This document shows positions 1 through 64,000 of a stretch of 64,000 bases of DNA, in pieces. Position numbers and translations under genes: made by a program. The stretch is from Methanoregula formicica SMSP (GTDB lineage Archaea; Halobacteriota; Methanomicrobia; Methanomicrobiales; Methanospirillaceae). The DNA is taken from contig NC_019943.1 in the NCBI RefSeq assembly GCF_000327485.1, forward strand, positions 248,001 to 312,000, in the 5' to 3' direction. The notes beneath the pieces were generated by a model, which saw nothing but the letters and a program-made list of their open reading frames with translations, was not told where the DNA came from and did no database searches. Positions within the stretch are counted from its first letter, which is position 1; the number at the start of each line of letters is the position of its first letter.

Positions 1-94
1 GTACAACGAGATAACGAATATCCGGATCATCTCGCGCTGCAAGACGGCCGACTTCCCGGTCGAGAACCTCCGGGAGGAGCTTGTCTATGTTTAA
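1..94 (+). CDS. atpC: A-type ATP synthase subunit C, C-terminal end (partial, locus 2)
   Basis: Only the last 30 codons lie in the window (reading from base 2), ending in the stop TAA at 92-94. The tail contains NEITNIRIISRCKTADFP, which matches the usual C-terminus of the A/V-type subunit C (d-like) that sits under the central stalk. Its stop overlaps the start of subunit F by 8 bases, and F, A, B and D follow in the order seen in archaeal ATP synthase operons. That placement makes the call fairly safe despite the short fragment. Confidence 0.85.
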   Translation, partial: YNEITNIRIISRCKTADFPVENLREELVYV

Positions 95-407
95 GCTGGT
101 CATCGTGACGGACAGCGACCGGGCATCGGGGTTCCGGCTCGCGGGAGCAGAGGTATACGAGGCGGACGGCATGGAGGAGGCCCGGGCTGCAATCCCTCCC
201 CTCCTCCACAAGGACGACATCGGGATCGTTGCAGTAAATGAGGAGTACATGCTCGGGCTTGACGAGAAGCTGATGGACCGGATCGAGAAGATGCACCGCC
301 CGCTCATCATCCCAATCCCCTCAAAGAAGAAGGAAGTGGACCGGCGGACGTATATCGAGCGGCTCCTCAGAAAAGCGATCGGGTACAACATCGTGCTGAA
401 GAGGTGA
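87..407 (+). CDS. atpF: A-type ATP synthase subunit F (locus 2)
   Basis: A 106-residue soluble central-stalk subunit of the A1Ao ATP synthase. It starts [20 protein letters not shown], matching the family signature of a first beta strand followed by a GFRLAG turn, and its length fits the family (about 100 residues). I chose ATG at 87 over the in-frame TTG at 81: GGAGGAGC lies at good spacing upstream, and the ATG overlaps the subunit C stop, as expected for translational coupling. A second subunit F lies at 63247-63552 and is clearly diverged in sequence, so this is a paralogous complex rather than an assembly duplicate. Confidence 0.95.
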
Positions 408-411
408 TGGT

Positions 412-2160
412 ATGATATCGGGGACAATTTCACGGATCTCGGGCCCGGTGATCGTGGCAAAGGGCATGAAGGGGTCCAAGATGTACGACGTGGTGAAGGT
501 CGGGGCCGAGGCCCTCCGCGGCGAGATCATCCGGCTCGAGGGTGACGAGGCAGTTATCCAGGTATACGAGGACACGACCGGCCTGACGCTGGGCGAGGCC
601 GTGGAGAACACGGAGACGCCGCTCTCGGTGGAGCTGGGCCCGGGCCTCCTCTCCTCCATCTACGATGGCGTCCAGCGCCCGCTGCCGGTCTTGAAAGAGA
701 TGAGCGGCGATTTCATCGGCCGCGGCATCACCGCACCGGGGCTTGACCGTAAGAAGAAGTGGGAGTTCTCGCCTTCCGTGAAGAAAGGCGACAAGCTCGG
801 GCCCGGGGACATCATCGGCACGGTACGAGAGTTCCAGTTCGAGCACCGCATCCTCGTTCCCCCGAAAGTCGCAGGCACCGTCACGGAGATCCGGTCCGGA
901 CCGTTCACGGTCGAAGAAATCGTCTGCGTTCTCGACAACGCGACAAAACTCAGCATGATGCATACCTGGCCGGTCCGGATCCCCCGGCCGCACACAAAGA
1001 AGCTCGACCCCCTCCTGCCCCTCATCACCGGACAGCGGGTCTTCGATTGTATGTTCCCGGTCACGAAGGGCGGCACCGCGATGATCCCGGGCGGTTTTGG
1101 TACGGGCAAAACGGTCTCGGAGCAGACACTTGCGAAATGGTCGGACACACAGGTCGTAGTCTACATCGGCTGCGGCGAGCGGGGCAACGAGATGACGGAC
1201 GTGCTCGCGGAATTCCCCGAGCTCGTGGACCCGCGTACACAACTCCCACTCATCCAGCGGACGATCCTGATCGCCAACACCTCCAATATGCCGGTGGCCG
1301 CCCGCGAGGCCTCGATCTACACGGGCATCACCATTGCGGAATACTTCCGGGACATGGGGTATGACGTGGCGCTGCTGGCCGATTCGACCTCACGCTGGGG
1401 CGAGGCGCTGCGTGAAGTCTCGGGCCGGCTCGAAGAGATGCCGGGCGAGGAAGGCTATCCTGCCTACCTCGCCACCCGGCTCTCGGCCTTCTACGAGCGG
1501 GCGGGACGGGTCATCTGCCTCGGGAGCAGGGAGGGGGCAGAGCGGACCGGTTCGGTCACGGTCGTTGGAGCAGTCTCACCGCCCGGCGGGGACTTCTCGG
1601 AACCGATCACGCAGAACACCCTTCGGGTTGTGGGAACATTCTGGGCGCTTGACACAAACCTCGCCTACCGCCGGCACTTCCCGTCCGTGAACTGGATCAA
1701 GAGCTACAGCCTCTACCTTGACTGCATCGCGGAGTGGTACGACAGGTCCATTGCCCACGACTGGCGGGAGCTCCGGGAGCAGGCAATGTACCTGCTCCAG
1801 AAGGAAGTCGAGCTGCAGGAGATTGTCCAGCTCGTTGGCCCCGATGCCCTGCCCGACAGCGAGAAAGCAATCCTCGAGGTGACACGGATGATCCGCGAAG
1901 ATTTCCTCCAGCAGAGCGCGTACAGCGACACCGACTCGTTCTGTCCCGTGGAGAAACAGTACATGATGCTGAAGGTGATCATGACCTACTACGAGCAGGT
2001 GAACCTGGCAATGAACCGGGGCGTAAGCCTGCGGCAGGTGCAGGCGCTCCCGCTCCGGGCAACCATCGGGAGGATGAAAGAGGCGGCCGATGCGGAAGCG
2101 GTCCGGAAGATGATCGATGAAGTGACTGCTGCGGTGTCGCATCTGGAGGTGGAGCGATGA
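412..2160 (+). CDS. atpA: A-type ATP synthase catalytic subunit A (locus 2)
   Basis: Catalytic nucleotide-binding subunit of the A1 head, 582 residues, the normal family length. It has the N-terminal beta-barrel, the non-homologous insertion typical of A/V-type A subunits, a Walker A loop GGFGTGKT at residues 227-234 and the catalytic GERGNEMT motif starting at 255. The loop differs from the widely cited GPFGSGKT of archaeal A subunits but keeps the Lys and Thr that bind phosphate and Mg. The gene starts 4 bases after subunit F and overlaps subunit B by 4 bases (ATGA). A second, non-identical A subunit begins at 63543. Confidence 0.97.
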
Positions 2161-3584
2161 AGGACTCTTCCCTCCTGACCAAAGAATACCGGACCATCGA
2201 GTACGTCTCGGGACCGCTCATCTTTGTCTCCGGCGTCCTTGGCGCATCGTACGGCGAGATTGTGAAGATCACCTTAAAGGACGGCGAGGTCCGGACCGGG
2301 CAGGTTCTCGATATCTCCGAGGAGCATGCGGTTGTCCAGGTCTTCGAGGGCACGCGGGGGATCGATCTTGTCGGGACAACCGCCCGGTTCATTGGCGAGC
2401 CGGCACGGATCACGGTCTCCAAGGACATGCTGGGCCGGATCTTCACGGGCGTGGGAACGCCCCGCGACGGCGGTCCGGAGATCATACCGGAGGCGGTGCT
2501 CGACATTGCCGGTGAGCCAATCAACCCGTCGGCCCGTGACAAGCCCGCGGATTTCATCCAGACCGGGATGTCGGCGATCGATGGCCTCAACACCCTTGTC
2601 CGCGGGCAGAAGCTGCCGATCTTCTCCGGCTCCGGCCTTCCCGCGAGCAAGCTCGCCGCCCAGATCGCCCGGCAGGCAAAGGTCCGGGGCGAGGGCGAGG
2701 AGTTCGCGGTGGTCTTCGTTGCCATGGGGATCACGCACAAAGAAGCCTCGTTCTTCATGCAGGACTTCGAGCGGACCGGGGCGCTCGATCGCGTTGTCTT
2801 CTTCATGAACCTTGCCGACGACCCCACAGTCGAGCGGCTCGCGGCGCCGCGGTGCGGCCTTACGGTTGCAGAGCACCTCGCCTTTGCCCACGATTTACAC
2901 GTGCTCGTGATCTTAACGGATATGATCAACTACTGCGAGGCGCTCCGCGAGATCTCGACCGCCCGCGAGGAGGTGCCGGGCCGGCGCGGGTATCCCGGCT
3001 ACATGTACACCGACCTCGCCTCCATCTACGAACGGGCCGGGCGGCTGAAAGGGAAGAAGGGCTCGATCACGCAGATCCCGATCCTCACGATGCCCGATGA
3101 CGACATCACCCACCCGGTGCCTGACCTCACGGGCTACATCACGGAGGGGCAGATCGTGCTCTCGCGTGACATCTTCCGGCGCGGAGGAGACCCTCCGGTC
3201 GATGCCCTGCCCTGCCTCTCGCGGCTCATGAACCTCGGGATCGGCCCTGGCAAGACCCGCGAGGATCACCGGGGCGTTGCCGACCAGCTCTATGCCAGCT
3301 ATGCGTACGGCCGCGACCTGCGCCGGCTTGTGGCAATCGTGGGCGAGGAAGCGCTCACCGATCTTGACCGGAAATACCTGAAGTTCGCGGATGCCTTCGA
3401 GCGGCAGTTCATCACGCAGGGGGATGAGGACCGGGCTATCGAGACCACGTTTGCGATTGCATGGGACCTCTTCTCGACCCTGCCGGTGGATGAGCTGAAA
3501 CGGATCAAGCGCGAGCACATCGCGAAATATCACCCGGCCGCACAGGAAGTGACTGCGCAGCAGGAGAAGAGCGAAGGGAGCTGA
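2157..3584 (+). CDS. atpB: A-type ATP synthase non-catalytic subunit B (locus 2)
   Basis: Regulatory, non-catalytic partner of subunit A in the A3B3 hexamer, 475 residues, slightly longer than the usual 460. As expected for B subunits there is no Walker A; the equivalent position reads [17 protein letters not shown]. The region [25 protein letters not shown] is the conserved nucleotide-interface segment. It overlaps subunit A by 4 bases and ends just before subunit D, so the genes are one operon. Codon use and GC content match the neighbouring core genes. Confidence 0.97.
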
Positions 3585-3590
3585 GCGGAG

Positions 3591-4268
3591 ATGGAGCAGG
3601 TCAAGCCCACGCGGATGGAGCTGATGAAGAAGAAGGCGCAGATCAAGCTTGCCGAGCAGGGCCGCGACCTGCTGCGGGAGAAGATGGACGCGCTCATCCA
3701 GGAGTTCTTCAAGATCCTCTCCAGCGTATCGGACTCCCGCGACGAGCTTGACCAGATCTCCCGGGCTGCCGATCTTGCGCTGATGATCGCGGCCGCAACC
3801 GATGATCCGGTGACCCTGCGTTCTGCTTCGTTTGCCACCCGGCGTTCCATCACGGTCGGCATCAGCGGCAAGAACATCATGGGCGTGCCTGTCCCGGTCA
3901 TCGAGAAGAAACGCGTGTCCAAGAGCATGCTGGAGCGGGGCTATGGGATTATTGCCACGAGTGCACGGATCGATGAGACGGCCGAGCGGTACGAAGTGGA
4001 GCTCGACCTCCTCATCAAGCTCGCCGAGACCGAGACCGCGATGCGCCGGCTCGGGGCGGAGATCCAGATGAACCGCCGGCGCGTCAACGCGCTCGAACAG
4101 ATCCTGATCCCGGAGCTGAGGAGCCAGGCCAAGTATATCAAGAACGCAATTGAGGAGCGGGAGCGGGAGGATTTGTTCCGGCTCAAGAAGGTGAAGAGCC
4201 TCTTAGAGAAGAAGAAAAAGAAGGTGAGGGAGAAGAAGGTGAAGATGGGAATCCAAGAGTCTGATTGA
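3591..4268 (+). CDS. atpD: A-type ATP synthase central stalk subunit D (locus 2)
   Basis: Long antiparallel coiled-coil rotor subunit, 225 residues, matching the family start (TRMELMKKKAQIKLAEQGRD) and the second helix (NRRRVNALEQILIPEL). The C-terminus is unusually basic, with runs of Lys and Arg such as KKKKKVREKKVK. It closes the plus-strand half of this locus. The subunits I and H needed for the membrane part lie convergently at 6714-9000. Subunits K and E are not visible and, if present, must lie upstream of the window with most of C. Confidence 0.96.
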   Translation: MEQVKPTRMELMKKKAQIKLAEQGRDLLREKMDALIQEFFKILSSVSDSRDELDQISRAADLALMIAAATDDPVTLRSASFATRRSITVGISGKNIMGVPVPVIEKKRVSKSMLERGYGIIATSARIDETAERYEVELDLLIKLAETETAMRRLGAEIQMNRRRVNALEQILIPELRSQAKYIKNAIEEREREDLFRLKKVKSLLEKKKKKVREKKVKMGIQESD

Positions 4269-4382
4269 GACACTTTCATACTGTGGACTGCTATTTTTAT
4301 ATTCGTTAAAATTATGCTTCTTTAACGAGGTACAAAAAAGTATAAAAAAAATCTGATAATGATCAGATATCGAGGATATTGC
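4269..4382 (+). promoter_or_regulatory. AT-rich spacer with probable TATA box before the TcmP gene
   Basis: An abrupt switch to AT-rich sequence follows the subunit D stop. TTTTTATATTC near 4291-4302 could serve as a TATA element. A ribosome-binding site GAGG at 4372-4375 lies 7 bases before ATG 4383. This composition break marks the left edge of the two-gene module inserted between the ATP synthase gene halves. Confidence 0.45.
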
Positions 4383-5513
4383 ATGGAATTAACTGATTTT
4401 TTTGAGGAACAAAGACAGCAATCTTTGATAAAAACTGAGATTGTCCGTAAATATTTTTGGGCGTGGTCAAAGGTAATTATTCCATCAGCAAAAAAATACA
4501 GTGGAAAGATCGCTTACATCGATCTATTTGCTGGTCCTGGGTTTTATGGGGATGGATCAAAATCTACACCGATTCTCATATTAGAGAGAGCAATTCAGGA
4601 ATTTGATTTAAGAAATATGTTAGTCGCGTTGTTTAATGATGCAAATCCTGAGCACGCCACATCATTAGCACGAGCAATCAATTCCTTACCAGGAATTGAG
4701 TCTCTAAAATATCGGCCTACTGTTTGTAATGATGAAGTTGATATTGGCTTTGAAAAGGTCTTCTCCGATAAGAATCTCGTCCCGACACTCCTTTTTCTTG
4801 ATCCTTGGGGTTACAAGGGATTATCCATAGATTTGATAGGATCTGTACTCAAAAACTGGGGGTGTGATTGTATCCTTTTCTTTAATTACAATCGAATACA
4901 GGTCAGCCTCACAAATCCGAAAGTAACTGAACACATGGATGCACTTTTCGGAAAGGAGCGTGCTGAGAAACTGAAGGGTCAATTGGATGCAGTACCTGCT
5001 GAAGAAAAAGAATTGACTATCATTGAGGCAGTGACAGAAGCTCTTCATGATGCAGGTGCAACATACGTCCTACCTTTTTGTTTTAAAGATGACCATCGGC
5101 ATTGTACGAGTCATCATCTAATTCTGGCCACAAAACATCCTCGTGGTTATCAGATAATGAAGGATATTATGGCGAAAGAAAGCTCCAGCGATATTCAGGG
5201 TGTTCCCTCGTTTGAATATAATCCGGCAACAATCAGACAAATGTTACTCTATGAATACTCTCGTCCGATTGAGGATCTTGAAGAGATGTTACTCACAGAA
5301 TTTGCCGGGAAAACACAAACTATGAAAGAAATATTTGAGCAGCATAATGTTGGGAAGCGTTTTGTCAGTCGAAATTATAAGGATGCATTGCTTCATCTTG
5401 AACATCAAGGAAAAATAATTACAAATCCTTCCGCAGAGACCCGTCCTCCAAGAAAAGGTATTCCAACATTTGGAGATAATGTGAAAGTAACATTCCCTCC
5501 TAGAGACAGGTAG
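4383..5513 (+). CDS. tcmP: Three-Cys-motif partner protein TcmP
   Basis: A 376-residue protein matching the TcmP family: N-terminal block [20 protein letters not shown], then DLFAGPG at residues 47-53 and a DPWG motif about 90 residues later. DLFAGPG plus DPWG resembles motifs I and IV of class I SAM-dependent methyltransferases, so a nucleic-acid methyltransferase-like fold is likely; that is inference. I chose ATG 4383 over the upstream ATG 4359 because GAGG lies 7 bases before it and family members begin at this point. The gene is AT-rich compared with the ATP synthase genes, suggesting transfer. It is followed 5 bases later by its usual partner, the DUF5131 protein carrying the three-Cys motif. 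Function is unknown. Confidence 0.85.
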
Positions 5514-5518
5514 TACCT

Positions 5519-6232
5519 ATGGCTCAAAATTCCGGTATCGAATGGACAGAAACAACATGGAACCCGGTCACCGGGTGCTCCAAGATCAGCCCGGGCTGCA
5601 GGCATTGTTATGCTGAGCGGATGGCTCTCCGGCTCCAAGCAATGGGCCAGCCGAATTACCGGAACGGATTTGCGGTGACCTTACACGAGCGGATGCTTCC
5701 GCTTCCTCTTGAATGGAGAAAGCCACGGATGATCTTTGTCAATTCAATGAGTGATCTCTTCCACAAAGATGTTCCGACCTCCTTCATCAGGAAAACATTT
5801 GATGTCATGCGAAAGGCATCGTGGCATACATTTCAAGTTCTCACAAAACGTTCCAATCGCTTCAGAGAGATCGAACAATCGATCGCGATACCGAAAAATG
5901 TCTGGCTGGGTGTCAGCGTTGAGTGCGAGGATTATCTCTATCGTATCGATGAACTCAGAGCAACAAGTGCGCAAACAAAATTCCTCTCGCTCGAACCATT
6001 GATCGGTCCGCTTCCGGGTCTGAACCTTCAAGGCATTGACTGGGTCATTGTTGGTGGCGAGTCCGGGCCCGGGGCACGGCCGATGCAGGAAGAATGGGTC
6101 ACTGATATCCGCGATGTTTGTCTTGCATCAAACGTCCCGTTCTTTTTCAAGCAGTGGGGTGGTGTGTTCAAGAAGCGTGCAGGCCGGATCCTTGAAGGCC
6201 GGACGTGGGACCAGATGCCGGCAACAGTATAG
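5519..6232 (+). CDS. Phage Gp37/Gp68-like DUF5131 protein with three-Cys motif
   Basis: A 237-residue member of the DUF5131 (phage Gp37Gp68) family. It starts [20 protein letters not shown] and carries the defining CX6CX2C motif at Cys20, Cys27 and Cys30, followed by YAERMALRL. Other family landmarks are [14 protein letters not shown] and the C-terminal [14 protein letters not shown] and PFFFKQWGG. The Cys cluster looks suited to a metal or iron-sulfur site, but the spacing is not the radical-SAM CX3CX2C. It sits 5 bases after tcmP, a pairing seen in many phages and genomes, so the two probably act together. The biochemical role is not established. GC content is intermediate between tcmP and the core genes. 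Confidence 0.88.
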
Positions 6233-6713
6233 GAAGGAGTCCGCATTTTCCCGACGATGACCGAAGGAGAAATATCTCTCCGAGCTATACTAAGAATCCT
6301 CAGATCGAGACTCTTCAAAAAATACCCGTGACAGGTCACTGACCCGTCACGGATCAGTAGATCATTCTCAAAGAACCCCCTGTTTTTTAAGACTCCCCCG
6401 GAAATCCCGATGAGGGGATTCTCCGACGTGTGACAGGTCGTCAGACTTAGAGCAGGAGAAGAATTCCCAATGAGGGATTCTTCGACGGTGAATTCTGATC
6501 CCACAAGACCCCTTAGGACTAAGTACCCTAAAAAGCAGGACTAATTCGGCAAAAAGCAGGACTAAGTCCCTTATTTTTCCCATTTTTCCGTCGTAAAAAA
6601 TGAGACGTAAATAGCGCTAATACAGCCGCGAAAGTCGGGTCCGGACGTGCTGCTGGTTGTCGGGAAGGGAAAATCAGGGGTTCCGGATCGGGTCCCGGAA
6701 CCGGGATTTCCAC
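6233..6713. repeat. Convergent intergenic region with hairpin repeats (dispersed repeat copy 1)
   Basis: No credible gene lies in this 481-base gap between the DUF5131 gene (plus) and atpI2 (minus). About 6431-6488 resembles the repeats at 23805-23882 and 46836-46922: a GTCAGACTT core, an AGGAGAAGAA segment, then a hairpin ending TTCTTCGAC. A related hairpin precedes it at about 6390-6428 (AATCCC/GGGATT arms). Two short direct repeats AAAAAGCAGGACTAA occur near 6530 and 6555. Confidence 0.6.
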
Positions 6714-8651
6714 TCACTCCCCCTTCTTCTCCCCCTCCCCCGCCGGCCGGGCAAACGGCTTGTACGGCACCCCGCCTCCTTCGTAGAACTTGCTGAAGAA
6801 TTCCACGAGATGGAGACGCATCGAGTGGATCGAAGGAGAGAACATCGCAAGCACGATGTTGAGGGCATGCAGCAGGAGGGCAACGATGATGCCGATGATG
6901 GCGATCTCGAATGCCCCGCCAAGCCGGTTGGCAACGATCGCGAGAATGACCGAGGCCATGCCGATTGCCATCAGCCGGGCGTACGAGAGGATGTTCCCTA
7001 CCGTGCTCATCACTTCGATGGTGCCGAAGATCCCGGCCCCCAGAAGGATGAGCGGCAGGGCAACGATGACAAGAGCGATGGCCGGGTACATGGCAACTTC
7101 CGGCAGGAATCCCGCGAGGGTAGTGATCAGGACGATCAGTGCCACGATCATCAGCAGCATGCCGCACTTCTCGTACAGGTGCTTACGTTTCTTCGTGATG
7201 ACCGCGTTCCGGATGCCGATGACGAGACCGAGGAGGACGTGGATGACACCCAGCAGGATCGCGAGTACGAGCATCGGGATCATCGCGTCCACCCGGTTCC
7301 ACGTGATGCCAAGGAAATGGACCGGGTGGAACCAGCCCATGTGCTCGCCGAAATCGCCGAAGAATTCGCCAAAGAGGTAGCCAAAGAAGATGGCCGGGAT
7401 CGATGAGATGATCAGGATGTCGGCAAGGCTCCGGGCAAATGCCATGGCCCGGAACCTGTGCCGGATCACGAGCGCGAAGGCGAGGATGACGAGCCCGTAC
7501 CCGATGTCCCCGACCATGATCCCGAAGAAGAGCGGGAAGAAGATCGCAAGGATGGGGGACGGATCGAGCTCGCGGTACCGCGGCGGTGTGACAAGCTGCA
7601 TGATGAACTCGAACGGTTTCACCCAGAAGGGATTGTCATAAAAGACCGGGGCACTCTCCATGTCCTTCTCGCTTGTCGGAAGCTCGCAGAGGACAACCCG
7701 ACCGCTGAACCGGGCTTTCAGCTCCTGCTGGGTTTTCTTTACGTGTTTTTTGGGGATCCATCCCATGATCACAAACGCATACTCGGACTGCCCGAAGTTC
7801 CGGTACGCCCCGAGTTCGCAGTGGATATTATCGAGATAGGTTTTCAGGACAACGAGCTCCTGGTACCATGTTGCAGAGAAAGCGAGGAGTTCACGGTCGA
7901 TCCGGGCTATCTCGTCCTGGGCCCGGAGCCGGCTGTCCTCGAGAAGGGCATACATCTCGTAGAACGGTCGGCCGGAATATTCCTTTGGCAGGCGGACCTC
8001 GTTCACGTTCACGGAGTAGATGAAGGAGTGGATCTCTTCGGAAAATTTCTTGGGAAAGACCATGATGGCCGCAAGGGTCTCTGCATCGACCGTTGTTGAG
8101 GTCATCTCGAAACGATCACCCGTGATTGCGAGGAGTTCCTTTTTGATCAGGTCCAGGACATCCTTGTGCTCCTGCTGGATGAGGAGGATCGTGACCTCGA
8201 AGCCTTCGAGCACGGGGAGTTCCTTTTCGATCGGCTGGATGATGTCGAGGACCTTCTCGTACCGGTTCAGGTTTGTTACCGAGAGCACGAGTTCGCCTTT
8301 CTTTGCCGCAAGCTCCCGTGTCGTCGTCTCGAGCGTGTGGATGATCTCGCGGCTCCGGGCAAGGATCTCCTTGTAGGTCATTGACGAAAGGGAAGCCCTC
8401 AGCGCATCCTGGGCGGTTTCATCGTCTGCGGTAATTGGAAGGGTTGAGAGGATTGCGCTGATGGTGGCAAGGACCGAGGAGACTTCTGCCGTCTCCTCCT
8501 GCCGCACGCTGTCAAGGCGGATCTCCTCCTTTGAGACAAGCTCGGTTGCTTTCTCAAGGTGGACCGTGCCTGCCTGGTACAGGAAATCCACTACCTGCCC
8601 GAGATCCTCCCGGGGTCCGACCACCTGGATCCGTTTCATCGCTTGGAGCAT
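6714..8651 (-). CDS. atpI: A-type ATP synthase membrane subunit I (locus 2)
   Basis: The a-like stator and ion-channel subunit of the Ao domain, 645 residues. The N-terminal half is a cytoplasmic dumbbell of mixed helices and coiled coil. The C-terminal half has about eight membrane helices, starting around LAIFFPLFFGIMVGDIGYGL, with the conserved segment VGNILSYARLMAIGMASV that contains the essential Arg. The start at 8651 has GGAGGG a few bases upstream. The gene is the last of a minus-strand group with subunit H and a 65-residue protein, and is convergent with the F-A-B-D half. It is clearly diverged from the second subunit I at 59297-61324. Confidence 0.95.
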   Translation of the reverse strand: MLQAMKRIQVVGPREDLGQVVDFLYQAGTVHLEKATELVSKEEIRLDSVRQEETAEVSSVLATISAILSTLPITADDETAQDALRASLSSMTYKEILARSREIIHTLETTTRELAAKKGELVLSVTNLNRYEKVLDIIQPIEKELPVLEGFEVTILLIQQEHKDVLDLIKKELLAITGDRFEMTSTTVDAETLAAIMVFPKKFSEEIHSFIYSVNVNEVRLPKEYSGRPFYEMYALLEDSRLRAQDEIARIDRELLAFSATWYQELVVLKTYLDNIHCELGAYRNFGQSEYAFVIMGWIPKKHVKKTQQELKARFSGRVVLCELPTSEKDMESAPVFYDNPFWVKPFEFIMQLVTPPRYRELDPSPILAIFFPLFFGIMVGDIGYGLVILAFALVIRHRFRAMAFARSLADILIISSIPAIFFGYLFGEFFGDFGEHMGWFHPVHFLGITWNRVDAMIPMLVLAILLGVIHVLLGLVIGIRNAVITKKRKHLYEKCGMLLMIVALIVLITTLAGFLPEVAMYPAIALVIVALPLILLGAGIFGTIEVMSTVGNILSYARLMAIGMASVILAIVANRLGGAFEIAIIGIIVALLLHALNIVLAMFSPSIHSMRLHLVEFFSKFYEGGGVPYKPFARPAGEGEKKGE

Positions 8652-8676
8652 ACGGCCCTCCTGTCCCTTGTGCCCC

Positions 8677-9000
8677 TCACTGCTCCCCGGTCACGTACCT
8701 AACGATCGCATCGGCAGCAGCGGGAATGTTTTTCTCCGCCCGGGCTATTGCCGCGGCGGTATCCTGCTCTGCTGCCCTCTTCAGCTCTGCGATCTCGGTC
8801 TCGGTCCTCCCCCGTTCCGTCCAGTAGACCTTTTCCGCGGAAGTCTTTGCCAGGCTCTCAGCCGTGCAGACGAGATCATCGGCCTCGCTCTGTGCTGCAG
8901 CGATCATCGCGGCGGCGTTTTTTCTCGTCCCCTCGATCCGGGATCCCAGTTCCTGCTCTTTGTCCCGGATCTGCTGCAGGAGCGTCCGTTCGGTATCCAT
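8677..9000 (-). CDS. atpH: A-type ATP synthase peripheral stalk subunit H/G (locus 2)
   Basis: A 107-residue, almost wholly helical Ala/Glu/Arg-rich protein with coiled-coil pattern (RDKEQELGSRIEGTRKNAAAMIAAAQSEAD). Length and pattern fit subunit H (G in V-type nomenclature), which pairs with subunit E to make the peripheral stalks. It sits 25 bases before atpI, the same H-I order as in the canonical operon at 58981. The primary sequence is barely conserved in this family, so the call rests on length, composition and position. Confidence 0.85.
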   Translation of the reverse strand: MDTERTLLQQIRDKEQELGSRIEGTRKNAAAMIAAAQSEADDLVCTAESLAKTSAEKVYWTERGRTETEIAELKRAAEQDTAAAIARAEKNIPAAADAIVRYVTGEQ

Positions 9001-9013
9001 CTCCCCTTCCCCG

Positions 9014-9211
9014 TTATAGTCCGTGCTTCCGTTTCAGGATCGAGGTCACCCCGCACGAGGGTCTCTGTGCAGGAGACGACTCGTTATCGCCCTGCTCCCC
9101 GGTCCGTAAAAGTCCCTTCGCCTTCAGTGCTGCATCCTCAATCCGCTTGCGGCAGCGCCCGACTGCCGCGTCCTGCAGTGCACCGATCGTTTTCATGAGG
9201 TCCTGTGCCAC
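9014..9211 (-). CDS. Small protein of unknown function leading the atpH-atpI group
   Basis: A 65-residue protein (MAQDLMKTIGALQDAAVGRC...) ending SILKRKHGL. I chose GTG 9211 because GGAGGTG at 9217-9223 lies 5 bases upstream and a TATA box at 9261-9268 would place the transcript start near 9235. Upstream in-frame ATGs at 9256 and 9319 would lie beside or beyond the TATA box. It is the first gene of the minus-strand group and ends 13 bases before atpH. The N-terminal part looks helical and amphipathic (VGRCRKRIEDAALKAKGLL), which could suit a stalk-associated or assembly role; that is inference. I do not recognise a family. Confidence 0.6.
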   Translation of the reverse strand: MAQDLMKTIGALQDAAVGRCRKRIEDAALKAKGLLRTGEQGDNESSPAQRPSCGVTSILKRKHGL

Positions 9212-9258
9212 ACCAGCACCTCCTTCGGAAATGATCAATTGCCTATACCGTGCCATGG

Positions 9259-9272
9259 GGATATAAACCTTG
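9259..9272 (-). promoter_or_regulatory. TATA box for the locus 2 atpH-atpI group
   Basis: On the minus strand this reads AAGGTTTATATCC. It lies about 50 bases before the GTG start at 9211, leaving room for a leader of roughly 25 bases with a strong ribosome-binding site. The divergent DUF1646 gene begins at 9386. Confidence 0.55.
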
Positions 9273-9385
9273 TTGAAGCTCTTCTGTCCATGGCCAATGG
9301 ACGGTAATTCATTAAACATCCTGGGTCAGATGTATAATCATCAACGGGCAGACCGCCCTCCTGATCGGTTTTTTGGAGAGAGAAC

Positions 9386-10504
9386 ATGGACATGCTGGCA
9401 AACGTTGGGCTTCTCATCATCTTTATACTCGTGCTCATCCTCCCGTTCCGGGTGAAATATATCGAGTGTAATCTCGAAGCATTCCTCTTTGTCTGTGGTG
9501 TCGCAGCGCTGACCCTTTCCGGGTTCATCACCCTTCCCGGGGAGCAGACCGGCTGGAGCATCGCGATCGTTGAGGAGGCGCTCTTCTCCTCGCTGAACAT
9601 CGCAAGCATCTGGGGCATCCCTGTCGGGATCGTCCAGATCGTCCTCCTCTTCGGTCTCCTGATCTACTTCTTCCACCACCGTATGCAGGAAGCGATTGTC
9701 GGTATGGTTGACCGGATCCCGCTGAAATGGATAGTCTTTCTCCTCATCGTCGGGCTCGGCCTGGTTTCAAGCATCATCTCCGCAATCCTTGCCGCGATCA
9801 TCCTGGTCGAGATCGTCAACGCCCTGCCGATCGTGCAGAAGGCCAAGGTGGAGGTGACCGTTGTCTCCTGTTTCTCCATCGGCCTCGGGGCGGGCCTTAC
9901 CCCCTTAGGGGAACCCCTGTCCACGATCGTTGTCTCGAAACTCTCGGGCGCCCCGTATTATGCCGGGTTCACCTTCCTCTTCGACCGGCTGGCCCTCTTC
10001 ATCATCCCGGCCGTCCTTGCGCTCGGGGTCGTCGGGGTGGTCCTCTTCTCCCGGAGCCACACCGGCAATGAGAAACTTGAATGTATCGTCCAGCGCGAGT
10101 CGCTCAGAGAGATCTTCCTCCGGGCCGGCAAGGTGTATCTCTTCATCATGGCCCTTGTCTTCCTGGGGGAGGGGTTCAAGCCGCTGATCCTCCAGTATAT
10201 CATCAGCATCCCGTCAGCCGGCCTGTACTGGATCAACATTGTCTCAGCAGTCCTTGACAACGCGACCCTTGCCGCAGCAGAGATCAGCCCGGCGCTCTCC
10301 GCCCAGCAGATCACAAGTGCTCTCATGGGCCTGCTCATTGCCGGCGGGATGCTCATCCCCGGGAATATCCCCAACATCATCGCGGCCTGCAAGCTGGGGA
10401 TCACCAGCAGCGAGTGGGCAAGGATCGGCGTCCCTCTCGGCCTTGCGCTGATGGCAGTCTTCTTTGCCATCCTCTTTGTCCCGGCCTGGCTTGGCTTTGC
10501 GTGA
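9386..10504 (+). CDS. DUF1646 family membrane protein, predicted cation transporter/antiporter
   Basis: A 372-residue integral membrane protein with about ten helices and no signal peptide. It carries the two landmark motifs of the DUF1646/COG4756 family: GAGLTPLGEPLSTIVVSKL about residues 170-188 and SAVLDNATLAAAEISP about residues 285-300. These are paired re-entrant-like loops as in ion-transporter superfamily members. It is annotated elsewhere as a putative sodium:proton antiporter, but the substrate is not established. GGAGAG precedes the start, and TGTATAATC near 9330 is a plausible TATA. It is divergent from the locus 2 ATP synthase group, which fits a shared role in ion-gradient handling (inference). 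Confidence 0.8.
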   Translation: MDMLANVGLLIIFILVLILPFRVKYIECNLEAFLFVCGVAALTLSGFITLPGEQTGWSIAIVEEALFSSLNIASIWGIPVGIVQIVLLFGLLIYFFHHRMQEAIVGMVDRIPLKWIVFLLIVGLGLVSSIISAILAAIILVEIVNALPIVQKAKVEVTVVSCFSIGLGAGLTPLGEPLSTIVVSKLSGAPYYAGFTFLFDRLALFIIPAVLALGVVGVVLFSRSHTGNEKLECIVQRESLREIFLRAGKVYLFIMALVFLGEGFKPLILQYIISIPSAGLYWINIVSAVLDNATLAAAEISPALSAQQITSALMGLLIAGGMLIPGNIPNIIAACKLGITSSEWARIGVPLGLALMAVFFAILFVPAWLGFA

Positions 10505-10520
10505 TATTCATGAGGGTGGA

Positions 10521-11075
10521 ATGCCCAGATCAATGATACCTATGAGCGATGCAGGCGGGAACATGGCGGTGGCAGAGAAGGTTGAACAGGAGATTGCACG
10601 ATTGTCCGATCCCTCCCTTGATGTCCGCCACGCTGCTGTTGCGGCCCTCCAGGAGATCGGGGAGCCGGCGGTTGTCCCGCTTCTTAAGGAACTTGCGGAA
10701 GCAGGAGACAATGACCGGCGCTGGTACGCAGCGGTTGCCCTCTCCCGGATCGGTGTTCCCGCCATCGCACCGCTCATTGAAGCCATGAAGGCCAACCCGG
10801 CGCAGGCATTCCGGCGCTATGGTGCAGCAGCACTGGGGGAGATGGGGGCAAAAGCTGTTACTCCGCTCATCGATGCCATGGCGTCCGATGAGGCAGAGCT
10901 CCGTGGTTTTCTTTCGCAGGCGCTCTGCCGGATTGGCACCCCCGCCATCGAGCCCCTGCGGCAGCGGCTGCATGATGCGGACGAGATTGTCCGGTCATGT
11001 GCCACGCTCACGCTCTGGAAGCTGGGCGAGGCGGGCGTGCCGGTCATTGTTGAAGACGCCAGAAAAGAAGACTAA
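10521..11075 (+). CDS. HEAT-repeat protein
   Basis: A 184-residue soluble protein made of four to five HEAT/PBS-lyase-like repeats of about 30 residues, each with the pattern VRHAAVAALQEIGEPAVVPLLKEL. Such repeats form helical scaffolds for protein-protein contacts. I chose ATG 10521 because GAGG at 10512-10515 lies 5 bases upstream; other in-frame ATGs follow close by. It starts 16 bases after the DUF1646 gene and is probably co-transcribed. The partner protein is unknown. Confidence 0.85.
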   Translation: MPRSMIPMSDAGGNMAVAEKVEQEIARLSDPSLDVRHAAVAALQEIGEPAVVPLLKELAEAGDNDRRWYAAVALSRIGVPAIAPLIEAMKANPAQAFRRYGAAALGEMGAKAVTPLIDAMASDEAELRGFLSQALCRIGTPAIEPLRQRLHDADEIVRSCATLTLWKLGEAGVPVIVEDARKED

Positions 11076-11126
11076 AGAAGGTTAAGGGAATTGTGCCCCG
11101 GGGGATCCGGGGCAGGGCCAATAGTT

Positions 11127-13460
11127 CTATTCTGCCGGTGCTGCCGGAGTTTCACTGGCGGCAGTCGGCGGCACGGTGTGCCCTTTCTTCCGTGAATCAA
11201 GCCATTCGGAGAGCTGCCCCATCAGCGAGAGCACCGCGGGCATGATGAAGATCGCGCCCGTCAGGGAGAACCCGACTGCGATCAGGGTCGAGATGCCGAA
11301 GTTGCTGATGATGGGGAAGGTGGCAAGGCAGAGTGCCGAGAACCCGAAGAAGGTTGCAAGGCCCGAAACCGTGATGGCGCTGCCGATCTTCTGGACGCTC
11401 TCCTGGATTGCGGCAATCGGGTTGTGCAGCCGCTCCTCCTCTTCGGCATAGCGCTCCATCACCAGGATGGTGTACTCGGCGGCGACACCGATCGTCATGG
11501 ACCCGAGCGTTGCCGTCAGCGGAGTGTAGGTAAGGCCGATGAGGTACATCATCACCGCGTTCCAGCCGACAACGAAGATGATCGGGATGATCGGGGAGAC
11601 CGCGTGGAGGTGGCGGTATACCAGGATCAGGAACGCAAAGACGAAGATGAAACCGAGCAGGGTCATCTGGTCCTTGGACTCCGACATTGACCCGAGCAGG
11701 CTGGTGTAGAGTTCGAAACTCCCGGCCGGTTCGACTGTGATCCCGACGGGTGGTTCGAGGAACTTGATCTCCTTTTCCATCTGCTCTTTGAGATCGTTCA
11801 TCTGGGTCATTTCCATGTCGGTGGTGCTGAACCGGACGATCCCGTTCATGGGGCTGCTGAGGTATGCCTCTTTCGTGCTCTGGGGGATCTTCGCAATGAC
11901 GGTGTCGAGCTCTGCCTGGGTTTTGGGCATCGCGCCGCCATTGTACTGGAGGATGTAGGTGACAATGCTGGTCGCGCCTGTCAGCTCCTTGTGATGGGCC
12001 AGTTCATAGTCCTGGAACTCTTTGATCCATTTTACCGTATCAAGATCCGTGACGCGGGACCCCTGGACCATTAAGTCCGCGGTGCTGGTTGCCCCGATAA
12101 TGCGAGTGACCTTGTCGATGTTGATCTTGGCCGGCATGTCAGAGGGGACAAACGCGTTCTCATCAGAACTGACCGGGATGGTCGGGTCGATCTGGAAGCC
12201 GATGAGGGCAATAAGGCCTGCAAGGAGCAGGACCGGCACCGGGTTCTTTGCAATCTTCACCGAGGTGCTGGTAAGGAAATCTGCGTACGAGAAGCCGCTC
12301 TTCTTTTTGTTCTGCTCCTTTCCGATGACCGTGTCACAGGCATCTGTCCCAACTGCGTAGCACTGCCCGGTCTGCGGTTTGGGCTTGTAGTTTAAGAGGA
12401 GGCCGAGCGTGGGCATGCCAATGCAGGAGAACCAGTAACAGGTATTAATACCGATGATGGCGACCAGCCCGAACGAGCGGATCATCGGGACAGTCGAAAT
12501 GAACATGGCCACGAACCCCATGGAGGTGGCCAGCATCGCGTACAGCACGGCAGGGCCGGTACGGGTCACGGTCATGAAGACCGCGTCATCAAGCGATCCC
12601 TTCCGTGCTTCTTCATCGAACCGGGCATGGAACTGGATGGCGTAATCGATCCCAAGACCGATCAGGACCGGGAATGCCCCGATCACGGCCATGTTTAAGG
12701 AGATCCCGGCAAGGCCCATGAGCCCCAGCGATGTGATGAGGCCAAGGCCCACGAGAAGGACCGGCATGAAGCGGTGGCGGACATAGGCGAACAGGATCCC
12801 CATGGTGATGACCATCAGGATCATCGCCCCGCCAATGAGGATACCCATGTTGCTGGTTAAACCGGCACCCATCTGCTGGGCGAATGCCGGGGAGCCGGAC
12901 ATCTCTACGGTCACGCCTGGCGGAATGGGGGAGCTATCGATGACGGACTCGATATTATTCAGTACCGATTTCTGCACATCCTCGGACAGGCTAGGCGTGA
13001 GCTTGATCTGGACGAGTGTTAAGACATTGGAGGGATAGAGCGTGGAGCGCAGGTCTTCGGGAAGGGCGTTGACCAGCACCAGGGTCTCATCCTTTGATGA
13101 GGGAAGCGAGCCGCCGTTGTACGCCTTGAGGTAATCGGTGATGCTCCCAACGCTCTCGATATTCTGCTGCTGCTTGATGTTCTTCTCAAGGTCGTCGATA
13201 TATGCGAGAACGTCCGGGCTGAGCGGATCGCCTGCCTCGATGATGAGGATGATCGAAGCCGATTTGTACTCCTGGTTGTATTTTGCCTGGAGGGCGCCCT
13301 GGGGAGTGTCCTTGTCAACGTAGGTCTCCCATCCGGTCTGCATGGAGAGCAGGGTCATGCCATACAGACCAATGCAGAAGACCGCGACAAGCAGGCAGGC
13401 TACGAGTTTGGGCCTCCTGGTGATGGCATGTGCGATGCCCTCGAAGATTTCCTTGATCAT
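11127..13460 (-). CDS. RND/MMPL-family exporter (hydrophobe/amphiphile efflux-3 type)
   Basis: A 777-residue membrane transporter with the duplicated RND layout: one N-terminal helix, a large extracytoplasmic loop, six helices, then the same arrangement again. The first half has PVLIGLGIDYAIQFHARFDEE and the second GSMTIGVAAEYTILVMERYAEEE, the helix-4 motifs whose acidic residues carry protons in this family. I chose ATG 13460 over an upstream in-frame ATG at 13541 because GAGGGA precedes it and the membrane helix then follows at the usual distance. It is the last gene of an operon with two COG1361 surface proteins. Known relatives export lipids or hydrophobic compounds; the substrate here is unknown. 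Confidence 0.88.
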   Translation of the reverse strand: MIKEIFEGIAHAITRRPKLVACLLVAVFCIGLYGMTLLSMQTGWETYVDKDTPQGALQAKYNQEYKSASIILIIEAGDPLSPDVLAYIDDLEKNIKQQQNIESVGSITDYLKAYNGGSLPSSKDETLVLVNALPEDLRSTLYPSNVLTLVQIKLTPSLSEDVQKSVLNNIESVIDSSPIPPGVTVEMSGSPAFAQQMGAGLTSNMGILIGGAMILMVITMGILFAYVRHRFMPVLLVGLGLITSLGLMGLAGISLNMAVIGAFPVLIGLGIDYAIQFHARFDEEARKGSLDDAVFMTVTRTGPAVLYAMLATSMGFVAMFISTVPMIRSFGLVAIIGINTCYWFSCIGMPTLGLLLNYKPKPQTGQCYAVGTDACDTVIGKEQNKKKSGFSYADFLTSTSVKIAKNPVPVLLLAGLIALIGFQIDPTIPVSSDENAFVPSDMPAKINIDKVTRIIGATSTADLMVQGSRVTDLDTVKWIKEFQDYELAHHKELTGATSIVTYILQYNGGAMPKTQAELDTVIAKIPQSTKEAYLSSPMNGIVRFSTTDMEMTQMNDLKEQMEKEIKFLEPPVGITVEPAGSFELYTSLLGSMSESKDQMTLLGFIFVFAFLILVYRHLHAVSPIIPIIFVVGWNAVMMYLIGLTYTPLTATLGSMTIGVAAEYTILVMERYAEEEERLHNPIAAIQESVQKIGSAITVSGLATFFGFSALCLATFPIISNFGISTLIAVGFSLTGAIFIMPAVLSLMGQLSEWLDSRKKGHTVPPTAASETPAAPAE

Positions 13461-13537
13461 GGCCGTCCCTCGGCACGGTGTTGGGAGTGTTTTTGTTGGG
13501 GTGGGAGCAGCTGCTCCTGCGTAAACGTCATATGCCT

Positions 13538-14872
13538 TCACTGCGGTTTTGTCTTCCGCAGGTATGCCATGTACCCGATGCCTGCTGCAAGGACCACAAG
13601 GATGAGCCCTGCAACCAGGATTGTTGTCGGGATTCCTGCGATGGTACCGGCCTTTGCCGGGAGAACCTGAATGGTCACCGGCACGGTGTCGGACTCCATG
13701 CTGTTACCCAGCGCGTCACGGAACCGGAGTTTGCTGTCGAAGGTATACATCCCCGGCTCTGTCTCCCCGCTCACGGCAACCTCGTAGAGGGCAGTCGCGG
13801 TCTCCCCGGGGCGGATCTCGCCAAGGTACGCGACCGTGCCTTCTGCGGTGACTCCTCCATGGGTGGTGATCCGCGACTGGGTCTCATAGACCGTGGTCCT
13901 GCCGTTGTTCCGGTACGTGACCTCGATGTCATCATGCGAACCTGCTGCAACAGAAGGAACGGGGGATGTCACGGAGAAACTGATCTTGGAGCTTACCGGG
14001 ATACCCACGGATTCGCTCCGGGAGGTGACGATCTCGCCCTCCCGGTTGGTATAGGTGACGGAGACATCGACCGGGTAAATCTGGTCAGCAGCGTCCTTGG
14101 AGGCAGAAATCTTGAACCGGGAGGAGATGATACCACCACTCGGGAAGTCCCCGACAAACGCGGTGCTGTCGGTCGGGATGACTGCGCTCGACCCGCTCTG
14201 CGTGAGTTTGACGCTCGCCTTAATGCCATCCTCGGGCCCGTCGTTTCGTATCTTGAGGACAACATACCCGGAAGTACCTGCACTGAGCGTGTCAGGAATG
14301 GCTTCGACCACCGCGATCTTTACCTCAGGTTTGATCCTGATGGTGACAGGGATGGTCGTGCTGGTTTTCGTGTAGGAGTACTGGTAGACATCAGCGACCT
14401 CCTGCCGCTCAATGTCGGGAACCTGGTAACTGATGGTCACCGGCAGCTGGTACTCGCCAATGGTTGCGTTCGAGGAGATCTTGGCGGAAAAGCTGACTGT
14501 CCTGCCTGCCCCCCCGGCGGGAATGTCGCCGACAAACTGCGGATCGCTCTTGACAATGATGGCATCGGTCCCCGAAGAGAGCCCGATCGTTGAGAATTTC
14601 GCCGTTGTCGGGAGGTCCTCGTAGCTGATCGTGCCCTGGTTGAGCTGTTTGAGCGTACTGACGCCGGTATTCCTGATGAGGATGGTAATGGTGGCATCCT
14701 CTCCCGGGGAGAACTCATTGGTTCCCACCACGCTGGCAGAGAGATCCGGGCTTCCCTGGAGGTATTTGGTTGCTGCGGAAGCCGGGATGATGACCGCTGC
14801 TGCGCAGACAAGGATGGCGATTGCGACAAGGGCAGCATTGCCACAAGTCCTGGAAAAACGGGAATGGGCCAT
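13538..14872 (-). CDS. COG1361-type secreted surface protein, C-terminally anchored
   Basis: A 444-residue exported protein with a signal peptide (helix AILVCAAAVIIPASA), several beta-sandwich CARDB/COG1361-like repeats marked by TITILIRNTG, VVLKIRNDGPEDG and IEVTYRNNG, and a C-terminal membrane helix (TILVAGLILVVLAAGIGYMAYL) followed by RKTKPQ. It is paralogous to the next gene on the same strand. Proteins like this are commonly encoded with RND exporters in methanogens and may act as the extracytoplasmic partner; that is inference from synteny. The gene starts 11 bases after its paralogue ends. Confidence 0.85.
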   Translation of the reverse strand: MAHSRFSRTCGNAALVAIAILVCAAAVIIPASAATKYLQGSPDLSASVVGTNEFSPGEDATITILIRNTGVSTLKQLNQGTISYEDLPTTAKFSTIGLSSGTDAIIVKSDPQFVGDIPAGGAGRTVSFSAKISSNATIGEYQLPVTISYQVPDIERQEVADVYQYSYTKTSTTIPVTIRIKPEVKIAVVEAIPDTLSAGTSGYVVLKIRNDGPEDGIKASVKLTQSGSSAVIPTDSTAFVGDFPSGGIISSRFKISASKDAADQIYPVDVSVTYTNREGEIVTSRSESVGIPVSSKISFSVTSPVPSVAAGSHDDIEVTYRNNGRTTVYETQSRITTHGGVTAEGTVAYLGEIRPGETATALYEVAVSGETEPGMYTFDSKLRFRDALGNSMESDTVPVTIQVLPAKAGTIAGIPTTILVAGLILVVLAAGIGYMAYLRKTKPQ

Positions 14873-14883
14873 GTTCTTCCCCG

Positions 14884-16263
14884 TTACTGGAGTTTCTTCT
14901 TACGGTAGTAATAGAATCCGGCAGCTGCGATGACGACCAGGACCAGCAGGGCCAGGAGTACCGGGTTGCCGGTGAGGGTTGACATGAAGTTCTTTTCGGG
15001 CACCACTTCAACATTGAGTTTTATGGGGTCCGAGACAACCTGGTTGTCAAGGGAATCGCGGTAGCGGACCTCAGCATCGATACCGTACGATTTCACGGTT
15101 GCAGTGCCATCGGCGGAAACAAGGAACGAGGCCTCTTTCATCTCTCCGGGAGCAAGGTCTCCTAAGAATGCCGAGTCATCATTGCTGCTGAAGGGGTCGA
15201 CCATGCTGATCCGGCCTACGGCCTGGTGTGCTGTTGCCCCACCGGTATTCTTGAATTGTGCCGTGATCACTTTCTTCTGGCCTGCGGCAATAGTCTGCGG
15301 TCCGGAGACGATCGCGAACTTGATCTTTCCGCCAACCGGGATGCCGATGGATTCGCTCTCGGAAGTGATTGTGTCACCGTCACTGTTCTCGTATTTGACG
15401 TACACGTCGAGAGGATAGGTCTGCTCCTCTGCACCGGAGTCAATCGATGTCCGGAAGATAGCAGTTGCCGTACCCCCGGCACGGAAATCGCCGATATAGG
15501 CACTACCCTCGGTGGGAATAACCGGGCTGCCGTCATTCCGGGCAATGCTGAGAATGGCCTTCTTCCCGTCCTCGTGACCGATGTTCTTCACAATAAGGGT
15601 CACGTAGCCCTCAGTCCCGGCGTTGAGGCCGCTGACCTGCACGGACTCCACGTCAAGGCGGACGTCCGGCTTGATCTTCACGGGGATGGTGAGGGTCTCG
15701 TTCATGGCTTTGTACCGGTATTCGATCGTGTCGTATCCATACTGGTCGGCATTATAGAGGTAGGTGTACTGCAGGGATACTGGGAGCTGGTAGGTTCCGG
15801 CCGCTGCATCGGTCGGGACTTTCACGGTGAAGGTCGCGGTTGCCGTGCTGCTTGCCGGAAGGTCGCCGGTCAGCTGCGGGTCGGACTTCACGATAAGGGG
15901 AGAACTCCCTGCGCCAAGGCCTACGGTCAGGAATTTTGCCGTGTTCGGGAGGTCATCGCGGTTTACGATATTTGATCGGACGAACTTGAACTGGTTTGTC
16001 CCGGTGTTCTGGATCACGATCCCGAGCTGGACTTCTTTTCCTGGGGTGAGCTCGTTGTTCCCGGAGATAGCCGCAGAGAGTTTCGGGCTGCCTGCAAGGT
16101 ATTGTGTCCCATCCTCTGCACTCACCGGAGCGATTGCAAACAATGTCATGGCAATGCCGGCCAGGAGCAGGAGGGACAGGTGGGGGTGGCTCCTGCCGTC
16201 CCGGCACGACGGGATTCCGGTTCTGATGAGGGAACCCCTGGTCAGGTAATTTATCGTTGTCAT
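14884..16263 (-). CDS. COG1361-type secreted surface protein, paralogue
   Basis: A 459-residue exported protein with a signal peptide (LSLLLLAGIAMTLFAIAPVSA), repeated beta-sandwich domains (VQLGIVIQNTGTNQF, VTLIVKNIGHEDG, VITAQFKNTGGAT) and a C-terminal membrane anchor with a YRKKKLQ tail. I chose ATG 16263. In-frame ATGs upstream at 16344 and 16314 lie at or before the likely TATA box (TTTTAATATG on the minus strand, about 16315-16325). First gene of the three-gene RND operon. Domain order and the IPTEGSAYIGDF/IPTDSTAFVGDF blocks show duplication with the downstream gene. Confidence 0.85.
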   Translation of the reverse strand: MTTINYLTRGSLIRTGIPSCRDGRSHPHLSLLLLAGIAMTLFAIAPVSAEDGTQYLAGSPKLSAAISGNNELTPGKEVQLGIVIQNTGTNQFKFVRSNIVNRDDLPNTAKFLTVGLGAGSSPLIVKSDPQLTGDLPASSTATATFTVKVPTDAAAGTYQLPVSLQYTYLYNADQYGYDTIEYRYKAMNETLTIPVKIKPDVRLDVESVQVSGLNAGTEGYVTLIVKNIGHEDGKKAILSIARNDGSPVIPTEGSAYIGDFRAGGTATAIFRTSIDSGAEEQTYPLDVYVKYENSDGDTITSESESIGIPVGGKIKFAIVSGPQTIAAGQKKVITAQFKNTGGATAHQAVGRISMVDPFSSNDDSAFLGDLAPGEMKEASFLVSADGTATVKSYGIDAEVRYRDSLDNQVVSDPIKLNVEVVPEKNFMSTLTGNPVLLALLVLVVIAAAGFYYYRKKKLQ

Positions 16264-16400
16264 AAGAATTTCTCGCTGTTTTCCAGATGTCTCACTAGTG
16301 TTGAATTCAATCATATTAAAACATTTCTCCAATGGGTTATACATATGAATAGTAAACTCCGGAACTCCAGCCGGGCAAACAAGATGGGCACATGCCAGCC

Positions 16401-17801
16401 TCAGCGCAGGAGGTCCTGGAGCGCATCGATACGCTGGCGCAGGGCGTTCTCCCGTTCGGCAAAATCTGTGATATCCGCAATCGTGATGTAGGTGCTGGTC
16501 ACGGAACCCTGTCGGGCAGCGGTGACCTTCCCGTGGATAAACCGCGGGATCCCGTCTTTCCTCCGGATCCAGATCCTGAACTCGCCGGGGACCCCGGAAT
16601 CCGGCTCTACACTTTTGATTATCTCTTCGATCTTCGTCTTCTCGGAAAGCGGGATGAGGCCTGCATCAGCCATTCCCCCGGATACGTTCTCCACGATTAT
16701 TGTTCCGTGGAGTCCCATGGTCATCATCTCCTCGTCTGAATAGCCGGAGATCTTGTTGATGCGGTGATTTGTGTACACCACCTTGTCGTTCTCGACAATG
16801 ATGAGGCCGTCCTGGATATTCTCTGCCATCATCCGGAACCGCTGCTCGCTCTCGCGGACCTTTGCCTCCTGGTTTTTCAGCTCTGTGATATCGGTAAAGA
16901 CGACGAAATTGTAGAGGATACTCCCGCGCCTGACGGCATTAATACGGATGTAGACAAACCGTTTCTCGCCATCTTTCCTGATGATCCACATCTTGAGATC
17001 GCCCGGGGACTCCGGGTGCGATTCGATGTCCCGGATTCGCCGTGTCACTTCGTCACGACACTCCTGAGGGATGATGGAGAGCGTGTTCATTGTCCAGAGC
17101 TCCTTGAAGGAATACCCGGTTATCTCGGCAATACGACGATTTGCGTACACGGTCTTCCCGTTCTCAAAGATGATGAGGCCGTCCCGGATGTTCTCTGCCA
17201 TCATCCGGAACCGCTCTTCGCTCTCCCGGATCTCGCGCTCGGCAAGGATGCGTTCCGTCACATCCTCAAGCACCAGGGTGATCCCTTTTCCCCCGTCATC
17301 GAATACCGTGGGGATGCACTTCTGGTGAAAAATCCGTTCCTCTTTGCCTTTCACGAGGAAGGTGACGGTTGTCTCTGCCTTTTTTTTCTCCTTTGAGATG
17401 CTGTCCAGCAGCTCGTGAACATCCACTTCGGGAGACTGGAGAAACGAGATATTCTTCCCGACAGCCTCCTCCCGGGAAAGGTGGAGCAGGGTCAGGAAAT
17501 TTGCATTGACATCGATGATCCGGAATTCGTCATCCAGCACCATGATGAGCTCCTTTGAGTAGCTCAGCATGGCGGAGAGCGGGACGCGCTGGGAAAGTGT
17601 GTACACCTTTGCCATGCCATAGGTCCGCATATCGACCTGCCCGGAGATAAGCAGGATATCCAGGTAACGCCCGATGGTATTCTTGTTCTTTTTGAGCGCT
17701 TTGGAGATGTCGGTGACACTCATGCCATTTTGGTTCTTTTTCAAAAGCTCCCGTATTGCGCCGAGTTCCTGCTGGTAATCCTGCATCATGGCTGTGAACA
17801 T
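16401..17801 (-). CDS. HTH-PAS sensor/transcription regulator with three PAS domains
   Basis: A 466-residue cytoplasmic protein. Residues about 12-65 form a winged-helix-like DNA-binding domain (SVTDISKALKKNKNTIGRYLDILLISGQVD). Three PAS domains follow, the last two near-duplicates marked by FRMMAENIRDGLIIFENGKTV and FRMMAENIQDGLIIVENDKVV. There is no histidine kinase or other output domain, so DNA binding is the likely output. I chose ATG 17801 because the TATA box at 17837-17848 rules out the TTG at 17837. It sits upstream of, and on the same strand as, the RND/COG1361 operon, making it the obvious candidate regulator (inference). The PAS ligand is unknown. Confidence 0.85.
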   Translation of the reverse strand: MFTAMMQDYQQELGAIRELLKKNQNGMSVTDISKALKKNKNTIGRYLDILLISGQVDMRTYGMAKVYTLSQRVPLSAMLSYSKELIMVLDDEFRIIDVNANFLTLLHLSREEAVGKNISFLQSPEVDVHELLDSISKEKKKAETTVTFLVKGKEERIFHQKCIPTVFDDGGKGITLVLEDVTERILAEREIRESEERFRMMAENIRDGLIIFENGKTVYANRRIAEITGYSFKELWTMNTLSIIPQECRDEVTRRIRDIESHPESPGDLKMWIIRKDGEKRFVYIRINAVRRGSILYNFVVFTDITELKNQEAKVRESEQRFRMMAENIQDGLIIVENDKVVYTNHRINKISGYSDEEMMTMGLHGTIIVENVSGGMADAGLIPLSEKTKIEEIIKSVEPDSGVPGEFRIWIRRKDGIPRFIHGKVTAARQGSVTSTYITIADITDFAERENALRQRIDALQDLLR

Positions 17802-17836
17802 GCCCGGAGGCGTTGTAGGTAATCTATTGACCTCCA

Positions 17837-17848
17837 AAATTTATAAGT
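17837..17848 (-). promoter_or_regulatory. TATA box of the HTH-PAS gene
   Basis: On the minus strand this reads CTTATAAATTTT. It places transcription start near 17813 with a short leader to ATG 17801. The divergent gene has its own TATA 40 bases away, so the two promoters are back to back. Confidence 0.55.
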
Positions 17849-17886
17849 GTTATGAATCATCAGGATGTATAATCTATTAGTGAATA

Positions 17887-17943
17887 GTTTAAATACAAAC
17901 AACGATAACACTACACTGTAGTGTATGCAGCATTCCCTGCTGC
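17887..17943 (+). promoter_or_regulatory. TATA box, palindromic operator and leader hairpin of the MscS-like gene
   Basis: GTTTAAATAC at 17887-17896 is a TATA box. About 12 bases on, ACACTACA at 17908-17915 and TGTAGTGT at 17917-17924 form a perfect inverted repeat around one C, covering the expected start site as archaeal repressor operators often do. Immediately downstream GCAGCA and TGCTGC (17927-17943) can form a 6-bp hairpin with a 5-base loop in the leader. Confidence 0.55.
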
Positions 17944-17992
17944 AACCCTATTTCAGAAGGATTAAAAAACATCGGAATCAGGAGTAATTTGT

Positions 17993-18670
17993 ATGGTGTC
18001 TGTTGACATTATTTCCCGTGGATTGGAAAACGTAGTGGCAGTTCTTCCTGCCATCATTGGTGCAGTGATTGTTCTTCTTCTTGGCTGGATTGTCGGACGT
18101 GTGCTGGGCAAGGCAGTCCGTATCATCGTCGACAAGGCCATGGCCGCTGTATCGACCGCCCCCGTGATCGGGGAATCAGATGTGGGAAAGACCGTAGCAA
18201 CATCGCATGTGTCGCTGGGCTATCTGGGCGACATCACCATGCGCTGTGTCGTGTACCTTATCGCAATCCTTGCGGCAGTTGACATCCTCAACCTCGACTA
18301 CCTCAGCAAGTTCATGACGCAGGTCCTCGAGTACATTCCGCATGTTGTCGCATTCGTGATCATCCTTGTCGTGGGTATTATCCTTGTCGATTACTTCATC
18401 GACTTCTTCAGGAAGTATTCGCAGACCTCGCAGATCGAACTGGTCACCCCGGTTCTCGTCCTGCTCCGGCTCTTCCTGTACTTCGTTGTTGTCATGCTTG
18501 CACTCTCGCAGCTCATGCTTGACCTCACGATCATCTACACGATCATCACGCCCATCTTCTGGGGCATCGGTATCGGCCTTGGCGCCTCGATCGCAATCGT
18601 TGTCTGGTTCGGTATGAAGAACCGCAGCGAACAGATCATGGACAAGGTCGTGGAATCAATCACAAAGTAA
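17993..18670 (+). CDS. TM-helix repeat protein, MscS-like membrane protein without the beta domain
   Basis: A 225-residue membrane protein with four to five helices, including the conserved TM_helix repeat type (IIGAVIVLLLGWIVGRVLGKAVRIIVDKAM). It has the look of the membrane part of small mechanosensitive channels but lacks the cytoplasmic MscS beta and alpha-beta domains. The start is supported by AGGAG 8 bases upstream. Proteins of this kind are often called conserved TM helix proteins; channel function is plausible but unproven. It is divergent from the HTH-PAS regulator, and a palindrome overlaps its promoter. Confidence 0.75.
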   Translation: MVSVDIISRGLENVVAVLPAIIGAVIVLLLGWIVGRVLGKAVRIIVDKAMAAVSTAPVIGESDVGKTVATSHVSLGYLGDITMRCVVYLIAILAAVDILNLDYLSKFMTQVLEYIPHVVAFVIILVVGIILVDYFIDFFRKYSQTSQIELVTPVLVLLRLFLYFVVVMLALSQLMLDLTIIYTIITPIFWGIGIGLGASIAIVVWFGMKNRSEQIMDKVVESITK

Positions 18671-18965
18671 GGATCACAAAAAAAGACCCTGTATTCTTGT
18701 GCAGGAAAAGGGGATTTTTTCCCCTCACTTTATACCCGTCCTTTTTTCATGCTTCCCGCAGATACCTCCGCCACTTTGGAACCGGTCCGGATCAGAGGGA
18801 GCGCTGGCAGCTGTTCCCCCCCTCCGGCAACATTCATCATGGCAGACCACGCAATACTTTTCAAGAACCATGATCCCCTTCCGGGAGGTCTCCCGTGACC
18901 GGAGGCCGGCGGATCTCTCACGGGCAGGGATCCGCACAAGGATAAGAAATCATGGAGATCCTATC

Positions 18966-19694
18966 ATGAACAGGAACTATACGCATCTTGTGCTCCTTCT
19001 TGTCATAGCGTGCATGGTCGTGCCCGTGATGGCCGATGAAGGGAACGTCACGAACACGAGCATTTCCACGACCAGCGAAACAACCCTCGTCACCACAGAG
19101 ACCACCGTTCCACCGACAACGACCGTGGAAACGACGGCCACCACCGCAGTGCCGACAACCACCACTGCGGCCCCGACAACGACCACTACAACCATCCCGG
19201 CAACAACCGTGACAACGGTCATTCCCACCACAACACCGACAACCGGGGGCGTGTTCGTGGCCTCGTCCCCTCCCGGTGCTGCAATCCTGATCGATGGGGT
19301 GTATTACGGGACTACCCCGGCAACAGTACCCGGGCTTGCGCCGGGAAACCACCTGATCCGCCTTTCCCTCAGCGGGTATATCGATTATGAAGGGACGATC
19401 TATGTTATTGCCGGCCAGGAGACTACCGAGTACGGGACGCTCCACCCCATGAGCACCGGCTCCCCGCAGATTATTGTCGCCACGCCATCGGCGCCTCCCG
19501 CCACTGCTGCCCCGGTAATAACGGCCCAGCCGGTTGCCACAGAACCCGTTTCTGAGAGCCCGCTTGAGAACCCGACTGTGCTTGCGGCCCTGATTGGTAT
19601 CGTCACCGCATCGATCGGCGCCGGTGCATCCATCTTTACGCACAAGGCAAAGACAGAAGCGGCGAAAAAGGAAGACGAGACAAAGAAAGAATAA
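18966..19694 (+). CDS. Secreted PEGA-domain protein with Thr-rich linker and C-terminal anchor
   Basis: A 242-residue exported protein. Signal peptide MNRNYTHLVLLLVIACMVV, then a long Thr/Pro/Val-rich low-complexity stretch (about residues 30-95) likely to be O-glycosylated. A PEGA domain follows (VASSPPGAAILIDGVYYG, PGNHLIRLSLSGYIDYEG), then a second Pro/Ala linker and a C-terminal membrane helix with a Lys/Glu-rich tail. I chose ATG 18966 because GGAGATC lies 7 bases before it and the signal peptide starts there. PEGA domains are cell-surface beta modules of unclear ligand. No operon partner is visible. Confidence 0.82.
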   Translation: MNRNYTHLVLLLVIACMVVPVMADEGNVTNTSISTTSETTLVTTETTVPPTTTVETTATTAVPTTTTAAPTTTTTTIPATTVTTVIPTTTPTTGGVFVASSPPGAAILIDGVYYGTTPATVPGLAPGNHLIRLSLSGYIDYEGTIYVIAGQETTEYGTLHPMSTGSPQIIVATPSAPPATAAPVITAQPVATEPVSESPLENPTVLAALIGIVTASIGAGASIFTHKAKTEAAKKEDETKKE

Positions 19695-19856
19695 TTACAC
19701 GGGCGTTTGGGGGTACCTGATACCTCTGCCCGGTTTTCCTGTTTTTGCAGTTTCCATCCTCACGACCCTGTATGATGTCCCTGCCGCCAGGGTCGGCTTT
19801 TCAAAACCGCTTCCTGAATCAGCACTCATAAATCTCCTCACGGCCCATCCGTAGAT

Positions 19857-22800
19857 ATGCTCAAGCTCTCGCCCGTGATGGAGGCCTACGAGAAGTCCCT
19901 GCTGGACGAACTCCATCGCCAGATTGCGATAGCAAAGGAGGCACGGTCGCGGGGCCTCGACCCCAGCATGGATGTCGAGATCCCGATTGCAAGCGACCTT
20001 GCGGACCGGGTGGAGGTCCTGACCGGGGTCAAAGGGGTGGCAGCCCGGATCCGCGAGCTCGAGGCAACGATGTCCCGCGAGGAGGCGGCACTCCGTATCG
20101 GTGACGATTTCGTTGCCCGGAGGTTCGGGGAGAAGGACATCATGGAAGTCCTCGACCACTCCATCCGCGTTGCCATGGCGCTCCTGACAGAAGGCGTCGT
20201 GTCGGCACCCACGGAAGGAATTGCCAAGGTCGCGCTCGGGAAGAACGATGACGGGACCCAGTACCTGATGATCTTCTATGCAGGCCCGATCCGGAGTGCC
20301 GGAGGTACGGCGCAGGCCATGTCGGTACTGGTCGGCGACTACGTGCGTCAGAAACTGGGGATTAACCGCTACATTGCGCGGCAGGATGAGGTGGAGCGGT
20401 ACGTCGAGGAGATCCGGCAGTACAACTCGATCATGAACCTCCAGTACCTCCCGAGCGAGGCCGAGATCCGGCTCATCATCGAGAACTGCCCGGTCTGCAT
20501 TGACGGTGAAGCAACCGAGCAGGAAGAGGTATCGGGCCACCGGAACCTGGAGCGGGTGGAGACGAACGTTGTGCGGGGGGGCATGGCGCTCGTCATCGGC
20601 GAAGGGATTGCCGGGAAGGCCCGGAAGCTCAAAGGCCGGGTCGAGAAGATGAAGATGGAGGGCTGGAACTGGCTCGACAAGCTGATCGCCGGTGCGGCCA
20701 AGAGCGGGGATGGCGGCAAGAGCACGGGAGTAAAGCCGCTCGACAAGTACCTCCGCGATCTCATCGGCGGCCGGCCGGTCTTCTCCTACCCGATGCGGAA
20801 AGGGGGGTTCCGGCTCCGGTACGGGAGGTCCCGGAACACCGGGTTTGCCGCTGCCGGCATGCATCCGGCCACGCTCTATGTCCTCGGAGAATTCCTTGCG
20901 ACGGGCACCCAGATGAAGACCGAGCGGCCCGGCAAGGCCTGCGGGGTGGTGCCGGTGGATACGCTCGAGGGCCCGACGGTGCGGCTCAGGGAAGGCAGCG
21001 TTCTCCGGATCGATGACGAAGCCACGGCAAAACGGCTCAGCCCGGGGATCGAGAAGATCCTCGATATCGGCGAGATCCTCATCTCATTCGGGGAATTTCT
21101 GGAGAACAACCATCCGCTCGTGCCGGCAGGATACTGCGAGGAGTGGTGGCAGCTTGACGTGGGGGATGGGGTAAAGCCTCCGAAGGATGAGACGGAGGCC
21201 CTGGACTCTGCGAAGAAGGGGGGATATCTCCACCCGGCGTGGACGTGGTTCTGGGACGACATCTCTTCCGACCAGATCCGGGCAGTTGCCGGGTATGTAG
21301 CCGCAAAAGGGGCGATACAGGAAGATGGCCTCCACATCCCGCTGGATCCGGCCATCAAGACAGCGCTTGAAGAGATCCTCCTGCCCCATGATGTCCGTGA
21401 TGACGAGATCGTGATCCATACGTACCTGGCGTTCCTTGCCGGGCTCGGGCTTGACAGCAACCTGAAGAAACGGGATACCTGGCAGACTCTTCCTGCTGAC
21501 GCAGCCCCGCTCGATCTCGTGATGCACCTCTCCGGCCTGAAGATGCGGTCCCGGTCCGGGACACGGATCGGCGGCCGCATGGGCCGGCCGGGGAAATCGA
21601 AACCCCGGAAGATGAACCCGCCGCCCCATGTCCTCTTCCCGCTCGGGGACTCCGGCGGGGCCCGGCGTTCTTTCCAGTCCGCCTCCACGCATACCGCGGA
21701 GATTGACGCAGACAATGTGGATCTTGACTTCCAGAAAGAGGGCGGGATCATCGAGATCGAAGTGGGACGGCGCCGGTGCAGCCAGTGCGGTGAGATCACC
21801 TACATGAACCGCTGCGGGAACTGCGGCGGGCACACGATCGCCCTCTTCACCTGCTCAAAGTGCGGCCACGAGCTTACGCAGGACCGCTGCCCGAACTGCG
21901 ATGTCCCCGCCCTGTGCAGCCAGCGGATCAGCCTGAACGTGAAGGCAGAGTACGCAAAGGCGATGGAGCGGATGGGCCTGAAGGCCGACAGCATCGCGCT
22001 CGTCAAGGGGGTCAAGGGCGTCATCTCGCGGGAGAAGACCGTGGAGGCAATGGAGAAGGGGATTCTCCGGGCGCAGCAGAACGTCTTTGTCTTCAAGGAC
22101 GGCACGACCCGGTTCGATATGATCGACCTGCCGCTCACCCACATCCGGCCTGATGAGGTCCGCGTTCCCGTCGAGAAGATGCGTTCGCTCGGGTACACGA
22201 AAGATACGCACGGCTACGACCTCCAGAACGGGTCGCAGGTCGTCGAGCTCCACCCGCAGGACATCCTCGTCTCCGACTCCTGCGCCGAATGGCTGATCAG
22301 CGTGGCAAAGTTCATGGACGAACTGCTCGTCAAATGCTATGGCCTTGAACCCTTCTACAAGGTCAGCAAGCCCGATGACCTCATCGGGCATCTCGTCATC
22401 GGCCTTGCCCCGCACACGAGCGCCGGCGTTCTGGCACGGATCGTCGGGTTCACCCGGGCCAACGTGGGATATGCCCACCCGTTCTTCCATGCCGCCAAAC
22501 GTCGGAACTGCTTCTGGGGCGACACGGAGATCGAGGTCAACGATGGGAAACGGTGGGAGAAGATCCCGATCCGGAAGTTCGTGCTGGAGAATTTCGACCT
22601 TACCCGGCCCGGCCTTGACCGGCTCGGCACCTATTACTCGGACCCGGCCCGTCCGTTCTGGACCCGCGCCGTAGACACCACCGGCCAGATCCGGCTCCGG
22701 AAGGTCACCTCGGTCTCGGTCCACCGGGCCCCGCAGACACTGATACGGTTCACCACCTCCCGCGGGAAGGAGCTCGTCGTTACCCCCGACCACGCGATGC

Positions 22801-23774
22801 TGGTCTGGGACACCGGCTATCTCCGCAAGATCCGGGCCATGGAACTCAAACCCGGCGATGCAGTACCTGTCTTCGAGGGCTCTTGTGTCATCTCCGATAC
22901 GATCAAGCTGGCCGAACAGGTCCCCGCCCCTGAGGAACGCGTGTACTGCCTGACGGTTGCCGATGACCACACCCTGGTGGCAAATGGCATCTTCACCGGC
23001 CAGTGCGACGGCGACGAGGACTGCATCATGCTCCTTCTCGATGGCCTTATCAACTTCTCGCGCTCGTTTTTGCCCCAGAACCGCGGGGGCTCCATGGACG
23101 CACCCCTGGTGCTGACGAGCCGTATCGACCCGGCTGAGATCGACAAGGAAGCGCTCAATGTCGATGTCTGTGAGCGGTACCCGATCGAGGTCTACACGAG
23201 TGCCCTCACGTACGCGGAGCCAAAAACCATCGTCAAGCTCATCGACCGCGTCGAGAACCGGCTCGGCACGCCGGCCCAGCTTGAGGGCTTCCAGTTCACC
23301 CACGACACCTCGGATATCTCGGCCGGCCCCATCGAATCCATGTACACCCAGATGAAGACGATGACCGACAAGCTCGGTGCAGAACTTGAACTCGCTGAGA
23401 AGATCCGGGCGGTGGATGCCGATGACGTGGCAGAGCGGGTCTTAAACACGCACTTCATCCGCGACCTGATGGGAAACCTCTCGGCCTTCTCCAAGCAGAA
23501 GTTCCGGTGCACGAAGTGCAACACGAGCTACCGTCGCATGCCGCTTGCCGGCAAGTGCACGAAGTTCAAAGGCAAGGGCATCTGCAATGGCAATATCATC
23601 CCGACCGTCCACGAGGGCTCTGTCAAGAAGTACCTGGAGATGTCCCGGGAGATCTGCCGGAAATACCATATTTCAGAATACACCAAGCAGCGGGTGGAAG
23701 TGATCGATTTAGCGATTGAGTCTACCTTCGGTGAGGAGAAGCAGCAACAGCTTGGGTTGGCGGATTTCATGTAG
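19857..23774 (+). CDS. polC: DNA polymerase D (Pol II) large subunit DP2, intein-containing
   Basis: Catalytic large subunit of the archaeal replicative polymerase PolD, 1305 residues as translated and about 1140 after intein removal. Recognisable parts are the N-terminal [25 protein letters not shown] block, a zinc-ribbon cluster near residues 640-690 (CSQCG, CGNCG, CSKCG, CPNC), the catalytic CDGDED motif interrupted by the intein at Asn884/Cys1050, and a late zinc finger (CTKCNTSY). The C-terminus QLGLADFM fits a PCNA-binding PIP box. ATG 19857 is preceded by a CATAAATC TATA-like box about 25 bases upstream, so translation may be nearly leaderless. The DP1 partner gene is not in the window. 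Confidence 0.97.
22509..23003 (+). other. Mini-intein within polC (165 residues, no homing endonuclease)
   Basis: An in-frame insertion from Cys885 to Gln1049 of the precursor, placed between RRN and CDGDED of the polymerase active site. The N-terminal splicing block [10 protein letters not shown], the block B TxxH motif (TPDHAML, Thr92/His95 of the intein) and the C-terminal block [21 protein letters not shown] are all present. There is room for no LAGLIDADG endonuclease. The last residue is Gln rather than the usual Asn, with Gly before it instead of His. A C-terminal Gln is known from the Pyrococcus abyssi PolII intein, which still splices. The first extein residue is Cys1050. Confidence 0.93.
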
Positions 23775-23944
23775 ACTGCCGTTCCCGCAAGGGAAGGGCA
23801 GGCTGGAGAATCGAACAAGTCATCAGACTTGTGAGATGAGAAGAACGTAGTTCTTCGAGGAACCCGAAGGGTTCTTCGACCAAGGTGTGGGTTGAAGATA
23901 TCCGGCGGAAATTTTCTCCTTCTCGAACCTCCCTTCTCCCTCCC
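23775..23944. repeat. Dispersed hairpin repeat, copy 2
   Basis: Lies between convergent polC and the CPBP gene. Positions 23805-23855 are identical over 51 bases to the reverse complement of 46872-46922. The unit continues into a GAACCC/GGGTTC hairpin ending TTCTTCGAC at about 23882. Inside it, GAAGAAC/GTTCTTC arms can form another stem. Confidence 0.8.
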
Positions 23945-25108
23945 CTAAATCGTCGTGATCCCCGCCATGATGAGGGAGAAGAGCACGAGATCGTAGACCC
24001 CGTGCGCAATGGCGCTCGTTGAGGTGTTGGTGTACTGCCGGAGCACACCGAAGCAGAGCCCGATGAGGAAGACCTCGATAACACCATCCCACGCGTACTG
24101 GTACGCATGAAGGGATGCAAAGACCAGTGCCGCAAGGAGGATACCGAACCGGGGTTGGATCACGCCGCGGACCGAGAGTTCTTCCCCAAACCCTGCGGCG
24201 ACTGATGCCACGAGTGCCGCAAGTGGCGTGAAGGAAGCGATGAACAGGTTGTTCACCAAAGTTTCGTCTGTCACCGTGATACCGCAGGCAACGAAGAGCT
24301 GCACCAGGAGATCATCAATGACGGTAAAGGCTCCTACGAGCAGGATGCCTGCTGCTACCCCGAGGGCAACCTGCCGGGCGGAAGGCCGGACCAGGCCAAG
24401 ACGAGAGAGCGTTGCTGAAAGGTCTTTTCTCACCCAGAGCCCGACAAAGAAGAACGAGGCAACGGTTGTCCAGATGAGGGTGAAGATGTCGAGCTTGACG
24501 CTGGAACCCGGCTCCTCGCTCCCGATACCAAGGGCTTCCTGCAGCCCGGCATCCAGGAACGGAGCATTGCCGTTGACAGCCAGCGGGACCAATGGAAGAA
24601 CAATGAGCGCGATAACACAGACAAGACCGATGGTATGGGCAAACGAATCCGGGTTGAACGGGAGGACGCGGGACAGGAGCCCACGCAACCAGCGGGAGAA
24701 GCCGAGGAGACTGGCGAGGACAGCCCCGAGCGAGACGAGGAGTACCAGGCCCATCGATTCCGGAGGCTGCGTCTCAAGAAACGCGTCGAGGGCCGCCTCA
24801 TCGCCGGAGAGACTGATCACCGGTGCAAGAGTGATCATAAGGGTCACGACCCAGATACTGAAGAGGATACCAAGGAGCCAGAGGACTGCGGTATACCGGG
24901 CCCAGCGGTACGTCTCCCCTGTATAGGCGAGGAAGGCGAGGATGACAAAGGGTGCTACCATCCCGCCGGCAAGCACGAACTCCCCAAGGTCCCCGCCCAG
25001 GACCTCAGAACCTGAAAGCGCCAGCAGGATGAGGAAGAATACGATTACCGGGACTGCAATGAGGAGATCGCGGTATCGGCCCTGCCACAAGCGCTCAATC
25101 ATGCTCAT
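23945..25108 (-). CDS. CPBP-family intramembrane glutamic protease-like protein
   Basis: A 387-residue polytopic membrane protein. The C-terminal third has the three CPBP (Abi) motifs: GFGEELSVRGVIQPRFG with the EExxxR catalytic signature, FASLHAYQY and AIAHGVYD. The N-terminal part adds five or six extra helices, longer than the minimal family domain. Archaeal and eukaryotic relatives (Rce1) cleave prenylated or other membrane substrates; some bacterial relatives give bacteriocin self-immunity. No substrate or partner is suggested by the neighbours. Confidence 0.85.
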   Translation of the reverse strand: MSMIERLWQGRYRDLLIAVPVIVFFLILLALSGSEVLGGDLGEFVLAGGMVAPFVILAFLAYTGETYRWARYTAVLWLLGILFSIWVVTLMITLAPVISLSGDEAALDAFLETQPPESMGLVLLVSLGAVLASLLGFSRWLRGLLSRVLPFNPDSFAHTIGLVCVIALIVLPLVPLAVNGNAPFLDAGLQEALGIGSEEPGSSVKLDIFTLIWTTVASFFFVGLWVRKDLSATLSRLGLVRPSARQVALGVAAGILLVGAFTVIDDLLVQLFVACGITVTDETLVNNLFIASFTPLAALVASVAAGFGEELSVRGVIQPRFGILLAALVFASLHAYQYAWDGVIEVFLIGLCFGVLRQYTNTSTSAIAHGVYDLVLFSLIMAGITTI

Positions 25109-25215
25109 CTAATGGGGACATTTTGGTAATTAAGGATGTGGGAATTGGGAATTTCTTGGCGGCATTTTGTGTCCTGTGAAAGCCTTTTACTCTCCTCTCC
25201 CCCATACTATTCTGC

Positions 25216-25298
25216 GCGAGAATATCTAAGTGGCCAACAGAGGCAGACTCAAGATCTGTTCCCGAAGGGGTTCGCAGGTTCAACTCCTGCTTCTCGCA
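25216..25298 (+). tRNA. tRNA-Leu (anticodon CAA)
   Basis: Acceptor stem GCGAGAA pairs with TTCTCGC at 25291-25297, with discriminator A at 25298. Anticodon stem GCAGA/TCTGT encloses the loop CTCAAGA, giving anticodon CAA for UUG codons. The T arm is GCAGG TTCAACT CCTGC, and there is a 14-base variable arm as expected for a class II tRNA. CCA is not encoded. A TTTT run follows directly and may end transcription. Confidence 0.95.
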
Positions 25299-25617
25299 TC
25301 TTTTCTGAACGTTTTTCTCATCAAACCGTACGAAAAAATTTTCAAACGCGATCGTTTTTTTCCGGTTTGCCCCTGCCCGACCCCCCTTTTCAGGTATGCA
25401 AAAAACACCTTAATTTCATGTGGAATCTGCGATGTAAACTTTCCTAAAAATTCCTCCACGCGAAACCAAGGGGGGTCGGGCAGGGGCAGCTTTTCAATCC
25501 GGATTTTTTTCGCGCGAAAAATTTTCAAACCCGGAATTATTTTGAAAAACTTGAGCCGGGTCTGGTTGTTCCTGCGCAACCAATCCGGTTAAAAAAACCC
25601 GGGTCAAAGAAAGTGTC
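25299..25617. repeat. Non-coding region with a perfect 20-bp inverted repeat
   Basis: No gene seen. Positions 25369-25388 and 25468-25487 are perfect 20-bp inverted copies separated by 79 bases. A second pair of near-identical direct repeats, AAAAATTTTCAAAC, lies outside them at about 25335-25347 and 25517-25530. The whole block follows tRNA-Leu and ends before the pterin dehydratase gene (minus). Confidence 0.8.
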
Positions 25618-25950
25618 TTATTGTGCCGTGTCTTTCGCGTTGAGCCGGGCAGCGATGATGAAATCGTTGAGGGTGAGTCCGCCGGCGGGATAGGTATACA
25701 GGGAGACATCGACATACCGGGACTCCCGCATGCAGATATCCGGGAAATGCCCCTCCTCGGTTGCGAGGGCTGCAATCTCGCCAAAGAACGCGATGCAGGC
25801 CGATGCATCAGCAAGGGTGAAGGTTCTGGAAATATGGCCGTTTTTTAAGGTCCAGCCCGGCACCTGCGCAAGGTATTCGAGAGTATCCTTTCTCGTGAGT
25901 GGGGGGGATCCTGCTTTATACGTGGTGCACTTCTGGTGTGCGAGTTCCAT
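25618..25950 (-). CDS. 4a-hydroxytetrahydrobiopterin dehydratase (pterin carbinolamine dehydratase)
   Basis: A 110-residue small soluble enzyme that dehydrates 4a-hydroxy-tetrahydropterins; in methanogens the physiological pterin is uncertain. The family signature is clear: EEGHFPDICMRESRYVDVSL followed by GGLTLNDFIIAARLN, including the catalytic His in the GHFPD segment. ATG 25950 follows a GAGAGAT ribosome-binding site, and the length is typical (about 100-110). It lies 85 bases downstream of the symporter gene on the same strand and could be read with it. Confidence 0.92.
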   Translation of the reverse strand: MELAHQKCTTYKAGSPPLTRKDTLEYLAQVPGWTLKNGHISRTFTLADASACIAFFGEIAALATEEGHFPDICMRESRYVDVSLYTYPAGGLTLNDFIIAARLNAKDTAQ

Positions 25951-26035
25951 GGTTATCTCTCGGTGTGCCGGCAAAAAAAGTTTCTCCAAGGGAGCCCGCA
26001 AGCCGGACGCTCCCACGGCAGGGGATTTATCCCGG

Positions 26036-27601
26036 TTATGCGGCTGTAGCAGCCGGCTGTGCCTTTCCGGCCTGCACCTGCATGACGACCATGACGATGA
26101 GCGAGATCGGGAGTGCAATCACGATCGGGTCCACCGCGGTCCATGGTGCACCAAGGAGCGTGACCTTGCCGAAGAGTGCCTGGCAGAGGCCCAGAGGTTT
26201 TGCCTCCGCGGCATGGAAGAACGCAGTCCAGACAAACCAGACGACAGCACCGGTAACCATGCTCCACAGCGCTGCTTTTGTCGATGGCGCCTTTGCATAG
26301 ACGCCTACGGCAAAAGCCGGCAGGAAGGCACAGGCGCAGAGCCCCATGAACATGACGGTAGCCCGGGCAATGATGCTGATGGGCATGAGCAGGGCGAGGA
26401 TCGTTGAGAGGACCATCATGATGACGATGCCGGCCTGGTGTGCCTTTAAGGAGAGGGCGCACTCCCTCCCGCGGCCCCAGAGGTCGCAGATCAGGGCAGT
26501 GCCCATGGCATGGTAAAGGGCGGAGAGCGTGGACATGGCTGCCGAGAGGAGTGTCAGCATGAAGATGACAACAAAGATCTCGGGCATGGCCTGGTTGATG
26601 AAGAGCGGCATGATGGCATCGACATTGCCCCCGGCAGCATCGATGGCGATCTTGCCTGAAGTCTGGTAGAAATACACATTGCTGAGTGCTCCTACCGTGA
26701 ACGCGACACCGGTCATCATCAGGATAAACGGCCCGCCGACAAGGACTGCCCGGTTCAGGGACTTGTTGTCCTTTGCCGTCATGAACCGGACCACGAGCTG
26801 TGGCTGAGCGAGTACCCCGATACCCACGCCGAGGACAAGCGTTGTTATGACCGTGAACCAGATCGGCGAGCCGAGTTCCGGCATGGTTGTCCAGCCGGTC
26901 ATGCCCTGGCTTGCAAGTGCCTTGGGTACAAGGTCAGCCATATTGGTGAGGGCTGTCGCCCCGTTAGTCCATCCGCCGACCACCACAAGGGTGAGGGCCA
27001 GCAGGACGGTCATACCGATCAGCATGATGGTGCCCTGGAAGGCATCGGTATACATGACCGCGATGAGGCCCCCGAAGACCACGTAGACCGCGGTGATCAC
27101 GGCAAAGAGGATCAGGGACGTCGTGTATTCGATCCCGAGCGTGGGCTCGATGAACCGTGCCCCGCCGATGAGGATGGCGGCAGTGTACAGCGGCATCGAG
27201 ACAACGATGATGAACCCGGCAATGTACTGGAGGACCGGGGACTTGTAGATCTTGCACATCAGGTCCGGGAACGTGACCGCCGAGAGGCGGTGCCCGATCT
27301 CCCGGGTCTTCTTGCCAAAGAGGACGAACGCGAGCAGGATGCCGACCCCGATATTCAGCACCGTGAGCCAGATCAGGCTCATCCCGAGGTTTGCCGCCTG
27401 TCCCCCGAACCCGATGATCGCGGACGTGGAGATGAACGTTGCACCGTACGAAAGGGCGATGATCACCGGGTGGCTGCACCGTCCGGCAACCAGGTAGTCC
27501 TCGGAGCTTTTCGTCTTCTTGTACCCGAAATAGCCGATGATGAGGGTGGCTGCAAGGTAGATGAGCACCAGCGCCGTCATCGTCAGCGTATTAACTGCCA
27601 T
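26036..27601 (-). CDS. Sodium:solute symporter family transporter
   Basis: A 521-residue secondary transporter of the SSS family with about 13 membrane helices. The N-terminus shows the characteristic GYFGYKKTKSSEDYLVAGR, and further on come FISTSAIIGFGG (Na2 site region) and LLSAAMSTLSALYHAMGT (core helix with Na-coordinating Ser/Thr). Substrates in this family include proline, pantothenate, sugars and acids, and cannot be told from sequence here. The start overlaps the end of a 41-residue small gene upstream, which is its likely accessory subunit. Confidence 0.9.
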   Translation of the reverse strand: MAVNTLTMTALVLIYLAATLIIGYFGYKKTKSSEDYLVAGRCSHPVIIALSYGATFISTSAIIGFGGQAANLGMSLIWLTVLNIGVGILLAFVLFGKKTREIGHRLSAVTFPDLMCKIYKSPVLQYIAGFIIVVSMPLYTAAILIGGARFIEPTLGIEYTTSLILFAVITAVYVVFGGLIAVMYTDAFQGTIMLIGMTVLLALTLVVVGGWTNGATALTNMADLVPKALASQGMTGWTTMPELGSPIWFTVITTLVLGVGIGVLAQPQLVVRFMTAKDNKSLNRAVLVGGPFILMMTGVAFTVGALSNVYFYQTSGKIAIDAAGGNVDAIMPLFINQAMPEIFVVIFMLTLLSAAMSTLSALYHAMGTALICDLWGRGRECALSLKAHQAGIVIMMVLSTILALLMPISIIARATVMFMGLCACAFLPAFAVGVYAKAPSTKAALWSMVTGAVVWFVWTAFFHAAEAKPLGLCQALFGKVTLLGAPWTAVDPIVIALPISLIVMVVMQVQAGKAQPAATAA

Positions 27602-27716
27602 GACCGCCGTCCCCCTCGTTCCAGTACAGCAAACCGTACACGATACACGCCAGGGCTAACCCGATGGACAGCCCATAGCCGAGCACTATCTGTAGATCAG
27701 GAATTCCAAAGAGCAT
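27591..27716 (-). CDS. Symporter small accessory protein
   Basis: A 41-residue single-helix membrane protein beginning MLFGIPDLQIVLGYGLSIGL, then LACIVYGLLYWN and a short polar tail. This is the pattern of the tiny open reading frame that precedes many archaeal SSS transporters: an FGIPDLQ start and a VYG..YWN helix end. Its stop lies inside the transporter gene (11-base overlap), so translation is probably coupled. The role is presumed to be in stability or assembly of the transporter. Too short for most gene finders. Confidence 0.85.
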   Translation of the reverse strand: MLFGIPDLQIVLGYGLSIGLALACIVYGLLYWNEGDGGHGS

Positions 27717-28003
27717 AGAAAAACCTCTGGTAAACTCTTCATCGCGACATTACACGGGGACCAAACAGAACGACGGTCCCCTATCTAAAGAAGAATGCGT
27801 AGCACGGGCTCTTGTGAGAAACAGTGGAATAAGCCCCTTGCAACCTCATTGTTTACCGGATCTTACTCTGAAGACCACAATATATAACGGTTTTCAATTA
27901 TTCTCTGGTGCATACTTCTGTACAATGCTATCCTATAGCACGCTATTGGCCATCCGCGCAAAAGACCATATCGGTAGCGGCTTAACCCTCTTCAGGTACA
28001 ACC

Positions 28004-30148
28004 GTGGCATCCGTCTTCTCCACCCTCCACGAGTCTCTCCGGCAGGTGCTCTCCCAGCGGCTTGGCTGGTTTGAACTCCGCGAGGTGCAGGAACGGGCCT
28101 GTGTCGCCATCTCCGGGGGGAGCGACACGCTGGTCATTGCCCCTACGGCCGGGGGAAAGTCCGAGGCTGCCCTGATCCCGGTGATGGACGCTGTCCTGAA
28201 AAATGGCCAGCCCGGGGTGGCCTGCCTCTATATCGCACCCACAAAAGCGCTGATCAATGATCAGGAAGAGCGGTTCTCTGCATTCTGCCTGCCGACATCG
28301 TTGTCAGTGATGAAATGGCATGGCGATGTCCCCAAAGGGGGGCGGTCATGGAAAGGGGAGCCTCCCCATTTCCTGATGATCACTCCCGAATCGCTTGAGG
28401 TCCTCCTGCAGGAGCGCGAGCTCTCGCAAGACCTAAGGCAGGTACGTTTTGTCATCGTTGACGAGCTCCACGCATTCGTGGAGACCGATCGCGGTGTCCA
28501 TCTCAGGGTGCTGCTCGACCGGCTGGACGAACTGGCCGGGCGGAAGATCCAGCGGATCGGCCTCTCTGCCACGGCCGGGAACCCGCAGGAGATCCTCTCC
28601 TGGCTCTCCGATGGGAGGCAGGGCCAGAAACTGGTTGAGGTAGCCCCGGCACCCAGAGAGAAACACTTCTCGTTCATCATCGAGCCGGACGAGGACCTGC
28701 GGACGAGTGCGCTTGTGCGGGTCGTTACCGGGAGAAAGGCGCTGGTCTTTGTCAATAGCCGGAGCGGTGCCGAGCACCTCATGAAAGCCCTCTCCGGGCG
28801 GGTGCGTAACCTCCATATCCACCACTCGTCACTCTCTCCGGTGATGCGGAGGAAGGCCGAGGAGGCGTTCCTGTCTGAGGACGGGGCCTGCATTGTCTGC
28901 ACGAGCACGCTCGAACTGGGGATCGATATCGGCGACTTGGATGTTGTGGTCCAGGTGGGTCCACCGGATACCGTGTCGTCCTTCCTCCAGCGGATGGGCC
29001 GGAGCGGGAGGCGGGGACGCCCGGCGTTCGTTGTCTTTGTACTGGAAACCCCCTGTCAGCTGCTCTGCAGCTGTGCCATCATCGAATGTGCCATCGACCG
29101 CAGGGTCGAGAACCTGCACCCACCGGAGCAACCCTATAATGTCCTCCTCCAGCAGCTCTTCCTTGCCCTTCAGAAGGGGCGGACTGGCTGGGGAACCCTT
29201 ATGAAAACCCTCCTTGCCCGGCCGGCATTTTCCGGGATCCGGCCGACGGAGCTGGAACGCCTGATTCGGCACCTCGTCGATGAGGGGTTCATTGCAACCG
29301 ACGGCGAGATGCTGATGCCCGGGACCGAGGCGGAGCGGGTGCTGGGGCGATCGAACTGGAAAGACCTGTACTCGGTCATTGCCGGCGGCGGGGAGTACCG
29401 GGCCATGACGCCCGAGGGCGAGGCCGTGGGGAAGCTCGATGCACGTTTTGTCAACAGCCACAGCGATGGCGACGTGACGCTGGGCGGCCAGATCTGGTCG
29501 ATGGTGAAGTGTGACGAAGGCCACAACATTGTCGTTGTTGTTCCGTCTGTCGCTGGTGGGGCCCGCACCTTCTGGAGGGGCAGTGGCGAAGCCGGGTTCT
29601 CCGGCCTCATCTGCGAGCGGGCCGGGGCTATCCGGAAGGAGAGAACAACCCGGCTGCCGCTTGGGGATCCTGAACGGGCCATACTCCACAACGCCCTGCA
29701 AACAATCCCGAAGGAGGTGGACGGGAGCGGTCTCTTTGTGAGAGAAAGGAAGCGGGCCGGAAGGAGGATCGTGGAGGTGTACTCCTTCCACGGCAGCAGG
29801 TTCAACCGCGTCCTTGCACTCCTCCTTGTCCACTGCCTGGGAGAGAAGTCAAGGGTCAGTTCCGGTGATTTCCTTCTCCGCGTGTCGGGTGCAGGCAAAC
29901 AGGATACCATTGCCCGGGTGATCGCTGCACTGGAGGCAGTCCGGGCATTGAGCCCGGGAGAGATTGCGGAGATTCTCCCGGCACCGCAACGGGATGCCTG
30001 GAAATTCGCCGGGCTCCTTTCAGACCATCTCTTCCGGAAGACTGTTCTTCCGGATTATTACCATATTACCGAGTTTAAACAAAGACTCGCGGGGATGGCG
30101 GTTACTGCGCTTCCTCCCTCTGCCCCGGAGCCCGGCACGGGGGAGTGA
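28004..30148 (+). CDS. Lhr-like superfamily 2 DEAD/DEAH-box helicase
   Basis: A 714-residue ATP-dependent helicase. Motifs in order are Walker A APTAGGKS, PTKAL (Ia), TPESLE (Ib), DELH (II), SATAG (III), STLELGIDIGDLD and QRMGRSGRRG (VI). This is the Lhr-type DExH core, followed by a winged-helix-like region and a C-terminal domain (GEYRAMTPEGEAVGKLDARFV) as in Lhr-core proteins. Relatives unwind DNA or RNA-DNA hybrids in repair. The start GTG 28004 is preceded by AGGT. A possible TATA (AATATATAAC) lies near 27879-27888. Exact assignment within the Lhr family is uncertain. Confidence 0.87.
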   Translation: MASVFSTLHESLRQVLSQRLGWFELREVQERACVAISGGSDTLVIAPTAGGKSEAALIPVMDAVLKNGQPGVACLYIAPTKALINDQEERFSAFCLPTSLSVMKWHGDVPKGGRSWKGEPPHFLMITPESLEVLLQERELSQDLRQVRFVIVDELHAFVETDRGVHLRVLLDRLDELAGRKIQRIGLSATAGNPQEILSWLSDGRQGQKLVEVAPAPREKHFSFIIEPDEDLRTSALVRVVTGRKALVFVNSRSGAEHLMKALSGRVRNLHIHHSSLSPVMRRKAEEAFLSEDGACIVCTSTLELGIDIGDLDVVVQVGPPDTVSSFLQRMGRSGRRGRPAFVVFVLETPCQLLCSCAIIECAIDRRVENLHPPEQPYNVLLQQLFLALQKGRTGWGTLMKTLLARPAFSGIRPTELERLIRHLVDEGFIATDGEMLMPGTEAERVLGRSNWKDLYSVIAGGGEYRAMTPEGEAVGKLDARFVNSHSDGDVTLGGQIWSMVKCDEGHNIVVVVPSVAGGARTFWRGSGEAGFSGLICERAGAIRKERTTRLPLGDPERAILHNALQTIPKEVDGSGLFVRERKRAGRRIVEVYSFHGSRFNRVLALLLVHCLGEKSRVSSGDFLLRVSGAGKQDTIARVIAALEAVRALSPGEIAEILPAPQRDAWKFAGLLSDHLFRKTVLPDYYHITEFKQRLAGMAVTALPPSAPEPGTGE

Positions 30149-30208
30149 TCCGCTCCCCTTTCCAAGAAGGACGGATCCCTTTTTGTGATACCCCGGAAAA
30201 CGGTTCTT

Positions 30209-30646
30209 ATGCAAAAATGGCTCGCCCTTATCACCCTTGTTGCGGTCCTGGTGCTTGTCGGGGGGTGCGTTCAGGAAACTCCCGCGGAACCGTCTTCAAT
30301 GCCGGTTCCGGCAACAACCGCCAAACAGGTAACCACTCAGAAAACCCCGCTGCCGGTCGCAACCATCATCCCCCCCACGCCAACGCTCACGCCAACAGAG
30401 CTCACCGTCTGGATCTACGACACCGGTTTCTCACCCAAAGAAGTCACGGTTAAAGTGGGATCGCAGGTCCGGTGGGTCAATGCAGACGAGGGACCCCACC
30501 GGGTCAGCTTTGTCACGGGCGGGTTCACCGCGTTCCTGCTTGCCCCCGGCCAGTCCTCAAGCCAGAAATTCACCCGGCCGGGCGTGTATGAGTACAGCTG
30601 CATTATTGCCCCTGCGATGCAGGGACGGGTTACCGTAGTGGAATAG
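30209..30646 (+). CDS. Cupredoxin-like lipoprotein with a changed copper site
   Basis: A 145-residue exported protein. Lipobox LVLVGGC near residues 14-20, a Thr/Pro linker, then a plastocyanin/amicyanin-type beta barrel (DTGFSPKEVTVKVGSQVRWVNAD). The first His ligand is present in GPHRVSF and the Cys in YSCIIAPAMQG, with the Met four residues beyond the usual His position. Where relatives have CxxHxxM this protein has CxxAxxM, so the second His is Ala. Type 1 copper binding may be lost or altered. I chose ATG 30209 because it begins the signal peptide. It stands alone between the helicase and a small membrane protein. Confidence 0.82.
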   Translation: MQKWLALITLVAVLVLVGGCVQETPAEPSSMPVPATTAKQVTTQKTPLPVATIIPPTPTLTPTELTVWIYDTGFSPKEVTVKVGSQVRWVNADEGPHRVSFVTGGFTAFLLAPGQSSSQKFTRPGVYEYSCIIAPAMQGRVTVVE

Positions 30647-30809
30647 AACGATCCCCGGGCAATCCTGCAATCCCTTTTTTCATTTTTTTCGAGCGATACG
30701 CAGAAGCAACCGGAATACCGGGCCTGATGGCAATTACCGTAAGCGTTGTCACAAAAAAACGTCACAAAGGCGCCATTGGCAGGTAAAAACGGATCCGGAG
30801 CCGCCGGGG

Positions 30810-31013
30810 TTACAGCCCGACAAGGCGGAGGATGGCACCCACGAGGATACCGAACATAGAGGTTGACGCCGAGAGCATCCCGAGCAGGATATACCCGGCG
30901 ATTGCCCCGATCTTCAGGGGCATGTAGGTGCGGTTCAGGTTCAGCCTGCGGATGGCGCGGAATGCCTTTGCGTCGGCGGATATGGGGGGTTTGTTCTGTT
31001 TGATCCGGAGCAT
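30810..31013 (-). CDS. Small hypothetical membrane protein
   Basis: A 67-residue protein, MLRIKQNKPPISADAKAFRA then a basic segment and one or two hydrophobic helices (PLKIGAIAGYILLGMLSASTSMFGILVGAILRLVGL). AGGTGA upstream of ATG 31013 supports this start over the longer frame. GC-rich codon use matches the core genes. It is the last core gene before the AT-rich integrated element. I do not recognise a family. Confidence 0.6.
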   Translation of the reverse strand: MLRIKQNKPPISADAKAFRAIRRLNLNRTYMPLKIGAIAGYILLGMLSASTSMFGILVGAILRLVGL

Positions 31014-31459
31014 CCTTTGTTCACCTGTTCCCGGCCGCTGCACTGTTCCCTGAGGGCAGCATCCTGTATTGATCATATAATATGAACATTCGATATTTAT
31101 TGCTTTGGAACGGGTAATAAAAGAGAAAATCAATTATATGGATTTTTTACAAAAAATTCAACCAATCTGGGAATATTTTTCAGAATTTTCAGGAGAAGAG
31201 ATCCGCATCACTGTACCACCCCGCGAACGGGAACGGAAAGGCAGGATGAAGACACGTGACAGACGCCGAGGGGGTGCGTTAACAATAATGTTCAACTCTC
31301 AACTAAAGAAGATTTGAACGTTTCTAAATACGCCGAGGGGGAGATTTTATGATCGGAGTTCAAATCACCCCCAGAAATCAGCCGAACAGAGCCCATTTTA
31401 AGTCACGTTCTCATCTCGCGCGTTTTCAGAAGTATGGTTATCTAATAATGATTTTCGGA
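31014..31459. other. Intergenic region containing the distal attachment site
   Basis: The region turns AT-rich near 31070. It holds two copies of the tRNA-Ser 3' end motif: GACGCCGAGGGGG at 31262-31274 and ACGCCGAGGGGGAGA at 31330-31344. GATTTGAAC at 31311-31319 and GTTCAAATC at 31358-31366 form 9-bp inverted arms flanking the second core. No convincing gene is seen here. Confidence 0.7.
31330..31344 (-). other. attachment site, distal copy (tRNA-Ser 3' end fragment)
   Basis: Fifteen bases identical to 37352-37366, which spans the last T-stem bases, the 3' acceptor strand and the discriminator of tRNA-Ser. Its neighbours on both sides are unrelated to tRNA, so this is a displaced 3' fragment left by integration. 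Confidence 0.8.
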
Positions 31460-32410
31460 TCAAGAGAAATCCGCGAGTGTTGCAATTTTCGATTCTGGCT
31501 TTCGGATTGCTTCGAGATGTTGCGGGAGATCAAGGGGCGAATCCAAGGATATTGCACCTAGTGATAGTAATTTTTTATACCCTCTGAACGCTCTTTCATC
31601 TGATTTATCCGCTCGGACAATGAAAACCGTTTTTCCATGTTTAAATGCGGTTTCAGCCTGGCGAATCGACCCCCCATGTTCGTCACTCTCGATCACAATA
31701 ACAGCATTTGAGAGTGCACTCGTAATGCGGTTTCTCTCAATATATCGGCCCTTATGCATTTTAGTGAGATTAGTGATCTCGCTGATAAGGGCACCGGAAA
31801 AAACAATCTTATTGGCGAGATCTCTGTTCTCTGTTGGAACAATGTTATCGATATCCCCAGGTAGGATTGCTATTGTTTTTCCGCCACATTCAAGCGCTGT
31901 TTGATGTGCATAGGTATCAGTTCCTAGAGCGAGGCCACTGACAATAACAAATCCAAGGTCAACGCATGTTTTAACGATCTCTCGAACATTTTCTATCCCT
32001 TTGGGACTGATTGTTCTCGATCCTACCACACCTATTGCAGGCTTTGTAAGGCACGAGGGATCCCCTTTTTGATAAATTATGAATGGGGGATCTGAAATAT
32101 TGATGAGTTTTTTTGGATACGCATTATCATTGATTGAAATGATACGAACATCCTCTCTCGTGTACCCATTGATGGCATCGACATAGAAGTCAATTAGTCT
32201 CTTTTTCCGGATATTCTCGGATTTTTCAATAATGGGTCCGATATCCGGATAACGGTAAACACAATGAACATAATTGACGAATGTGTTGTCAAATAACTCA
32301 TGCAGGAATACGCTATCCTGGAAATATTTGACATACTCCATTTTTTTTAACGACTGTGTATCATTGAGACAAGCAAGAAAAGCTATCTCTTTGATAGAAT
32401 TTTTAGTCAT
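31460..32410 (-). CDS. DprA/Smf-family protein, ShosA-like
   Basis: A 316-residue protein with the DprA Rossmann-like core: GVVGSRTISPKGIENVREIV, SGLALGTDTYAHQTALECGG, TIAILPGDIDNIVPTENRDL, GALISE and RYIERNRITSALSNAVIVIE. The N-terminal 110 residues are helical and not clearly conserved. I chose ATG 32410 because GGAGAT precedes it and it overlaps the stop of the phosphoribosyltransferase gene by 8 bases. In bacteria DprA loads RecA on incoming single-stranded DNA, but a DprA-like protein coupled to a PRTase is the architecture of the ShosTA system, where it serves as the antitoxin. That role is inferred here. AT-rich, unlike the flanking core genes. Confidence 0.85.
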   Translation of the reverse strand: MTKNSIKEIAFLACLNDTQSLKKMEYVKYFQDSVFLHELFDNTFVNYVHCVYRYPDIGPIIEKSENIRKKRLIDFYVDAINGYTREDVRIISINDNAYPKKLINISDPPFIIYQKGDPSCLTKPAIGVVGSRTISPKGIENVREIVKTCVDLGFVIVSGLALGTDTYAHQTALECGGKTIAILPGDIDNIVPTENRDLANKIVFSGALISEITNLTKMHKGRYIERNRITSALSNAVIVIESDEHGGSIRQAETAFKHGKTVFIVRADKSDERAFRGYKKLLSLGAISLDSPLDLPQHLEAIRKPESKIATLADFS

Positions 32411-33101
32411 TATATCTCCGTAATGTTTCCATGTGTCTCCGGTTGACCATTCTCCCAATTACAAGTGATTTGATAGTACTTGCACCATTCGCTTTAAGCA
32501 CTCTAGCGCATTCTCGTTTTGTAACCATGTCAATACACGTATCATCTATGAGGAGAACAGACTCATCACTCTCGAAGACATAATTGCATCCAATCTTTCC
32601 TGCAATTTCAGCCTCTTTTTCACGGTGATCATGGATGTCATGCATTGATCGATAGGGCTGTTGTTTGTAGAGAACGTCCACGAATGGCTTCCCATAATGA
32701 GCAGCAATACCTTGTGCCAAGAGGCCAGATTGGTTGTATCCCCCATCCTGCGTACCTCTCATCACTGGGATTACCACATCTAATTCTTGAAGGTCTGGAT
32801 ATTGAACATCAATTGCATAATACATACATTCCAAGAGAAGTGGGGCAAGCCGTTTGTCTCTTTTAAAGCGACGGATCTCATTACTGAGAACATCATCGGG
32901 CTTTTCGTCCTCATAGTAATATTTTCCAAACGCTCTGACTTGAACGATAGGATGGAGTTTATCGGAACAATCTTTACAAGCTCCACAATAAGGATGAGAT
33001 AATGCAAACGAATCAGGAATAGGATTCCCACAAATCTCACAATATGGTGGGTGAAGAATTTCTAGTTCAGTCCCATCAGAGCGTGTAAACACCTGACACA
33101 T
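32403..33101 (-). CDS. ComF-like phosphoribosyltransferase, ShosT-like
   Basis: A 232-residue protein. The N-terminal part has a zinc-finger-like set CEICGNP...CGACKDC (about residues 21-45), as in ComF. The C-terminal part is a type I PRTase fold with ELDVVIPVMRG and the PRPP-binding segment VLLIDDTCIDMVTKREC. The usual TTG of the PRPP loop is replaced by CID, so catalysis may differ. It is first in a two-gene operon with the DprA-like gene. GAGG lies 7 bases before the start, and ATATATAG about 33160 is a plausible TATA. By analogy with ShosTA this would be the toxin. Confidence 0.8.
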   Translation of the reverse strand: MCQVFTRSDGTELEILHPPYCEICGNPIPDSFALSHPYCGACKDCSDKLHPIVQVRAFGKYYYEDEKPDDVLSNEIRRFKRDKRLAPLLLECMYYAIDVQYPDLQELDVVIPVMRGTQDGGYNQSGLLAQGIAAHYGKPFVDVLYKQQPYRSMHDIHDHREKEAEIAGKIGCNYVFESDESVLLIDDTCIDMVTKRECARVLKANGASTIKSLVIGRMVNRRHMETLRRYND

Positions 33102-33304
33102 TGACTGCCCTCATCTCTCGGATGTATCGCACTTCTTTCAATGTTGTAGTATTAATCAAGGCACTATATATTCGATACCGCATGGAGTGAAAGTGGTGTG
33201 CGATCATACAAGTAGTGTTAAGATCACCGCCAGTCTTGTTGCGAGTCGAAAATAAATTAATTAATACAAGTTAGGAGTATAGGTTACATGATCTTGCAAC
33301 GATG

Positions 33305-33318
33305 ATGCAACGTTGCAT
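33305..33318. promoter_or_regulatory. 14-bp palindromic operator candidate
   Basis: ATGCAACGTTGCAT is a perfect palindrome 12-18 bases before the start region of the winged-helix gene. A related half-site TTGCAAC lies at 33294-33300. An AT-rich TATA-like block sits at about 33250-33265, so the palindrome falls just downstream of the likely start of transcription. Autoregulation by the following gene is the simplest reading. Confidence 0.55.
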
Positions 33319-33337
33319 TGTTGATTAGGTGGTAATG

Positions 33338-34312
33338 ATGGTTGGATCAAAAACAGGTTTACCAAAAATCACACATGTGGCAAAATTGGTGAATACACAA
33401 TTTTCCGAAACGGATACCAAGATCATTAATTATCTTTTTGAGAAAAAACAAGCCTCCTATAATGAGATAGCGGAAGCCTTGGAAATAAGTAAGCCAACTG
33501 TAAGTAGGCGAGTCCGCCTAATTCAGAAAGAGGGTTTGGTGATCTCCTTTAAATCAAACAAGGAGTCTGTAATTAAATGGATTGGGGGAACACCCGCGCT
33601 TGATGCAGAATTGGAGTCCTCTACAACGAGTCATATAACTGCATCAATGCTTGCTGAAAACTATGATCAGCTCATTTGCGATCCGTTCTCACCATTTTCT
33701 CTTGTTTTTGAAAATCACTGTTGGGAAGTCATGCAAAATCTGAAAGAAGGGCTTAATGATCTCGAATTAGGACAAATAATCGGAAAAGCCATCTCACTTG
33801 ATACTATTCGAAGAATAATGGTCACTTGTGCCACCCATAACATTATTGAAATTAAAACCATCCGAGCTCCGGCGGGTAATGATATTACGACCTTGTTCGA
33901 ACCCCTTTATAAAATCGAGAAAGTCAACCGTCAATATATTCAATATTTGACATTGATTAGAGGACTGGCCTCCGCTATGAGTTATAAGATGGAAAAGAAA
34001 GCATCAAATAATACCATTCATCCGTATGCACCAATTCTTGATATCAATGAACAAATATTCGCAACCTATTCTGATGTCATCACCTCTACACGAAATAACA
34101 ACGACCGGGAAATTCTCTTAAAAGCATTAGCGAATTATGATTTTGCTCCCGATCTCGATAGGTTATTCAAACATGAAAACTGGCGAATAAAAGTAAAGGA
34201 TGCCCATTTCGTCTCATTGGACTCTAAGAGTGATAATCTCGTTATCTCGAAAGAATTTTTCAATGACTGCACAAAAAAAGTCATCAAAGGAGTGAGAGAG
34301 TTTGACAAATAA
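33338..34312 (+). CDS. Winged-helix protein of the integrated element
   Basis: A 324-residue AT-rich gene. Residues about 20-75 form a clear MarR/Lrp-like winged helix (DTKIINYLFEKKQASYNEIAEALEISKPTVSRRVRLIQKEGLV). The rest is helical with no motif I know, although TIRRIMVTCATHNIIEIKTI could be a second degenerate winged helix. I chose ATG 33338 because AGGTGG lies 5 bases upstream; in-frame GTG 33329 and ATG 33335 are alternatives. It overlaps the next gene by 11 bases. A regulator or a replication/partition factor of the element are both possible. Confidence 0.7.
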   Translation: MVGSKTGLPKITHVAKLVNTQFSETDTKIINYLFEKKQASYNEIAEALEISKPTVSRRVRLIQKEGLVISFKSNKESVIKWIGGTPALDAELESSTTSHITASMLAENYDQLICDPFSPFSLVFENHCWEVMQNLKEGLNDLELGQIIGKAISLDTIRRIMVTCATHNIIEIKTIRAPAGNDITTLFEPLYKIEKVNRQYIQYLTLIRGLASAMSYKMEKKASNNTIHPYAPILDINEQIFATYSDVITSTRNNNDREILLKALANYDFAPDLDRLFKHENWRIKVKDAHFVSLDSKSDNLVISKEFFNDCTKKVIKGVREFDK

Positions 34313-35654
34313 TTTTTATGACCCTTATTTGTCAGATCCTCTTGTTAGGCAAATTCGTCCGAATACTCTCTCTTCTTTAAACGATGTTACATTAAACAAT
34401 GTCATAAGAGCCGAAGATCAAATGATCCGTGGGGTTCGAGAATTTGTATTGTCTAACCCTTTGCGAAATTATGAGAGACATGCAGGACATTTTAGTTCTG
34501 CTGTGAGTCTTGCCCGTGCTTTAGCATTTTTAGATGTTGCACATTCTACACGTTCTTTGAGTGAGATTAAGGAACGAGTCTGGAATGTTACACCAACAAC
34601 AAGTCAACGGGCGAGTTTTAACACTAGTTTGCGGGATACGGTAATTCCACATTTAATTAATGATGGACTTATCCAACTTGACGCATCTGGACAGAGAATT
34701 TTGCAAGTAATGCCCTATCCCATCAGCAGCAAATTGTACGTTTTTAATAATTTTCTTAATAATGCAAAATTATTCGAAGAGCAACAGAATCATTTTGATA
34801 TTATCAACCGTGTCCAAGATTTTCCAGAGCTTACTGATACGCTTGAGGCAAATTCCCCACGTCGTTATCTCTTCAGTCGGGATTATAATGCTTTGGAAAG
34901 TGTGGACGTAATTCGTTCCCATAGTATTTCGGGTAGGACATTCACATTTGCCAAGTCGTATATTACAGGTGATAAGTCCTTGGATACTTGGAAGACGGTC
35001 CTTGACACAACGGATGTAGTTCGGGTCGGATTAAGAGATTTATTAGTATTACAGGGAGAGTGTGGTGGATTTATCACACAGAATGAAATAGCTGAAGCAA
35101 CTGGGAAGAATCACCGATTGGTGAACCGGCTAATAAGACATATGGATAATATGGGCTTAGCTCAAAAAACTCGGACACTTCAGATGGAAGATGCACTTAG
35201 TAGACCTACAAGTGGCACTCTTCTAAACATGAATTATTATGAATATAATAACGCAGCAGCAACATTATGTCTCGTCAGAAGTGTTCCCGAATCAATTGGA
35301 ATTCTTGTAAAACTGGAAAAACAGGGAACGCTTACTGAAGAGGAGTTAATTGATGAATATGAGATCCCTGTAGTTCAACAAGTTAGGAATACTCTCGATT
35401 TAATTGGCCTTATCAGTAAGGATGCCCAATCTGAAGGAATTATTCAAATTGCACCAAATAAAAACGGTAAAGAATTCCTCTCTGATGTATTAACGGTTGC
35501 GGCAAAATCAAGGAAAGTTACTGATCCTGAGTATGACATTAAAAATAAATTAGCCTCTATGTTCGAAAAAATTGATGAACAAAAATTGGAGAGAGAAGCA
35601 ATCCAAGTTAAGCTTGATTTCTTTAATGCTGAAGCAGAGGAACTAAGGAAATAA
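34302..35654 (+). CDS. Multi-winged-helix protein of unknown function
   Basis: A 450-residue AT-rich gene starting with TTG at 34302, inside the end of the previous gene; GGAGTG lies upstream and no ATG occurs in frame for 40 codons. Helix-turn-helix-like segments appear at about residues 255-290 (TQNEIAEATGKNHRLVNRLIRHMDNMGLAQK) and 325-365 (TEEELIDEYEIPVVQQVRNTLDLIGLISK), and a coiled-coil tail closes it. It resembles no family I recognise. Tight overlap implies it works with its upstream neighbour, perhaps as a two-part DNA-binding complex. It ends 12 bases inside the convergent integrase gene. Confidence 0.65.
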   Translation: MTNNFYDPYLSDPLVRQIRPNTLSSLNDVTLNNVIRAEDQMIRGVREFVLSNPLRNYERHAGHFSSAVSLARALAFLDVAHSTRSLSEIKERVWNVTPTTSQRASFNTSLRDTVIPHLINDGLIQLDASGQRILQVMPYPISSKLYVFNNFLNNAKLFEEQQNHFDIINRVQDFPELTDTLEANSPRRYLFSRDYNALESVDVIRSHSISGRTFTFAKSYITGDKSLDTWKTVLDTTDVVRVGLRDLLVLQGECGGFITQNEIAEATGKNHRLVNRLIRHMDNMGLAQKTRTLQMEDALSRPTSGTLLNMNYYEYNNAAATLCLVRSVPESIGILVKLEKQGTLTEEELIDEYEIPVVQQVRNTLDLIGLISKDAQSEGIIQIAPNKNGKEFLSDVLTVAAKSRKVTDPEYDIKNKLASMFEKIDEQKLEREAIQVKLDFFNAEAEELRK

Positions 35655-36779
35655 CTTCTCCTCCTTTTTCTTATCATTTGATCCATCCGGTCGTTTGAGT
35701 TCTCTCCCACATTTTCCACAATAATTAAACATTGGAGGATTGATCTCCCAACAATATTTACACTGTCGTGGAGCGAGAGTCCGATCCTCAGTCAAAGGTT
35801 TCAATTTTATCCCCTCCATCTGCCGTACGATTTCGCTGATATCTTTATTCGAAATGTGGCTGTAGGTCTGAAGCATCTCGGTGTCCGTACTCCCCCACAT
35901 CATCAGTTTGATGACATCTTCACGAACTCCCATCTTGATGAGGTGCGTGATCCTGGAATGGCGGAAGATATGGAGTGTGACCTTTTTCATAATCCCTGAC
36001 TGTTGACCGATAATCCGGACTTGCCTAGATAGGACATTGTGAGAAAGTGGATTCCCATCATTATTCAGAAAAACCAGATTTTTTCCAGAGGGATTGCCAG
36101 GGTAGATTCGTTTCCAGGCATTGAGATATTTCTTACTTTTAATGAGCCTGATGTATCTTGGAATCCGCGTCTTCAAATCCGTCCGGACAGCTAGCCCATA
36201 TTGATCGAATGAAACCTGGCTCCAGGTCAGAGTACCGATCTCCTTCGCCCGAAATCCCCCCTCATACAACATGCAAACAACCGCGCGGTACATTGGGTTT
36301 TTGGTAGTCTTGACCATCTTGTTGATCTCAGCTTTAGTCAGGATCTCATCAGGGGAATGGGTTACTCTCTGAACGGGAGGAGGTTTGATTCTCTTGATGC
36401 CCGCAGGGGTAACAGAAACGTGCGTGTACTGGTTCTCGATTAACCAAGTATAGAATCGTTTAATCAGGGTAATGTGATCGTGAAGTGTGTTTTGTTTGTA
36501 CGGTTCACCTCGCTGATTTTTCGCTATCCTGGCATCACCGATTGCCTGAACAAGATCAGTCATAGTAGCATCACGATATTGTGGGAGGAACCTTCGCCAA
36601 AATACCAAGCTGAAAATCAGATTGTTGCGACGGGAGAGAGAAATGCCTTGGAGTGCAACGAGCTCCCCGACAAATTCCAAAATTATCTTTGCATCATTCT
36701 CTGAAAGCTCGTTTCTTTCAATAGCGGATTGAATGGATCTATCTCCGTACTCAGCTTTTCCATAATGAAAATCAGTCAT
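35643..36779 (-). CDS. Tyrosine recombinase (integrase) with C-terminal zinc ribbon
   Basis: A 378-residue site-specific recombinase. The N-terminal SAM-like core-binding domain (about residues 30-125) is followed by the catalytic domain with YEGGFRAKEIGTL (first Arg), HIFRHSRITHL (His-x-x-Arg) and a final MLQTYSHI (nucleophile Tyr). The C-terminus adds a four-Cys ribbon, CKYCWEINPP...CGKCGREL. Archaeal XerC/D-like integrases of this type act on tRNA genes. It lies 570 bases from the tRNA-Ser attachment site. The gene is complete, so the element may still be excisable. Confidence 0.93.
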   Translation of the reverse strand: MTDFHYGKAEYGDRSIQSAIERNELSENDAKIILEFVGELVALQGISLSRRNNLIFSLVFWRRFLPQYRDATMTDLVQAIGDARIAKNQRGEPYKQNTLHDHITLIKRFYTWLIENQYTHVSVTPAGIKRIKPPPVQRVTHSPDEILTKAEINKMVKTTKNPMYRAVVCMLYEGGFRAKEIGTLTWSQVSFDQYGLAVRTDLKTRIPRYIRLIKSKKYLNAWKRIYPGNPSGKNLVFLNNDGNPLSHNVLSRQVRIIGQQSGIMKKVTLHIFRHSRITHLIKMGVREDVIKLMMWGSTDTEMLQTYSHISNKDISEIVRQMEGIKLKPLTEDRTLAPRQCKYCWEINPPMFNYCGKCGRELKRPDGSNDKKKEEKLFP

Positions 36780-36848
36780 TAGCAGTTTATCTCTAGTATA
36801 ACTACAGAGTCACAAACACACATCAATTTTGCCAAAAAAGGTTAATTT

Positions 36849-37091
36849 GTGGCTACAATTCGTGGAAAACCAAAGAAACAGATTGGTTACAAAATTCCCA
36901 CTGATTTGCAAAAGAAGATTGATTCCTTAATTGCAAAAGAGGAGTTCTCGAACCAGGCTGATATCATCACAGCATCGTTGCGATCTTATTTCGACAAGCG
37001 CGATTTTGAAGACGTTGTTGAAAGTAAGGTAGTCAGTTTCTTGAAATCTGAAGACGGCCTGAAACTCCTGCATGAATTAGCTAACAAGTAA
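36849..37091 (+). CDS. Ribbon-helix-helix-like small DNA-binding protein
   Basis: An 80-residue protein starting at GTG 36849. A basic N-terminus (RGKPKKQIGYKIPTDLQKKIDSLIAKEEFSNQADIITASLRSYF) has the strand-helix-helix pattern of CopG/MetJ-type regulators, followed by a short acidic helical tail. AAGG occurs upstream. It is divergent from the integrase with about 70 bases between, a common place for an excision or copy-number regulator. Family assignment is by pattern only. Confidence 0.65.
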   Translation: MATIRGKPKKQIGYKIPTDLQKKIDSLIAKEEFSNQADIITASLRSYFDKRDFEDVVESKVVSFLKSEDGLKLLHELANK

Positions 37092-37352
37092 CTCCTCTTC
37101 TCGCGCGCTTTCTGCTTTGTGTGTGTTGAAAAACACCATTTTTAGTTCAACGCTGAACAGGGGATTTGAATGTCAGAGTTCAAATCTTTTCGAAAAATAC
37201 GCAATATTTTAGACTTTTTAACAAAATAAGGCAAATTTGAGGAGATCAGTCAATTCACCAATTATTTAAAAATCAGTCCATAAAACCATTCTGAAGGTAA
37301 ATTAAAGCCCTTTTTAGAAAAGGAGCGCATAATGGGGAGATTTGGTTTGTGA
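37092..37352. other. Non-coding right arm of the element with inverted TTCAA motifs
   Basis: No gene. GATTTGAA at 37163-37170 and TTCAAATC at 37179-37186 form a perfect 8-bp inverted repeat with an 8-base spacer. GTTCA/TGAAC arms occur at 37145-37158. The same GATTTGAAC/GTTCAAATC words flank the distal attachment core at 31330. They may be recombinase or accessory-factor arm sites. Confidence 0.5.
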
Positions 37353-37437
37353 CGCCGAGGGGGAGAGTTGAACTCCCGAGGCGCGAAGCGCCAGTAGCTT
37401 TCGAGGCTACCGCCTTTCCGGGCTAGACTACCTCGGC
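37353..37437 (-). tRNA. tRNA-Ser (anticodon CGA)
   Basis: Acceptor stem GCCGAGG (from 37437) pairs with CCTCGGC (to 37354), with discriminator G at 37353. Anticodon stem GTAGC/GCTAC holds loop CTCGAAA, giving CGA. A long variable arm (GGCGC TTC GCGCC) is typical of tRNA-Ser, and the T arm is GGGAG TTCAACT CTCCC. No CCA is encoded. Its 3' end is the attachment site of the neighbouring element and is intact. Confidence 0.95.
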
Positions 37438-37512
37438 ACCCGGTTCTCTACTTTTTCTCATCGATCCGTCTAATAGTTATCTGAATGAAAAAAGGGGATT
37501 TGGTGGTTCCCG

Positions 37513-39111
37513 TTACATATGGGGAGCAGCACCGGCCTTGCCACCCTGCTGGGTGATCATCATGTCATCGACACGGATGAGCATGATCGCGGTTTCGGAT
37601 GCGCTCTGGATGGACTGGCGCTTGGAACGGAGCGGCTCGATGACGCCTTCGCTGAGCATGTCAACGACCTTGCCCTGGTATACGTTCAGGCCGGCGTTCT
37701 TCTTGCCCTTTGCATGGGCGTTCTTGAGTTCCACAATCTTGTCAATGGGGTTGAAGCCGGAGTTCTCGGCAAGTGCCCGCGGGATGGCCTCAAACGCGGT
37801 TGCATAGCCCTCGATAGCGAGCTGGACGCGGCCGCCAACGGTCTGGGCATAGTCGCGGATCTTCATGAGCATCTCGGTCTCGACTGCTGCTCCGCCAACA
37901 ACATAGGTTCCGTCTTCCATGGCATCCATGACAACACGGGTCCCGTCAACAACCGCCCGCTCGAGCTCGTCAAGCAGGTAGTCGCTCGTCCCCCGGAGGA
38001 GAATGGTGATGGTCTTGGGGTTCTTGCAGCCGGAGATCCGCGTGACGTTCCCTTCGGTGTCTTCCTCCACGAGGTCTGCGGTGCCGAGGTCCTTTGCGGT
38101 CAGGGCGTCCGGCTTTGCAACAATGTTTGCGTTGAGTGCCCGGGCTGCATACTTGAGGTCCTTCTCGGGGACATCTTCAATGGCAAACACACCTGCCTTT
38201 GCCAGGTAGAACTGTGCAATATCGGAGATGCCTTTCTGGCAGAGGAGGACGTTTGCGCCGCTGTCGATGACGAGGTCGGCAAGTTTCTTCAACGCCCCGC
38301 GCTCCTGCTCGGAGAATGCGTTCACCTGCTCTGCGGTGGAGATCTTAATCTTTGCCTTGACCTGAGTCTTTGTTATCTCGAGTGGGGACGCGATGAGGGC
38401 AACCTTTGCCTTCGGGATCTTCTTTGGCATCCCGTCGTTGACACGGACCTTGTCAATCACAACGCCACGGATCAGTTCGGCATCGTCCATTGCCTGGCCC
38501 TTTTGCTTCTTTATCATGACATCTTCTTCGTCAACAACGATCTTCCCGTTCGCCTTCTCGGCAACGGCCATGACCGCATCGACGATGATACCGTCGAGCT
38601 TGTCCTTGACCTGCTCAACCGACTTGCCGGTGATTGCCGTGTCGGTTATCTTCAGGAGGGTCTTCCGGTCGGTTGCATCGACCTTGTGGGAGAGGCCGGT
38701 TGTTATCTCAAGGGCCTTCTCCATGCCCATGCGGTATCCCTGGGCAATGACGGTTGGGTGGATGCCCTGTTCGAGCATGATCTCGGCCTGCTCCATCAGC
38801 GCGCCGACCAGGATGATCGCGGTGGTGGTCCCGTCACCGACTTCGTCGTCCTGGGTCCGGGCGACCTCGATGACCATCTTTGCGCCGGGATGCTGAACAG
38901 CGATCTCGCTTAAGATCGTTGCCCCGTCATTCGTTATGACGATGTCACCTGTGGAGCCGACGAGCATCTTGTCCATGCCCCGGGGGCCAAGCGTCGACTT
39001 CACGGCGCCGGCAATTGCCTTTGCGGCCGCAATATTCGAGCGCTGGGCTTCTTTCCCGGTATTACGCTCCACATTTTCTTTTAAAATGATAATTGGCTGT
39101 CCAGATAGCAT
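37513..39111 (-). CDS. Thermosome subunit (group II chaperonin)
   Basis: A 532-residue subunit of the archaeal ATP-dependent protein-folding double ring. Hallmarks are [14 protein letters not shown], the nucleotide motif [20 protein letters not shown], and [19 protein letters not shown] near the end. The C-terminus is short ([10 protein letters not shown]) rather than a long GGM repeat. GGAGG lies 7 bases before ATG 39111, with a TATA box at 39151-39160. It is the first core gene to the right of the integrated element. Confidence 0.98.
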
Positions 39112-39150
39112 AATGGATCCTCCGATGTTGTAAAAGGTGGAATTGAACTT

Positions 39151-39162
39151 CTATATAAATTG
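39151..39162 (-). promoter_or_regulatory. TATA box of the thermosome gene
   Basis: Reads CAATTTATATAG on the minus strand, about 40 bases upstream of the start codon. This leaves a leader of roughly 15 to 20 bases containing the GGAGG site. Confidence 0.6.
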
Positions 39163-39190
39163 TATGGTGTAAATCCGGAACAGGAATGGG

Positions 39191-39796
39191 CTACACCGGA
39201 GATACCTTGTAGAGTGAACAGACCGGCACGCCATCAATATCCCTGATGCCGCGCTTGTCAAAGATGACCCAGATCGCAACAGGGGTCGCATTGTGCTTCT
39301 TGAGGTACCGGACGACTTCCTTCATGGTATTGCCGGAGGTGATGACATCGTCGACAATGATGCAGCGCTGGCCAGTAACGGGTGCGAAGTTCCCGCTGAT
39401 TGACCCCGTGGGTCTCTCGCTCTGGCTCTGCTTTGCCGGGTGGTAGATTGCGAGCTGGGCCGCCTCCTGGACTGCAATCAGGGTGGCAAGCGGGATGCCC
39501 GAGAGAGCGATCCCCACGATCACGTCCGCAACCGGTGAACCCGCAGTCGTCTCCTTCTGGGACTGGTAGTACCGGTTCAGGAGCATGATTGCGGTCTCTT
39601 CAAGCATGGGGGCATGGCTGGAGACTGCTGTCCAGTCGATATGGACGTCTTTTGGGGCGGACGTTCCCTTGGCCTGCGTGAGGAGCCATGTCACCGTTTC
39701 CATGGAAAGGGAGAGTTCATCTGCAATCTGACCCGGGCTGTGCCCTTCCGAGAGAAGCACCTTGGCTTTCCCAATCAGATCGTCTAACGAAGACAT
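39191..39796 (-). CDS. GfcR-like regulator: HTH plus orotate phosphoribosyltransferase-like domain
   Basis: A 201-residue protein with an N-terminal helix-turn-helix ([22 protein letters not shown], about residues 18-40) fused to a PRTase domain with the PRPP motif [17 protein letters not shown]. This is the archaeal PyrE-like regulator family (GfcR in haloarchaea), which senses a metabolite rather than making nucleotides. A TATA box (ACTTAAATA, near 39818-39828) about 26 bases before ATG 39796 predicts a leaderless transcript. It overlaps the tail of the upstream Nob1 gene. Regulatory targets are unknown here. Confidence 0.85.
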
Positions 39797-39817
39797 GCAC
39801 AAAAGCTCTTCTGGCAG

Positions 39818-40273
39818 CTATTTAAGTTTTCTTTTAATTGCTGCACCGCAGACCGGGCAATCGCCGTCGTGACTGTAATAGCGGCCGCATCCCGTGCACC
39901 GGTACTTCCAGCGGACCGGGCGTGCTTTTCTCTGAAAAATGGCGTGTGTCCTGACACCGAGCACCCCCGCAACATTCTGGATGGCAAAATCATCGGTGTA
40001 CAGCATGGCTCCGAGCTCCTTTGCAAGGGCGAGGAGATCGCGGTCGGTACCGGAGATCACGCCGCTGTCCCGGCTCTTCTCCGCTGCCCGGTCCACAGCC
40101 TGGAGACTCGTCCGGGCCGGAGAGACAACGGTAAGCCCCGCTGTGCACAGTTTCTCGAAGTTCCCTTTTGCCCGGATATCCACGAGTTCATCGCAGACGG
40201 ACGGTGTTGTGAAGAGGTCTCCCTCTAACGGGATATCAGAAAAGAAGACACTGGCATCAAGGACAGCCTTCAT
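39818..40273 (-). CDS. nob1: rRNA maturation endoribonuclease Nob1
   Basis: A 151-residue enzyme that trims the 3' end of small-subunit rRNA. A PIN domain starts MKAVLDASVFFSD with acidic residues in TPSVCDELVD, SGTDRDLLALAKEL and YTDDFAIQNVA. A zinc ribbon follows, YRCTGCGRYYSHDGDCPVCG, near the C-terminus. This PIN plus ribbon order and length match archaeal Nob1. The ATG at 40273 starts the PIN domain cleanly. It lies 50 bases downstream of the PRPP synthase gene on the same strand. Confidence 0.93.
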   Translation of the reverse strand: MKAVLDASVFFSDIPLEGDLFTTPSVCDELVDIRAKGNFEKLCTAGLTVVSPARTSLQAVDRAAEKSRDSGVISGTDRDLLALAKELGAMLYTDDFAIQNVAGVLGVRTHAIFQRKARPVRWKYRCTGCGRYYSHDGDCPVCGAAIKRKLK

Positions 40274-40323
40274 AGAGTGGGGGTCCGCCAGAACAGGAAG
40301 GGGATCATACACGCTGGCATGGC

Positions 40324-41172
40324 TCAGGGCGTTCGTACCGCCGCTGCAATGGTTCCGGCAGCCGATACCCTGCTGCAGCCCCGCTCGATCGTGTCGCTGC
40401 TGATGACATCGCGGACCCCGGCAGCCATGAGCCGGGCATAGGCGCCCCCGGTCAGGACCCCGTGGACACAGGCAGCATAGACATCGGTTGCTCCCTGCTG
40501 GTAGAGCATGCCCGTCGCCGTTGCGATGGTGCCACCGGTCGAGATGATATCGTCGACGATGACGACCGGGCGGGAGGCCGCACAGACGTTCTTTGGTGCC
40601 ATACGGACCTCGACGCCGGAAAGCCGCGTCTTGTCCAGGTGGTCGTATTCCCACCCGCCGGTTGCCGCGACCTGCCCGGCAAACGCAAGGGCGCCGTCGT
40701 CCGGTGCCAGGATAAGGGGATTGTTCAGGCCCAGTGTCCCGACGTAGGCCCCGATCTCCGCTGCAATGGAGATGTTCCGCGCCGGCACAGTGAAGTGTTC
40801 CAGCACCGCCGGGTCGTGGATGTTGACAGTGATGACTTCCGCCACTCCGCGGCTGAGCGCTTTTGCAACGGCACGTGCCGAGAGGGGTTCTCCCTTTTTG
40901 AACTGCTTGTCCTGGCGCGCATAGGCCATGTAGGGGAGCACGAGACGTGTACGGGAGGATTCACAGGCATCAGCAAGGAGCATCAGCTGGACGAGTACAT
41001 CGTTGTCCACAACGCTTGCAACGATCAGCGTCTCATCGTCGGGATCGCCTGCCAAAAGATACTGCTCGCCATCGGGAAACCGGGAAAAGGCGACACTTGC
41101 AACCGGAACTTTCAGCGCCCGTGCAACGCGGGCACCGAGCACCTGCGACCGTTCTGTACACATCACTTTCAT
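40324..41172 (-). CDS. prs: Ribose-phosphate pyrophosphokinase (PRPP synthase)
   Basis: A 282-residue enzyme making PRPP from ribose 5-phosphate and ATP for nucleotide, histidine and tryptophan synthesis. Motifs are FPDGEQYL, PYMAYARQDKQFKKGEPLSARAVA (ATP-binding flexible loop), VNIHDPAVLEHF and the PRPP loop VVIVDDIISTGGTIATA. It is on the short side, as typical for archaeal class III-like enzymes. I chose ATG 41172, which begins the conserved first strand; an in-frame codon at 41223 would lie near the TATA (GTTTATC, about 41230). Confidence 0.95.
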   Translation of the reverse strand: MKVMCTERSQVLGARVARALKVPVASVAFSRFPDGEQYLLAGDPDDETLIVASVVDNDVLVQLMLLADACESSRTRLVLPYMAYARQDKQFKKGEPLSARAVAKALSRGVAEVITVNIHDPAVLEHFTVPARNISIAAEIGAYVGTLGLNNPLILAPDDGALAFAGQVAATGGWEYDHLDKTRLSGVEVRMAPKNVCAASRPVVIVDDIISTGGTIATATGMLYQQGATDVYAACVHGVLTGGAYARLMAAGVRDVISSDTIERGCSRVSAAGTIAAAVRTP

Positions 41173-41404
41173 GGAACCGTTCCCCGCCCCGGTGCCTGCC
41201 CGGCGCTTATCAACCAAGTACATGGAAGATAAACCCTATTGTAGTTTTCCCACTCGGTGTCAGGATGGAGGGTGGATGCTGATTGAAGGGTGAATATACC
41301 CAGGCCCTGAAGGTCCCGCCATCCTGCCGCGTGATCAGCTGAAAGTACTTAAACTTGCATGAGACATTGTATATGAAAATCCATCCGTAGAGGGCATCAT
41401 CGTC

Positions 41405-43378
41405 ATGGAAAGTGCACCAGAACAACCACTCCCGGAAGAGCCGGTACAACCGGAAGCTGCGGCTCCCGAGTTGTCCCCTTCCCCGGCAACCGCGACAGCG
41501 GCAACCCCGGAGGGCGGAGTTGCGACATCATCGCAGATCGAAGTCCCTGCATCGTTAATCGACCAGGTGATCGGCCAGGAGCGGGCAGTAGAGGTCATCC
41601 GGAAAGCAGCGATCCAGCGCCGGCACGTGATGATGATCGGGAGCCCCGGTACCGGTAAGTCGATGCTTGCAAAGGCGATGGCCGAACTCCTGCCCAAGGA
41701 GGAGCTGCAGGACATCCTCGTGTACCCGAATTCCGATGACTCGAATAACCCGGTCATCCGGACTGTTGCCGGGGGAAGGGGCAAGCAGATCGTTGCTGCC
41801 CACAAGGCCGAAGCGAAGAAGAAGTCCCAGTTCCGGCAGACCCTTATGATGCTCCTGATGCTCGGTATTGCCGGGTACGCCATCATCACCATGCAGCTCC
41901 TGATGGGGCTGATTGCCGGGGCATTCGTCTTCATGGCCCTGCGGTACTCTACTCCAAGGGAAGAGGCGATGGTGCCCAAACTCCTTGTCTCGAACGACAC
42001 CAAGAACATCGCCCCCTTCATTGACGGCACAGGATCCCATGCCGGCGCCCTGTTGGGCGATGTCCGGCACGATCCCTTCCAGAGCGGCGGTCTTGAGACC
42101 CCGGCGCATGACCGGGTCGAGGCCGGTGCAATCCACCGGTCGAACGGCGGCGTCCTCTTCATCGACGAGATCAACACGCTGGACCCCCACTCCCAGCAGA
42201 ACCTGCTCACGGCCCTGCAGGAAGGGGAGTTCCCCATCACCGGGCAGAGCGAGCGGTCGAGCGGTGCCATGGTCAGGACGGAGCCGGTCCCCTGTAAGTT
42301 CGTGATGGTTGCAGCGGGCAATATCGACGCCATCCAGGGAATGCACCCCGCACTCCGGTCCCGTATCCGGGGGTACGGGTACGAGGTCTACATGGCCGAG
42401 AGCATGGAGGACACGCCCGAGAACCGGCAGAAGTATGTCCGGTTCATCGCCCAGGAGGTCAAGAACGATGGCAAGATCCCGCACTTCGACCAGAGCGGCA
42501 TCGATGAGATCATCCGGGAAGCCCGCCGGCGATCGAACCGGAAAGGCCACCTTACCCTCAAACTCCGTGATATGGGTGGTTTGATCCGGGTTGCTGGTGA
42601 TATTGCCCGTCAGGAAAACGCTCCGATAACCACGGCAGCACATGTCATCACGGCAAAGAAGACCGCCCGGTCGATCGAGGACCAGGTCTCGGATGAAGTC
42701 ACCCGGCACCTGCGCGAATACGAGATGACGGTCGTGGAGGGCACCCGCATCGGCCGCGTGAACGGCCTTGCGGTAACCGGCAGCGATGCCGGTTCGGTAC
42801 TGCCCATCATGGCAGAGGTTACTCCGGCAATAGGAAAGGAAGGTGGCGAAGTAATTGCCACCGGGATGCTCAAGGAGATTGCCCAGGAATCGATCAAGAA
42901 TGTCAGCGCACTCCTGAAAAAATTCACCGGCAAGGATGTCAAGAACATCGATATCCACATCCAGTTCATCGGCACCTACATGGGTGTGGAGGGTGACTCG
43001 GCCTCGGTGAGTGTTGCGACCGCTGTTGTCAGCGCCATCGAAGGTATCCCGGTACGTCAGGACCTTGCGATGACCGGTTCGCTTTCGGTGCGGGGCGATG
43101 TGCTCCCAATCGGTGGTGTCACCTACAAGATCGAAGCAGCAGCGAAGGCAGGGATCAAGACGGTTCTCATTCCCCGGATGAATGTTGGCGATGTGTTGAT
43201 CGAGGAAAAGTACAAACCGCTCGTTACTATTATCCCTGTCGACACGATCGATGATGTTCTCAAATACGCTCTCGTACCGGAGAACTCGGAGAGTTTCCTC
43301 ACCAAGCTCAAAAAGATGGCGATGCGGTCCACTGCAATGATCGCAGAAGCGCCGGAGATCAATCCGACAACGGCCTGA
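41405..43378 (+). CDS. lonB: Archaeal membrane-anchored ATP-dependent protease LonB
   Basis: A 657-residue AAA+ protease. A Pro/Ala-rich N-terminus precedes [15 protein letters not shown] and Walker A GSPGTGKS (residues 79-86). Two membrane helices (about 143-175) lie between Walker A and Walker B, as in archaeal LonB, then [13 protein letters not shown]. The protease domain carries GDSAS with the catalytic Ser at 532 and the partner Lys in [14 protein letters not shown]. It degrades misfolded and membrane proteins. It is followed after 5 bases by tldD, suggesting a proteolysis operon with tldE. Confidence 0.97.
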
Positions 43379-43383
43379 ATGCG

Positions 43384-44715
43384 ATGGACGGCATCTCCTA
43401 CTACGACCTGAGACACGTGACCGGCGAGATCACGCACATCGACATCGACAACGGCATTATCGAATCTGCCGGGACTTCGTTTTTCAACAAGGCCATCCTC
43501 CGGGTCCTTGTCCGGTCCGGGTGGGGCGTGCTCCAGATCGACAATTTTTCTCCCTGTATCGGCCGGAAGTTTGACGAGATGCTCGAACAGGCGGCCCGCC
43601 TTGCCGTGATAACGGAGGAGCAGGTTGTTCTTGGCGATGTTACCCGCCGCCAGCTGCCGGTCCCTCCCATGAATGAGGATCCGCGGGAGATCAGCCTTGA
43701 AGAGAAATCGGCGATCCTTTCTGAAATCGAGAAGAGTGCCACGCTCCCGCTCGTCGTCAACCGGCGGGCGAACTACACCGAGAAGTTCGAGCAGGTCCAC
43801 TTCTCCGACAGTTCCGGCAACGAGTTCACGTACGCGATGGGGCGGTCGGGGTTCAATGTCCTTGCCGTGGCATCGCGGAACGGCAATGTCCAGATGGGGT
43901 ACGAACGGGAGCACTCCATCCACGGGTTCAACCTCCGGCACCAGCAGGATGCGGGCAGGAAAGCGGCACAAACAGCAGTCTCCCTGCTGGATGCGGTTGC
44001 TGCGAAAGGAGGGAAGATGCGGACAGTGCTCGATCCGGAGCTGGCCGGTGTCTTTGCCCATGAAGCCATTGGCCATGCGAGCGAGGGCGACCTGATCCAG
44101 GAGGGGAGTTCGGTCCTGAAAGGGAGGACCGGGGAACGGATTGGGAACGAGACCCTGACAATCGTTGATGATCCCAGTCTCTGCGAGTTCGGGTTTGACC
44201 CTGTCGATGCAGAGGGGGTTGCCGTTGCCCGGACCGAGATCATCCGGCGCGGCGTGGTCAATGCCTTCCTCCACAATCGCGAGTCGCTCGCCGCAATCGG
44301 GAACGGTGTTGCCGGCCATGCCCGTGCCATGCCGGGCGAGCCCCCGCTGGTGCGGATGAGCAACACGTTCATCGAGAACGGCGACTCCACAAAAGAGGAG
44401 ATCTTTGCTGAATGCAAAAACGGGATCTTCCTTGCCGGTTCCCGTGGGGGGCAAGTCGACCCGGGCAGGGGTATCTTCCAGTTCAACGCGGAGTACGGCT
44501 ATCTTGTTGAGAATGGCGAGTGCACGAAGATGGTCCGCGATGTCTCCCTGTCGGGCGAGATCCTCTCGACCCTGTACCAGATCGTGCTGTGCGGGAACGA
44601 CCGGAAGATGAGCCCCGGATACTGTGGCAAGGGCGGCCAGAGCGTTCCCGTGAGCGACGGGGCTCCCCATGTTCTCTTAGTGGATGCGGTGGTGGGTGGC
44701 AGTGGAATGGATTGA
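43384..44715 (+). CDS. tldD: TldD-family metalloprotease
   Basis: A 443-residue protein with the defining HExxxH motif in FAHEAIGHASEGD, which binds the catalytic metal, and the C-terminal GGSRGGQVDPGRGIFQFN-type block (here LAGSRGGQVDPGRG). TldD pairs with TldE to form a heterodimer that degrades small unfolded peptides; in bacteria it matures microcin B17 and removes CcdA. The paired tldE gene overlaps its end. Start ATG 43384 lies just after the lonB stop. Confidence 0.95.
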   Translation: MDGISYYDLRHVTGEITHIDIDNGIIESAGTSFFNKAILRVLVRSGWGVLQIDNFSPCIGRKFDEMLEQAARLAVITEEQVVLGDVTRRQLPVPPMNEDPREISLEEKSAILSEIEKSATLPLVVNRRANYTEKFEQVHFSDSSGNEFTYAMGRSGFNVLAVASRNGNVQMGYEREHSIHGFNLRHQQDAGRKAAQTAVSLLDAVAAKGGKMRTVLDPELAGVFAHEAIGHASEGDLIQEGSSVLKGRTGERIGNETLTIVDDPSLCEFGFDPVDAEGVAVARTEIIRRGVVNAFLHNRESLAAIGNGVAGHARAMPGEPPLVRMSNTFIENGDSTKEEIFAECKNGIFLAGSRGGQVDPGRGIFQFNAEYGYLVENGECTKMVRDVSLSGEILSTLYQIVLCGNDRKMSPGYCGKGGQSVPVSDGAPHVLLVDAVVGGSGMD

Positions 44716-45988
44716 CCAGCTGATCCGGGAAGCGGAGAAGAGCGTTGACGAAGTCGAGGTTTTTTACGTAGCGGGCACCAGCGTCTCCGCCGATTTGCGG
44801 AAGAAAAAGGTGAGTCATGCATCGACCTCCGAGGACTGCGGTCTGGGCGTCCGCACGATCCACAAGGGACGGATCGGGTCTTCCAGCACGAGCGATCCCG
44901 GGCGGTGGCGCGAATGCCTGAAAGCGGCAATTGCAAGCGGGAACCTAGCAACGCCGCAGGAATGGAAGGGGCTCCCCGGGCCGGAACCTCTCGACCAGAC
45001 TTCGCTCTCGTTCGATCGTTCGCTGGAAGTAGGCCCCGCGACTGCCGGGAAACTCCTGGAGGCCATGCTGGAGGGTGCGGCAGAGCACCCGGCTGAAGTG
45101 ACCTCGGGATCAGCGGGAGTATCAGCCCTTGAAGTGACCCTTGCGAGCAGCCATGGCGTACGGTACACCAGCCGTCACACCTCGGTCTCCCTCTCGCTTG
45201 AAGCCATCTATGGGCAGTCCACGGGATACGAGTTCGATCACTCGTGGGCGCTGGACCGCGTGGACCCGGTTACGGTCGGCGAACGGGCAACGTTCTTTGC
45301 CTGCGAATCCGCAAAGGGAAAAGACATACCGAGTGGTGACTACGATATCCTGCTCTCCCCGCTTGCCTATGCAGAACTCCTCGGTACGGTCTTTGTCCCC
45401 GCCCTGAGCGGCCGCAATGTCCATGCCAAACGCTCGCGGCTCGCGGACAGCCTCGATCAGAAGGTTGCCGACCCGCTGGTCTCGATGTATGACGACCCGC
45501 TCATTCCCGGGGCGGACGGGAGCTCCCGCTGGGACGCGGAAGGGATGCCGACAAAACGGATCGATTTCATTCTCGATGGCGTCCTGTGCGCCTTTGCCTA
45601 CGACCTGAAGACGGCGTATCGTTATGGAAAGCAGAGCACCGCAAACGCGGTACGGGGCGGGTACGGGGGGTCCCCGTCCATCGGCCACCATAACTTTGTC
45701 CTTGACGGGAAACGGGATACTGTTGATGACGAACGCGTGGTCTTCGTGCACAATGTTGTCGGGGCCCACACAGCAAATCCGATGAGCGGCGAGTTCTCGG
45801 TCGAGCTCTCCAATGCTTTCTTCCGGGAAGGGGGGGAGTTCCAGGAACCGATCCGGAGCGCCATGCTCTCGGGGAATGTCTTTGATCTCCAGCACCAGAT
45901 TACCGGGCTGAGCCGGGAATCCCGGACCATCGGGTCCCTGATCCTGCCTTCCGTAAGAATAAATCAACAGCGTCTTATTGGTAAATAA
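44702..45988 (+). CDS. tldE: TldE/PmbA-family subunit of the TldD/TldE protease
   Basis: A 428-residue, metal-free partner of TldD. Family features are the N-terminal EVEVFYVAGTSVSADLRKKKVSHASTSEDCGLGVRTI, the middle SGDYDILLSPLAYAELLG and the C-terminal ANPMSGEFSVELSNAFF. It lacks HExxxH as expected. I chose GTG 44702, which overlaps the tldD stop and follows a GGTGG-rich stretch; an in-frame ATG at 44684 is the alternative. Confidence 0.92.
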   Translation: MEWIDQLIREAEKSVDEVEVFYVAGTSVSADLRKKKVSHASTSEDCGLGVRTIHKGRIGSSSTSDPGRWRECLKAAIASGNLATPQEWKGLPGPEPLDQTSLSFDRSLEVGPATAGKLLEAMLEGAAEHPAEVTSGSAGVSALEVTLASSHGVRYTSRHTSVSLSLEAIYGQSTGYEFDHSWALDRVDPVTVGERATFFACESAKGKDIPSGDYDILLSPLAYAELLGTVFVPALSGRNVHAKRSRLADSLDQKVADPLVSMYDDPLIPGADGSSRWDAEGMPTKRIDFILDGVLCAFAYDLKTAYRYGKQSTANAVRGGYGGSPSIGHHNFVLDGKRDTVDDERVVFVHNVVGAHTANPMSGEFSVELSNAFFREGGEFQEPIRSAMLSGNVFDLQHQITGLSRESRTIGSLILPSVRINQQRLIGK

Positions 45989-46001
45989 AAAAGCTAAGAT
46001 C

Positions 46002-46265
46002 ATGACCAATATTCTCGTTGCCATCATCCTTGTGGTCGCCATCATCGCCATTGTCTGGTTCCTCGTGAAACAGCTCTCAGTCATTGTCGTGAACGCTATC
46101 TGCGGTATCATCGGTCTATTTCTTGTCAACTTCCTCCATGTCATGCAGTGGATGGGAAAACCGGACCTCGGCTACGATGCAGCAACGCTCCTCATCTGCG
46201 CCATCGGCGGGATCCCTGGCGTCCTGATCCTGATGCTGCTGGGGATTCTCGGGATCACGATCTGA
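46002..46265 (+). CDS. BofA-like small membrane protein
   Basis: An 87-residue protein with two or three membrane helices (ILVAIILVVAIIAIVWFLV; ICGIIGLFLVNFL; LLICAIGGIPGVLILMLLGILGI). The pattern VVNAICGIIGLFLVN and AIGGIPGVLILMLL matches the BofA domain, named for an inhibitor of pro-sigma-K processing in Bacillus. Archaea have no sporulation, so the role here is unknown. I chose ATG 46002 because the first helix starts there. It is the last plus-strand gene before a long convergent gap. Confidence 0.72.
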   Translation: MTNILVAIILVVAIIAIVWFLVKQLSVIVVNAICGIIGLFLVNFLHVMQWMGKPDLGYDAATLLICAIGGIPGVLILMLLGILGITI

Positions 46266-47090
46266 TAAAGAAAACCGGACAGTTTTTTATCGAAAATATC
46301 TCCCAAAGGAATCCGGAAAAAATCCGAAAAAATTTTACATGATCCAAAATTTTTTTCTGCGGTACTGGACAACGTCCCGGCCGGAACTGAATTCTGAAAA
46401 ATTCCCCAATTGGATCTCTGGCAGAATTTGACTGGGAGCTCTCCTGTTGCCAGGGATCCTGTGCCGGAACCACCCGGTTCCGGTAAGGTGTCCACCTGTC
46501 GGGATGCGGAAATACGGGCCTTCTACGGGCTCCGTTTGGCCTGATTTCCGGACCCAGAGGGAATAATTCGAAAACTTCGTCTTCTCATGTCTCATGCGTT
46601 CAACATTCGACATTCCGGAAAATGGGGGAATAATTTTGGTGAAAGACCTGTTTTTACGCCGGATGTGGGAGGTAAATTTTTGCCACATTCTACGGGCCGA
46701 AAAGTGGGTGACACAGGTTTTGGCTTGTAGCTGGGACGATCCCGCGTTTGGTTGGGGGCTATGATGGTTTCCGGGCCAGCGGGGATTTTACGTTGTAGAA
46801 TCTTCGGTCCGAGAGGGTCCGTTGCCAGTCGAAGAATCCTGACGGGTTCGGTCGAAGACCTACGGTCTTCTAAGAACTACGTTCTTCTCATCTCACAAGT
46901 CTGATGACTTGTTCGATTCTCCTGCTTCAGGTCTGGCGATCTTCAGCATTCTCTACCTCCTGGTTCTGATGAATCCGAGACCTTCAAAAAAAGGTCGAGG
47001 AGGAGAAGAGCCATTGGCTCTTCGACCTTTCGGAATTCGAAGAACCCTGACGGGTTCTTCTCTACCTCCTGGTTCTGATGAACCAGTCGG
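46266..47090. repeat. Long convergent intergenic region rich in hairpins (dispersed repeat copy 3)
   Basis: No credible gene in 825 bases between the BofA-like gene (plus) and a KaiC-like gene (minus). Positions 46872-46922 are the reverse complement of 23805-23855 over 51 bases. Related hairpins lie at 46828-46872 and 47034-47060 (GAAGAACCC/GGGTTCTTC). A 23-bp perfect direct repeat occurs at 46951-46973 and 47060-47082. Between them, AAAGGTCGA...TCGACCTTT and AAGAGCCA/TGGCTCTT arms (about 46985-47030) can fold into nested stems. Confidence 0.8.
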
Positions 47091-47789
47091 TTAGAACACA
47101 TTCGCTTCCGAGTACACCAGCACCTGGTCCTGCTGGAGCTCGTACGGCTTGATCTCGCGGGAGTGTAACGACATCCGCATCTTCACCACTTCAAGGGCAA
47201 GGTGGACCGCGGAGAGATCGGATGGCCGCACGTAGCGGAGGAGGATGACGGTGTCAGAGAGGTACTCGATGAGGCCATGGCGGCTGGAGAAGACATTGTC
47301 CCGGTGCGTTTCCGATGTCAGCATGATGGTGCAGTTCTTGTCGCGGAGCCCCTCGATGAACCGGAACATCTCCTGCCGGCGCTCGGAATCCGTAGTGAAG
47401 AGGTCCTCGAACAGGGAGATGGGATCGATGACGACTCGTGTTGCCTTCACCTCCTCGATGAGCTTGGGCAGCTCGTTCTTGATCCGGTTATTGGCTAGGT
47501 TGAAATCCGTGGGATCGAGCTTGATCACAAAGAGCGACTTGTTCAGGTACGGCTTGACATCCCACCCTTTCTGCTCCATGTAGGTGAGGATACGCCCTTC
47601 CCGTTCCTCAAGGCTGATGTAAATGATGTTCTCTTTTTTCTTGAGCCCCTCCCAGACAAACTCCAGCGAGAAGGTCGTCTTTCCCGTACCGTAGGTGCCG
47701 ATGATCGAACAGATGCTGTTTTTGATCAGCCCCCCGCCCAGCATATCGTCCAGGCCCGGGATCCCGATCTTGACGCGGTCGCTGTTCAT
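47091..47789 (-). CDS. KaiC-like RecA-superfamily ATPase
   Basis: A 232-residue single-domain KaiC-type ATPase. It begins with the family signature IGIPGLDDMLGGGLIKNSICSIIG. Walker A is GTYGTGKTTF, the two catalytic Glu residues lie in SLEEREGR, and a Walker B-like VVIDPISLFEDLF follows. It overlaps the upstream KaiC-like gene by 4 bases (ATGA). Such proteins are common in methanogens as regulators or sensors; FlaH of the archaellum motor is a distant relative. It faces away from a type IV pilus motor pair across a shared promoter region, so a role in controlling that machine is plausible but unproven. Confidence 0.85.
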   Translation of the reverse strand: MNSDRVKIGIPGLDDMLGGGLIKNSICSIIGTYGTGKTTFSLEFVWEGLKKKENIIYISLEEREGRILTYMEQKGWDVKPYLNKSLFVIKLDPTDFNLANNRIKNELPKLIEEVKATRVVIDPISLFEDLFTTDSERRQEMFRFIEGLRDKNCTIMLTSETHRDNVFSSRHGLIEYLSDTVILLRYVRPSDLSAVHLALEVVKMRMSLHSREIKPYELQQDQVLVYSEANVF

Positions 47790-48613
47790 ATGACCACCCG
47801 GATATTGCTGACCTCAAACCCGCCGGCCTCCGAGATCCTGACCGCGAACTTCACCAGGTCCTTCTCTTCCAGGTGGGGCATTACCCCGCGGAACTTCTCG
47901 AAGTACATGACCCGCTGCCGCCGGGCGCCGGTCGATTCCTCCCACTTGAAGAGGAGCACGGCATCCGCGATATCGGCAAGCTCCCGCTCCTGCGCAGACT
48001 CCAAAATCCCCCTGCTCAGCAGCAGGTACACCGTTGTGCCCCGCTGCTTCGCTACCCGCTGCAGGCCCCGGAGGAACCCGGCAAGGTTGATCCAGCAATG
48101 CGGTACCGTGGACTGGGTTGCGATATCAGTGATGGAGTCAAGGATGATAAGGCCGCCGGGAGTAGCGTTGTTGACTACATTTGCCAGCTGGACAAGGAGG
48201 CTGTCCTGGGTTGCCCGCTTCTGCAGCCGGTTTATGACCGTGCTCTGGCTGTACCATTCATTCGGAACAACGCTGTTGTCGAAGTAGAGCTCCGAGAGGT
48301 CGTCGAATTTTATGGCTTCAACCAGCTCCTCCAGTCCCGTGATATGGAACGAGTGCAGGATCTCCTGGCGCACGTCGTCCTTGATCCGGGTGAACGTGAT
48401 GTACCGTATCTCCTGCGGGGCAACCAGGTTCTCCGGCAGGCTCCCCTTCATGAGACCGAGGATGTTGACAACCGAACTGTAGGTGAACTCGTAACTCCCC
48501 GCACCGAGGTCCCCGAGAAGGAGGATGACCGATCCCGGCGGGACGCCACCTTCAAGTACGGGGTCGAGCGAAGCGATACCGGTAGGCATTTTCTTGCGAT
48601 GGGAATCCTGCAT
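47786..48613 (-). CDS. KaiC-like protein with degenerate Walker A
   Basis: A 275-residue protein with a KaiC-type fold: MPTGIASLDPVLEGGVPPGSVILLLGD, GGLIILDSITDIATQ (Walker B-like) and TTVYLLLSRGILES. The P-loop reads GDLGAGSYEF and lacks the Lys-Ser/Thr needed for ATP, so it probably does not hydrolyse ATP. It forms an overlapping pair with the ATPase-competent neighbour. GAGAGG lies upstream of ATG 48613. The pair may be an active/inactive heteromer; that is inference. Confidence 0.8.
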   Translation of the reverse strand: MQDSHRKKMPTGIASLDPVLEGGVPPGSVILLLGDLGAGSYEFTYSSVVNILGLMKGSLPENLVAPQEIRYITFTRIKDDVRQEILHSFHITGLEELVEAIKFDDLSELYFDNSVVPNEWYSQSTVINRLQKRATQDSLLVQLANVVNNATPGGLIILDSITDIATQSTVPHCWINLAGFLRGLQRVAKQRGTTVYLLLSRGILESAQERELADIADAVLLFKWEESTGARRQRVMYFEKFRGVMPHLEEKDLVKFAVRISEAGGFEVSNIRVVI

Positions 48614-48781
48614 TTTTGCCTCTCAATTGACGATCAATCGGAACTATGCAAGAGAAAGTGTCATGGACTGGCTGATAAAGATATCTGCCGGCAGGAGGGA
48701 GCGGGGCCGTTCCGGGAAAAATGGGGAAAGGAACGATGAAACGGGCCGGTTTCTTCGCCCGGATGTCCCCGGGCAGACACA

Positions 48782-48794
48782 GCCTTATATAATT
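48782..48794 (+). promoter_or_regulatory. TATA box of the type IV pilus motor operon
   Basis: Reads GCCTTATATAATT. It puts the transcript start near 48815, leaving about 35 bases of leader that contain GGAGGGAGAT before ATG 48852. The KaiC-like pair starts divergently at 48613. Confidence 0.6.
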
Positions 48795-48851
48795 TGATCT
48801 CACGAACTATACATCGGAACACCAGTATCTTCAGGAGGGAGATCGCGGACC

Positions 48852-50594
48852 ATGGGACTGGGAGACCTCATAAAATCCCGCAAACGTGTCGAGACCGGAA
48901 CACAGCCCGGATCACCGGCCGATGGGGGTGCTGCGGCCGGGAGTGGAACCGGGCAGCAGGCCGCTGCGGCAGGCGGGGATGCCGCTTCTGCCGGATCAAC
49001 GGGGAAGAAGCCCGGCCTCTCGATCCGCCGGCTCCTCTCGCTCGAAAAGGGCAGTGACAAAGAGCCGGTCGAGGAGTATGACTTCGAGCGGGACGGGACA
49101 CTCGTAGTGGCGAGCGTGCCGGAGACCTACGAGGCAGTGGACCAGTACTGGGTTGAGCAGGGCTGCTCGCTGGTCGTCATCGGCCACAACAAGAGGACGA
49201 ACCAGGACGAGTACCTCCTCTTCGAACCAACGCTCTCCGATTTCGAATACGAACTGCTCGAGCGCCTTCACGAAGATCTCCGTGACGTGCTGATCCTCAC
49301 GTCGGATGAGATCCGGAGAGACAGAAAACACCTCCTCCTTGAGAAAATGAACGTACTGGTCGGGGACTACGGTCTCGTTTTGGAACCACACACCCGGTTC
49401 AAGATCCAATACTTCCTGATCCGGAATTATATCGGGTGGTCGCGCCTCGATCCGCTGATGAAAGACCCGCAGCTGGAGGATATCTCCTGCGATGGTCACC
49501 GGATCCCTATCTTCCTCTACCACCGCAGGTACCGGAACATCAGGACCAACATCACCTTCGAGCCGGACATCCTCAACTCCCTTGCCATCACGCTTGCGCA
49601 GCGCTCCGGCAAGCATATCTCCACCGGCGCACCGATGATTGATGCCACCCTTCCTGACGGGTCCCGTCTCCAGCTGACGTTCGGGACGGAAGTGACCACC
49701 CGGGGCACATCCTTCACGATCCGCAAGTTCCGGGAAGAGCCGTTCTCCCCCATCGAGCTGCTGGAGAACAAAACGTTCAACCCCGAGTCGCTTGTCTACT
49801 TCTGGCTTGCCATCGAGAACAACAAGAGCCTTCTCTTCATCGGGGGGACGGCATCCGGGAAGACAACCTCCTTGAACGCGGTCTCGCTTTTCATCCCCCC
49901 CGTTGCAAAGGTGGTCAGCATTGAGGACACCCGCGAGATCACGCTCTACCATGACAACTGGATCGCAAGCGTCACCCGCGAGGCCCTCACCGAAGGTGGG
50001 AATGCCATCAGCATGTTCGACCTGCTGCGGGCTGCGATGCGGCAGCGGCCGGAGTTCATCCTTGTCGGGGAAGTCCGCGGCCACGAGGCCCAGACGCTTT
50101 TCCAGGCCATGAATACCGGCCACACGACCTTTTCGACCATGCACGGCGGCAGTGTTGATGCCGCCATCCACCGGCTGGAGAGCGAACCCTTAAACGTGCC
50201 CCGGAATATGATGCAGGCCTTAAACATCGTCAGCGTCCAGGGGCTCATCTACCATGGCACCGAACGGGTCCGCCGGGCGCAGGAGATCGTCGAGATTGCG
50301 GGGATAGATCCTTCTAGCGGCAACCTCCGCGTCAACAACGTCTTCGTCTACGATCCTGTCCACGACGTCATCAACTATACCGGCAGGTCGCAGATATACA
50401 TGGATATTGCCGAAAGGCGTGGCTGGACCCGCGAGCAGCTGGAGAACGAGATCAGCCTCCGTAAATCGATCCTTGCGGCCATGATGAAACAGGGCATCCG
50501 GGATTACATCTCTGTTGCCTCGCTCTTCCATGCCTATCATATCAATAAAACCAGGGTCCTGGAGAATATCGACGACCTCCGCAAGGTAATCTGA
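48852..50594 (+). CDS. Archaeal type II/IV secretion ATPase (type IV pilus assembly motor)
   Basis: A 580-residue GspE/VirB11-type hexameric ATPase. A Gly/Ala-rich linker (about residues 20-55) precedes the N-terminal domain. The motor core has Walker A IGGTASGKTTS, an Asp box IEDTREITLYHDNW, Walker B FILVGEVRGHEA and the His box TGHTTFSTMHGGS. Paired with the platform protein 2 bases downstream, it should polymerise pilin-like subunits at the cytoplasmic membrane. No archaellum genes (FlaG/F, FlaB) and no pilins are in the window, so it is more likely a type IV pilus than an archaellum motor. Confidence 0.93.
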   Translation: MGLGDLIKSRKRVETGTQPGSPADGGAAAGSGTGQQAAAAGGDAASAGSTGKKPGLSIRRLLSLEKGSDKEPVEEYDFERDGTLVVASVPETYEAVDQYWVEQGCSLVVIGHNKRTNQDEYLLFEPTLSDFEYELLERLHEDLRDVLILTSDEIRRDRKHLLLEKMNVLVGDYGLVLEPHTRFKIQYFLIRNYIGWSRLDPLMKDPQLEDISCDGHRIPIFLYHRRYRNIRTNITFEPDILNSLAITLAQRSGKHISTGAPMIDATLPDGSRLQLTFGTEVTTRGTSFTIRKFREEPFSPIELLENKTFNPESLVYFWLAIENNKSLLFIGGTASGKTTSLNAVSLFIPPVAKVVSIEDTREITLYHDNWIASVTREALTEGGNAISMFDLLRAAMRQRPEFILVGEVRGHEAQTLFQAMNTGHTTFSTMHGGSVDAAIHRLESEPLNVPRNMMQALNIVSVQGLIYHGTERVRRAQEIVEIAGIDPSSGNLRVNNVFVYDPVHDVINYTGRSQIYMDIAERRGWTREQLENEISLRKSILAAMMKQGIRDYISVASLFHAYHINKTRVLENIDDLRKVI

Positions 50595-50596
50595 TA

Positions 50597-52525
50597 ATGC
50601 TTCGGAACTACATCTCCCAGTGGATTAAGCGCGATCCAGTCCGGTTCACGAGTCTCCATGCCGACATGATCTCCGCCCGGATTGGGATGACAACGGAACA
50701 GTACGTCTGGCGTGCGGTCCAGGTCTCCCTCCTTGCCGGGATCGCCTTTGCCGCGCTCGGCTTTGTTGCCAGCCTCTCCTTCACCCTGCCCTCCCTGGAA
50801 GGCCGGATCGGCATCACCAATGTCTTCGGGCTGCAGCTGCCGGCCTTCTTCAGTGGCCAGGTGCCTGCGTTTGTCATCGCCGTCGCCGTTCTCGTCTTTT
50901 CGTTTGCAATCGGCATGTATCTCGGGTACGCCCTCCTGATGAGGTTACCCGGCATCGAGAAGACGAACCGGGCGATCAAGATCAACCTGACCCTCCACAA
51001 CGCGGTTGCGTATATGTACGCCATGCGAAAAGGTGGGGCCCAGCTGATGCCCATCTTCCAATCCATCTCGGAGCGTGCGGATATCTACGGCGAGGTTGCC
51101 CTGGAGTTCCGCCAGATCGTCCGGGACGCGGACTTCTTCGGGTACGATGTCGTCACGGCGATCCGGCACCTTTCCGAGACAACGCCATCGGAGAAACTCA
51201 AGCTATTCTTGGAGGATCTCCTCTCCATCATCGATGGCGGCGGGGACATGGGAGAGTTCCTCTCCATGAGGGTTCGGATGTACCAGGAAGAAGCACGTTT
51301 CGAGCAGAAACAATTCCTGAACGTCCTCTCGCTCGTTGCCGAAGGCTACGTCACGCTCTTTGTTGCCGGCCCGCTCTTTCTCATCATCATCATGGTCGTG
51401 ATGGGGATGACCGGCGGCACCGCCGTCCTCCAGCTCTCGCTTGTCACGTACGCGATCCTGCCCATCGGGTCACTGATATTCATCGTCCTCATCGACCTGA
51501 TCTCCATCAAGGCCGAGAAGACGGAACGGTACACCACCATCAAGTGGCTGCATGCCTACCCGGACATCACCATCGTCAAAAAGGAGGACGAGGCACACCA
51601 GTTCGAGCAGCTGAAAAAGTACGACCGCATACGGACCATTGCCGATCATATCCGCCACCCCCTTGAGAGCTTCATCACCAATGTCGACCACACGCTGTAC
51701 ATCACCGTTCCGATAGCGATCCTGTACATCACCTCGGTGTTCCTCCGGGTTCCCCTGTACCGGGACGTCGATGTCTATCTCGGTGTTGTCGATGATCATA
51801 TTGTCCTTGCCCTGCTCATCATCCTCATCCCGTATGCCATCTTTTACGAGATCTGGTCGCGGAAAGTCCTCGGCATCCAGTCCCTTGTCCCCGATTTCCT
51901 CGAGCGGCTTTCCGGCATCAACCAGGTCGGCCTCACTATCGCCCAAGCCATCGCGATCATGGTGAATACTAACCTCGGGCTGCTCAGCTACGAGATCCGG
52001 CGGATTAAACGGGACATGGACTGGGGGGCAAATTTCACCGAGGCGCTGGTACGCTTCGAGCAGCGGGTCAGCACGCCGGCAATCGCCCGGACTGTTACGC
52101 TGATCACCAAGGCAAGCGAGATGAGCGGCCAGATCAGCGAGGTGCTCTCGATCGCATCGAGCGATGCGAAGATGAGTGAAGCCCTGAAAAAAGAGCGGCT
52201 CACGGAGATGTTCATCTATACGGCAATCGTGTACCTGTCGTTCTTTGTCTTTCTCTTTGTCGTTGCGGTCCTAACCATGCAGTTTCTTCCCATCCTTGCC
52301 GATATCGATACCCAGGGGCTCTCCACTGCGGGATCCATCTCAAGCTTCGGGTCTATCCCTCTTGCAACGTTTGCCCGTATCCTGTACCATGCGTGCCTCA
52401 TGCAGGCGCTCTTTTCCGGCCTGATCGCCGGACAGATGGGGGAGTCGTCCGTTGCCGCGGGAGTCAAGCATTCCTGCGTGCTCCTGATCATCGCGCTCGT
52501 GACCTTCAACTTCGTCCTCATCTGA
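50597..52525 (+). CDS. Archaeal type IV pilus membrane platform protein (TadC/FlaJ family)
   Basis: A 642-residue polytopic membrane protein with the duplicated GspF/TadC arrangement. The first cytoplasmic bundle contains NAVAYMYAMRKGGAQLMPIFQSISERADIYGE and the second SGINQVGLTIAQAIAIMVNTNLGLL and MSGQISEVL. About nine helices separate and follow them. It forms the membrane base on which the ATPase acts. The gene starts 2 bases after the ATPase stop, an obligate pairing. It is longer than FlaJ, as in non-archaellum archaeal pili. Confidence 0.92.
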   Translation: MLRNYISQWIKRDPVRFTSLHADMISARIGMTTEQYVWRAVQVSLLAGIAFAALGFVASLSFTLPSLEGRIGITNVFGLQLPAFFSGQVPAFVIAVAVLVFSFAIGMYLGYALLMRLPGIEKTNRAIKINLTLHNAVAYMYAMRKGGAQLMPIFQSISERADIYGEVALEFRQIVRDADFFGYDVVTAIRHLSETTPSEKLKLFLEDLLSIIDGGGDMGEFLSMRVRMYQEEARFEQKQFLNVLSLVAEGYVTLFVAGPLFLIIIMVVMGMTGGTAVLQLSLVTYAILPIGSLIFIVLIDLISIKAEKTERYTTIKWLHAYPDITIVKKEDEAHQFEQLKKYDRIRTIADHIRHPLESFITNVDHTLYITVPIAILYITSVFLRVPLYRDVDVYLGVVDDHIVLALLIILIPYAIFYEIWSRKVLGIQSLVPDFLERLSGINQVGLTIAQAIAIMVNTNLGLLSYEIRRIKRDMDWGANFTEALVRFEQRVSTPAIARTVTLITKASEMSGQISEVLSIASSDAKMSEALKKERLTEMFIYTAIVYLSFFVFLFVVAVLTMQFLPILADIDTQGLSTAGSISSFGSIPLATFARILYHACLMQALFSGLIAGQMGESSVAAGVKHSCVLLIIALVTFNFVLI

Positions 52526-52753
52526 TGCGGATTTTATCCCTGGCTTTTGCTGACAGTGCCATTCAGGTCAAACCCGGCTCGTTCGAGATGGTGTGATGAA
52601 TCGAATCGTCCTGATCTGATGTATCCACTTTTTTTGTTTATCCTTTTCCGGATGCAAGTCAGGTATTGTCTTACGATCGATTCCCAACCATGAGAAATAA
52701 TGCAGTTTTTTACCATGAACCGGGCCGAAGTAAAATAGAAAAAAGTGACCGTG

Positions 52754-54792
52754 TTATCCTTTGGTTGTCGCGGTCTGGTTATCAATGATGTTGATGACCT
52801 TCGGGGCAACAGAGGATGCTGTCACAGCTGTGGAGCCGGGAACCGTGCAGACCGCACCCAGAATGTTTCCACCACCGGGGCCGATGACTGAAATCTTCAT
52901 CTGGTTGGGCCTGATGAATGCGACATGGTACGTTTCGTATCCGGTACCGATATTCCATTCCCGGTAATCCGGATCGATGAAATCGTTCGGGTTCACGGCT
53001 AGGGTGGACACTCCGATGTACGATGAGTATTCGTACACGGAACATGAAGTGACAGCATTGTAGTCCAGCTGATCGCTGAACGCAGGCTGGATCCAGCCAT
53101 CTGACCCGAGAGTTGTATACATCCCGAGATCGCTTCCGAGAAGCGCGTTGTTATACGCCGGCAGGCCATTCGGGCCGTTGTAAACATCAATAACACGCTC
53201 AAGCCAGTAATTGCCGGGCGGTGTTGTTTGCTTGAACGTGGCGGAGATGGTGTGGTCTGCAGTAACTGGAGGGAATGTGTATGGGTTTTGTGTAACCGCT
53301 GAATTATCAACAAGGATCTGGTCAATAATATAGCCCGAGTCCGGTGTGATCGTAAATGATGGTGTAGTTTCAACCGGAGTGGAAACAGAGCCTGCAGGAG
53401 AGATAGATCCTCCCGGACCAGCACTCGAAGTAATCGTGTAGGTATATCTTGGTCGTACATAGGTGTTCATTGCCCCATCCCAGCTGCCGAAAGTGATATA
53501 CTTATGCGGGTCGTTCTGCCATGTTGTATATACTTCGATATTTTGTGCGGAAAGCCAGCTGTCATAACCATAGCCGACAACTGCATAACTGTGTCCCCAG
53601 AACGATAAGGTAGAGGGGTTTATTGAAAATACAGATAATTCAAATGGTCTGTTGGCATCGATTTCGCTTTGTATCATCGGCCAACTAAGAAGTGTATTGA
53701 CCGCACTCGACGAGATGTAGGAGGGATACCCGTTATCAAGAGTGACACGGTTTATACCATAGGCAATCATCCACGGCCATGTCCATCCCTCTTGTCCGAG
53801 GAAGGGGCCGGTCCCCATCGCAGTAGCTAATGCTTGGTTTAATGGATCTCCATTAGGTAGACGTGTGGTAGTATTAATCCCATTATCATCAGGTAACCGT
53901 GTCAGACCGAGATTACGCCAGTACCCTAGAACCATTGCAGCAGATGTTGGGGAACACCCATGTTCCCAATAAAATATGGAACATCGGATATGGTTTTCTG
54001 GTAGTTATACGATGCAGATGCGGAAGCAGATTTACTTGTTGCAGCTGACGCGGCAGCAGTAGCCTTATCAAGACTATTCCATGCAGCAAGTGCATCCTGT
54101 TTCCGGTAATTCAGGTTCTGGGTGATATTCTGTTCATCCAGCCCGATATTTACAAGGTTTGCAGATGATATACTCTGGGATGCCGATTTTACTGTACTAT
54201 CATGAGATACGACTTGATTTTCATTCAGGTCAACGAGAATGGTATCTTGTGTGCCCGGGACGTTGTTTTTTAATACCCCGGTTTTCTGGACCGGATACTG
54301 CATGAGATAGAAACTTCCCCCCAGATAGACTGGTTTTCCTTCGCCAAGCGTTGCCTGCCGGGATACTGCCGTAGCAGCGGCAAGTGATTTTGCGGCATTT
54401 TGTGTTGGGATTTCACTGTTCGGAGTTTTTCCTTTCGAGAATTCAAGAACCGGGTAATTTTCCCGCGTGGCAGAAATTATTATATAACCATCATATTGTC
54501 CGTTTGCCAGGACATCGAAGGAATATGCAGAATATTTCCCGGCCAGGTCGTAATACGTAGTCTCTTTTTCCACAGACGCTCCTTTCCAGTCAGCGAATTC
54601 CGGATTCGACGATGAGATTGTATTTACGAATTGTGTTGCAACGGATGTCGCCTGATCAATACTGACAAAATTTGGATCGGAACTGCCCTTTGCGGATACC
54701 GCAGCATCCGGTGCAGCGTTCGCAAACGGTACGATAACCATCGATGCCAGCAGGAATGCCAGCAGGGCGATGGCCGGTTTTATCTGTTTCAT
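52754..54792 (-). pseudogene. Secreted papain-like (C10/C39-type) cysteine protease, frameshifted at the active site
   Basis: Two frames together make one protein of about 680 residues. Frame 1 (54792 to 53926) has a signal peptide, then a C10/FTP-like propeptide region (SIDQATSVATQFVNTI, YDGYIIISATRENYPVLEFSKGK) and reads on to DVPYFIGNMG. The family's catalytic motif GCSPTSAAMVLGYW then continues in another frame from about 53956, the frame whose first ATG is 53935. Next come the His motif WGHSYAVVGYGYD, a bacterial-repeat beta domain (SSAGPGGSISPAG...ISATF) and a C-terminal region. One base missing before the TGT Cys codon explains it. Gene loss, assembly indel and programmed frameshift are all possible. 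GGAGGT precedes ATG 54792. Confidence 0.82.
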
Positions 54793-55262
54793 GTTGTTTT
54801 ACCTCCATCTTTTTTCCTGGAGGCATGATCCAAATCTTCATACCTGCAGAAGATACTTGTATCATGCCACTACGGCAGGAGGGGTTTCATCATCTGTTCT
54901 CAGGCAGGTGAACACCCTCCTTCCCGGTTGTACTGATTTGATTTTTTTTCTTATTTTATCAGATTTCTAATAATAATCGATCTGTGGCTTAACTATACAT
55001 ATTTTATTATTTTGTTACGTATAAGTCGAGTGGAACAATGCAATATGACAGAATCTAAAATATTTTATATATCCCTCTATTGAGATATCTCTCTCGTAAG
55101 AAATGCTGTAATAAAACAAGGATTGTCTCAAGACATAGTTCGGGATCGATCGGGCCTTCAGTGTGCCGACCGGTCCGATCGTGTTCATAGACTTGTATGA
55201 AAAATAACAAAAAATTTATGACGAGATCAAATATACTATGATTCATAATGATGGTGGATTGA
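54793..55262. other. AT-rich intergenic region, no gene seen
   Basis: 470 bases between the divergent protease pseudogene and the first copy of a secreted protein family. AT-rich with several TATA-like stretches (for example around 55000-55015 and 55060-55075). The last 30 bases before 55263, including ATTCATAATGA, recur before the third copy at about 57180. Confidence 0.5.
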
Positions 55263-56066
55263 ATGAGATATAACGGATGGATCCTGATACTGTTGATTAT
55301 CGTGACTCTTTCCTGCACTATTCAGATTGTATCAGCTGAACCACCAATTCCCGAAGGCAGGCCCGGATATCTTCTCCCTTTCCATTCTCCTTATGCCAAT
55401 CAATCATTTGAAAAGATCTGTGAAAACGGAAATTGCTTATCTGTTACTGATGTCTATCCAACCAACTGGTCTTTCCGTTCACCACCGTTCTTTCTCAATA
55501 TGTCAAAATACCATGCTTTCATGAATATTTCATCTGATAGTGGAGATAAGTATATATCTGAAATATGGTATTTTAATGACTGGGATGAATTCAGTCATGG
55601 GAGAGAACAGATTCTTCAGTACCTGAACCGGTCCGGTACGGTTTCCAACATCACCCTTGATTTTAATGAAACATATGCCAGTACTAACAATTCTTTTATC
55701 GAAGGATTCAAAATCCGACAGATAGATGTAATTCAATACAACAGTAATTCCACTTCAGGATATTTCATCATCTTTGGTTCGTATTATTTTCCGGGTCCGA
55801 ATTATTATATTGCCTACTATGGAGTTGTTGGATCATCCGACATTGGGGAGCAATCCTCCCGGCTGAAAAGGATAATGATCATTGTGCCACAGTTTATGAA
55901 TAGCAGCCGTTCAAATGTTGTGAATCCCGAAGTGCCACTGGCATCACTGCCCGATGCTCCGATTCCGCTCCCTGTTCTGGTAACGCTTGTTGAGCTGGTC
56001 ACCTCTATAGCGGTAATTGCTGCGATGATAGCCATCTTCGTTAGCAGGTTACTGAAGAAACGCTAG
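55263..56066 (+). CDS. Secreted/anchored hypothetical protein, paralogue 1
   Basis: A 267-residue exported protein with signal peptide MRYNGWILILLIIVTLSCTIQIVSA, many N-glycosylation sequons (NQS, NWS, NMS, NIS, NRS, NIT, NET, NNS, NST) and a C-terminal membrane helix (VTLVELVTSIAVIAAMIAIFVSRLLKKR). The central part has ISEIWYFNDWDEFSHGREQILQYLNRSG, SNITLDF and GYFIIFGSYYFPGPNYYIAYYGVVGSSD, all shared with the next gene. I recognise no family. AT-rich compared with core genes. Confidence 0.72.
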   Translation: MRYNGWILILLIIVTLSCTIQIVSAEPPIPEGRPGYLLPFHSPYANQSFEKICENGNCLSVTDVYPTNWSFRSPPFFLNMSKYHAFMNISSDSGDKYISEIWYFNDWDEFSHGREQILQYLNRSGTVSNITLDFNETYASTNNSFIEGFKIRQIDVIQYNSNSTSGYFIIFGSYYFPGPNYYIAYYGVVGSSDIGEQSSRLKRIMIIVPQFMNSSRSNVVNPEVPLASLPDAPIPLPVLVTLVELVTSIAVIAAMIAIFVSRLLKKR

Positions 56067-56276
56067 TCACAAAGCAGTGGTTGCATAATATTCTCTATTA
56101 AGCTGGCTTGGGGTTATCGTTTTGAAAAAAATCACCCCTGTTTTGACGGTTCTGTTGCGTTATCGGGACTTGCACTTCGTCCTCATTGGAAACAGGCTAT
56201 TATTTAAACGTCCCGTAAAGGCAACAGGTTCATTGTGTATTATTATAAAATATACCGTGCGATACAGGTGGGATGA

Positions 56277-57068
56277 ATGCGCTATAACAGATCGATCCTG
56301 ATAGTTCTGATTATCCTGGCACTTTCCAGTTGTATCCAGGGAGCCTTTGCCGGGGCTCCGCCATATTATGATCGACCTACCTTTTTTATCCCACGCGATT
56401 TCACGCCGTATGTCAACCAGTCCGAGGAAAACTGTACCGTTACCGATGCATATCCCCCCATTCAGACACAACCTTCGGTTCTTACAATTCCCCCGGATAT
56501 GTCCGACAGCGCCCCTGATATATCCGACAGTCCGCCACCATTCTTTCCTGATCTGTCCCAAGATTATGCATTAAGGAATATGTCCTGTAACAAGACCAAT
56601 GACAGGTTTATAGCTATCATGTGGTATTTCAACAAATGGGAGACTTTCAAGGAACAGCGGGAACGCCTCTTTACATATTTATCCCAACATGGTTCGATGT
56701 CGAATGTAACCCTGACTTTTGCGGAAGCACGGTCTGTATTGGACAACACGACATCAGGAAAACTCACGATCCGGCATATCAACGTAATTAAATACGACAG
56801 CATGAATACTTCGGGATACTTTGCAATATTCAATTCCGGTTACTTTCCCGGGCCAAACTATTTTATTGCTTATTATGGGATCATCGGATCCTCAGATGTA
56901 GATGATTATCTCCCCAATCTGGAGTCGTTCCTCGCCACCGGCTATTCTGACGATCAATTTAATCCTGTAGTGCCAATGGCCACACCAACGATTCCCGTCC
57001 CGACAGTAATTCCCTTCGGGGCCGTTGCAATCGTTGTAATGATCAGAAAAATCCGCGGGAACCATTGA
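56277..57068 (+). CDS. Secreted/anchored hypothetical protein, paralogue 2
   Basis: A 263-residue paralogue of the preceding gene: the same MRYN-type signal peptide (MRYNRSILIVLIILALSSC), a Pro/Asp/Ser-rich insert (residues about 60-90), IAIMWYFNKWETFKEQRERLFTYLSQHG, SNVTLTF and GYFAIFNSGYFPGPNYFIAYYGIIGSSD, and a C-terminal hydrophobic helix with RKIRGNH. Several N-glycosylation sites. The upstream 40 bases also resemble those of paralogues 1 and 3, so promoter and gene were duplicated together. Confidence 0.72.
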   Translation: MRYNRSILIVLIILALSSCIQGAFAGAPPYYDRPTFFIPRDFTPYVNQSEENCTVTDAYPPIQTQPSVLTIPPDMSDSAPDISDSPPPFFPDLSQDYALRNMSCNKTNDRFIAIMWYFNKWETFKEQRERLFTYLSQHGSMSNVTLTFAEARSVLDNTTSGKLTIRHINVIKYDSMNTSGYFAIFNSGYFPGPNYFIAYYGIIGSSDVDDYLPNLESFLATGYSDDQFNPVVPMATPTIPVPTVIPFGAVAIVVMIRKIRGNH

Positions 57069-57202
57069 ATCTCGTTTTTTCACCGGATTACATGAAAAAA
57101 ATATGCATTTATTCTGATGGTGTGATATAATGGTTTATCAAACGATAATCCAATCAAAAAACGAAATCAAATATACAATGATTCATAATGACGGTGGGAT
57201 AA

Positions 57203-57902
57203 ATGCGTTATAACAGATCGATCCTGATACTCCTGATTATCCTGGCACTTTCCTGTTGTATCCAGGGAGCCCTTGTCGAGGCCGGGGCCCCGCCTTATCC
57301 CCGCATGAGTTCTTCAACATAGGATTGATACAGAATTTCTAAAAACCCCCCCGGACCTTGATTTAACCACTTCAAGTAATATTGACAACTACACTCCATT
57401 TTTCGTTATGATTCACGGAGACCGACTGATACCAGATAGAACCACCAATAAAATTTATCAGATGGAAAAAAGGATCAGAATTACCCCCTCAAAGCCAGAC
57501 TTTTCTCTCGTTAATACATTGTATCCAATCGGAAATGGGTCCCTGATCGTCCCAAAATATAATTTTACCTGGGAGAGCCCACGGATAAGAGATATTCAAA
57601 ACACGAATATCCATTATATTCCCCGGAAAATTCCAGAAAAAACGGCGATATTTGCCCGATATAATGCATCTGATAAAACACGTGTATCCGTCTCCTTCTC
57701 ACTTCAGGGACGAAACACCTGGAAGCAGGGGTATGATGACTGGGTAGGAAATACTTATTCAGAATTTTTCTCAGGATATTACACCGGGCCGCAAAGCGGA
57801 TGGAGATCTATTCACGGGGAGATGCAATTGCTGGATGGAATATATCCGAATCCCGCACATCCCGAGTGGCAGAAAACCCTGAACCGGACCGGGAATAATT
57901 AG
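57203..57902 (+). pseudogene. Third copy: shared signal peptide fused by frameshift to an unrelated secreted domain
   Basis: From 57203 the first 35 codons are nearly identical to paralogue 2 (MRYNRSILILLIILALSCC...), but the frame stops at 57320-57322. A second frame is open from about 57309 to 57902 and reads like real coding sequence (TEFLKTPPDLDLTTSSNIDNYTPFFVMIHGDRLIP), ending with an N-glycosylated region (NFT, NAS, NRT). One frameshift near 57303-57311 would join them into a protein of about 230 residues. The second part does not resemble paralogues 1 and 2. If the frameshift is real, the segment from ATG 57408 may still be translated but lacks a signal peptide. Confidence 0.6.
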
Positions 57903-58160
57903 AAACCACTTGAAATGAGAGCGCTTGTGAAAACCCCGAACCCAAAAATTTTCCAAGCCGTTAATACTGGTAATCCTCGTTCTGCTTTTGCAACTCATTA
58001 CGGCCAGATGTATTACTGATCTGGATCCACGGATGTTTTTTCCAATTACGGTTATGGTATCAAAATTCAAGCGAATAATTCAATACGGGAATTGCTGGGT
58101 GGGGATTTTCAGATAGTTTTAATTTCTCGCGGTGAGGATGACCTATTGAGGTGAACGAAC

Positions 58161-58319
58161 GTGTGTACTGTTGGTGGCGGCCCCACCGGTGACCTGAATT
58201 TCGACGAGAGGGTAAAGGGGAAGAACTACCGTTGCAATGACTGTGGCGAAAAGTTCGAGAGCGTCAGCAAGAAACCCATCTGTTCCAGCTGCCAGTCTGA
58301 TAATGTGACGGCAATCTGA
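58161..58319 (+). CDS. Small C4 zinc-ribbon protein
   Basis: A 52-residue protein starting at GTG 58161, with GAGGTGA at 58148-58154 six bases upstream. The sequence VCTVGGGPTGDLNFDERVKG leads into YRCNDCGEKFE and ICSSCQSDNV, a four-Cys zinc ribbon of rubredoxin-like spacing. It lies 4 bases before the next gene and should be co-translated with it. Such ribbons often mediate protein or nucleic-acid contacts. Function unknown. Confidence 0.75.
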   Translation: MCTVGGGPTGDLNFDERVKGKNYRCNDCGEKFESVSKKPICSSCQSDNVTAI

Positions 58320-58323
58320 TACT

Positions 58324-58791
58324 ATGATCGTGCCGCTCAAGGATGAGTTCCTGCTCATCTCCGGCACCCGTTCTTTTCTCCTGGCTGCCAAAGCAAACGC
58401 CCTCTTTGCTATCCGTATCGAGACTCCTGATAAAGAATACAGCCAGACCATCGAGCCTTCGGATATCATCGTAGTCTCGGCTCCGGAAGGAGGAGCATTG
58501 GAGCCGGCCTTCATGCTCACCGAATTCGTCAGGACGTACCGTATGCCCCTGATCGTCCTGCCAAAGGACCACCCGGGCTCGAAACGGTTCTCGTACCTGG
58601 TGTGTGTCGGGCCGCTCATCACCACCAATTGCTCTATCCGGCGGGGAACCCATCCGGAGCAGCACCTGGTCTGCTCCAGCGACGAGCTTGCAGGGATCAC
58701 TCTCAAGGCCCATTCCGAGGGTGTTGAGATCGTGGACCTCCCGGAAGGTGCCACGCACCGGTATGTCAATTTCCGGGTATTAACCGGTTAA
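58324..58791 (+). CDS. Conserved hypothetical protein next to the ATP synthase operon
   Basis: A 155-residue soluble protein of mixed strand/helix pattern (MIVPLKDEFLLISGTRSFLLAAKANALFAIRI...). It has no Cys cluster, signal peptide or membrane helix. Segments EPSDIIVVSAPEGGALEPAFMLTEFVR and MPLIVLPKDHPGSKRF look well ordered and conserved-type. It is preceded by the small zinc ribbon gene (4-base gap) and followed by the ATP synthase promoter. I do not recognise the family. Confidence 0.65.
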   Translation: MIVPLKDEFLLISGTRSFLLAAKANALFAIRIETPDKEYSQTIEPSDIIVVSAPEGGALEPAFMLTEFVRTYRMPLIVLPKDHPGSKRFSYLVCVGPLITTNCSIRRGTHPEQHLVCSSDELAGITLKAHSEGVEIVDLPEGATHRYVNFRVLTG

Positions 58792-58925
58792 CTTCCCCCG
58801 GTTGACAATGCCGGTGTGGGGTTGTTCCCCGATTTCCGGGTAGCAGGCAAAATAAAAATCCCCAGCGAGTGTTTGCGGTAAAAAGACAATAAAACGCTAT
58901 TTTCGTCTTCTCCAGTAAAATAGCA

Positions 58926-58976
58926 ATACATATATGGCTTTTTTTACCTATTATTGTACTTGCCGTGAGAGGAGGG
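58926..58976 (+). promoter_or_regulatory. Promoter and ribosome-binding site of the canonical ATP synthase operon
   Basis: ATACATATATGG at 58926-58937 is a strong TATA box. Transcription would begin near 58960. GGAGG at 58971-58975 lies 5 bases before the start codon of subunit H. The preceding 100 bases hold no gene. Confidence 0.65.
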
Positions 58977-58980
58977 TTGG

Positions 58981-59310
58981 ATGAAAACTGAGGTCCTGAA
59001 CGACATCAAGAAAGCTGAAAATGACCACTTGTCCACGATCAGCAAGGCCCAGGAAGAGAAGAAACAGCGACATTCCCAGGCCGAACTTGAGGCGGACAAT
59101 CTGGTAACCAAAGCGCAGAGCAATGCAGAACAGTACAAAAAGCTGAAACTGGAAGAAGCACGGCACCAGGCGGCACTTAAGCACGCTGAAATCATCAAAA
59201 GCGGTAATCAGCGCGCAGCGGCACTGAAAGCAAAAGGGGAACAGAACCTCTCAAAGGCAGTGCAGCTGCTGGTTTTGCGGTTTAAGGAGCAGCTGCATGT
59301 TAAAGCCTAA
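58981..59310 (+). CDS. atpH: A-type ATP synthase peripheral stalk subunit H (locus 1)
   Basis: A 109-residue helical, highly charged protein (EVLNDIKKAENDHLSTISKAQEEKKQRHSQAELEADNLV) with coiled-coil periodicity; it pairs with subunit E in the peripheral stalk. First gene of the canonical operon H-I-K-E-C-F-A. It overlaps subunit I by 14 bases. It differs strongly from the locus 2 copy at 8677-9000, as expected for this poorly conserved subunit. Confidence 0.9.
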   Translation: MKTEVLNDIKKAENDHLSTISKAQEEKKQRHSQAELEADNLVTKAQSNAEQYKKLKLEEARHQAALKHAEIIKSGNQRAAALKAKGEQNLSKAVQLLVLRFKEQLHVKA

Positions 59311-61324
59311 GCAGATGAGCCGGCTCTTCATCGCCGCGTCACGGGACCAGATGACTCCCGTTGTCGCGGAGCTCTACCGCCACCACCTGTTCCATATCGA
59401 GGAATATGTCGAAGGCGGCAAAGCAGGCTATGAGGGCTTTAAGATTGGTACGCCACTTCCCGGGGCAAGCGAAGTATCCGTTGATCTGCTGAAGATCCGG
59501 GCAATCGAGAACGCCGTCTCCATCAATGCAGACGACATGGATCCGGCACAGTCCGGCACAAGGGCCGAACTGAAGGCACGGATCGAACGGGAGCTGCCGG
59601 TTCTTGCAAACGAAGTCGAGGAGCTGACGCAGAAACGCGGAAAATTCGAGAACAGGGTCAAGGAGTTCGAGCAGAAGATCGCCGAGATCACCCCGTTTGC
59701 AGACATCGCGGCCGATCTTTCCGTGTACCGCGGGTACCGGGATTTTACCGTCTACGCCGGCTACGTTGCAAAGGAAGTGTCCCTCTCCGTTCCGAATGAG
59801 ATGCAGTTTGTCAAGGGGAAGGAGAAGAACTTCGTTGTTATCGTTGCCCCGTCAGCACAGAAGGGCGAAACCGAGCGGGCCCTGCAGGAAGCAGCATTCC
59901 AGTCAGTCCAGATCCCTGATGAGACCGGTTTCCCGAAGGAACGGATCAGCTATTACCTGGAGCAGGTTGCAGCCCTGAACAAGGAGATTGCCGGACTTTC
60001 GGCAAAACTCGATGCGGTCCGGCAGCAGCATGCCGGGTTCATGGTGGCCTGCGAGGAGTATCTCAGGGCAGAGGCCGAGCAGTCCGAGGCCCCGCTCCGG
60101 TTTGCGACAACAAAGCAGACCTTTGTTGCAGAAGGCTGGGTACCCTCGGAGAAGGTCGGGGAGATCAGCGCGGCACTCGTGAAAGCGACCGGCGGCAGGA
60201 TCCTTGTCGAGGTATTGCCCACGGATCCCGAGCACGACAATGTGCCCGTTGAGTACAACAATCCGGATTTTGCCAAGCCGGCGCAGATGCTCATGGATAT
60301 CTATTCCCGGCCCAAGTATACCGAAGTGGACCCGACACTCATGCTTGCCATCGTGTTCCCGATCTTCTTTGGTCTTATCCTCGGGGATGTCGGGTACGGC
60401 CTGATTCTCCTGGTGATGTGGTTCTTCCTGCGGAAGATGATGAAGGGCGAAGACGGCCAGATGTTCATGACCGTGCTCCGGAATGCGTGTATCTCCAGCA
60501 TCATCTTCGGTGTGCTCTTCAATGAGTTCCTGGGTTTTGAGCTCACGCAACTCGTTGAATGGGCGTCCGGTGTTGGCGGATTCCCGAACCTGATCCACGG
60601 GTACGCCGGGCTGATGCCCAGCAGGCACCTCCTGATCGGGTCAACGGAACCGGGGGCCCACGGGCCGGCAATCCCGATACTGATGATGATGGCCATCTGG
60701 ATTGGTATCCTGCACATCACGCTGGGCCGTGTGCTCGGCATGTATAACCATGCAAAACAGGACCACGGGGAACACCGCATGAAGGCGGTCATGGCCAACT
60801 TCGGCTGGCTCGCTGTCATGTGGGGTATCCTTGTCGCAATCTGGTCCAATGTTGTAATGCCGCTTATGCCCGATCTCACCGGGCTGCCGGCCGTTGCAAT
60901 GGGGTTCAATATCGGCACATTCGCCGGGGCGGCGCTCATCCTTGCCGGTGTTCTTTTCATCGCGCGGGAGTCCGTCCTTGAAGTGATCGAGTTACCCACG
61001 ATCATCTCTCATGTTCTTTCCTATGCCCGTCTCGTCGCGGTCGGCCTCTCATCGGTCGCGATCGCGATGGTGACCAACTATATGTCCATCGGGATGTTCA
61101 TCAATCCCGGTATGAAAGAGCTCTCCCTTGTCGGTATCGTCATGATCCTTGTTGGGCTGGTCATATTCCTGCTCGGTCATGCGCTCAATACCGCACTGGG
61201 TATCCTGGGGGGAGGTCTCCACTCAATTCGTTTGCACTATGTCGAATTCTTCACCAAGTTCTACAAGGGTGGAGGCATGAAGTACGTCCCGTTCGGGATG
61301 AAACGCAGATTTACGGAGGAATAA
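59297..61324 (+). CDS. atpI: A-type ATP synthase membrane subunit I (locus 1)
   Basis: A 675-residue a-like stator subunit forming the ion half-channels. The N-terminal soluble domain is followed by membrane helices from LMLAIVFPIFFGLILGDVGYGLILLVMW onward, with the conserved HVLSYARLVAVGLSSVAIAM segment carrying the essential Arg, and a conserved C-terminus GGGLHSIRLHYVEFFTKFYKGGG also seen in the locus 2 copy. It starts inside subunit H and ends 3 bases before subunit K. Confidence 0.97.
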   Translation: MLKPKQMSRLFIAASRDQMTPVVAELYRHHLFHIEEYVEGGKAGYEGFKIGTPLPGASEVSVDLLKIRAIENAVSINADDMDPAQSGTRAELKARIERELPVLANEVEELTQKRGKFENRVKEFEQKIAEITPFADIAADLSVYRGYRDFTVYAGYVAKEVSLSVPNEMQFVKGKEKNFVVIVAPSAQKGETERALQEAAFQSVQIPDETGFPKERISYYLEQVAALNKEIAGLSAKLDAVRQQHAGFMVACEEYLRAEAEQSEAPLRFATTKQTFVAEGWVPSEKVGEISAALVKATGGRILVEVLPTDPEHDNVPVEYNNPDFAKPAQMLMDIYSRPKYTEVDPTLMLAIVFPIFFGLILGDVGYGLILLVMWFFLRKMMKGEDGQMFMTVLRNACISSIIFGVLFNEFLGFELTQLVEWASGVGGFPNLIHGYAGLMPSRHLLIGSTEPGAHGPAIPILMMMAIWIGILHITLGRVLGMYNHAKQDHGEHRMKAVMANFGWLAVMWGILVAIWSNVVMPLMPDLTGLPAVAMGFNIGTFAGAALILAGVLFIARESVLEVIELPTIISHVLSYARLVAVGLSSVAIAMVTNYMSIGMFINPGMKELSLVGIVMILVGLVIFLLGHALNTALGILGGGLHSIRLHYVEFFTKFYKGGGMKYVPFGMKRRFTEE

Positions 61325-61327
61325 ATT

Positions 61328-61588
61328 ATGGCAGTTGAAGCAGTTGTAGCAACAGCAGACATCGAATCGATTAAGGCAGCACAGATCGGAATGAAGGCAG
61401 TCGGCGCTGGTCTCGCCGTTGGGCTCACCGGTGTCGGTACCGGTGTCGCCGAGATGGGCATCGGTGCCGCAGCAGTCGGCGCCATTGCAGAGAACAAGGA
61501 CTTCTTCGGTCTGGGCCTTCTCTTCACCGTTATCCCTGAAACAATCGTCATCTTCGGTCTCGTCGTCGGTCTCCTTCTGCTCTTCTAA
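61328..61588 (+). CDS. atpK: A-type ATP synthase rotor ring subunit K (c subunit)
   Basis: An 86-residue proteolipid with a single hairpin of two helices. The ion-carrying Glu is in VIPETIVIFGLVVG of the second helix, and the first helix is Gly-rich (GMKAVGAGLAVGLTGVGTGVAEMGIG). One carboxylate per hairpin is the ATP-synthase-competent type, unlike duplicated c subunits of some methanogens. GGAGGAATAAATT precedes the start. It is the only ring subunit visible in the window. Confidence 0.96.
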   Translation: MAVEAVVATADIESIKAAQIGMKAVGAGLAVGLTGVGTGVAEMGIGAAAVGAIAENKDFFGLGLLFTVIPETIVIFGLVVGLLLLF

Positions 61589-61599
61589 GGGAGAGAACA

Positions 61600-62178
61600 A
61601 TGGGACTGGAAGCAGTAGTCGAAGAGATCAGGGAAAAAGGCAGGTCCGAGGCAGAGAAGATACGGCTGGAGTCAAAACAGGACGTTGACGCGATCCTCGC
61701 TGCGGCCAACAAGAAGGCCGGCGAGATCAAGCTTGCTGCCGAAGAAGAGTCCGCAAAACAGGCCGCTCACATTCTGAGCCAGGAGGTCTCCGCAGCGAAC
61801 CTCCTTGTCAAGCGCGAGCTCTTAAACACGCAGAAAGCACTCCTGGACCAGGCGTACGAGGCCGTGCTGAAGGATATCGCTGCCCTCCCTGAGAGCTTCC
61901 ATCGCGAAGCAATCAAGAAACTCCTCGCCGAGGCAAAGAAGGAGATCCCGAAAGGGAAGGTCTCCTGCAATGCCCGGGATGTAGCCGCAGCAAAGGCGGT
62001 CATAGCCGAGAACCCGGAATTTTCCGGGTTTAAACTCGGCGAGCCCGTCAACATCGACGGCGGCATCCTGGTCGAAGGCGAAGGGGCGGAGTTGCAGATT
62101 GATTACAGCTACCGCACGTTTTTATCGGGCGTGTGGGAATCCGGGTTAAAGGATGCGTCGGATATCCTGTTCGGGTAA
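61600..62178 (+). CDS. atpE: A-type ATP synthase peripheral stalk subunit E (locus 1)
   Basis: A 192-residue subunit with a long N-terminal helix for pairing with subunit H (EEIREKGRSEAEKIRLESKQDVDAILAAANKKAGEIKLAAEEESAKQA) and a globular C-terminal head that binds subunit B. The family ending NIDGGILVEGEGAELQIDYSYRTFL is present. Length is typical. Starts after a GGGAGAG ribosome-binding site 11 bases beyond subunit K. Confidence 0.95.
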   Translation: MGLEAVVEEIREKGRSEAEKIRLESKQDVDAILAAANKKAGEIKLAAEEESAKQAAHILSQEVSAANLLVKRELLNTQKALLDQAYEAVLKDIAALPESFHREAIKKLLAEAKKEIPKGKVSCNARDVAAAKAVIAENPEFSGFKLGEPVNIDGGILVEGEGAELQIDYSYRTFLSGVWESGLKDASDILFG

Positions 62179-62190
62179 GGAGGCACACGT

Positions 62191-63246
62191 ATGGGTGTGA
62201 ATATTTCAGCACCGTACATCTATGTGTGCACCAGGATGCGGGTGCGGAAAGCCAAGCTCCTCCCGCGTGAGGAGTACATGCGGATGCTCAACATGAGCGT
62301 TGCCGAGATCACCCGCGTCATCGAAGAAACCGAATACAAACAGGAGATCGACGAGCTTGGGACGGCGTTCAAAGGCATCGACCTAGTGGAAGTCGCCTTA
62401 AGCTGGAACCTCGCAAAAGAATACCAGAAGATCCAGGAGATTGCACCGGGCACGCTCAAGGGCTTCACCCATGCCTATCTCCGGCGGTGGGACATCCAGA
62501 ATGTCTTAACCATCCTCCGGGGCAAGGTGCAGGGTGAGAAACCCGGCAAGATCAAGGAGATATTAATCCCCGCCGGCAGCTTGGACAAGGTTGTGCTGGA
62601 CCGGCTCCTTTCCGAAGAAAGCAACGAACGGATCATCGAACTGTTGAAAGGCCACCGGATGTTCCCGGTGCTTGCACGGGAGTTCCCGGCAGCAAAAGAG
62701 TCCGGTTCGTTCTCCCATATGGAAAACGAGCTGTACAAGCAGTTCTACGGGGAGATCCTTGCCGATGCAAAGTCCGGGATCAAGGGCGCATCAGCGTTCC
62801 TGTCCTACATCCAGCTGGAGATCGATATCAAGAATGCCAAGACCCTCTTCCGGCTCCGTGTGGATGCACAGACCGATGAGGATGTCCGGGACATGTTTGT
62901 CACTGGCGGCACGCTCTCGGTGACGGACTTCACCAGCCTGGATTCCATCCGCGACACGAACGAGTTCATCGACCAGCTCAAGGTGAATTTCCGGAACGAA
63001 TCGCTCCATGCACTGCTGGACGAGCTGAAGGGCCAGAAAGGCAGCATCTCCGACATCGAGGTCCGACTGACCCGAGTCCAGCTTGAGCAGATGGAGAAGA
63101 TGAGCAAGCGGAATCCGTTCTCGATCCACCCGATTCTCGTATATCTCGAGAAGAAGAAGTACGAGGTCTTCAACCTGCGGGCACTTGCCCGGGGCAAGGA
63201 ATCGAGACTGCCGTCCGAGAAGATCGCGGAATACCTGGTGATGTAA
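62191..63246 (+). CDS. atpC: A-type ATP synthase subunit C (locus 1)
   Basis: A 351-residue d-like subunit that couples the central stalk to the rotor ring. Start GVNISAPYIYVCTRMRVRKAKLLPREEYMRMLNMSVAEITR and end YEVFNLRALARGKESRLPSEKIAEYLVM match the all-helical family. It follows subunit E by 12 bases with GGAGG upstream, and abuts subunit F directly. Its C-terminus is the counterpart of the fragment at 1-94. Confidence 0.96.
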   Translation: MGVNISAPYIYVCTRMRVRKAKLLPREEYMRMLNMSVAEITRVIEETEYKQEIDELGTAFKGIDLVEVALSWNLAKEYQKIQEIAPGTLKGFTHAYLRRWDIQNVLTILRGKVQGEKPGKIKEILIPAGSLDKVVLDRLLSEESNERIIELLKGHRMFPVLAREFPAAKESGSFSHMENELYKQFYGEILADAKSGIKGASAFLSYIQLEIDIKNAKTLFRLRVDAQTDEDVRDMFVTGGTLSVTDFTSLDSIRDTNEFIDQLKVNFRNESLHALLDELKGQKGSISDIEVRLTRVQLEQMEKMSKRNPFSIHPILVYLEKKKYEVFNLRALARGKESRLPSEKIAEYLVM

Positions 63247-63552
63247 ATGGAGATTGCAGTAATCGGCAACAGCGAGTTCATCCTCGGGTTCCGCCTTGCG
63301 GGCATCCGTAAGACCTATGCAGCGGAAAACGATGAGAAGCTCAATGAGCACATCACCACGGTGCTGCAGGACAGCGAGGTCGGTATCCTTGTCCTTAACT
63401 CAGGCGACATGGACAAGATCCCGCGGAGGCTCCGCGCAACGCTTGAGAATTCCGTGAAGCCGACCGTGATTGCGATTGGCGGTGAAGAGGAAGGCGGGCT
63501 CTCCATGCGGGAGAGAATCAAGAGATCGGTGGGTGTTGATCTGTGGAAGTAA
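63247..63552 (+). CDS. atpF: A-type ATP synthase subunit F (locus 1)
   Basis: A 101-residue central-stalk subunit starting [20 protein letters not shown], containing the GFRLAG turn of the family and the C-terminal [15 protein letters not shown]. Begins immediately after the subunit C stop and overlaps the start of subunit A by 10 bases. Confidence 0.95.
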
Positions 63553-64000
63553 AAGGAAAACAAGCAAACGGAAAACAAGGGGTCCTCAAAAGGATCGCCG
63601 GCCCTGTCGTTACGGCAGTCAACCTTGACGCCCACATGTACGATGTGGTGAAGGTCGGCAAAGAAGAGCTGATGGGAGAAGTCATCAAGATCCAGGGCGA
63701 GCACATTATCATCCAGGTATACGAGGATACATCCGGTATCCGCCCGGGTGAGCCGGTATCGAACACCGGGCTCTCGCTTGCCGTGGAACTCGGGCCGGGC
63801 CTGCTGACCAGTATCTATGATGGTATCCAGCGCCCGCTCTCGGTGCTCGTCGACAAGATGGGCAACTTCATCGAGCGCGGTGTGTCCGCGCCCGGGCTCT
63901 CCCACACGAAGAAATGGACCTTCAAGCCGCTCGTAAAGGCCGGCGACAAGGTCGAACCGGGTACGATCCTCGGCGAGGTTCAGGAAACGAACATCGTCCA
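63543..64000 (+). CDS. atpA: A-type ATP synthase catalytic subunit A (locus 1), 5' part only
   Basis: GTG start at 63543 inside the subunit F gene. The 152 codons present cover the N-terminal barrel ([37 protein letters not shown]) and the start of the non-homologous region, ending at the window edge before the P-loop. It has a longer, Lys/Gln-rich N-terminus than the locus 2 copy and clear but incomplete identity with it (for example QVYEDTSGI versus [18 protein letters not shown] versus SIYDGVQRP). Genes for B and D presumably follow. Confidence 0.95.

Follow-up and report, generated by a model that had tools for sequence, protein, structure and literature searches.

An overlapping pair of winged-helix genes with a predicted operator in an archaeal integrative element

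CapK+CapS, CapH+CapP, BrxR/CapW and RptR are repressors that lie beside changing defence operons, and closely spaced repeated sites have been reported for CapS and RptR (PMC13373217, PMC9122601, PMC12255303). For archaea, little is known of how mobile elements and defence cassettes are controlled. Two overlapping genes, WH1 and WH2, in the window (the 64-kb stretch of Methanoregula formicica DNA analysed here) resemble the described systems in that they would form a small repressor module located by varied defence cassettes, with palindromic sites in its own leader. As for CapS and RptR, the sites in this leader are closely spaced and repeated. Judged from sequence, the pair appears to represent a small, undescribed family of archaeal regulators with a predicted operator.

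The gene pair and the element that carries it

WH1 and WH2 are co-oriented reading frames that overlap by 11 bases (34302-34312), and each start is preceded by a ribosome-binding site (AGGTGG before the ATG of WH1 and AAGGAG before the TTG of WH2), which bears out the two frames proposed in an earlier note on this DNA (Table 1). A GTG at 33329 provides an alternative WH1 start that would yield 327 aa; in alignment, the start sites of both genes are consistent with those of three homologues. These homologues are full-length WH1-WH2 pairs in the same gene order, 41-49% identical to the window pair, and are found in a Methanoregula MAG (G015; 47% for WH1 and 49% for WH2), in a genome of the same phylum but another class (G451; 41% for both) and in an 18,977-bp tailed-virus contig from IMG/VR (L015; 47% and 43%). 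Comparison of these sequences shows that the two genes have been conserved as a unit at four unrelated sites. WH1 and WH2 have no detectable homology to each other (hhalign probability 1.5%).

Table 1. Features of the locus and of the G015 homologue. Positions are window coordinates unless residues or a contig are named.
Feature	Position	Strand	Detail
Possible BRE/TATA-type promoter of the pair	33246-33263	+	CGAAAATAAATTAATTAA; suggested by sequence inspection
Proposed operator	33295-33318	.	half-site TGCAACG (33295-33301), then ATGCAACGTTGCAT (33305-33318); half-site spacing 11 bp
WH1	33338-34312	+	324 aa, ATG start; conserved in 4 loci
N-terminal winged helix of WH1	residues ~23-81		recognition-helix segment SKPTVSRRVRL
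WH2	34302-35654	+	450 aa, TTG start
Winged-helix-like segments of WH2	residues about 65-136, 239-292, 312-383		profile search and predicted models
DprA-like protein, ShosA/PsyrA type, antitoxin-like	31460-32458	-	Pfam DNA_processg_A 8.9e-60; PADLOC ShosA 1.4e-69
PRTase, ComF/PsyrT/ShosT-like	32403-33101	-	zinc-ribbon-like N-terminus; overlaps dprA; NCBIfam comF 7e-8
Tyrosine integrase	35643-36779	-	Pfam Phage_integrase 1.8e-22; HxxR and Y motifs in translation
Small CopG/RHH-like DNA-binding protein	36849-37091	+	80 aa; PHROG CopG-like repressor 2.9e-5; Pfam RHH_1 only 0.19
tRNA-Ser(CGA)	37351-37438	-
att copy, tRNA-Ser(CGA) 3' end	37351-37363	.	GACGCCGAGGGGG
att copy, far element end	31262-31274	.	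GACGCCGAGGGGG; empty-site join in L066
Genes beside the G015 pair	L008:9711-12497		divergent DUF3644 gene (PDC-S19, 2.5e-136), possible zinc-finger gene, Ymh/HEPN-like gene

The earlier note had counted at least three winged-helix segments and had found the proteins to match no family. One winged helix is certain: residues 23-70 of WH1 match Pfam HTH_24 (E=7.6e-10), in disagreement with the second claim, and the local AlphaFold pLDDT of this N-terminal domain is mostly 73-92. One is borderline (WH2 249-291; HTH_24 E=0.003, MarR_2 E=0.009), and outside this segment neither WH2 nor the remainder of WH1 matches a Pfam, NCBIfam, PHROG or PADLOC family, as the note had stated. Three more, WH2 65-136 and 312-383 and WH1 about 128-196, have winged-helix-like secondary structure in low-confidence AlphaFold (AF2) models, which were built from an input of three sequences and are poor (mean pLDDT 52-55; 55 and 52.5), with better local confidence at the WH1 N-terminal domain and at the WH2 segments 65-136 and 312-383. 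A count of three or more is thus plausible, with one segment sure. The C-terminal domain of WH1 is conserved and helical. Fold searches by domain, a check proposed in the note, returned matches that tell only of a winged helix; the WH1 N-terminal domain resembles AspA (Foldseek TMt 0.6-0.67), a generic winged-helix match. Whole-model matches to RPC62, TFIIIC and XPR1 are meaningless.

The pair resides in a 6.09-kb element (31262-37350) inserted at the 3' end of tRNA-Ser(CGA), across which the GC content falls from about 58% to 40%. Sequences matching window positions 26002-31280 and 37350-42000 are contiguous in a sister genome (G031; 88-90% identical, with a 20-bp overlap at the tRNA end), and this empty site defines the element. 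Together with the tyrosine integrase and the direct repeats of the tRNA 3' end (a 13-bp att core), the empty site in a relative is what is found for tRNA-integrated elements. The recognizable cargo consists of DprA, the PRTase, WH1, WH2, the integrase and the small RHH-like protein; Rfam returned only the tRNA in this region. Inside the element ends are two further tRNA-3'-end-like copies (31330-31366 and 37150-37186, 73% alike); they may serve the integrase as arm sites or be left over from a tandem insertion in the past. A second low-GC stretch of the window (53001-58000, 39-48%) is possibly another acquired region.

Operator and recognition helix

The leader of WH1 contains the exact palindrome ATGCAACGTTGCAT, ending 19 nt before the start codon, with a half-site 11 bp upstream of this intact palindrome. 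Allowing up to 2 mismatches, ATGCAACGTTGCAT matches nowhere else in the window (0.19 expected), and TGCAACGTTGCA has a single exact occurrence in the 2.82-Mb genome. Taken alone, ATGCAACGTTGCAT is modest evidence: in dinucleotide shuffling of the 100-nt leader, 178 of 20,000 sequences (about 0.9%) contained a perfect palindrome of at least 14 bp. It becomes convincing because it is conserved in the distant viral homologue. The viral leader holds TGCAACGTTGCGCAACGTTGCA, a perfect 22-bp palindrome that ends 18 nt before the aligned start and whose length was reached in 0 of 20,000 shuffles of that leader. This site is composed of two overlapping palindromes 10 bp apart, and both the window and the viral sites look like side-by-side dimer sites. 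The two leaders have the 12-mer ATGCAACGTTGC in common (22/20,000 shuffle pairs, position ignored). Fourfold-degenerate sites of the window and viral pairs are only 33-34% identical, indicating that the operator has been held by selection and not by recent common descent.

The shared operator is absent from the G015 and G451 leaders, and neither shows a clear operator; G451 has GAAACGTTTC, a palindrome length met in 15% of shuffles. The recognition helix of WH1 follows the same division. The segment in the virus, SKPTISRKVRS, shares 8/11 residues with the window segment, the two pairs without the operator share 2-3/11 with the window, and every comparison except window against virus gives 1-3/11 identical residues. 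The rest of WH1 is similarly alike in all comparisons (44-51% identical). Recognition-helix similarity therefore tracks operator sharing, as expected if the helix reads the palindrome, although with four known members this is one contrast of a single pair against the rest and not a regression.

Autoregulation through the palindrome, which the earlier note had suggested, is supported by the retention of the operator in the virus at nearly the same position, by its tracking of the recognition helix and by its uniqueness in the genome. The evidence supports predicted autoregulation via the WH1 N-terminal winged helix, and we regard autorepression of WH1-WH2 as highly probable. The operator would sit just downstream of the transcription start. 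We propose that WH1 dimers grip TGCAACG half-sites with the N-terminal winged helix, and that two adjacent dimers, spaced by one helical turn and placed immediately downstream of the promoter, would block transcription of WH1-WH2. WH2 may bind WH1, since the genes overlap and are equally conserved, and would then act as a co-repressor, a sensor or a second DNA-binding arm. A signal, for example infection or DNA damage, would loosen the complex. Within the element, the PRTase, integrase and RHH promoters yielded no further operator, which leaves control of anything beyond the pair itself, including the integrase and PRTase/DprA, putative.

Surroundings of the pairs and possible roles

The four pairs have no gene in common in the DNA read around each. 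The G015 pair sits in a Methanoregula defence island, divergent to the DUF3644 gene, and a type III restriction-modification system is next along after the DUF3644 and HEPN-like genes. This site (L008:9711-12497) also encodes a possible zinc-finger protein, along with a Ymh/HEPN-like one resembling Aga_HEPN and PD-Lambda-3_B. The G451 pair lies in a 3.38-kb insertion between potassium-transport genes, and sister genomes are without this insertion. In the virus, the pair lies at the end of the tail genes and adjoins an insertion-sequence transposase; just upstream of viral WH1, at about 1371-1544, there is a 57-aa AbrB/MazE-looking frame with no Pfam match. A shared transposon was considered from the transposase divergently upstream of the viral pair and a remnant in G451; the two are only 28% alike, which does not support it. 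Two of the 4 pairs lie divergently beside a defence-type cassette, PRTase/DprA in the window and PDC-S19/DUF3644 with the type III system in G015.

Searches of 232 genomes of the order, of 393 drawn from the phylum and of 51 and 58 near G451 gave no further WH2, and the first pattern scans of IMG/VR and GTDB returned nothing. Plasmid matches of WH1 (H1-H10) are generic, extending little if at all beyond the N-terminal winged helix, and hits in G007 and G018 are partial, covering a single winged helix.

The favoured reading is a dedicated repressor complex of mobile elements. The pair is probably a DNA-binding complex of two winged-helix subunits that represses its own genes and is carried by archaeal mobile elements and defence islands; that this complex serves chiefly as a regulator of the element or its cargo is more tentative, a question we see as close to evenly balanced. 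Its most likely purpose would be to keep the pair, and probably the neighbouring cargo or element, quiet until triggered. Between members, the DNA specificity would have shifted without a matching change elsewhere in the protein, as in immunity-type repressors.

Alternatively, the pair could be a toxin-antitoxin or stand-alone defence module moved as cargo, with WH1 as an autoregulating antitoxin and WH2 as the larger effector. Such a module would fit the overlapping two-gene operon, in which the DNA-binding gene leads and an operator lies close to its start. It would also fit the rare, scattered occurrence of the pair (a defence island, a virus, an integrase element) without a common partner gene. 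WH2, however, has no recognizable catalytic domain in Pfam, NCBIfam, PHROG or PADLOC profile searches, is predicted in the low-confidence model to be mostly winged-helix or helical, and is matched by no PADLOC model, and we consider this role rather unlikely.

The dedicated repressor complex has a more ambitious form, which we judge unlikely: a new immunity-type archaeal switch, in which a hetero-complex that has as many as five winged helices and is common to viruses, integrative elements and defence islands would diversify its DNA specificity through joint change of one recognition helix and its operator, and would either arm defence genes nearby or silence elements related to its own.

A replication or maintenance (Rep or partition) module, whose operator would also serve as an initiator or centromere site, is improbable. 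In favour of this role, palindrome binding and autoregulation are features of winged-helix Rep proteins and of AspA-type centromere proteins, and nothing else in the 6-kb element is a candidate replication gene. pNOB8 AspA is itself a winged helix with a weak sequence and structure match to WH1, but it is ~90 aa and works with ParB/ParA, neither of which is present in the element. Profile searches gave no Rep_3, Rep-Arvir (DUF7845) or ParA match, the element has no iteron arrays, and WH2 of the window and of the virus has no homologue among PLSDB plasmids or INPHARED phages. The pair is also kept at the chromosomal places in G015 and G451, where no integrase was found alongside. The homologue survey that the earlier note had called for therefore did not turn up plasmid replication proteins only, the result it had named as settling the role. 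Its proposal of a control or maintenance core is compatible with the data as regards control, the pair being inside a proven integrative element; for maintenance, no plasmid replication-type homologue was found.

Defence by DprA and a PRTase (ShosTA/PsyrTA) has been described (PMC9122126). Both kinds of protein are encoded by the neighbouring cassette (31460-33101), an overlapping two-gene operon whose PRTase has PADLOC matches to PsyrT (3.9e-9) and ShosT (1.2e-3); the WH pair is not part of that system. By its gene content, PRTase/DprA is a separate ShosTA/PsyrTA-like cassette. A further 11 Methanomicrobiales genomes carry it, in each case with DprA and with a PRTase 62-67% identical, and none has the WH pair in the roughly 1.5 kb read on either side. 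Around the three other WH pairs, the sequence read contains neither PRTase nor DprA. This indicates that the two modules are independent cargo. The PRTase frame is broken in one cassette copy (G135). A role as DNA-binding arm of the PRTase/DprA system, as the earlier note had proposed, or as its dedicated regulator is very improbable on these distributions and with no operator copy near the PRTase start, despite the 236-bp intergenic region shared by the divergent neighbours.

Relation to known regulators

The N-terminal winged helix of WH1 is like that of Lrp/AsnC-, MarR- and TrmB-type archaeal regulators, and it scores 31.2 bits as HTH_AsnC-type against a cut-off of 27. Lrp/AsnC proteins are ~150 aa with a C-terminal RAM/AsnC ligand domain, whereas no RAM or other effector domain was found in the 324 aa of WH1, which falls far below every NCBIfam equivalog cut-off (best 34 vs 250).

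The pair also differs from CapK+CapS, CapH+CapP, BrxR/CapW and RptR in being archaeal and in consisting of two proteins with several predicted winged-helix segments, and its control of neighbours is putative. Pfam and NCBIfam searches found no WYL domain of the BrxR/CapW kind, no GHKL kinase or STAS domain as in CapK+CapS, and no peptidase domain. The predicted operator, the precise boundary of the element and a natural specificity switch, with helix and operator changing in step between members, open both autoregulation and control of the neighbouring cassette to direct test. The pair would be functionally analogous to the repressors that accompany varied defence operons, but the defining domains of those families are absent.

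Follow-up and report, generated by a model that had tools for sequence, protein, structure and literature searches.

A probable remnant of a secreted peptidase and partner gene module in Methanoregula formicica

Genes and features of the locus

The window, that is the whole stretch of 64,000 nucleotides of the Methanoregula formicica SMSP genome analysed here, contains an insert of about 5.6 kb (52526..58108) between a flaJ-like gene and a small gene at 58161. The GC content is 44% for the insert vs 55% for the window. On the left, 50597..52525 (+) codes for a conserved membrane protein, which we take to be FlaJ/TadC-like and whose gene precedes the 58161 and 58324 genes in relatives. On the right, the small gene 58161..58319 (+) is conserved, and its CxxC motifs look, by eye, like a Zn ribbon; it is followed by 58324..58791 (+), a conserved gene of 155 aa found in 37 of the 39 genomes of the genus, its own included; the genes further downstream are presumably those of the A-type ATPase.

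Homology to the corresponding junctions of relatives stops at ~52519 and is picked up again at 58108-58137. Specifically, the flaJ-like gene and the 58324 gene are about 5.8 kb apart here vs 227-279 nt in 21 of 29 relatives; the distance is 891 nt in one further genome (G027), and in 7/29 loci the flaJ-like gene was not found within the flank examined. Eleven longer loci were likewise all devoid of the insert genes. Thus, in none of 30 relatives (the different genomes from which the 29 and the 11 longer loci derive, in collections holding one genome per species) do the insert genes occur at this place, and the flanking genes were seen together in 23 of them. Since visual inspection of the reading frames of the insert region revealed no mobile-element gene, and no pair of direct or inverted repeats brackets the insert between 52350 and 58300, acquisition is argued from the absence in relatives and the low GC content; loss in the relatives is, formally, still an alternative to it.

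On the minus strand, the insert carries a C39-like peptidase gene whose frame is broken just before the presumed catalytic Cys. The 5′ part, 53926..54792 (-), codes for a signal peptide and a Spi-like prodomain, with a weak match to Pfam Inhibitor_I69 (E 8e-4, below cut-off), while the 3′ part, 52754..53935 (-), includes the rest of the catalytic domain, an InlB-type B-repeat and a C-terminal domain, and matches Pfam Flg_new_2 above cut-off. The two frames overlap at the break. Taken alone, the 3′ part reaches 16.1 bits with Peptidase_C39_2 (PF13529), below the cut-off of 24, whereas four intact homologues score 40.6-78.9 bits. Intact homologues are 682-717 aa long, and in that of G041 both parts are in one frame. 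In a six-row alignment C284, H424 and D444 are invariant, and these are the residues which we assume to form the predicted active site. The peptidases were unmatched in NCBIfam at E 0.01, and a search of PDB sequences with the peptidase profile gave nothing up to E 0.1; a PADLOC CARF match to the peptidase of the L126 metagenome-assembled genome (MAG), E 0.0019, was judged spurious.

On the plus strand, three register-matched leaders of ~105 nt each, at 55221, 56235 and 57161, consist of a TATA-like box, a 5′ UTR and a signal peptide of MRYN type. The first-pass annotation had described three such 5′ segments, with starts at 55263, 56277 and 57203, and these positions are correct (80-87% DNA identity). 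Leader copy 1 spans 55221..55337 (+), with a box at ~55228-55236 that we take to be TATA-like by its motif, a GGTGG, and the signal peptide from 55263; copy 2 spans 56235..56366 (+) and copy 3 57161..57298 (+). In blastn comparisons identity is 84% over 95 nt for copies 1 and 3, 87% over 106 nt for copies 2 and 3, and 80% over 61 nt for copies 1 and 2. Bacterial promoter and terminator scans, models that do not suit an archaeon, stayed at chance level, and no Rfam family reached its gathering score between 52400 and 58400.

The first two leaders open into ORF1 (55263..56066 (+), 267 aa), a secreted protein with a C-terminal hydrophobic segment, and ORF2 (56277..57068 (+), 263 aa). As had been proposed, these are paralogues (41% identity, E 2.7e-44), each with a signal peptide, and contain 10 and 8 N-x-S/T sequons, respectively; they are referred to below as partner-family proteins 1 and 2. 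The third copy is a reading frame of only 39 codons (57203..57322 (+)), corresponding to the signal peptide of a third paralogue and closed by a TAG at 57320-57322. It was rightly described as frameshifted and as fused to another secreted family: the next frame, shifted by one base, stays open over 192 codons starting at 57324, overlaps the copy 3 frame at the break and encodes a lipoprotein-like domain (57324..57902 (+)) of a family unrelated to ORF1 and ORF2. This domain corresponds to residues ~77 to the C-terminus of its family: it is 37% identical to L126:6983-7786 over that portion, and the 76 N-terminal residues present in the latter are missing from it. Further paralogues of this family occur in the genome. 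A probable second lipoprotein remnant, comprising only a signal peptide and a DPRMF-like start, lies at the right end of the insert (57943..58116 (+)); its partly hydrophobic tblastn match to the N-termini of the family is 48% over 27 aa (25.8 bits), as compared with at most 19.2 bits for 60 shuffles of the stretch.

History of the leaders and of the genes behind them

The leaders are more alike than start regions paired at random. Over positions -20..+59 relative to the start codon (80 nt), the three pairs have 55, 63 and 67 bases in common, against a mean of 22.9 and a maximum of 43 for 200,000 ATG-ATG pairs drawn at random from the window. The first-pass annotation had also suggested searching for the 5′ cassette elsewhere; a DNA search of the whole genome (2,820,858 bp) with copy 3 returned no fourth leader, the other matches being two of 18 nt, E 0.9. 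Similarly, when the 39 genomes of the genus were searched with the 2,116-base region, no match within the leaders was among the best seven candidates per genome; this search is weak, as leader-to-leader matches of the own genome are also absent from those candidates. When the three leaders were compared by blastn (E<=0.01) with the loci collected from this and other genomes, only own-genome loci matched.

The three leaders are not equally related along their length. The earlier description of one same upstream sequence in three copies applies to copies 1 and 3, with 36 of 42 positions alike in -42..-1, and not to copy 2, which has diverged upstream and contains a 5-nt gap. Within the signal peptide, on the other hand, copies 2 and 3 are the closest pair. 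Copy 3 would accordingly be a mosaic, copy 1-like upstream and copy 2-like in the signal peptide (p 0.0012 by the gapped count, the ungapped value of 5e-5 being inflated by the gap in copy 2); alternatively, the upstream divergence of copy 2 could be a lineage-specific change. Along the coding sequences, synonymous differences between ORF1 and ORF2 amount to 8/18 in the first 24 codons vs 118/146 in the rest (p 0.0016). With the synonymous sites of the bodies saturated, ORF1 and ORF2 were judged not to stem from a recent duplication. Moreover, a tree of 14 rows places the two proteins in an unresolved clade that also includes proteins from another Methanoregula and from a Methanomicrobiaceae MAG; the branch of ORF2 is long, and the bodies are therefore old. 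Taken from the sequences, a probable reading is that recombination or conversion between tandem copies has homogenised the leaders, with mature domains that are old. Leader dS values of 0.16 (copies 2 and 3) and 0.74 (copies 1 and 2) do not suggest rapid switching. A tandem array of five paralogues with conserved leaders exists in G041, where the contrast between leader and body is present and weaker.

The peptidase and its partner family in Methanomicrobiales

Among 232 genomes of the order, 13 of 16 loci with the peptidase catalytic domain adjoin a gene of the partner family (E<=1e-20, best five candidates or fewer per genome; 6 of the 16 loci had supplied the profile), and in 11 of the 13 the partner lies just downstream on the same strand as the peptidase. 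The exceptions are G218 and G221, with no adjoining partner, and G030, at a contig end; in G024, where the peptidase match is weaker (E 7.5e-11), the flank examined contains no partner. In the L126 MAG a lipoprotein (6980-7786 -), a partner (7980-8810 +) and an intact peptidase (9042-11090 +) stand in a row, and in G041 five partner genes lie beside one peptidase gene. L189 likewise has an intact pair, and in M. formicica itself intact pairs of peptidase and partner lie at about 1.155 and 1.172 Mb. Because relatives show the peptidase usually next to this family of sister genes, the arrangement suggests, at the level of gene neighbourhoods, an unstudied system of an enzyme and its partner rather than a cassette shuffling surface proteins.

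Seen from the partner, the association is looser. Of 16 partner loci of genus g27, 3 have a long peptidase upstream and 6 a fragment (in one case a match of 36 aa), while in 7 none was detected within ~1.5 kb, a pattern of partners outlasting the peptidase. Partner genes of, for example, G009, G026, G027 and G028 have no peptidase match within ~1.5 kb around them. This partial pairing may indicate that the partner has other roles or has lost its peptidase.

Searches of ORF1, ORF2 and the copy 3 domain against Pfam, NCBIfam and PADLOC returned nothing useful; for ORF1, NCBIfam listed one match with E 0.13, which was taken as chance. Pfam was also without a match for homologues of the partner family, and the partner profile found PDB sequences only at E 0.5 or worse. 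The predicted structure of ORF1 is mixed alpha/beta (pTM 0.77, residues 26-230). Foldseek returned no match to it at E<=1e-3, protein kinases at E 0.035 and worse being the best rows. In a second structure search (VIA) the best Z was 6.3 over 111 residues at 4.3 A; the top ranks were mostly Mog1/PsbP-like accessory domains, with kinases mixed in from rank 17 on, and the weak matches include EagT6, DcrB, LpqN and PsbP, i.e. secretion chaperones and envelope accessory proteins. The structure matches listed include no recognised inhibitor fold, a result that excludes nothing. The model of the lipoprotein is poor (pLDDT 41.7, pTM 0.42).

Interpretation and rival explanations

As a whole, the locus is probably best explained as the remnant of an acquired module. 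Of its anatomy and decay we are considerably more confident: a secreted C39-like cysteine peptidase, tandem secreted and membrane-anchored partners (ORF1, ORF2 and a third copy since lost), plus one or two lipoproteins, would have made up the original set. Recombination or conversion between the tandem copies would have kept the leaders alike. Copy 3 is best read from its sequence as a deletion-fusion pseudogene, since the joint is out of frame, the first ~76 residues are missing and the lipoprotein family neighbours the module elsewhere; the deletion would have started shortly after the signal peptide of paralogue 3 and reached about codon 77 of the lipoprotein gene next to it. The partner proteins, in turn, would be located on the outside of the cell membrane, acting on or with the adjacent peptidase.

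The first-pass annotation had interpreted the locus as cassette-driven diversification, in which a mobile or recombining leader would bring promoter and signal peptide to different surface domains. The tandem paralogues with shared 5′ ends and signs of recombination between leaders remain from that interpretation, and three leaders, one of them mosaic and joined to a different domain, together with the G041 array, would suit it. However, the only new joint is truncated and out of frame, no silent donor leader is found in the genome, the family of the joined domain neighbours the module in L126, and the leader divergence is not recent, so that a cassette generating functional diversity is most improbable. 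It is also unlikely that purifying selection on promoter and signal peptide would by itself have kept the leaders alike. In its favour, a SC.IQIV.A signal-peptide motif is common to ORF1 and its homologue from another species (G009); against it, the leaders are conserved also at synonymous sites and in the DNA upstream of copies 1 and 3, and among the loci compared no such leader DNA similarity occurs in other members of the family.

A different view would hold copy 3 and the peptidase to be intact, the breaks being errors of the deposited genome or sites of programmed frameshifting, and copy 3 a short secreted chimera. The long open frame downstream of copy 3, its persisting family resemblance and the overlap of the frames at both breaks are compatible with this. 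We consider it improbable, as the genome was finished from 454 plus Illumina data (PMC4155587), copy 3 lacks the N-terminal portion of its family, and two separate breaks plus a likely further gene stump in one insert fit decay, in comparison with which programmed frameshifting was set aside as less simple. As regards function, several roles are conceivable for the partner. The one that appears most plausible to us is that it restrains the peptidase or protects the cell from it, a role that we propose only tentatively. The partner might equally be a substrate, a membrane anchor or a secretion helper of the peptidase, which is a possibility of similar standing: a Mog1/PsbP-like fold would suit a helper, and the weak VIA matches and the five partners beside one peptidase in G041 point in this direction, but that partners persist at loci with a fragmentary or undetected peptidase is less expected of a devoted substrate or anchor.

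Known systems offer partial parallels. Bacteroides fragilis Bfp/Bfi are C10 cysteine proteases with staphostatin-like inhibitors; bfp1 has two small exported partner neighbours, and genomic insertions carry two of the four protease genes (PMC2873492). As in that account, the gene for a secreted papain-fold peptidase lies here directly beside genes of exported partners (PMC2873492). The differences here are a peptidase that Pfam marks as C39-like, an archaeal host and a larger partner that has a hydrophobic segment at its C-terminus; inhibition would be a proposal for a protein whose model has no recognised inhibitor fold among the matches listed. Adjacency to a secreted cysteine peptidase gene, at 13/16 loci, likewise recalls staphostatin and Bfi (I57-like). 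The fold of these is a lipocalin-like beta-barrel; the ORF1 model is mixed alpha/beta, with weak fold matches of other kinds. A peptidase with a neighbour-encoded protein is also found in SpeB-Spi and staphopain-staphostatin (PMC2873492, PMC7863939). The weak Spi-like prodomain match is a further likeness to SpeB-Spi, although in the window the Spi-like part resides inside the peptidase, and the neighbour belongs to an unrelated family for which Pfam has no match.

Among open-licence papers, we found no printed report of the peptidase-partner pairing, no paper on a Methanoregula cysteine peptidase, and nothing on point by title for gene conversion of archaeal surface proteins; 'C39 peptidase' was absent among the matches listed for secreted peptidases and archaeosortases of methanogens. 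To our knowledge, the secreted peptidases of methanogens, and the protection of the cell from them, have been little studied. A recurring peptidase and partner pair, with tandem partners in one genome and lone ones elsewhere, would provide testable pairs in a cultured archaeon. More speculatively, and with considerable doubt, Methanomicrobiales might carry an undescribed transferable module of peptidase and immunity-like partner, in which a membrane-anchored partner of a new family would protect the producer, multiply in tandem under shared, recombining leaders and outlive the peptidase.

Tandem arrays of paralogues with homogenised ends and chimeric pseudogenes are familiar. The locus resembles them in its similar 5′ ends, divergent bodies and one deletion chimera, and differs in having just three copies and a chimera that joins two different families; a striking repeat can thus arise by ordinary tandem duplication, conversion and deletion. 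For two peptidase paralogues of the M. formicica genome, likeness is 94% over the first 100 alignment columns, 46-82% in the next 1,400 and 86-100% thereafter, a pattern of sequence identity that looks like segmental conversion.

An insert of low GC content beside a flaJ-like gene

The genome of the hydrogenotrophic methanogen Methanoregula formicica SMSP is complete, having been sequenced by 454 and Illumina and finished (PMC4155587), and the window spans bases 248001-312000 of a single 2,820,858-base contig. In relatives, about 250 nt separate the flaJ-like gene (here 50597-52525, + strand) from a conserved gene downstream of it (here 58324-58791), and a small CxxC gene occupies this space; the same interval in the window genome measures about 5.8 kb. 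Specifically, homology to relatives ends at about 52519 and picks up again at 58108-58137, and the extra block (52526-58108, the insert) has a GC content of 44% versus 55% for the window. The site was compared in 30 of the 36 relatives with the conserved gene, 23 of them showing both flanks. The flaJ-like gene was seen in the flank compared at 22 of 29 relatives' loci, with a gap to the conserved gene of 227-279 nt in 21 and of 891 nt in one genome, G027; at the remaining seven it was not seen within that flank. No insert gene found a match at any of the 29 loci (E<=1e-3), and 11 longer relatives' loci, among them that of G001, outside the 29, are concordant with this absence. None of the insert genes has a match in the 891-nt gap (L071:1947-2838) either. 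By eye, we recognised no mobile-element gene in the insert, and no direct repeat pair brackets it.

The gene for a C39-like cysteine peptidase (54792-52754, - strand) is read in two overlapping frames that are two parts of one gene. Its homologue in genome G041 is one uninterrupted 717-aa frame, and two homologues in the window genome itself (682 and 708 aa) are likewise unbroken. The frame shift sits directly ahead of the conserved GCSPTSAAMVLGYW, which is presumed to contain the catalytic Cys; four intact homologues match Peptidase_C39_2 above its cut-off (40.6-78.9 bits). ORF1 (55263-56066) and its paralogue ORF2 (56277-57068) share 41% identity over their whole length and 44% over the mature part. 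Both have a signal peptide and, as judged by eye, a hydrophobic C-terminal segment with basic residues behind it. They carry 10 and 8 N-glycosylation sequons, respectively. Pfam offered no family for either up to E 1, and NCBIfam no model above its cut-off. Further members of the ORF1 family occur elsewhere in the window genome, and of 232 genomes searched across the order with a profile, 37 contained the family (E<=1e-6).

Three leaders and the origin of copy 3

A 5' segment is present three times, at 55221, 56235 and 57161, ahead of starts at 55263, 56277 and 57203. Every copy contains a TATA-like box, a GGTGG and a signal peptide opening MRYN. By blastn, copies 1 and 3 are 84% identical over 95 nt, copies 2 and 3 87% over 106 nt, and copies 1 and 2 80% over 61 nt. 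The first-pass annotation had described a triplicated promoter and signal-peptide cassette that seemed to diversify surface proteins, and the repetition is indeed real and beyond chance: within 80 nt spanning the start codon, 55, 63 and 67 bases are identical between the pairs, against a mean of 22.9 and a maximum of 43 among 200,000 random ATG pairs of the window. As for the cassette recurring elsewhere, a genome-wide search with copy 3 returned no fourth copy, blastn of the leaders against the loci collected gave no match outside the own genome, and a weak search of 38 other genomes of the genus (whole-region query, few candidates scored per genome) gave none.

The reading frame of copy 3 has 39 codons and ends at TAG 57320. 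The next frame, open over 57309-57902, encodes part of a different secreted family whose signal peptides are lipoprotein-like; related sequences are own paralogues at about 1.795 Mb and a homologue in locus L126. This foreign domain runs from about residue 77 of the lipoprotein family to the C-terminus, the first 76 residues being absent. In addition, about 57943-58116 resembles the family's N-terminus (48% over 27 aa; 25.8 bits, 60 shuffles giving at most 19.2) and probably represents what is left of a second lipoprotein gene; the match is partly hydrophobic and less certain. We infer that copy 3 arose by deletion. A third paralogue would once have occupied the place of its leader, adjoining a lipoprotein gene, and loss of the DNA between a point shortly after that paralogue's signal peptide and roughly codon 77 of this neighbour would fuse leader and remainder out of frame. 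Each piece is itself seen, and no swap machinery would be necessary. The joining of copy 3, out of frame, to another secreted family stands as first annotated, while most of the proposed diversification mechanism gives way to our reading of the insert as an acquired module in decay, with a single chimera formed by deletion; a deletion would explain the joint.

At another locus, two tandem lipoproteins of this family (L191:1497-2327 and 2324-3145, both - strand) have identical last 19 residues, and beside them lies a 671-aa secreted protein that has the C-terminal module of the insert's peptidase family (3336-5351, + strand). Lipoprotein and peptidase C-terminal module matches are also close together in G028:C32 and G005:C18.

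Divergence of leaders and bodies

Synonymous differences between ORF1 and ORF2 amount to 8 of 18 in the first 24 codons versus 118 of 146 over the remaining codons (counts rounded; p 0.0016), and dS between the leaders of copies 2 and 3 is 0.16. The mature domains are of old origin: in a 14-member tree, ORF1, ORF2, a Methanoregula MAG and the Methanomicrobiaceae MAG of L126 form one unresolved clade, the ORF2 branch being 1.04. Informative sites ahead of the start codon place copy 3 with copy 1 by 10 to 2, whereas those within the signal peptide place it with copy 2 by 11 to 2, a switch of affinity with p 0.0012. Faster change of the upstream region of copy 2 alone could mimic this mosaic; recombination between adjacent leaders fits both the mosaic and the contrast between leader and body. 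A milder form of that contrast appears in the five-copy array of G041, with 80-93% identity in the signal-peptide region in all ten pairs and 72-74% over the following ~620 nt in the six pairs between two subgroups. The pattern is stronger between two peptidase paralogues that lie some 16 kb from each other in the window genome (L189:1274-3400 and L190:1661-3709, at ~1.156 and 1.172 Mb): identity is 94% across the initial 100 alignment columns, falls to 46-86% for 1,500 columns and ends at 95-100% for the final ~540, an apparent segmental gene conversion between loci.

Peptidase-partner pairing and its putative role

The lasting interest lies in the pairing of the peptidase with the ORF1 family, its partner, which we did not find in the literature searched. 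Profiles of both families were run against the 232 genomes. With no more than five candidates scored per genome, the catalytic part of the peptidase was detected at 16 loci as a lower bound (E<=1e-20), six of these 16 having supplied the profile, and an ORF1-family gene adjoins it in 13, against a rough chance estimate of 0.006 per peptidase. Four pairs lie in the window genome (the insert and about 1.155, 1.172 and 1.523 Mb), the others in G220, G041 (five tandem partners), G023, G184, G179, G169 and G052 and, with a fragmentary peptidase, in G170 and G180. Two loci (G218, G221) have no such neighbour and one (G030) is at a contig end; a weaker match in G024 (E 7.5e-11) has none in the flank compared. 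Of the 13 pairs, 11 have the partner downstream of the peptidase and both genes on one strand; G220 has them on one strand too, with the partner upstream, and the pair of the insert is divergent, 470 nt apart. In L126, taken as the G220 locus and part of a Methanomicrobiaceae MAG, lipoprotein, partner and intact peptidase are consecutive, and with the pairings this means that the insert's components, including the foreign-domain family of copy 3, adjoin elsewhere.

The association is not reciprocal: several ORF1-family genes have no peptidase match within ~1.5 kb (for example in G009, G026, G027 and G028). At 16 loci of one other genus, the upstream peptidase is long in three, a fragment in six (one of 36 aa) and undetected in seven, a count that excludes longer family members of 671-726 aa and one 120-aa piece. 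Partners are therefore often without a whole peptidase, and the insert is a case of this, with a broken peptidase gene next to undamaged ORF1 and ORF2.

An ORF1 model built from six sequences (pLDDT 71, pTM 0.77; residues 1-23 and 41-50 unreliable) predicts an alpha/beta fold. Foldseek gave nothing at E<=1e-3, its best rows being protein kinases at E 0.035 and worse. A second look with VIA placed several Mog1/PsbP-like proteins at the top ranks (PA94, EagT6, SciW, DcrB, LpqN, Mog1 and PsbP, Z 4.6-6.3), with kinases interspersed from rank 17 on; such Z values may reflect nothing beyond a common arrangement. Because the genes are paired, the partners exported and anchored, and some partners alone, we suggest that they may shield the cell surface from the peptidase or keep the enzyme in check; alternatively, the partner may be the peptidase's substrate, anchor or secretion helper. 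In B. fragilis, Bfi proteins beside C10 proteases have a proposed guard or control role (PMC2873492). The partner genes here similarly lie beside peptidase genes.

In G041 (L113:1870-11184) the intact 717-aa peptidase gene precedes five tandem partner genes that fall into two subgroups, each having a hydrophobic C-terminal region of greater length. Downstream of the unpaired catalytic domains of G218 (L197:1966-3204) and G221 (L198:2056-3273), the next product is in both cases membrane-protein-like, of 376-377 aa. In G009, genes that overlap or follow one another closely (L111:29-3423, L110:14824-19902) encode secreted proteins which belong to different families yet have similar PAPLPA-type C-terminal tails, possibly a sorting signal.
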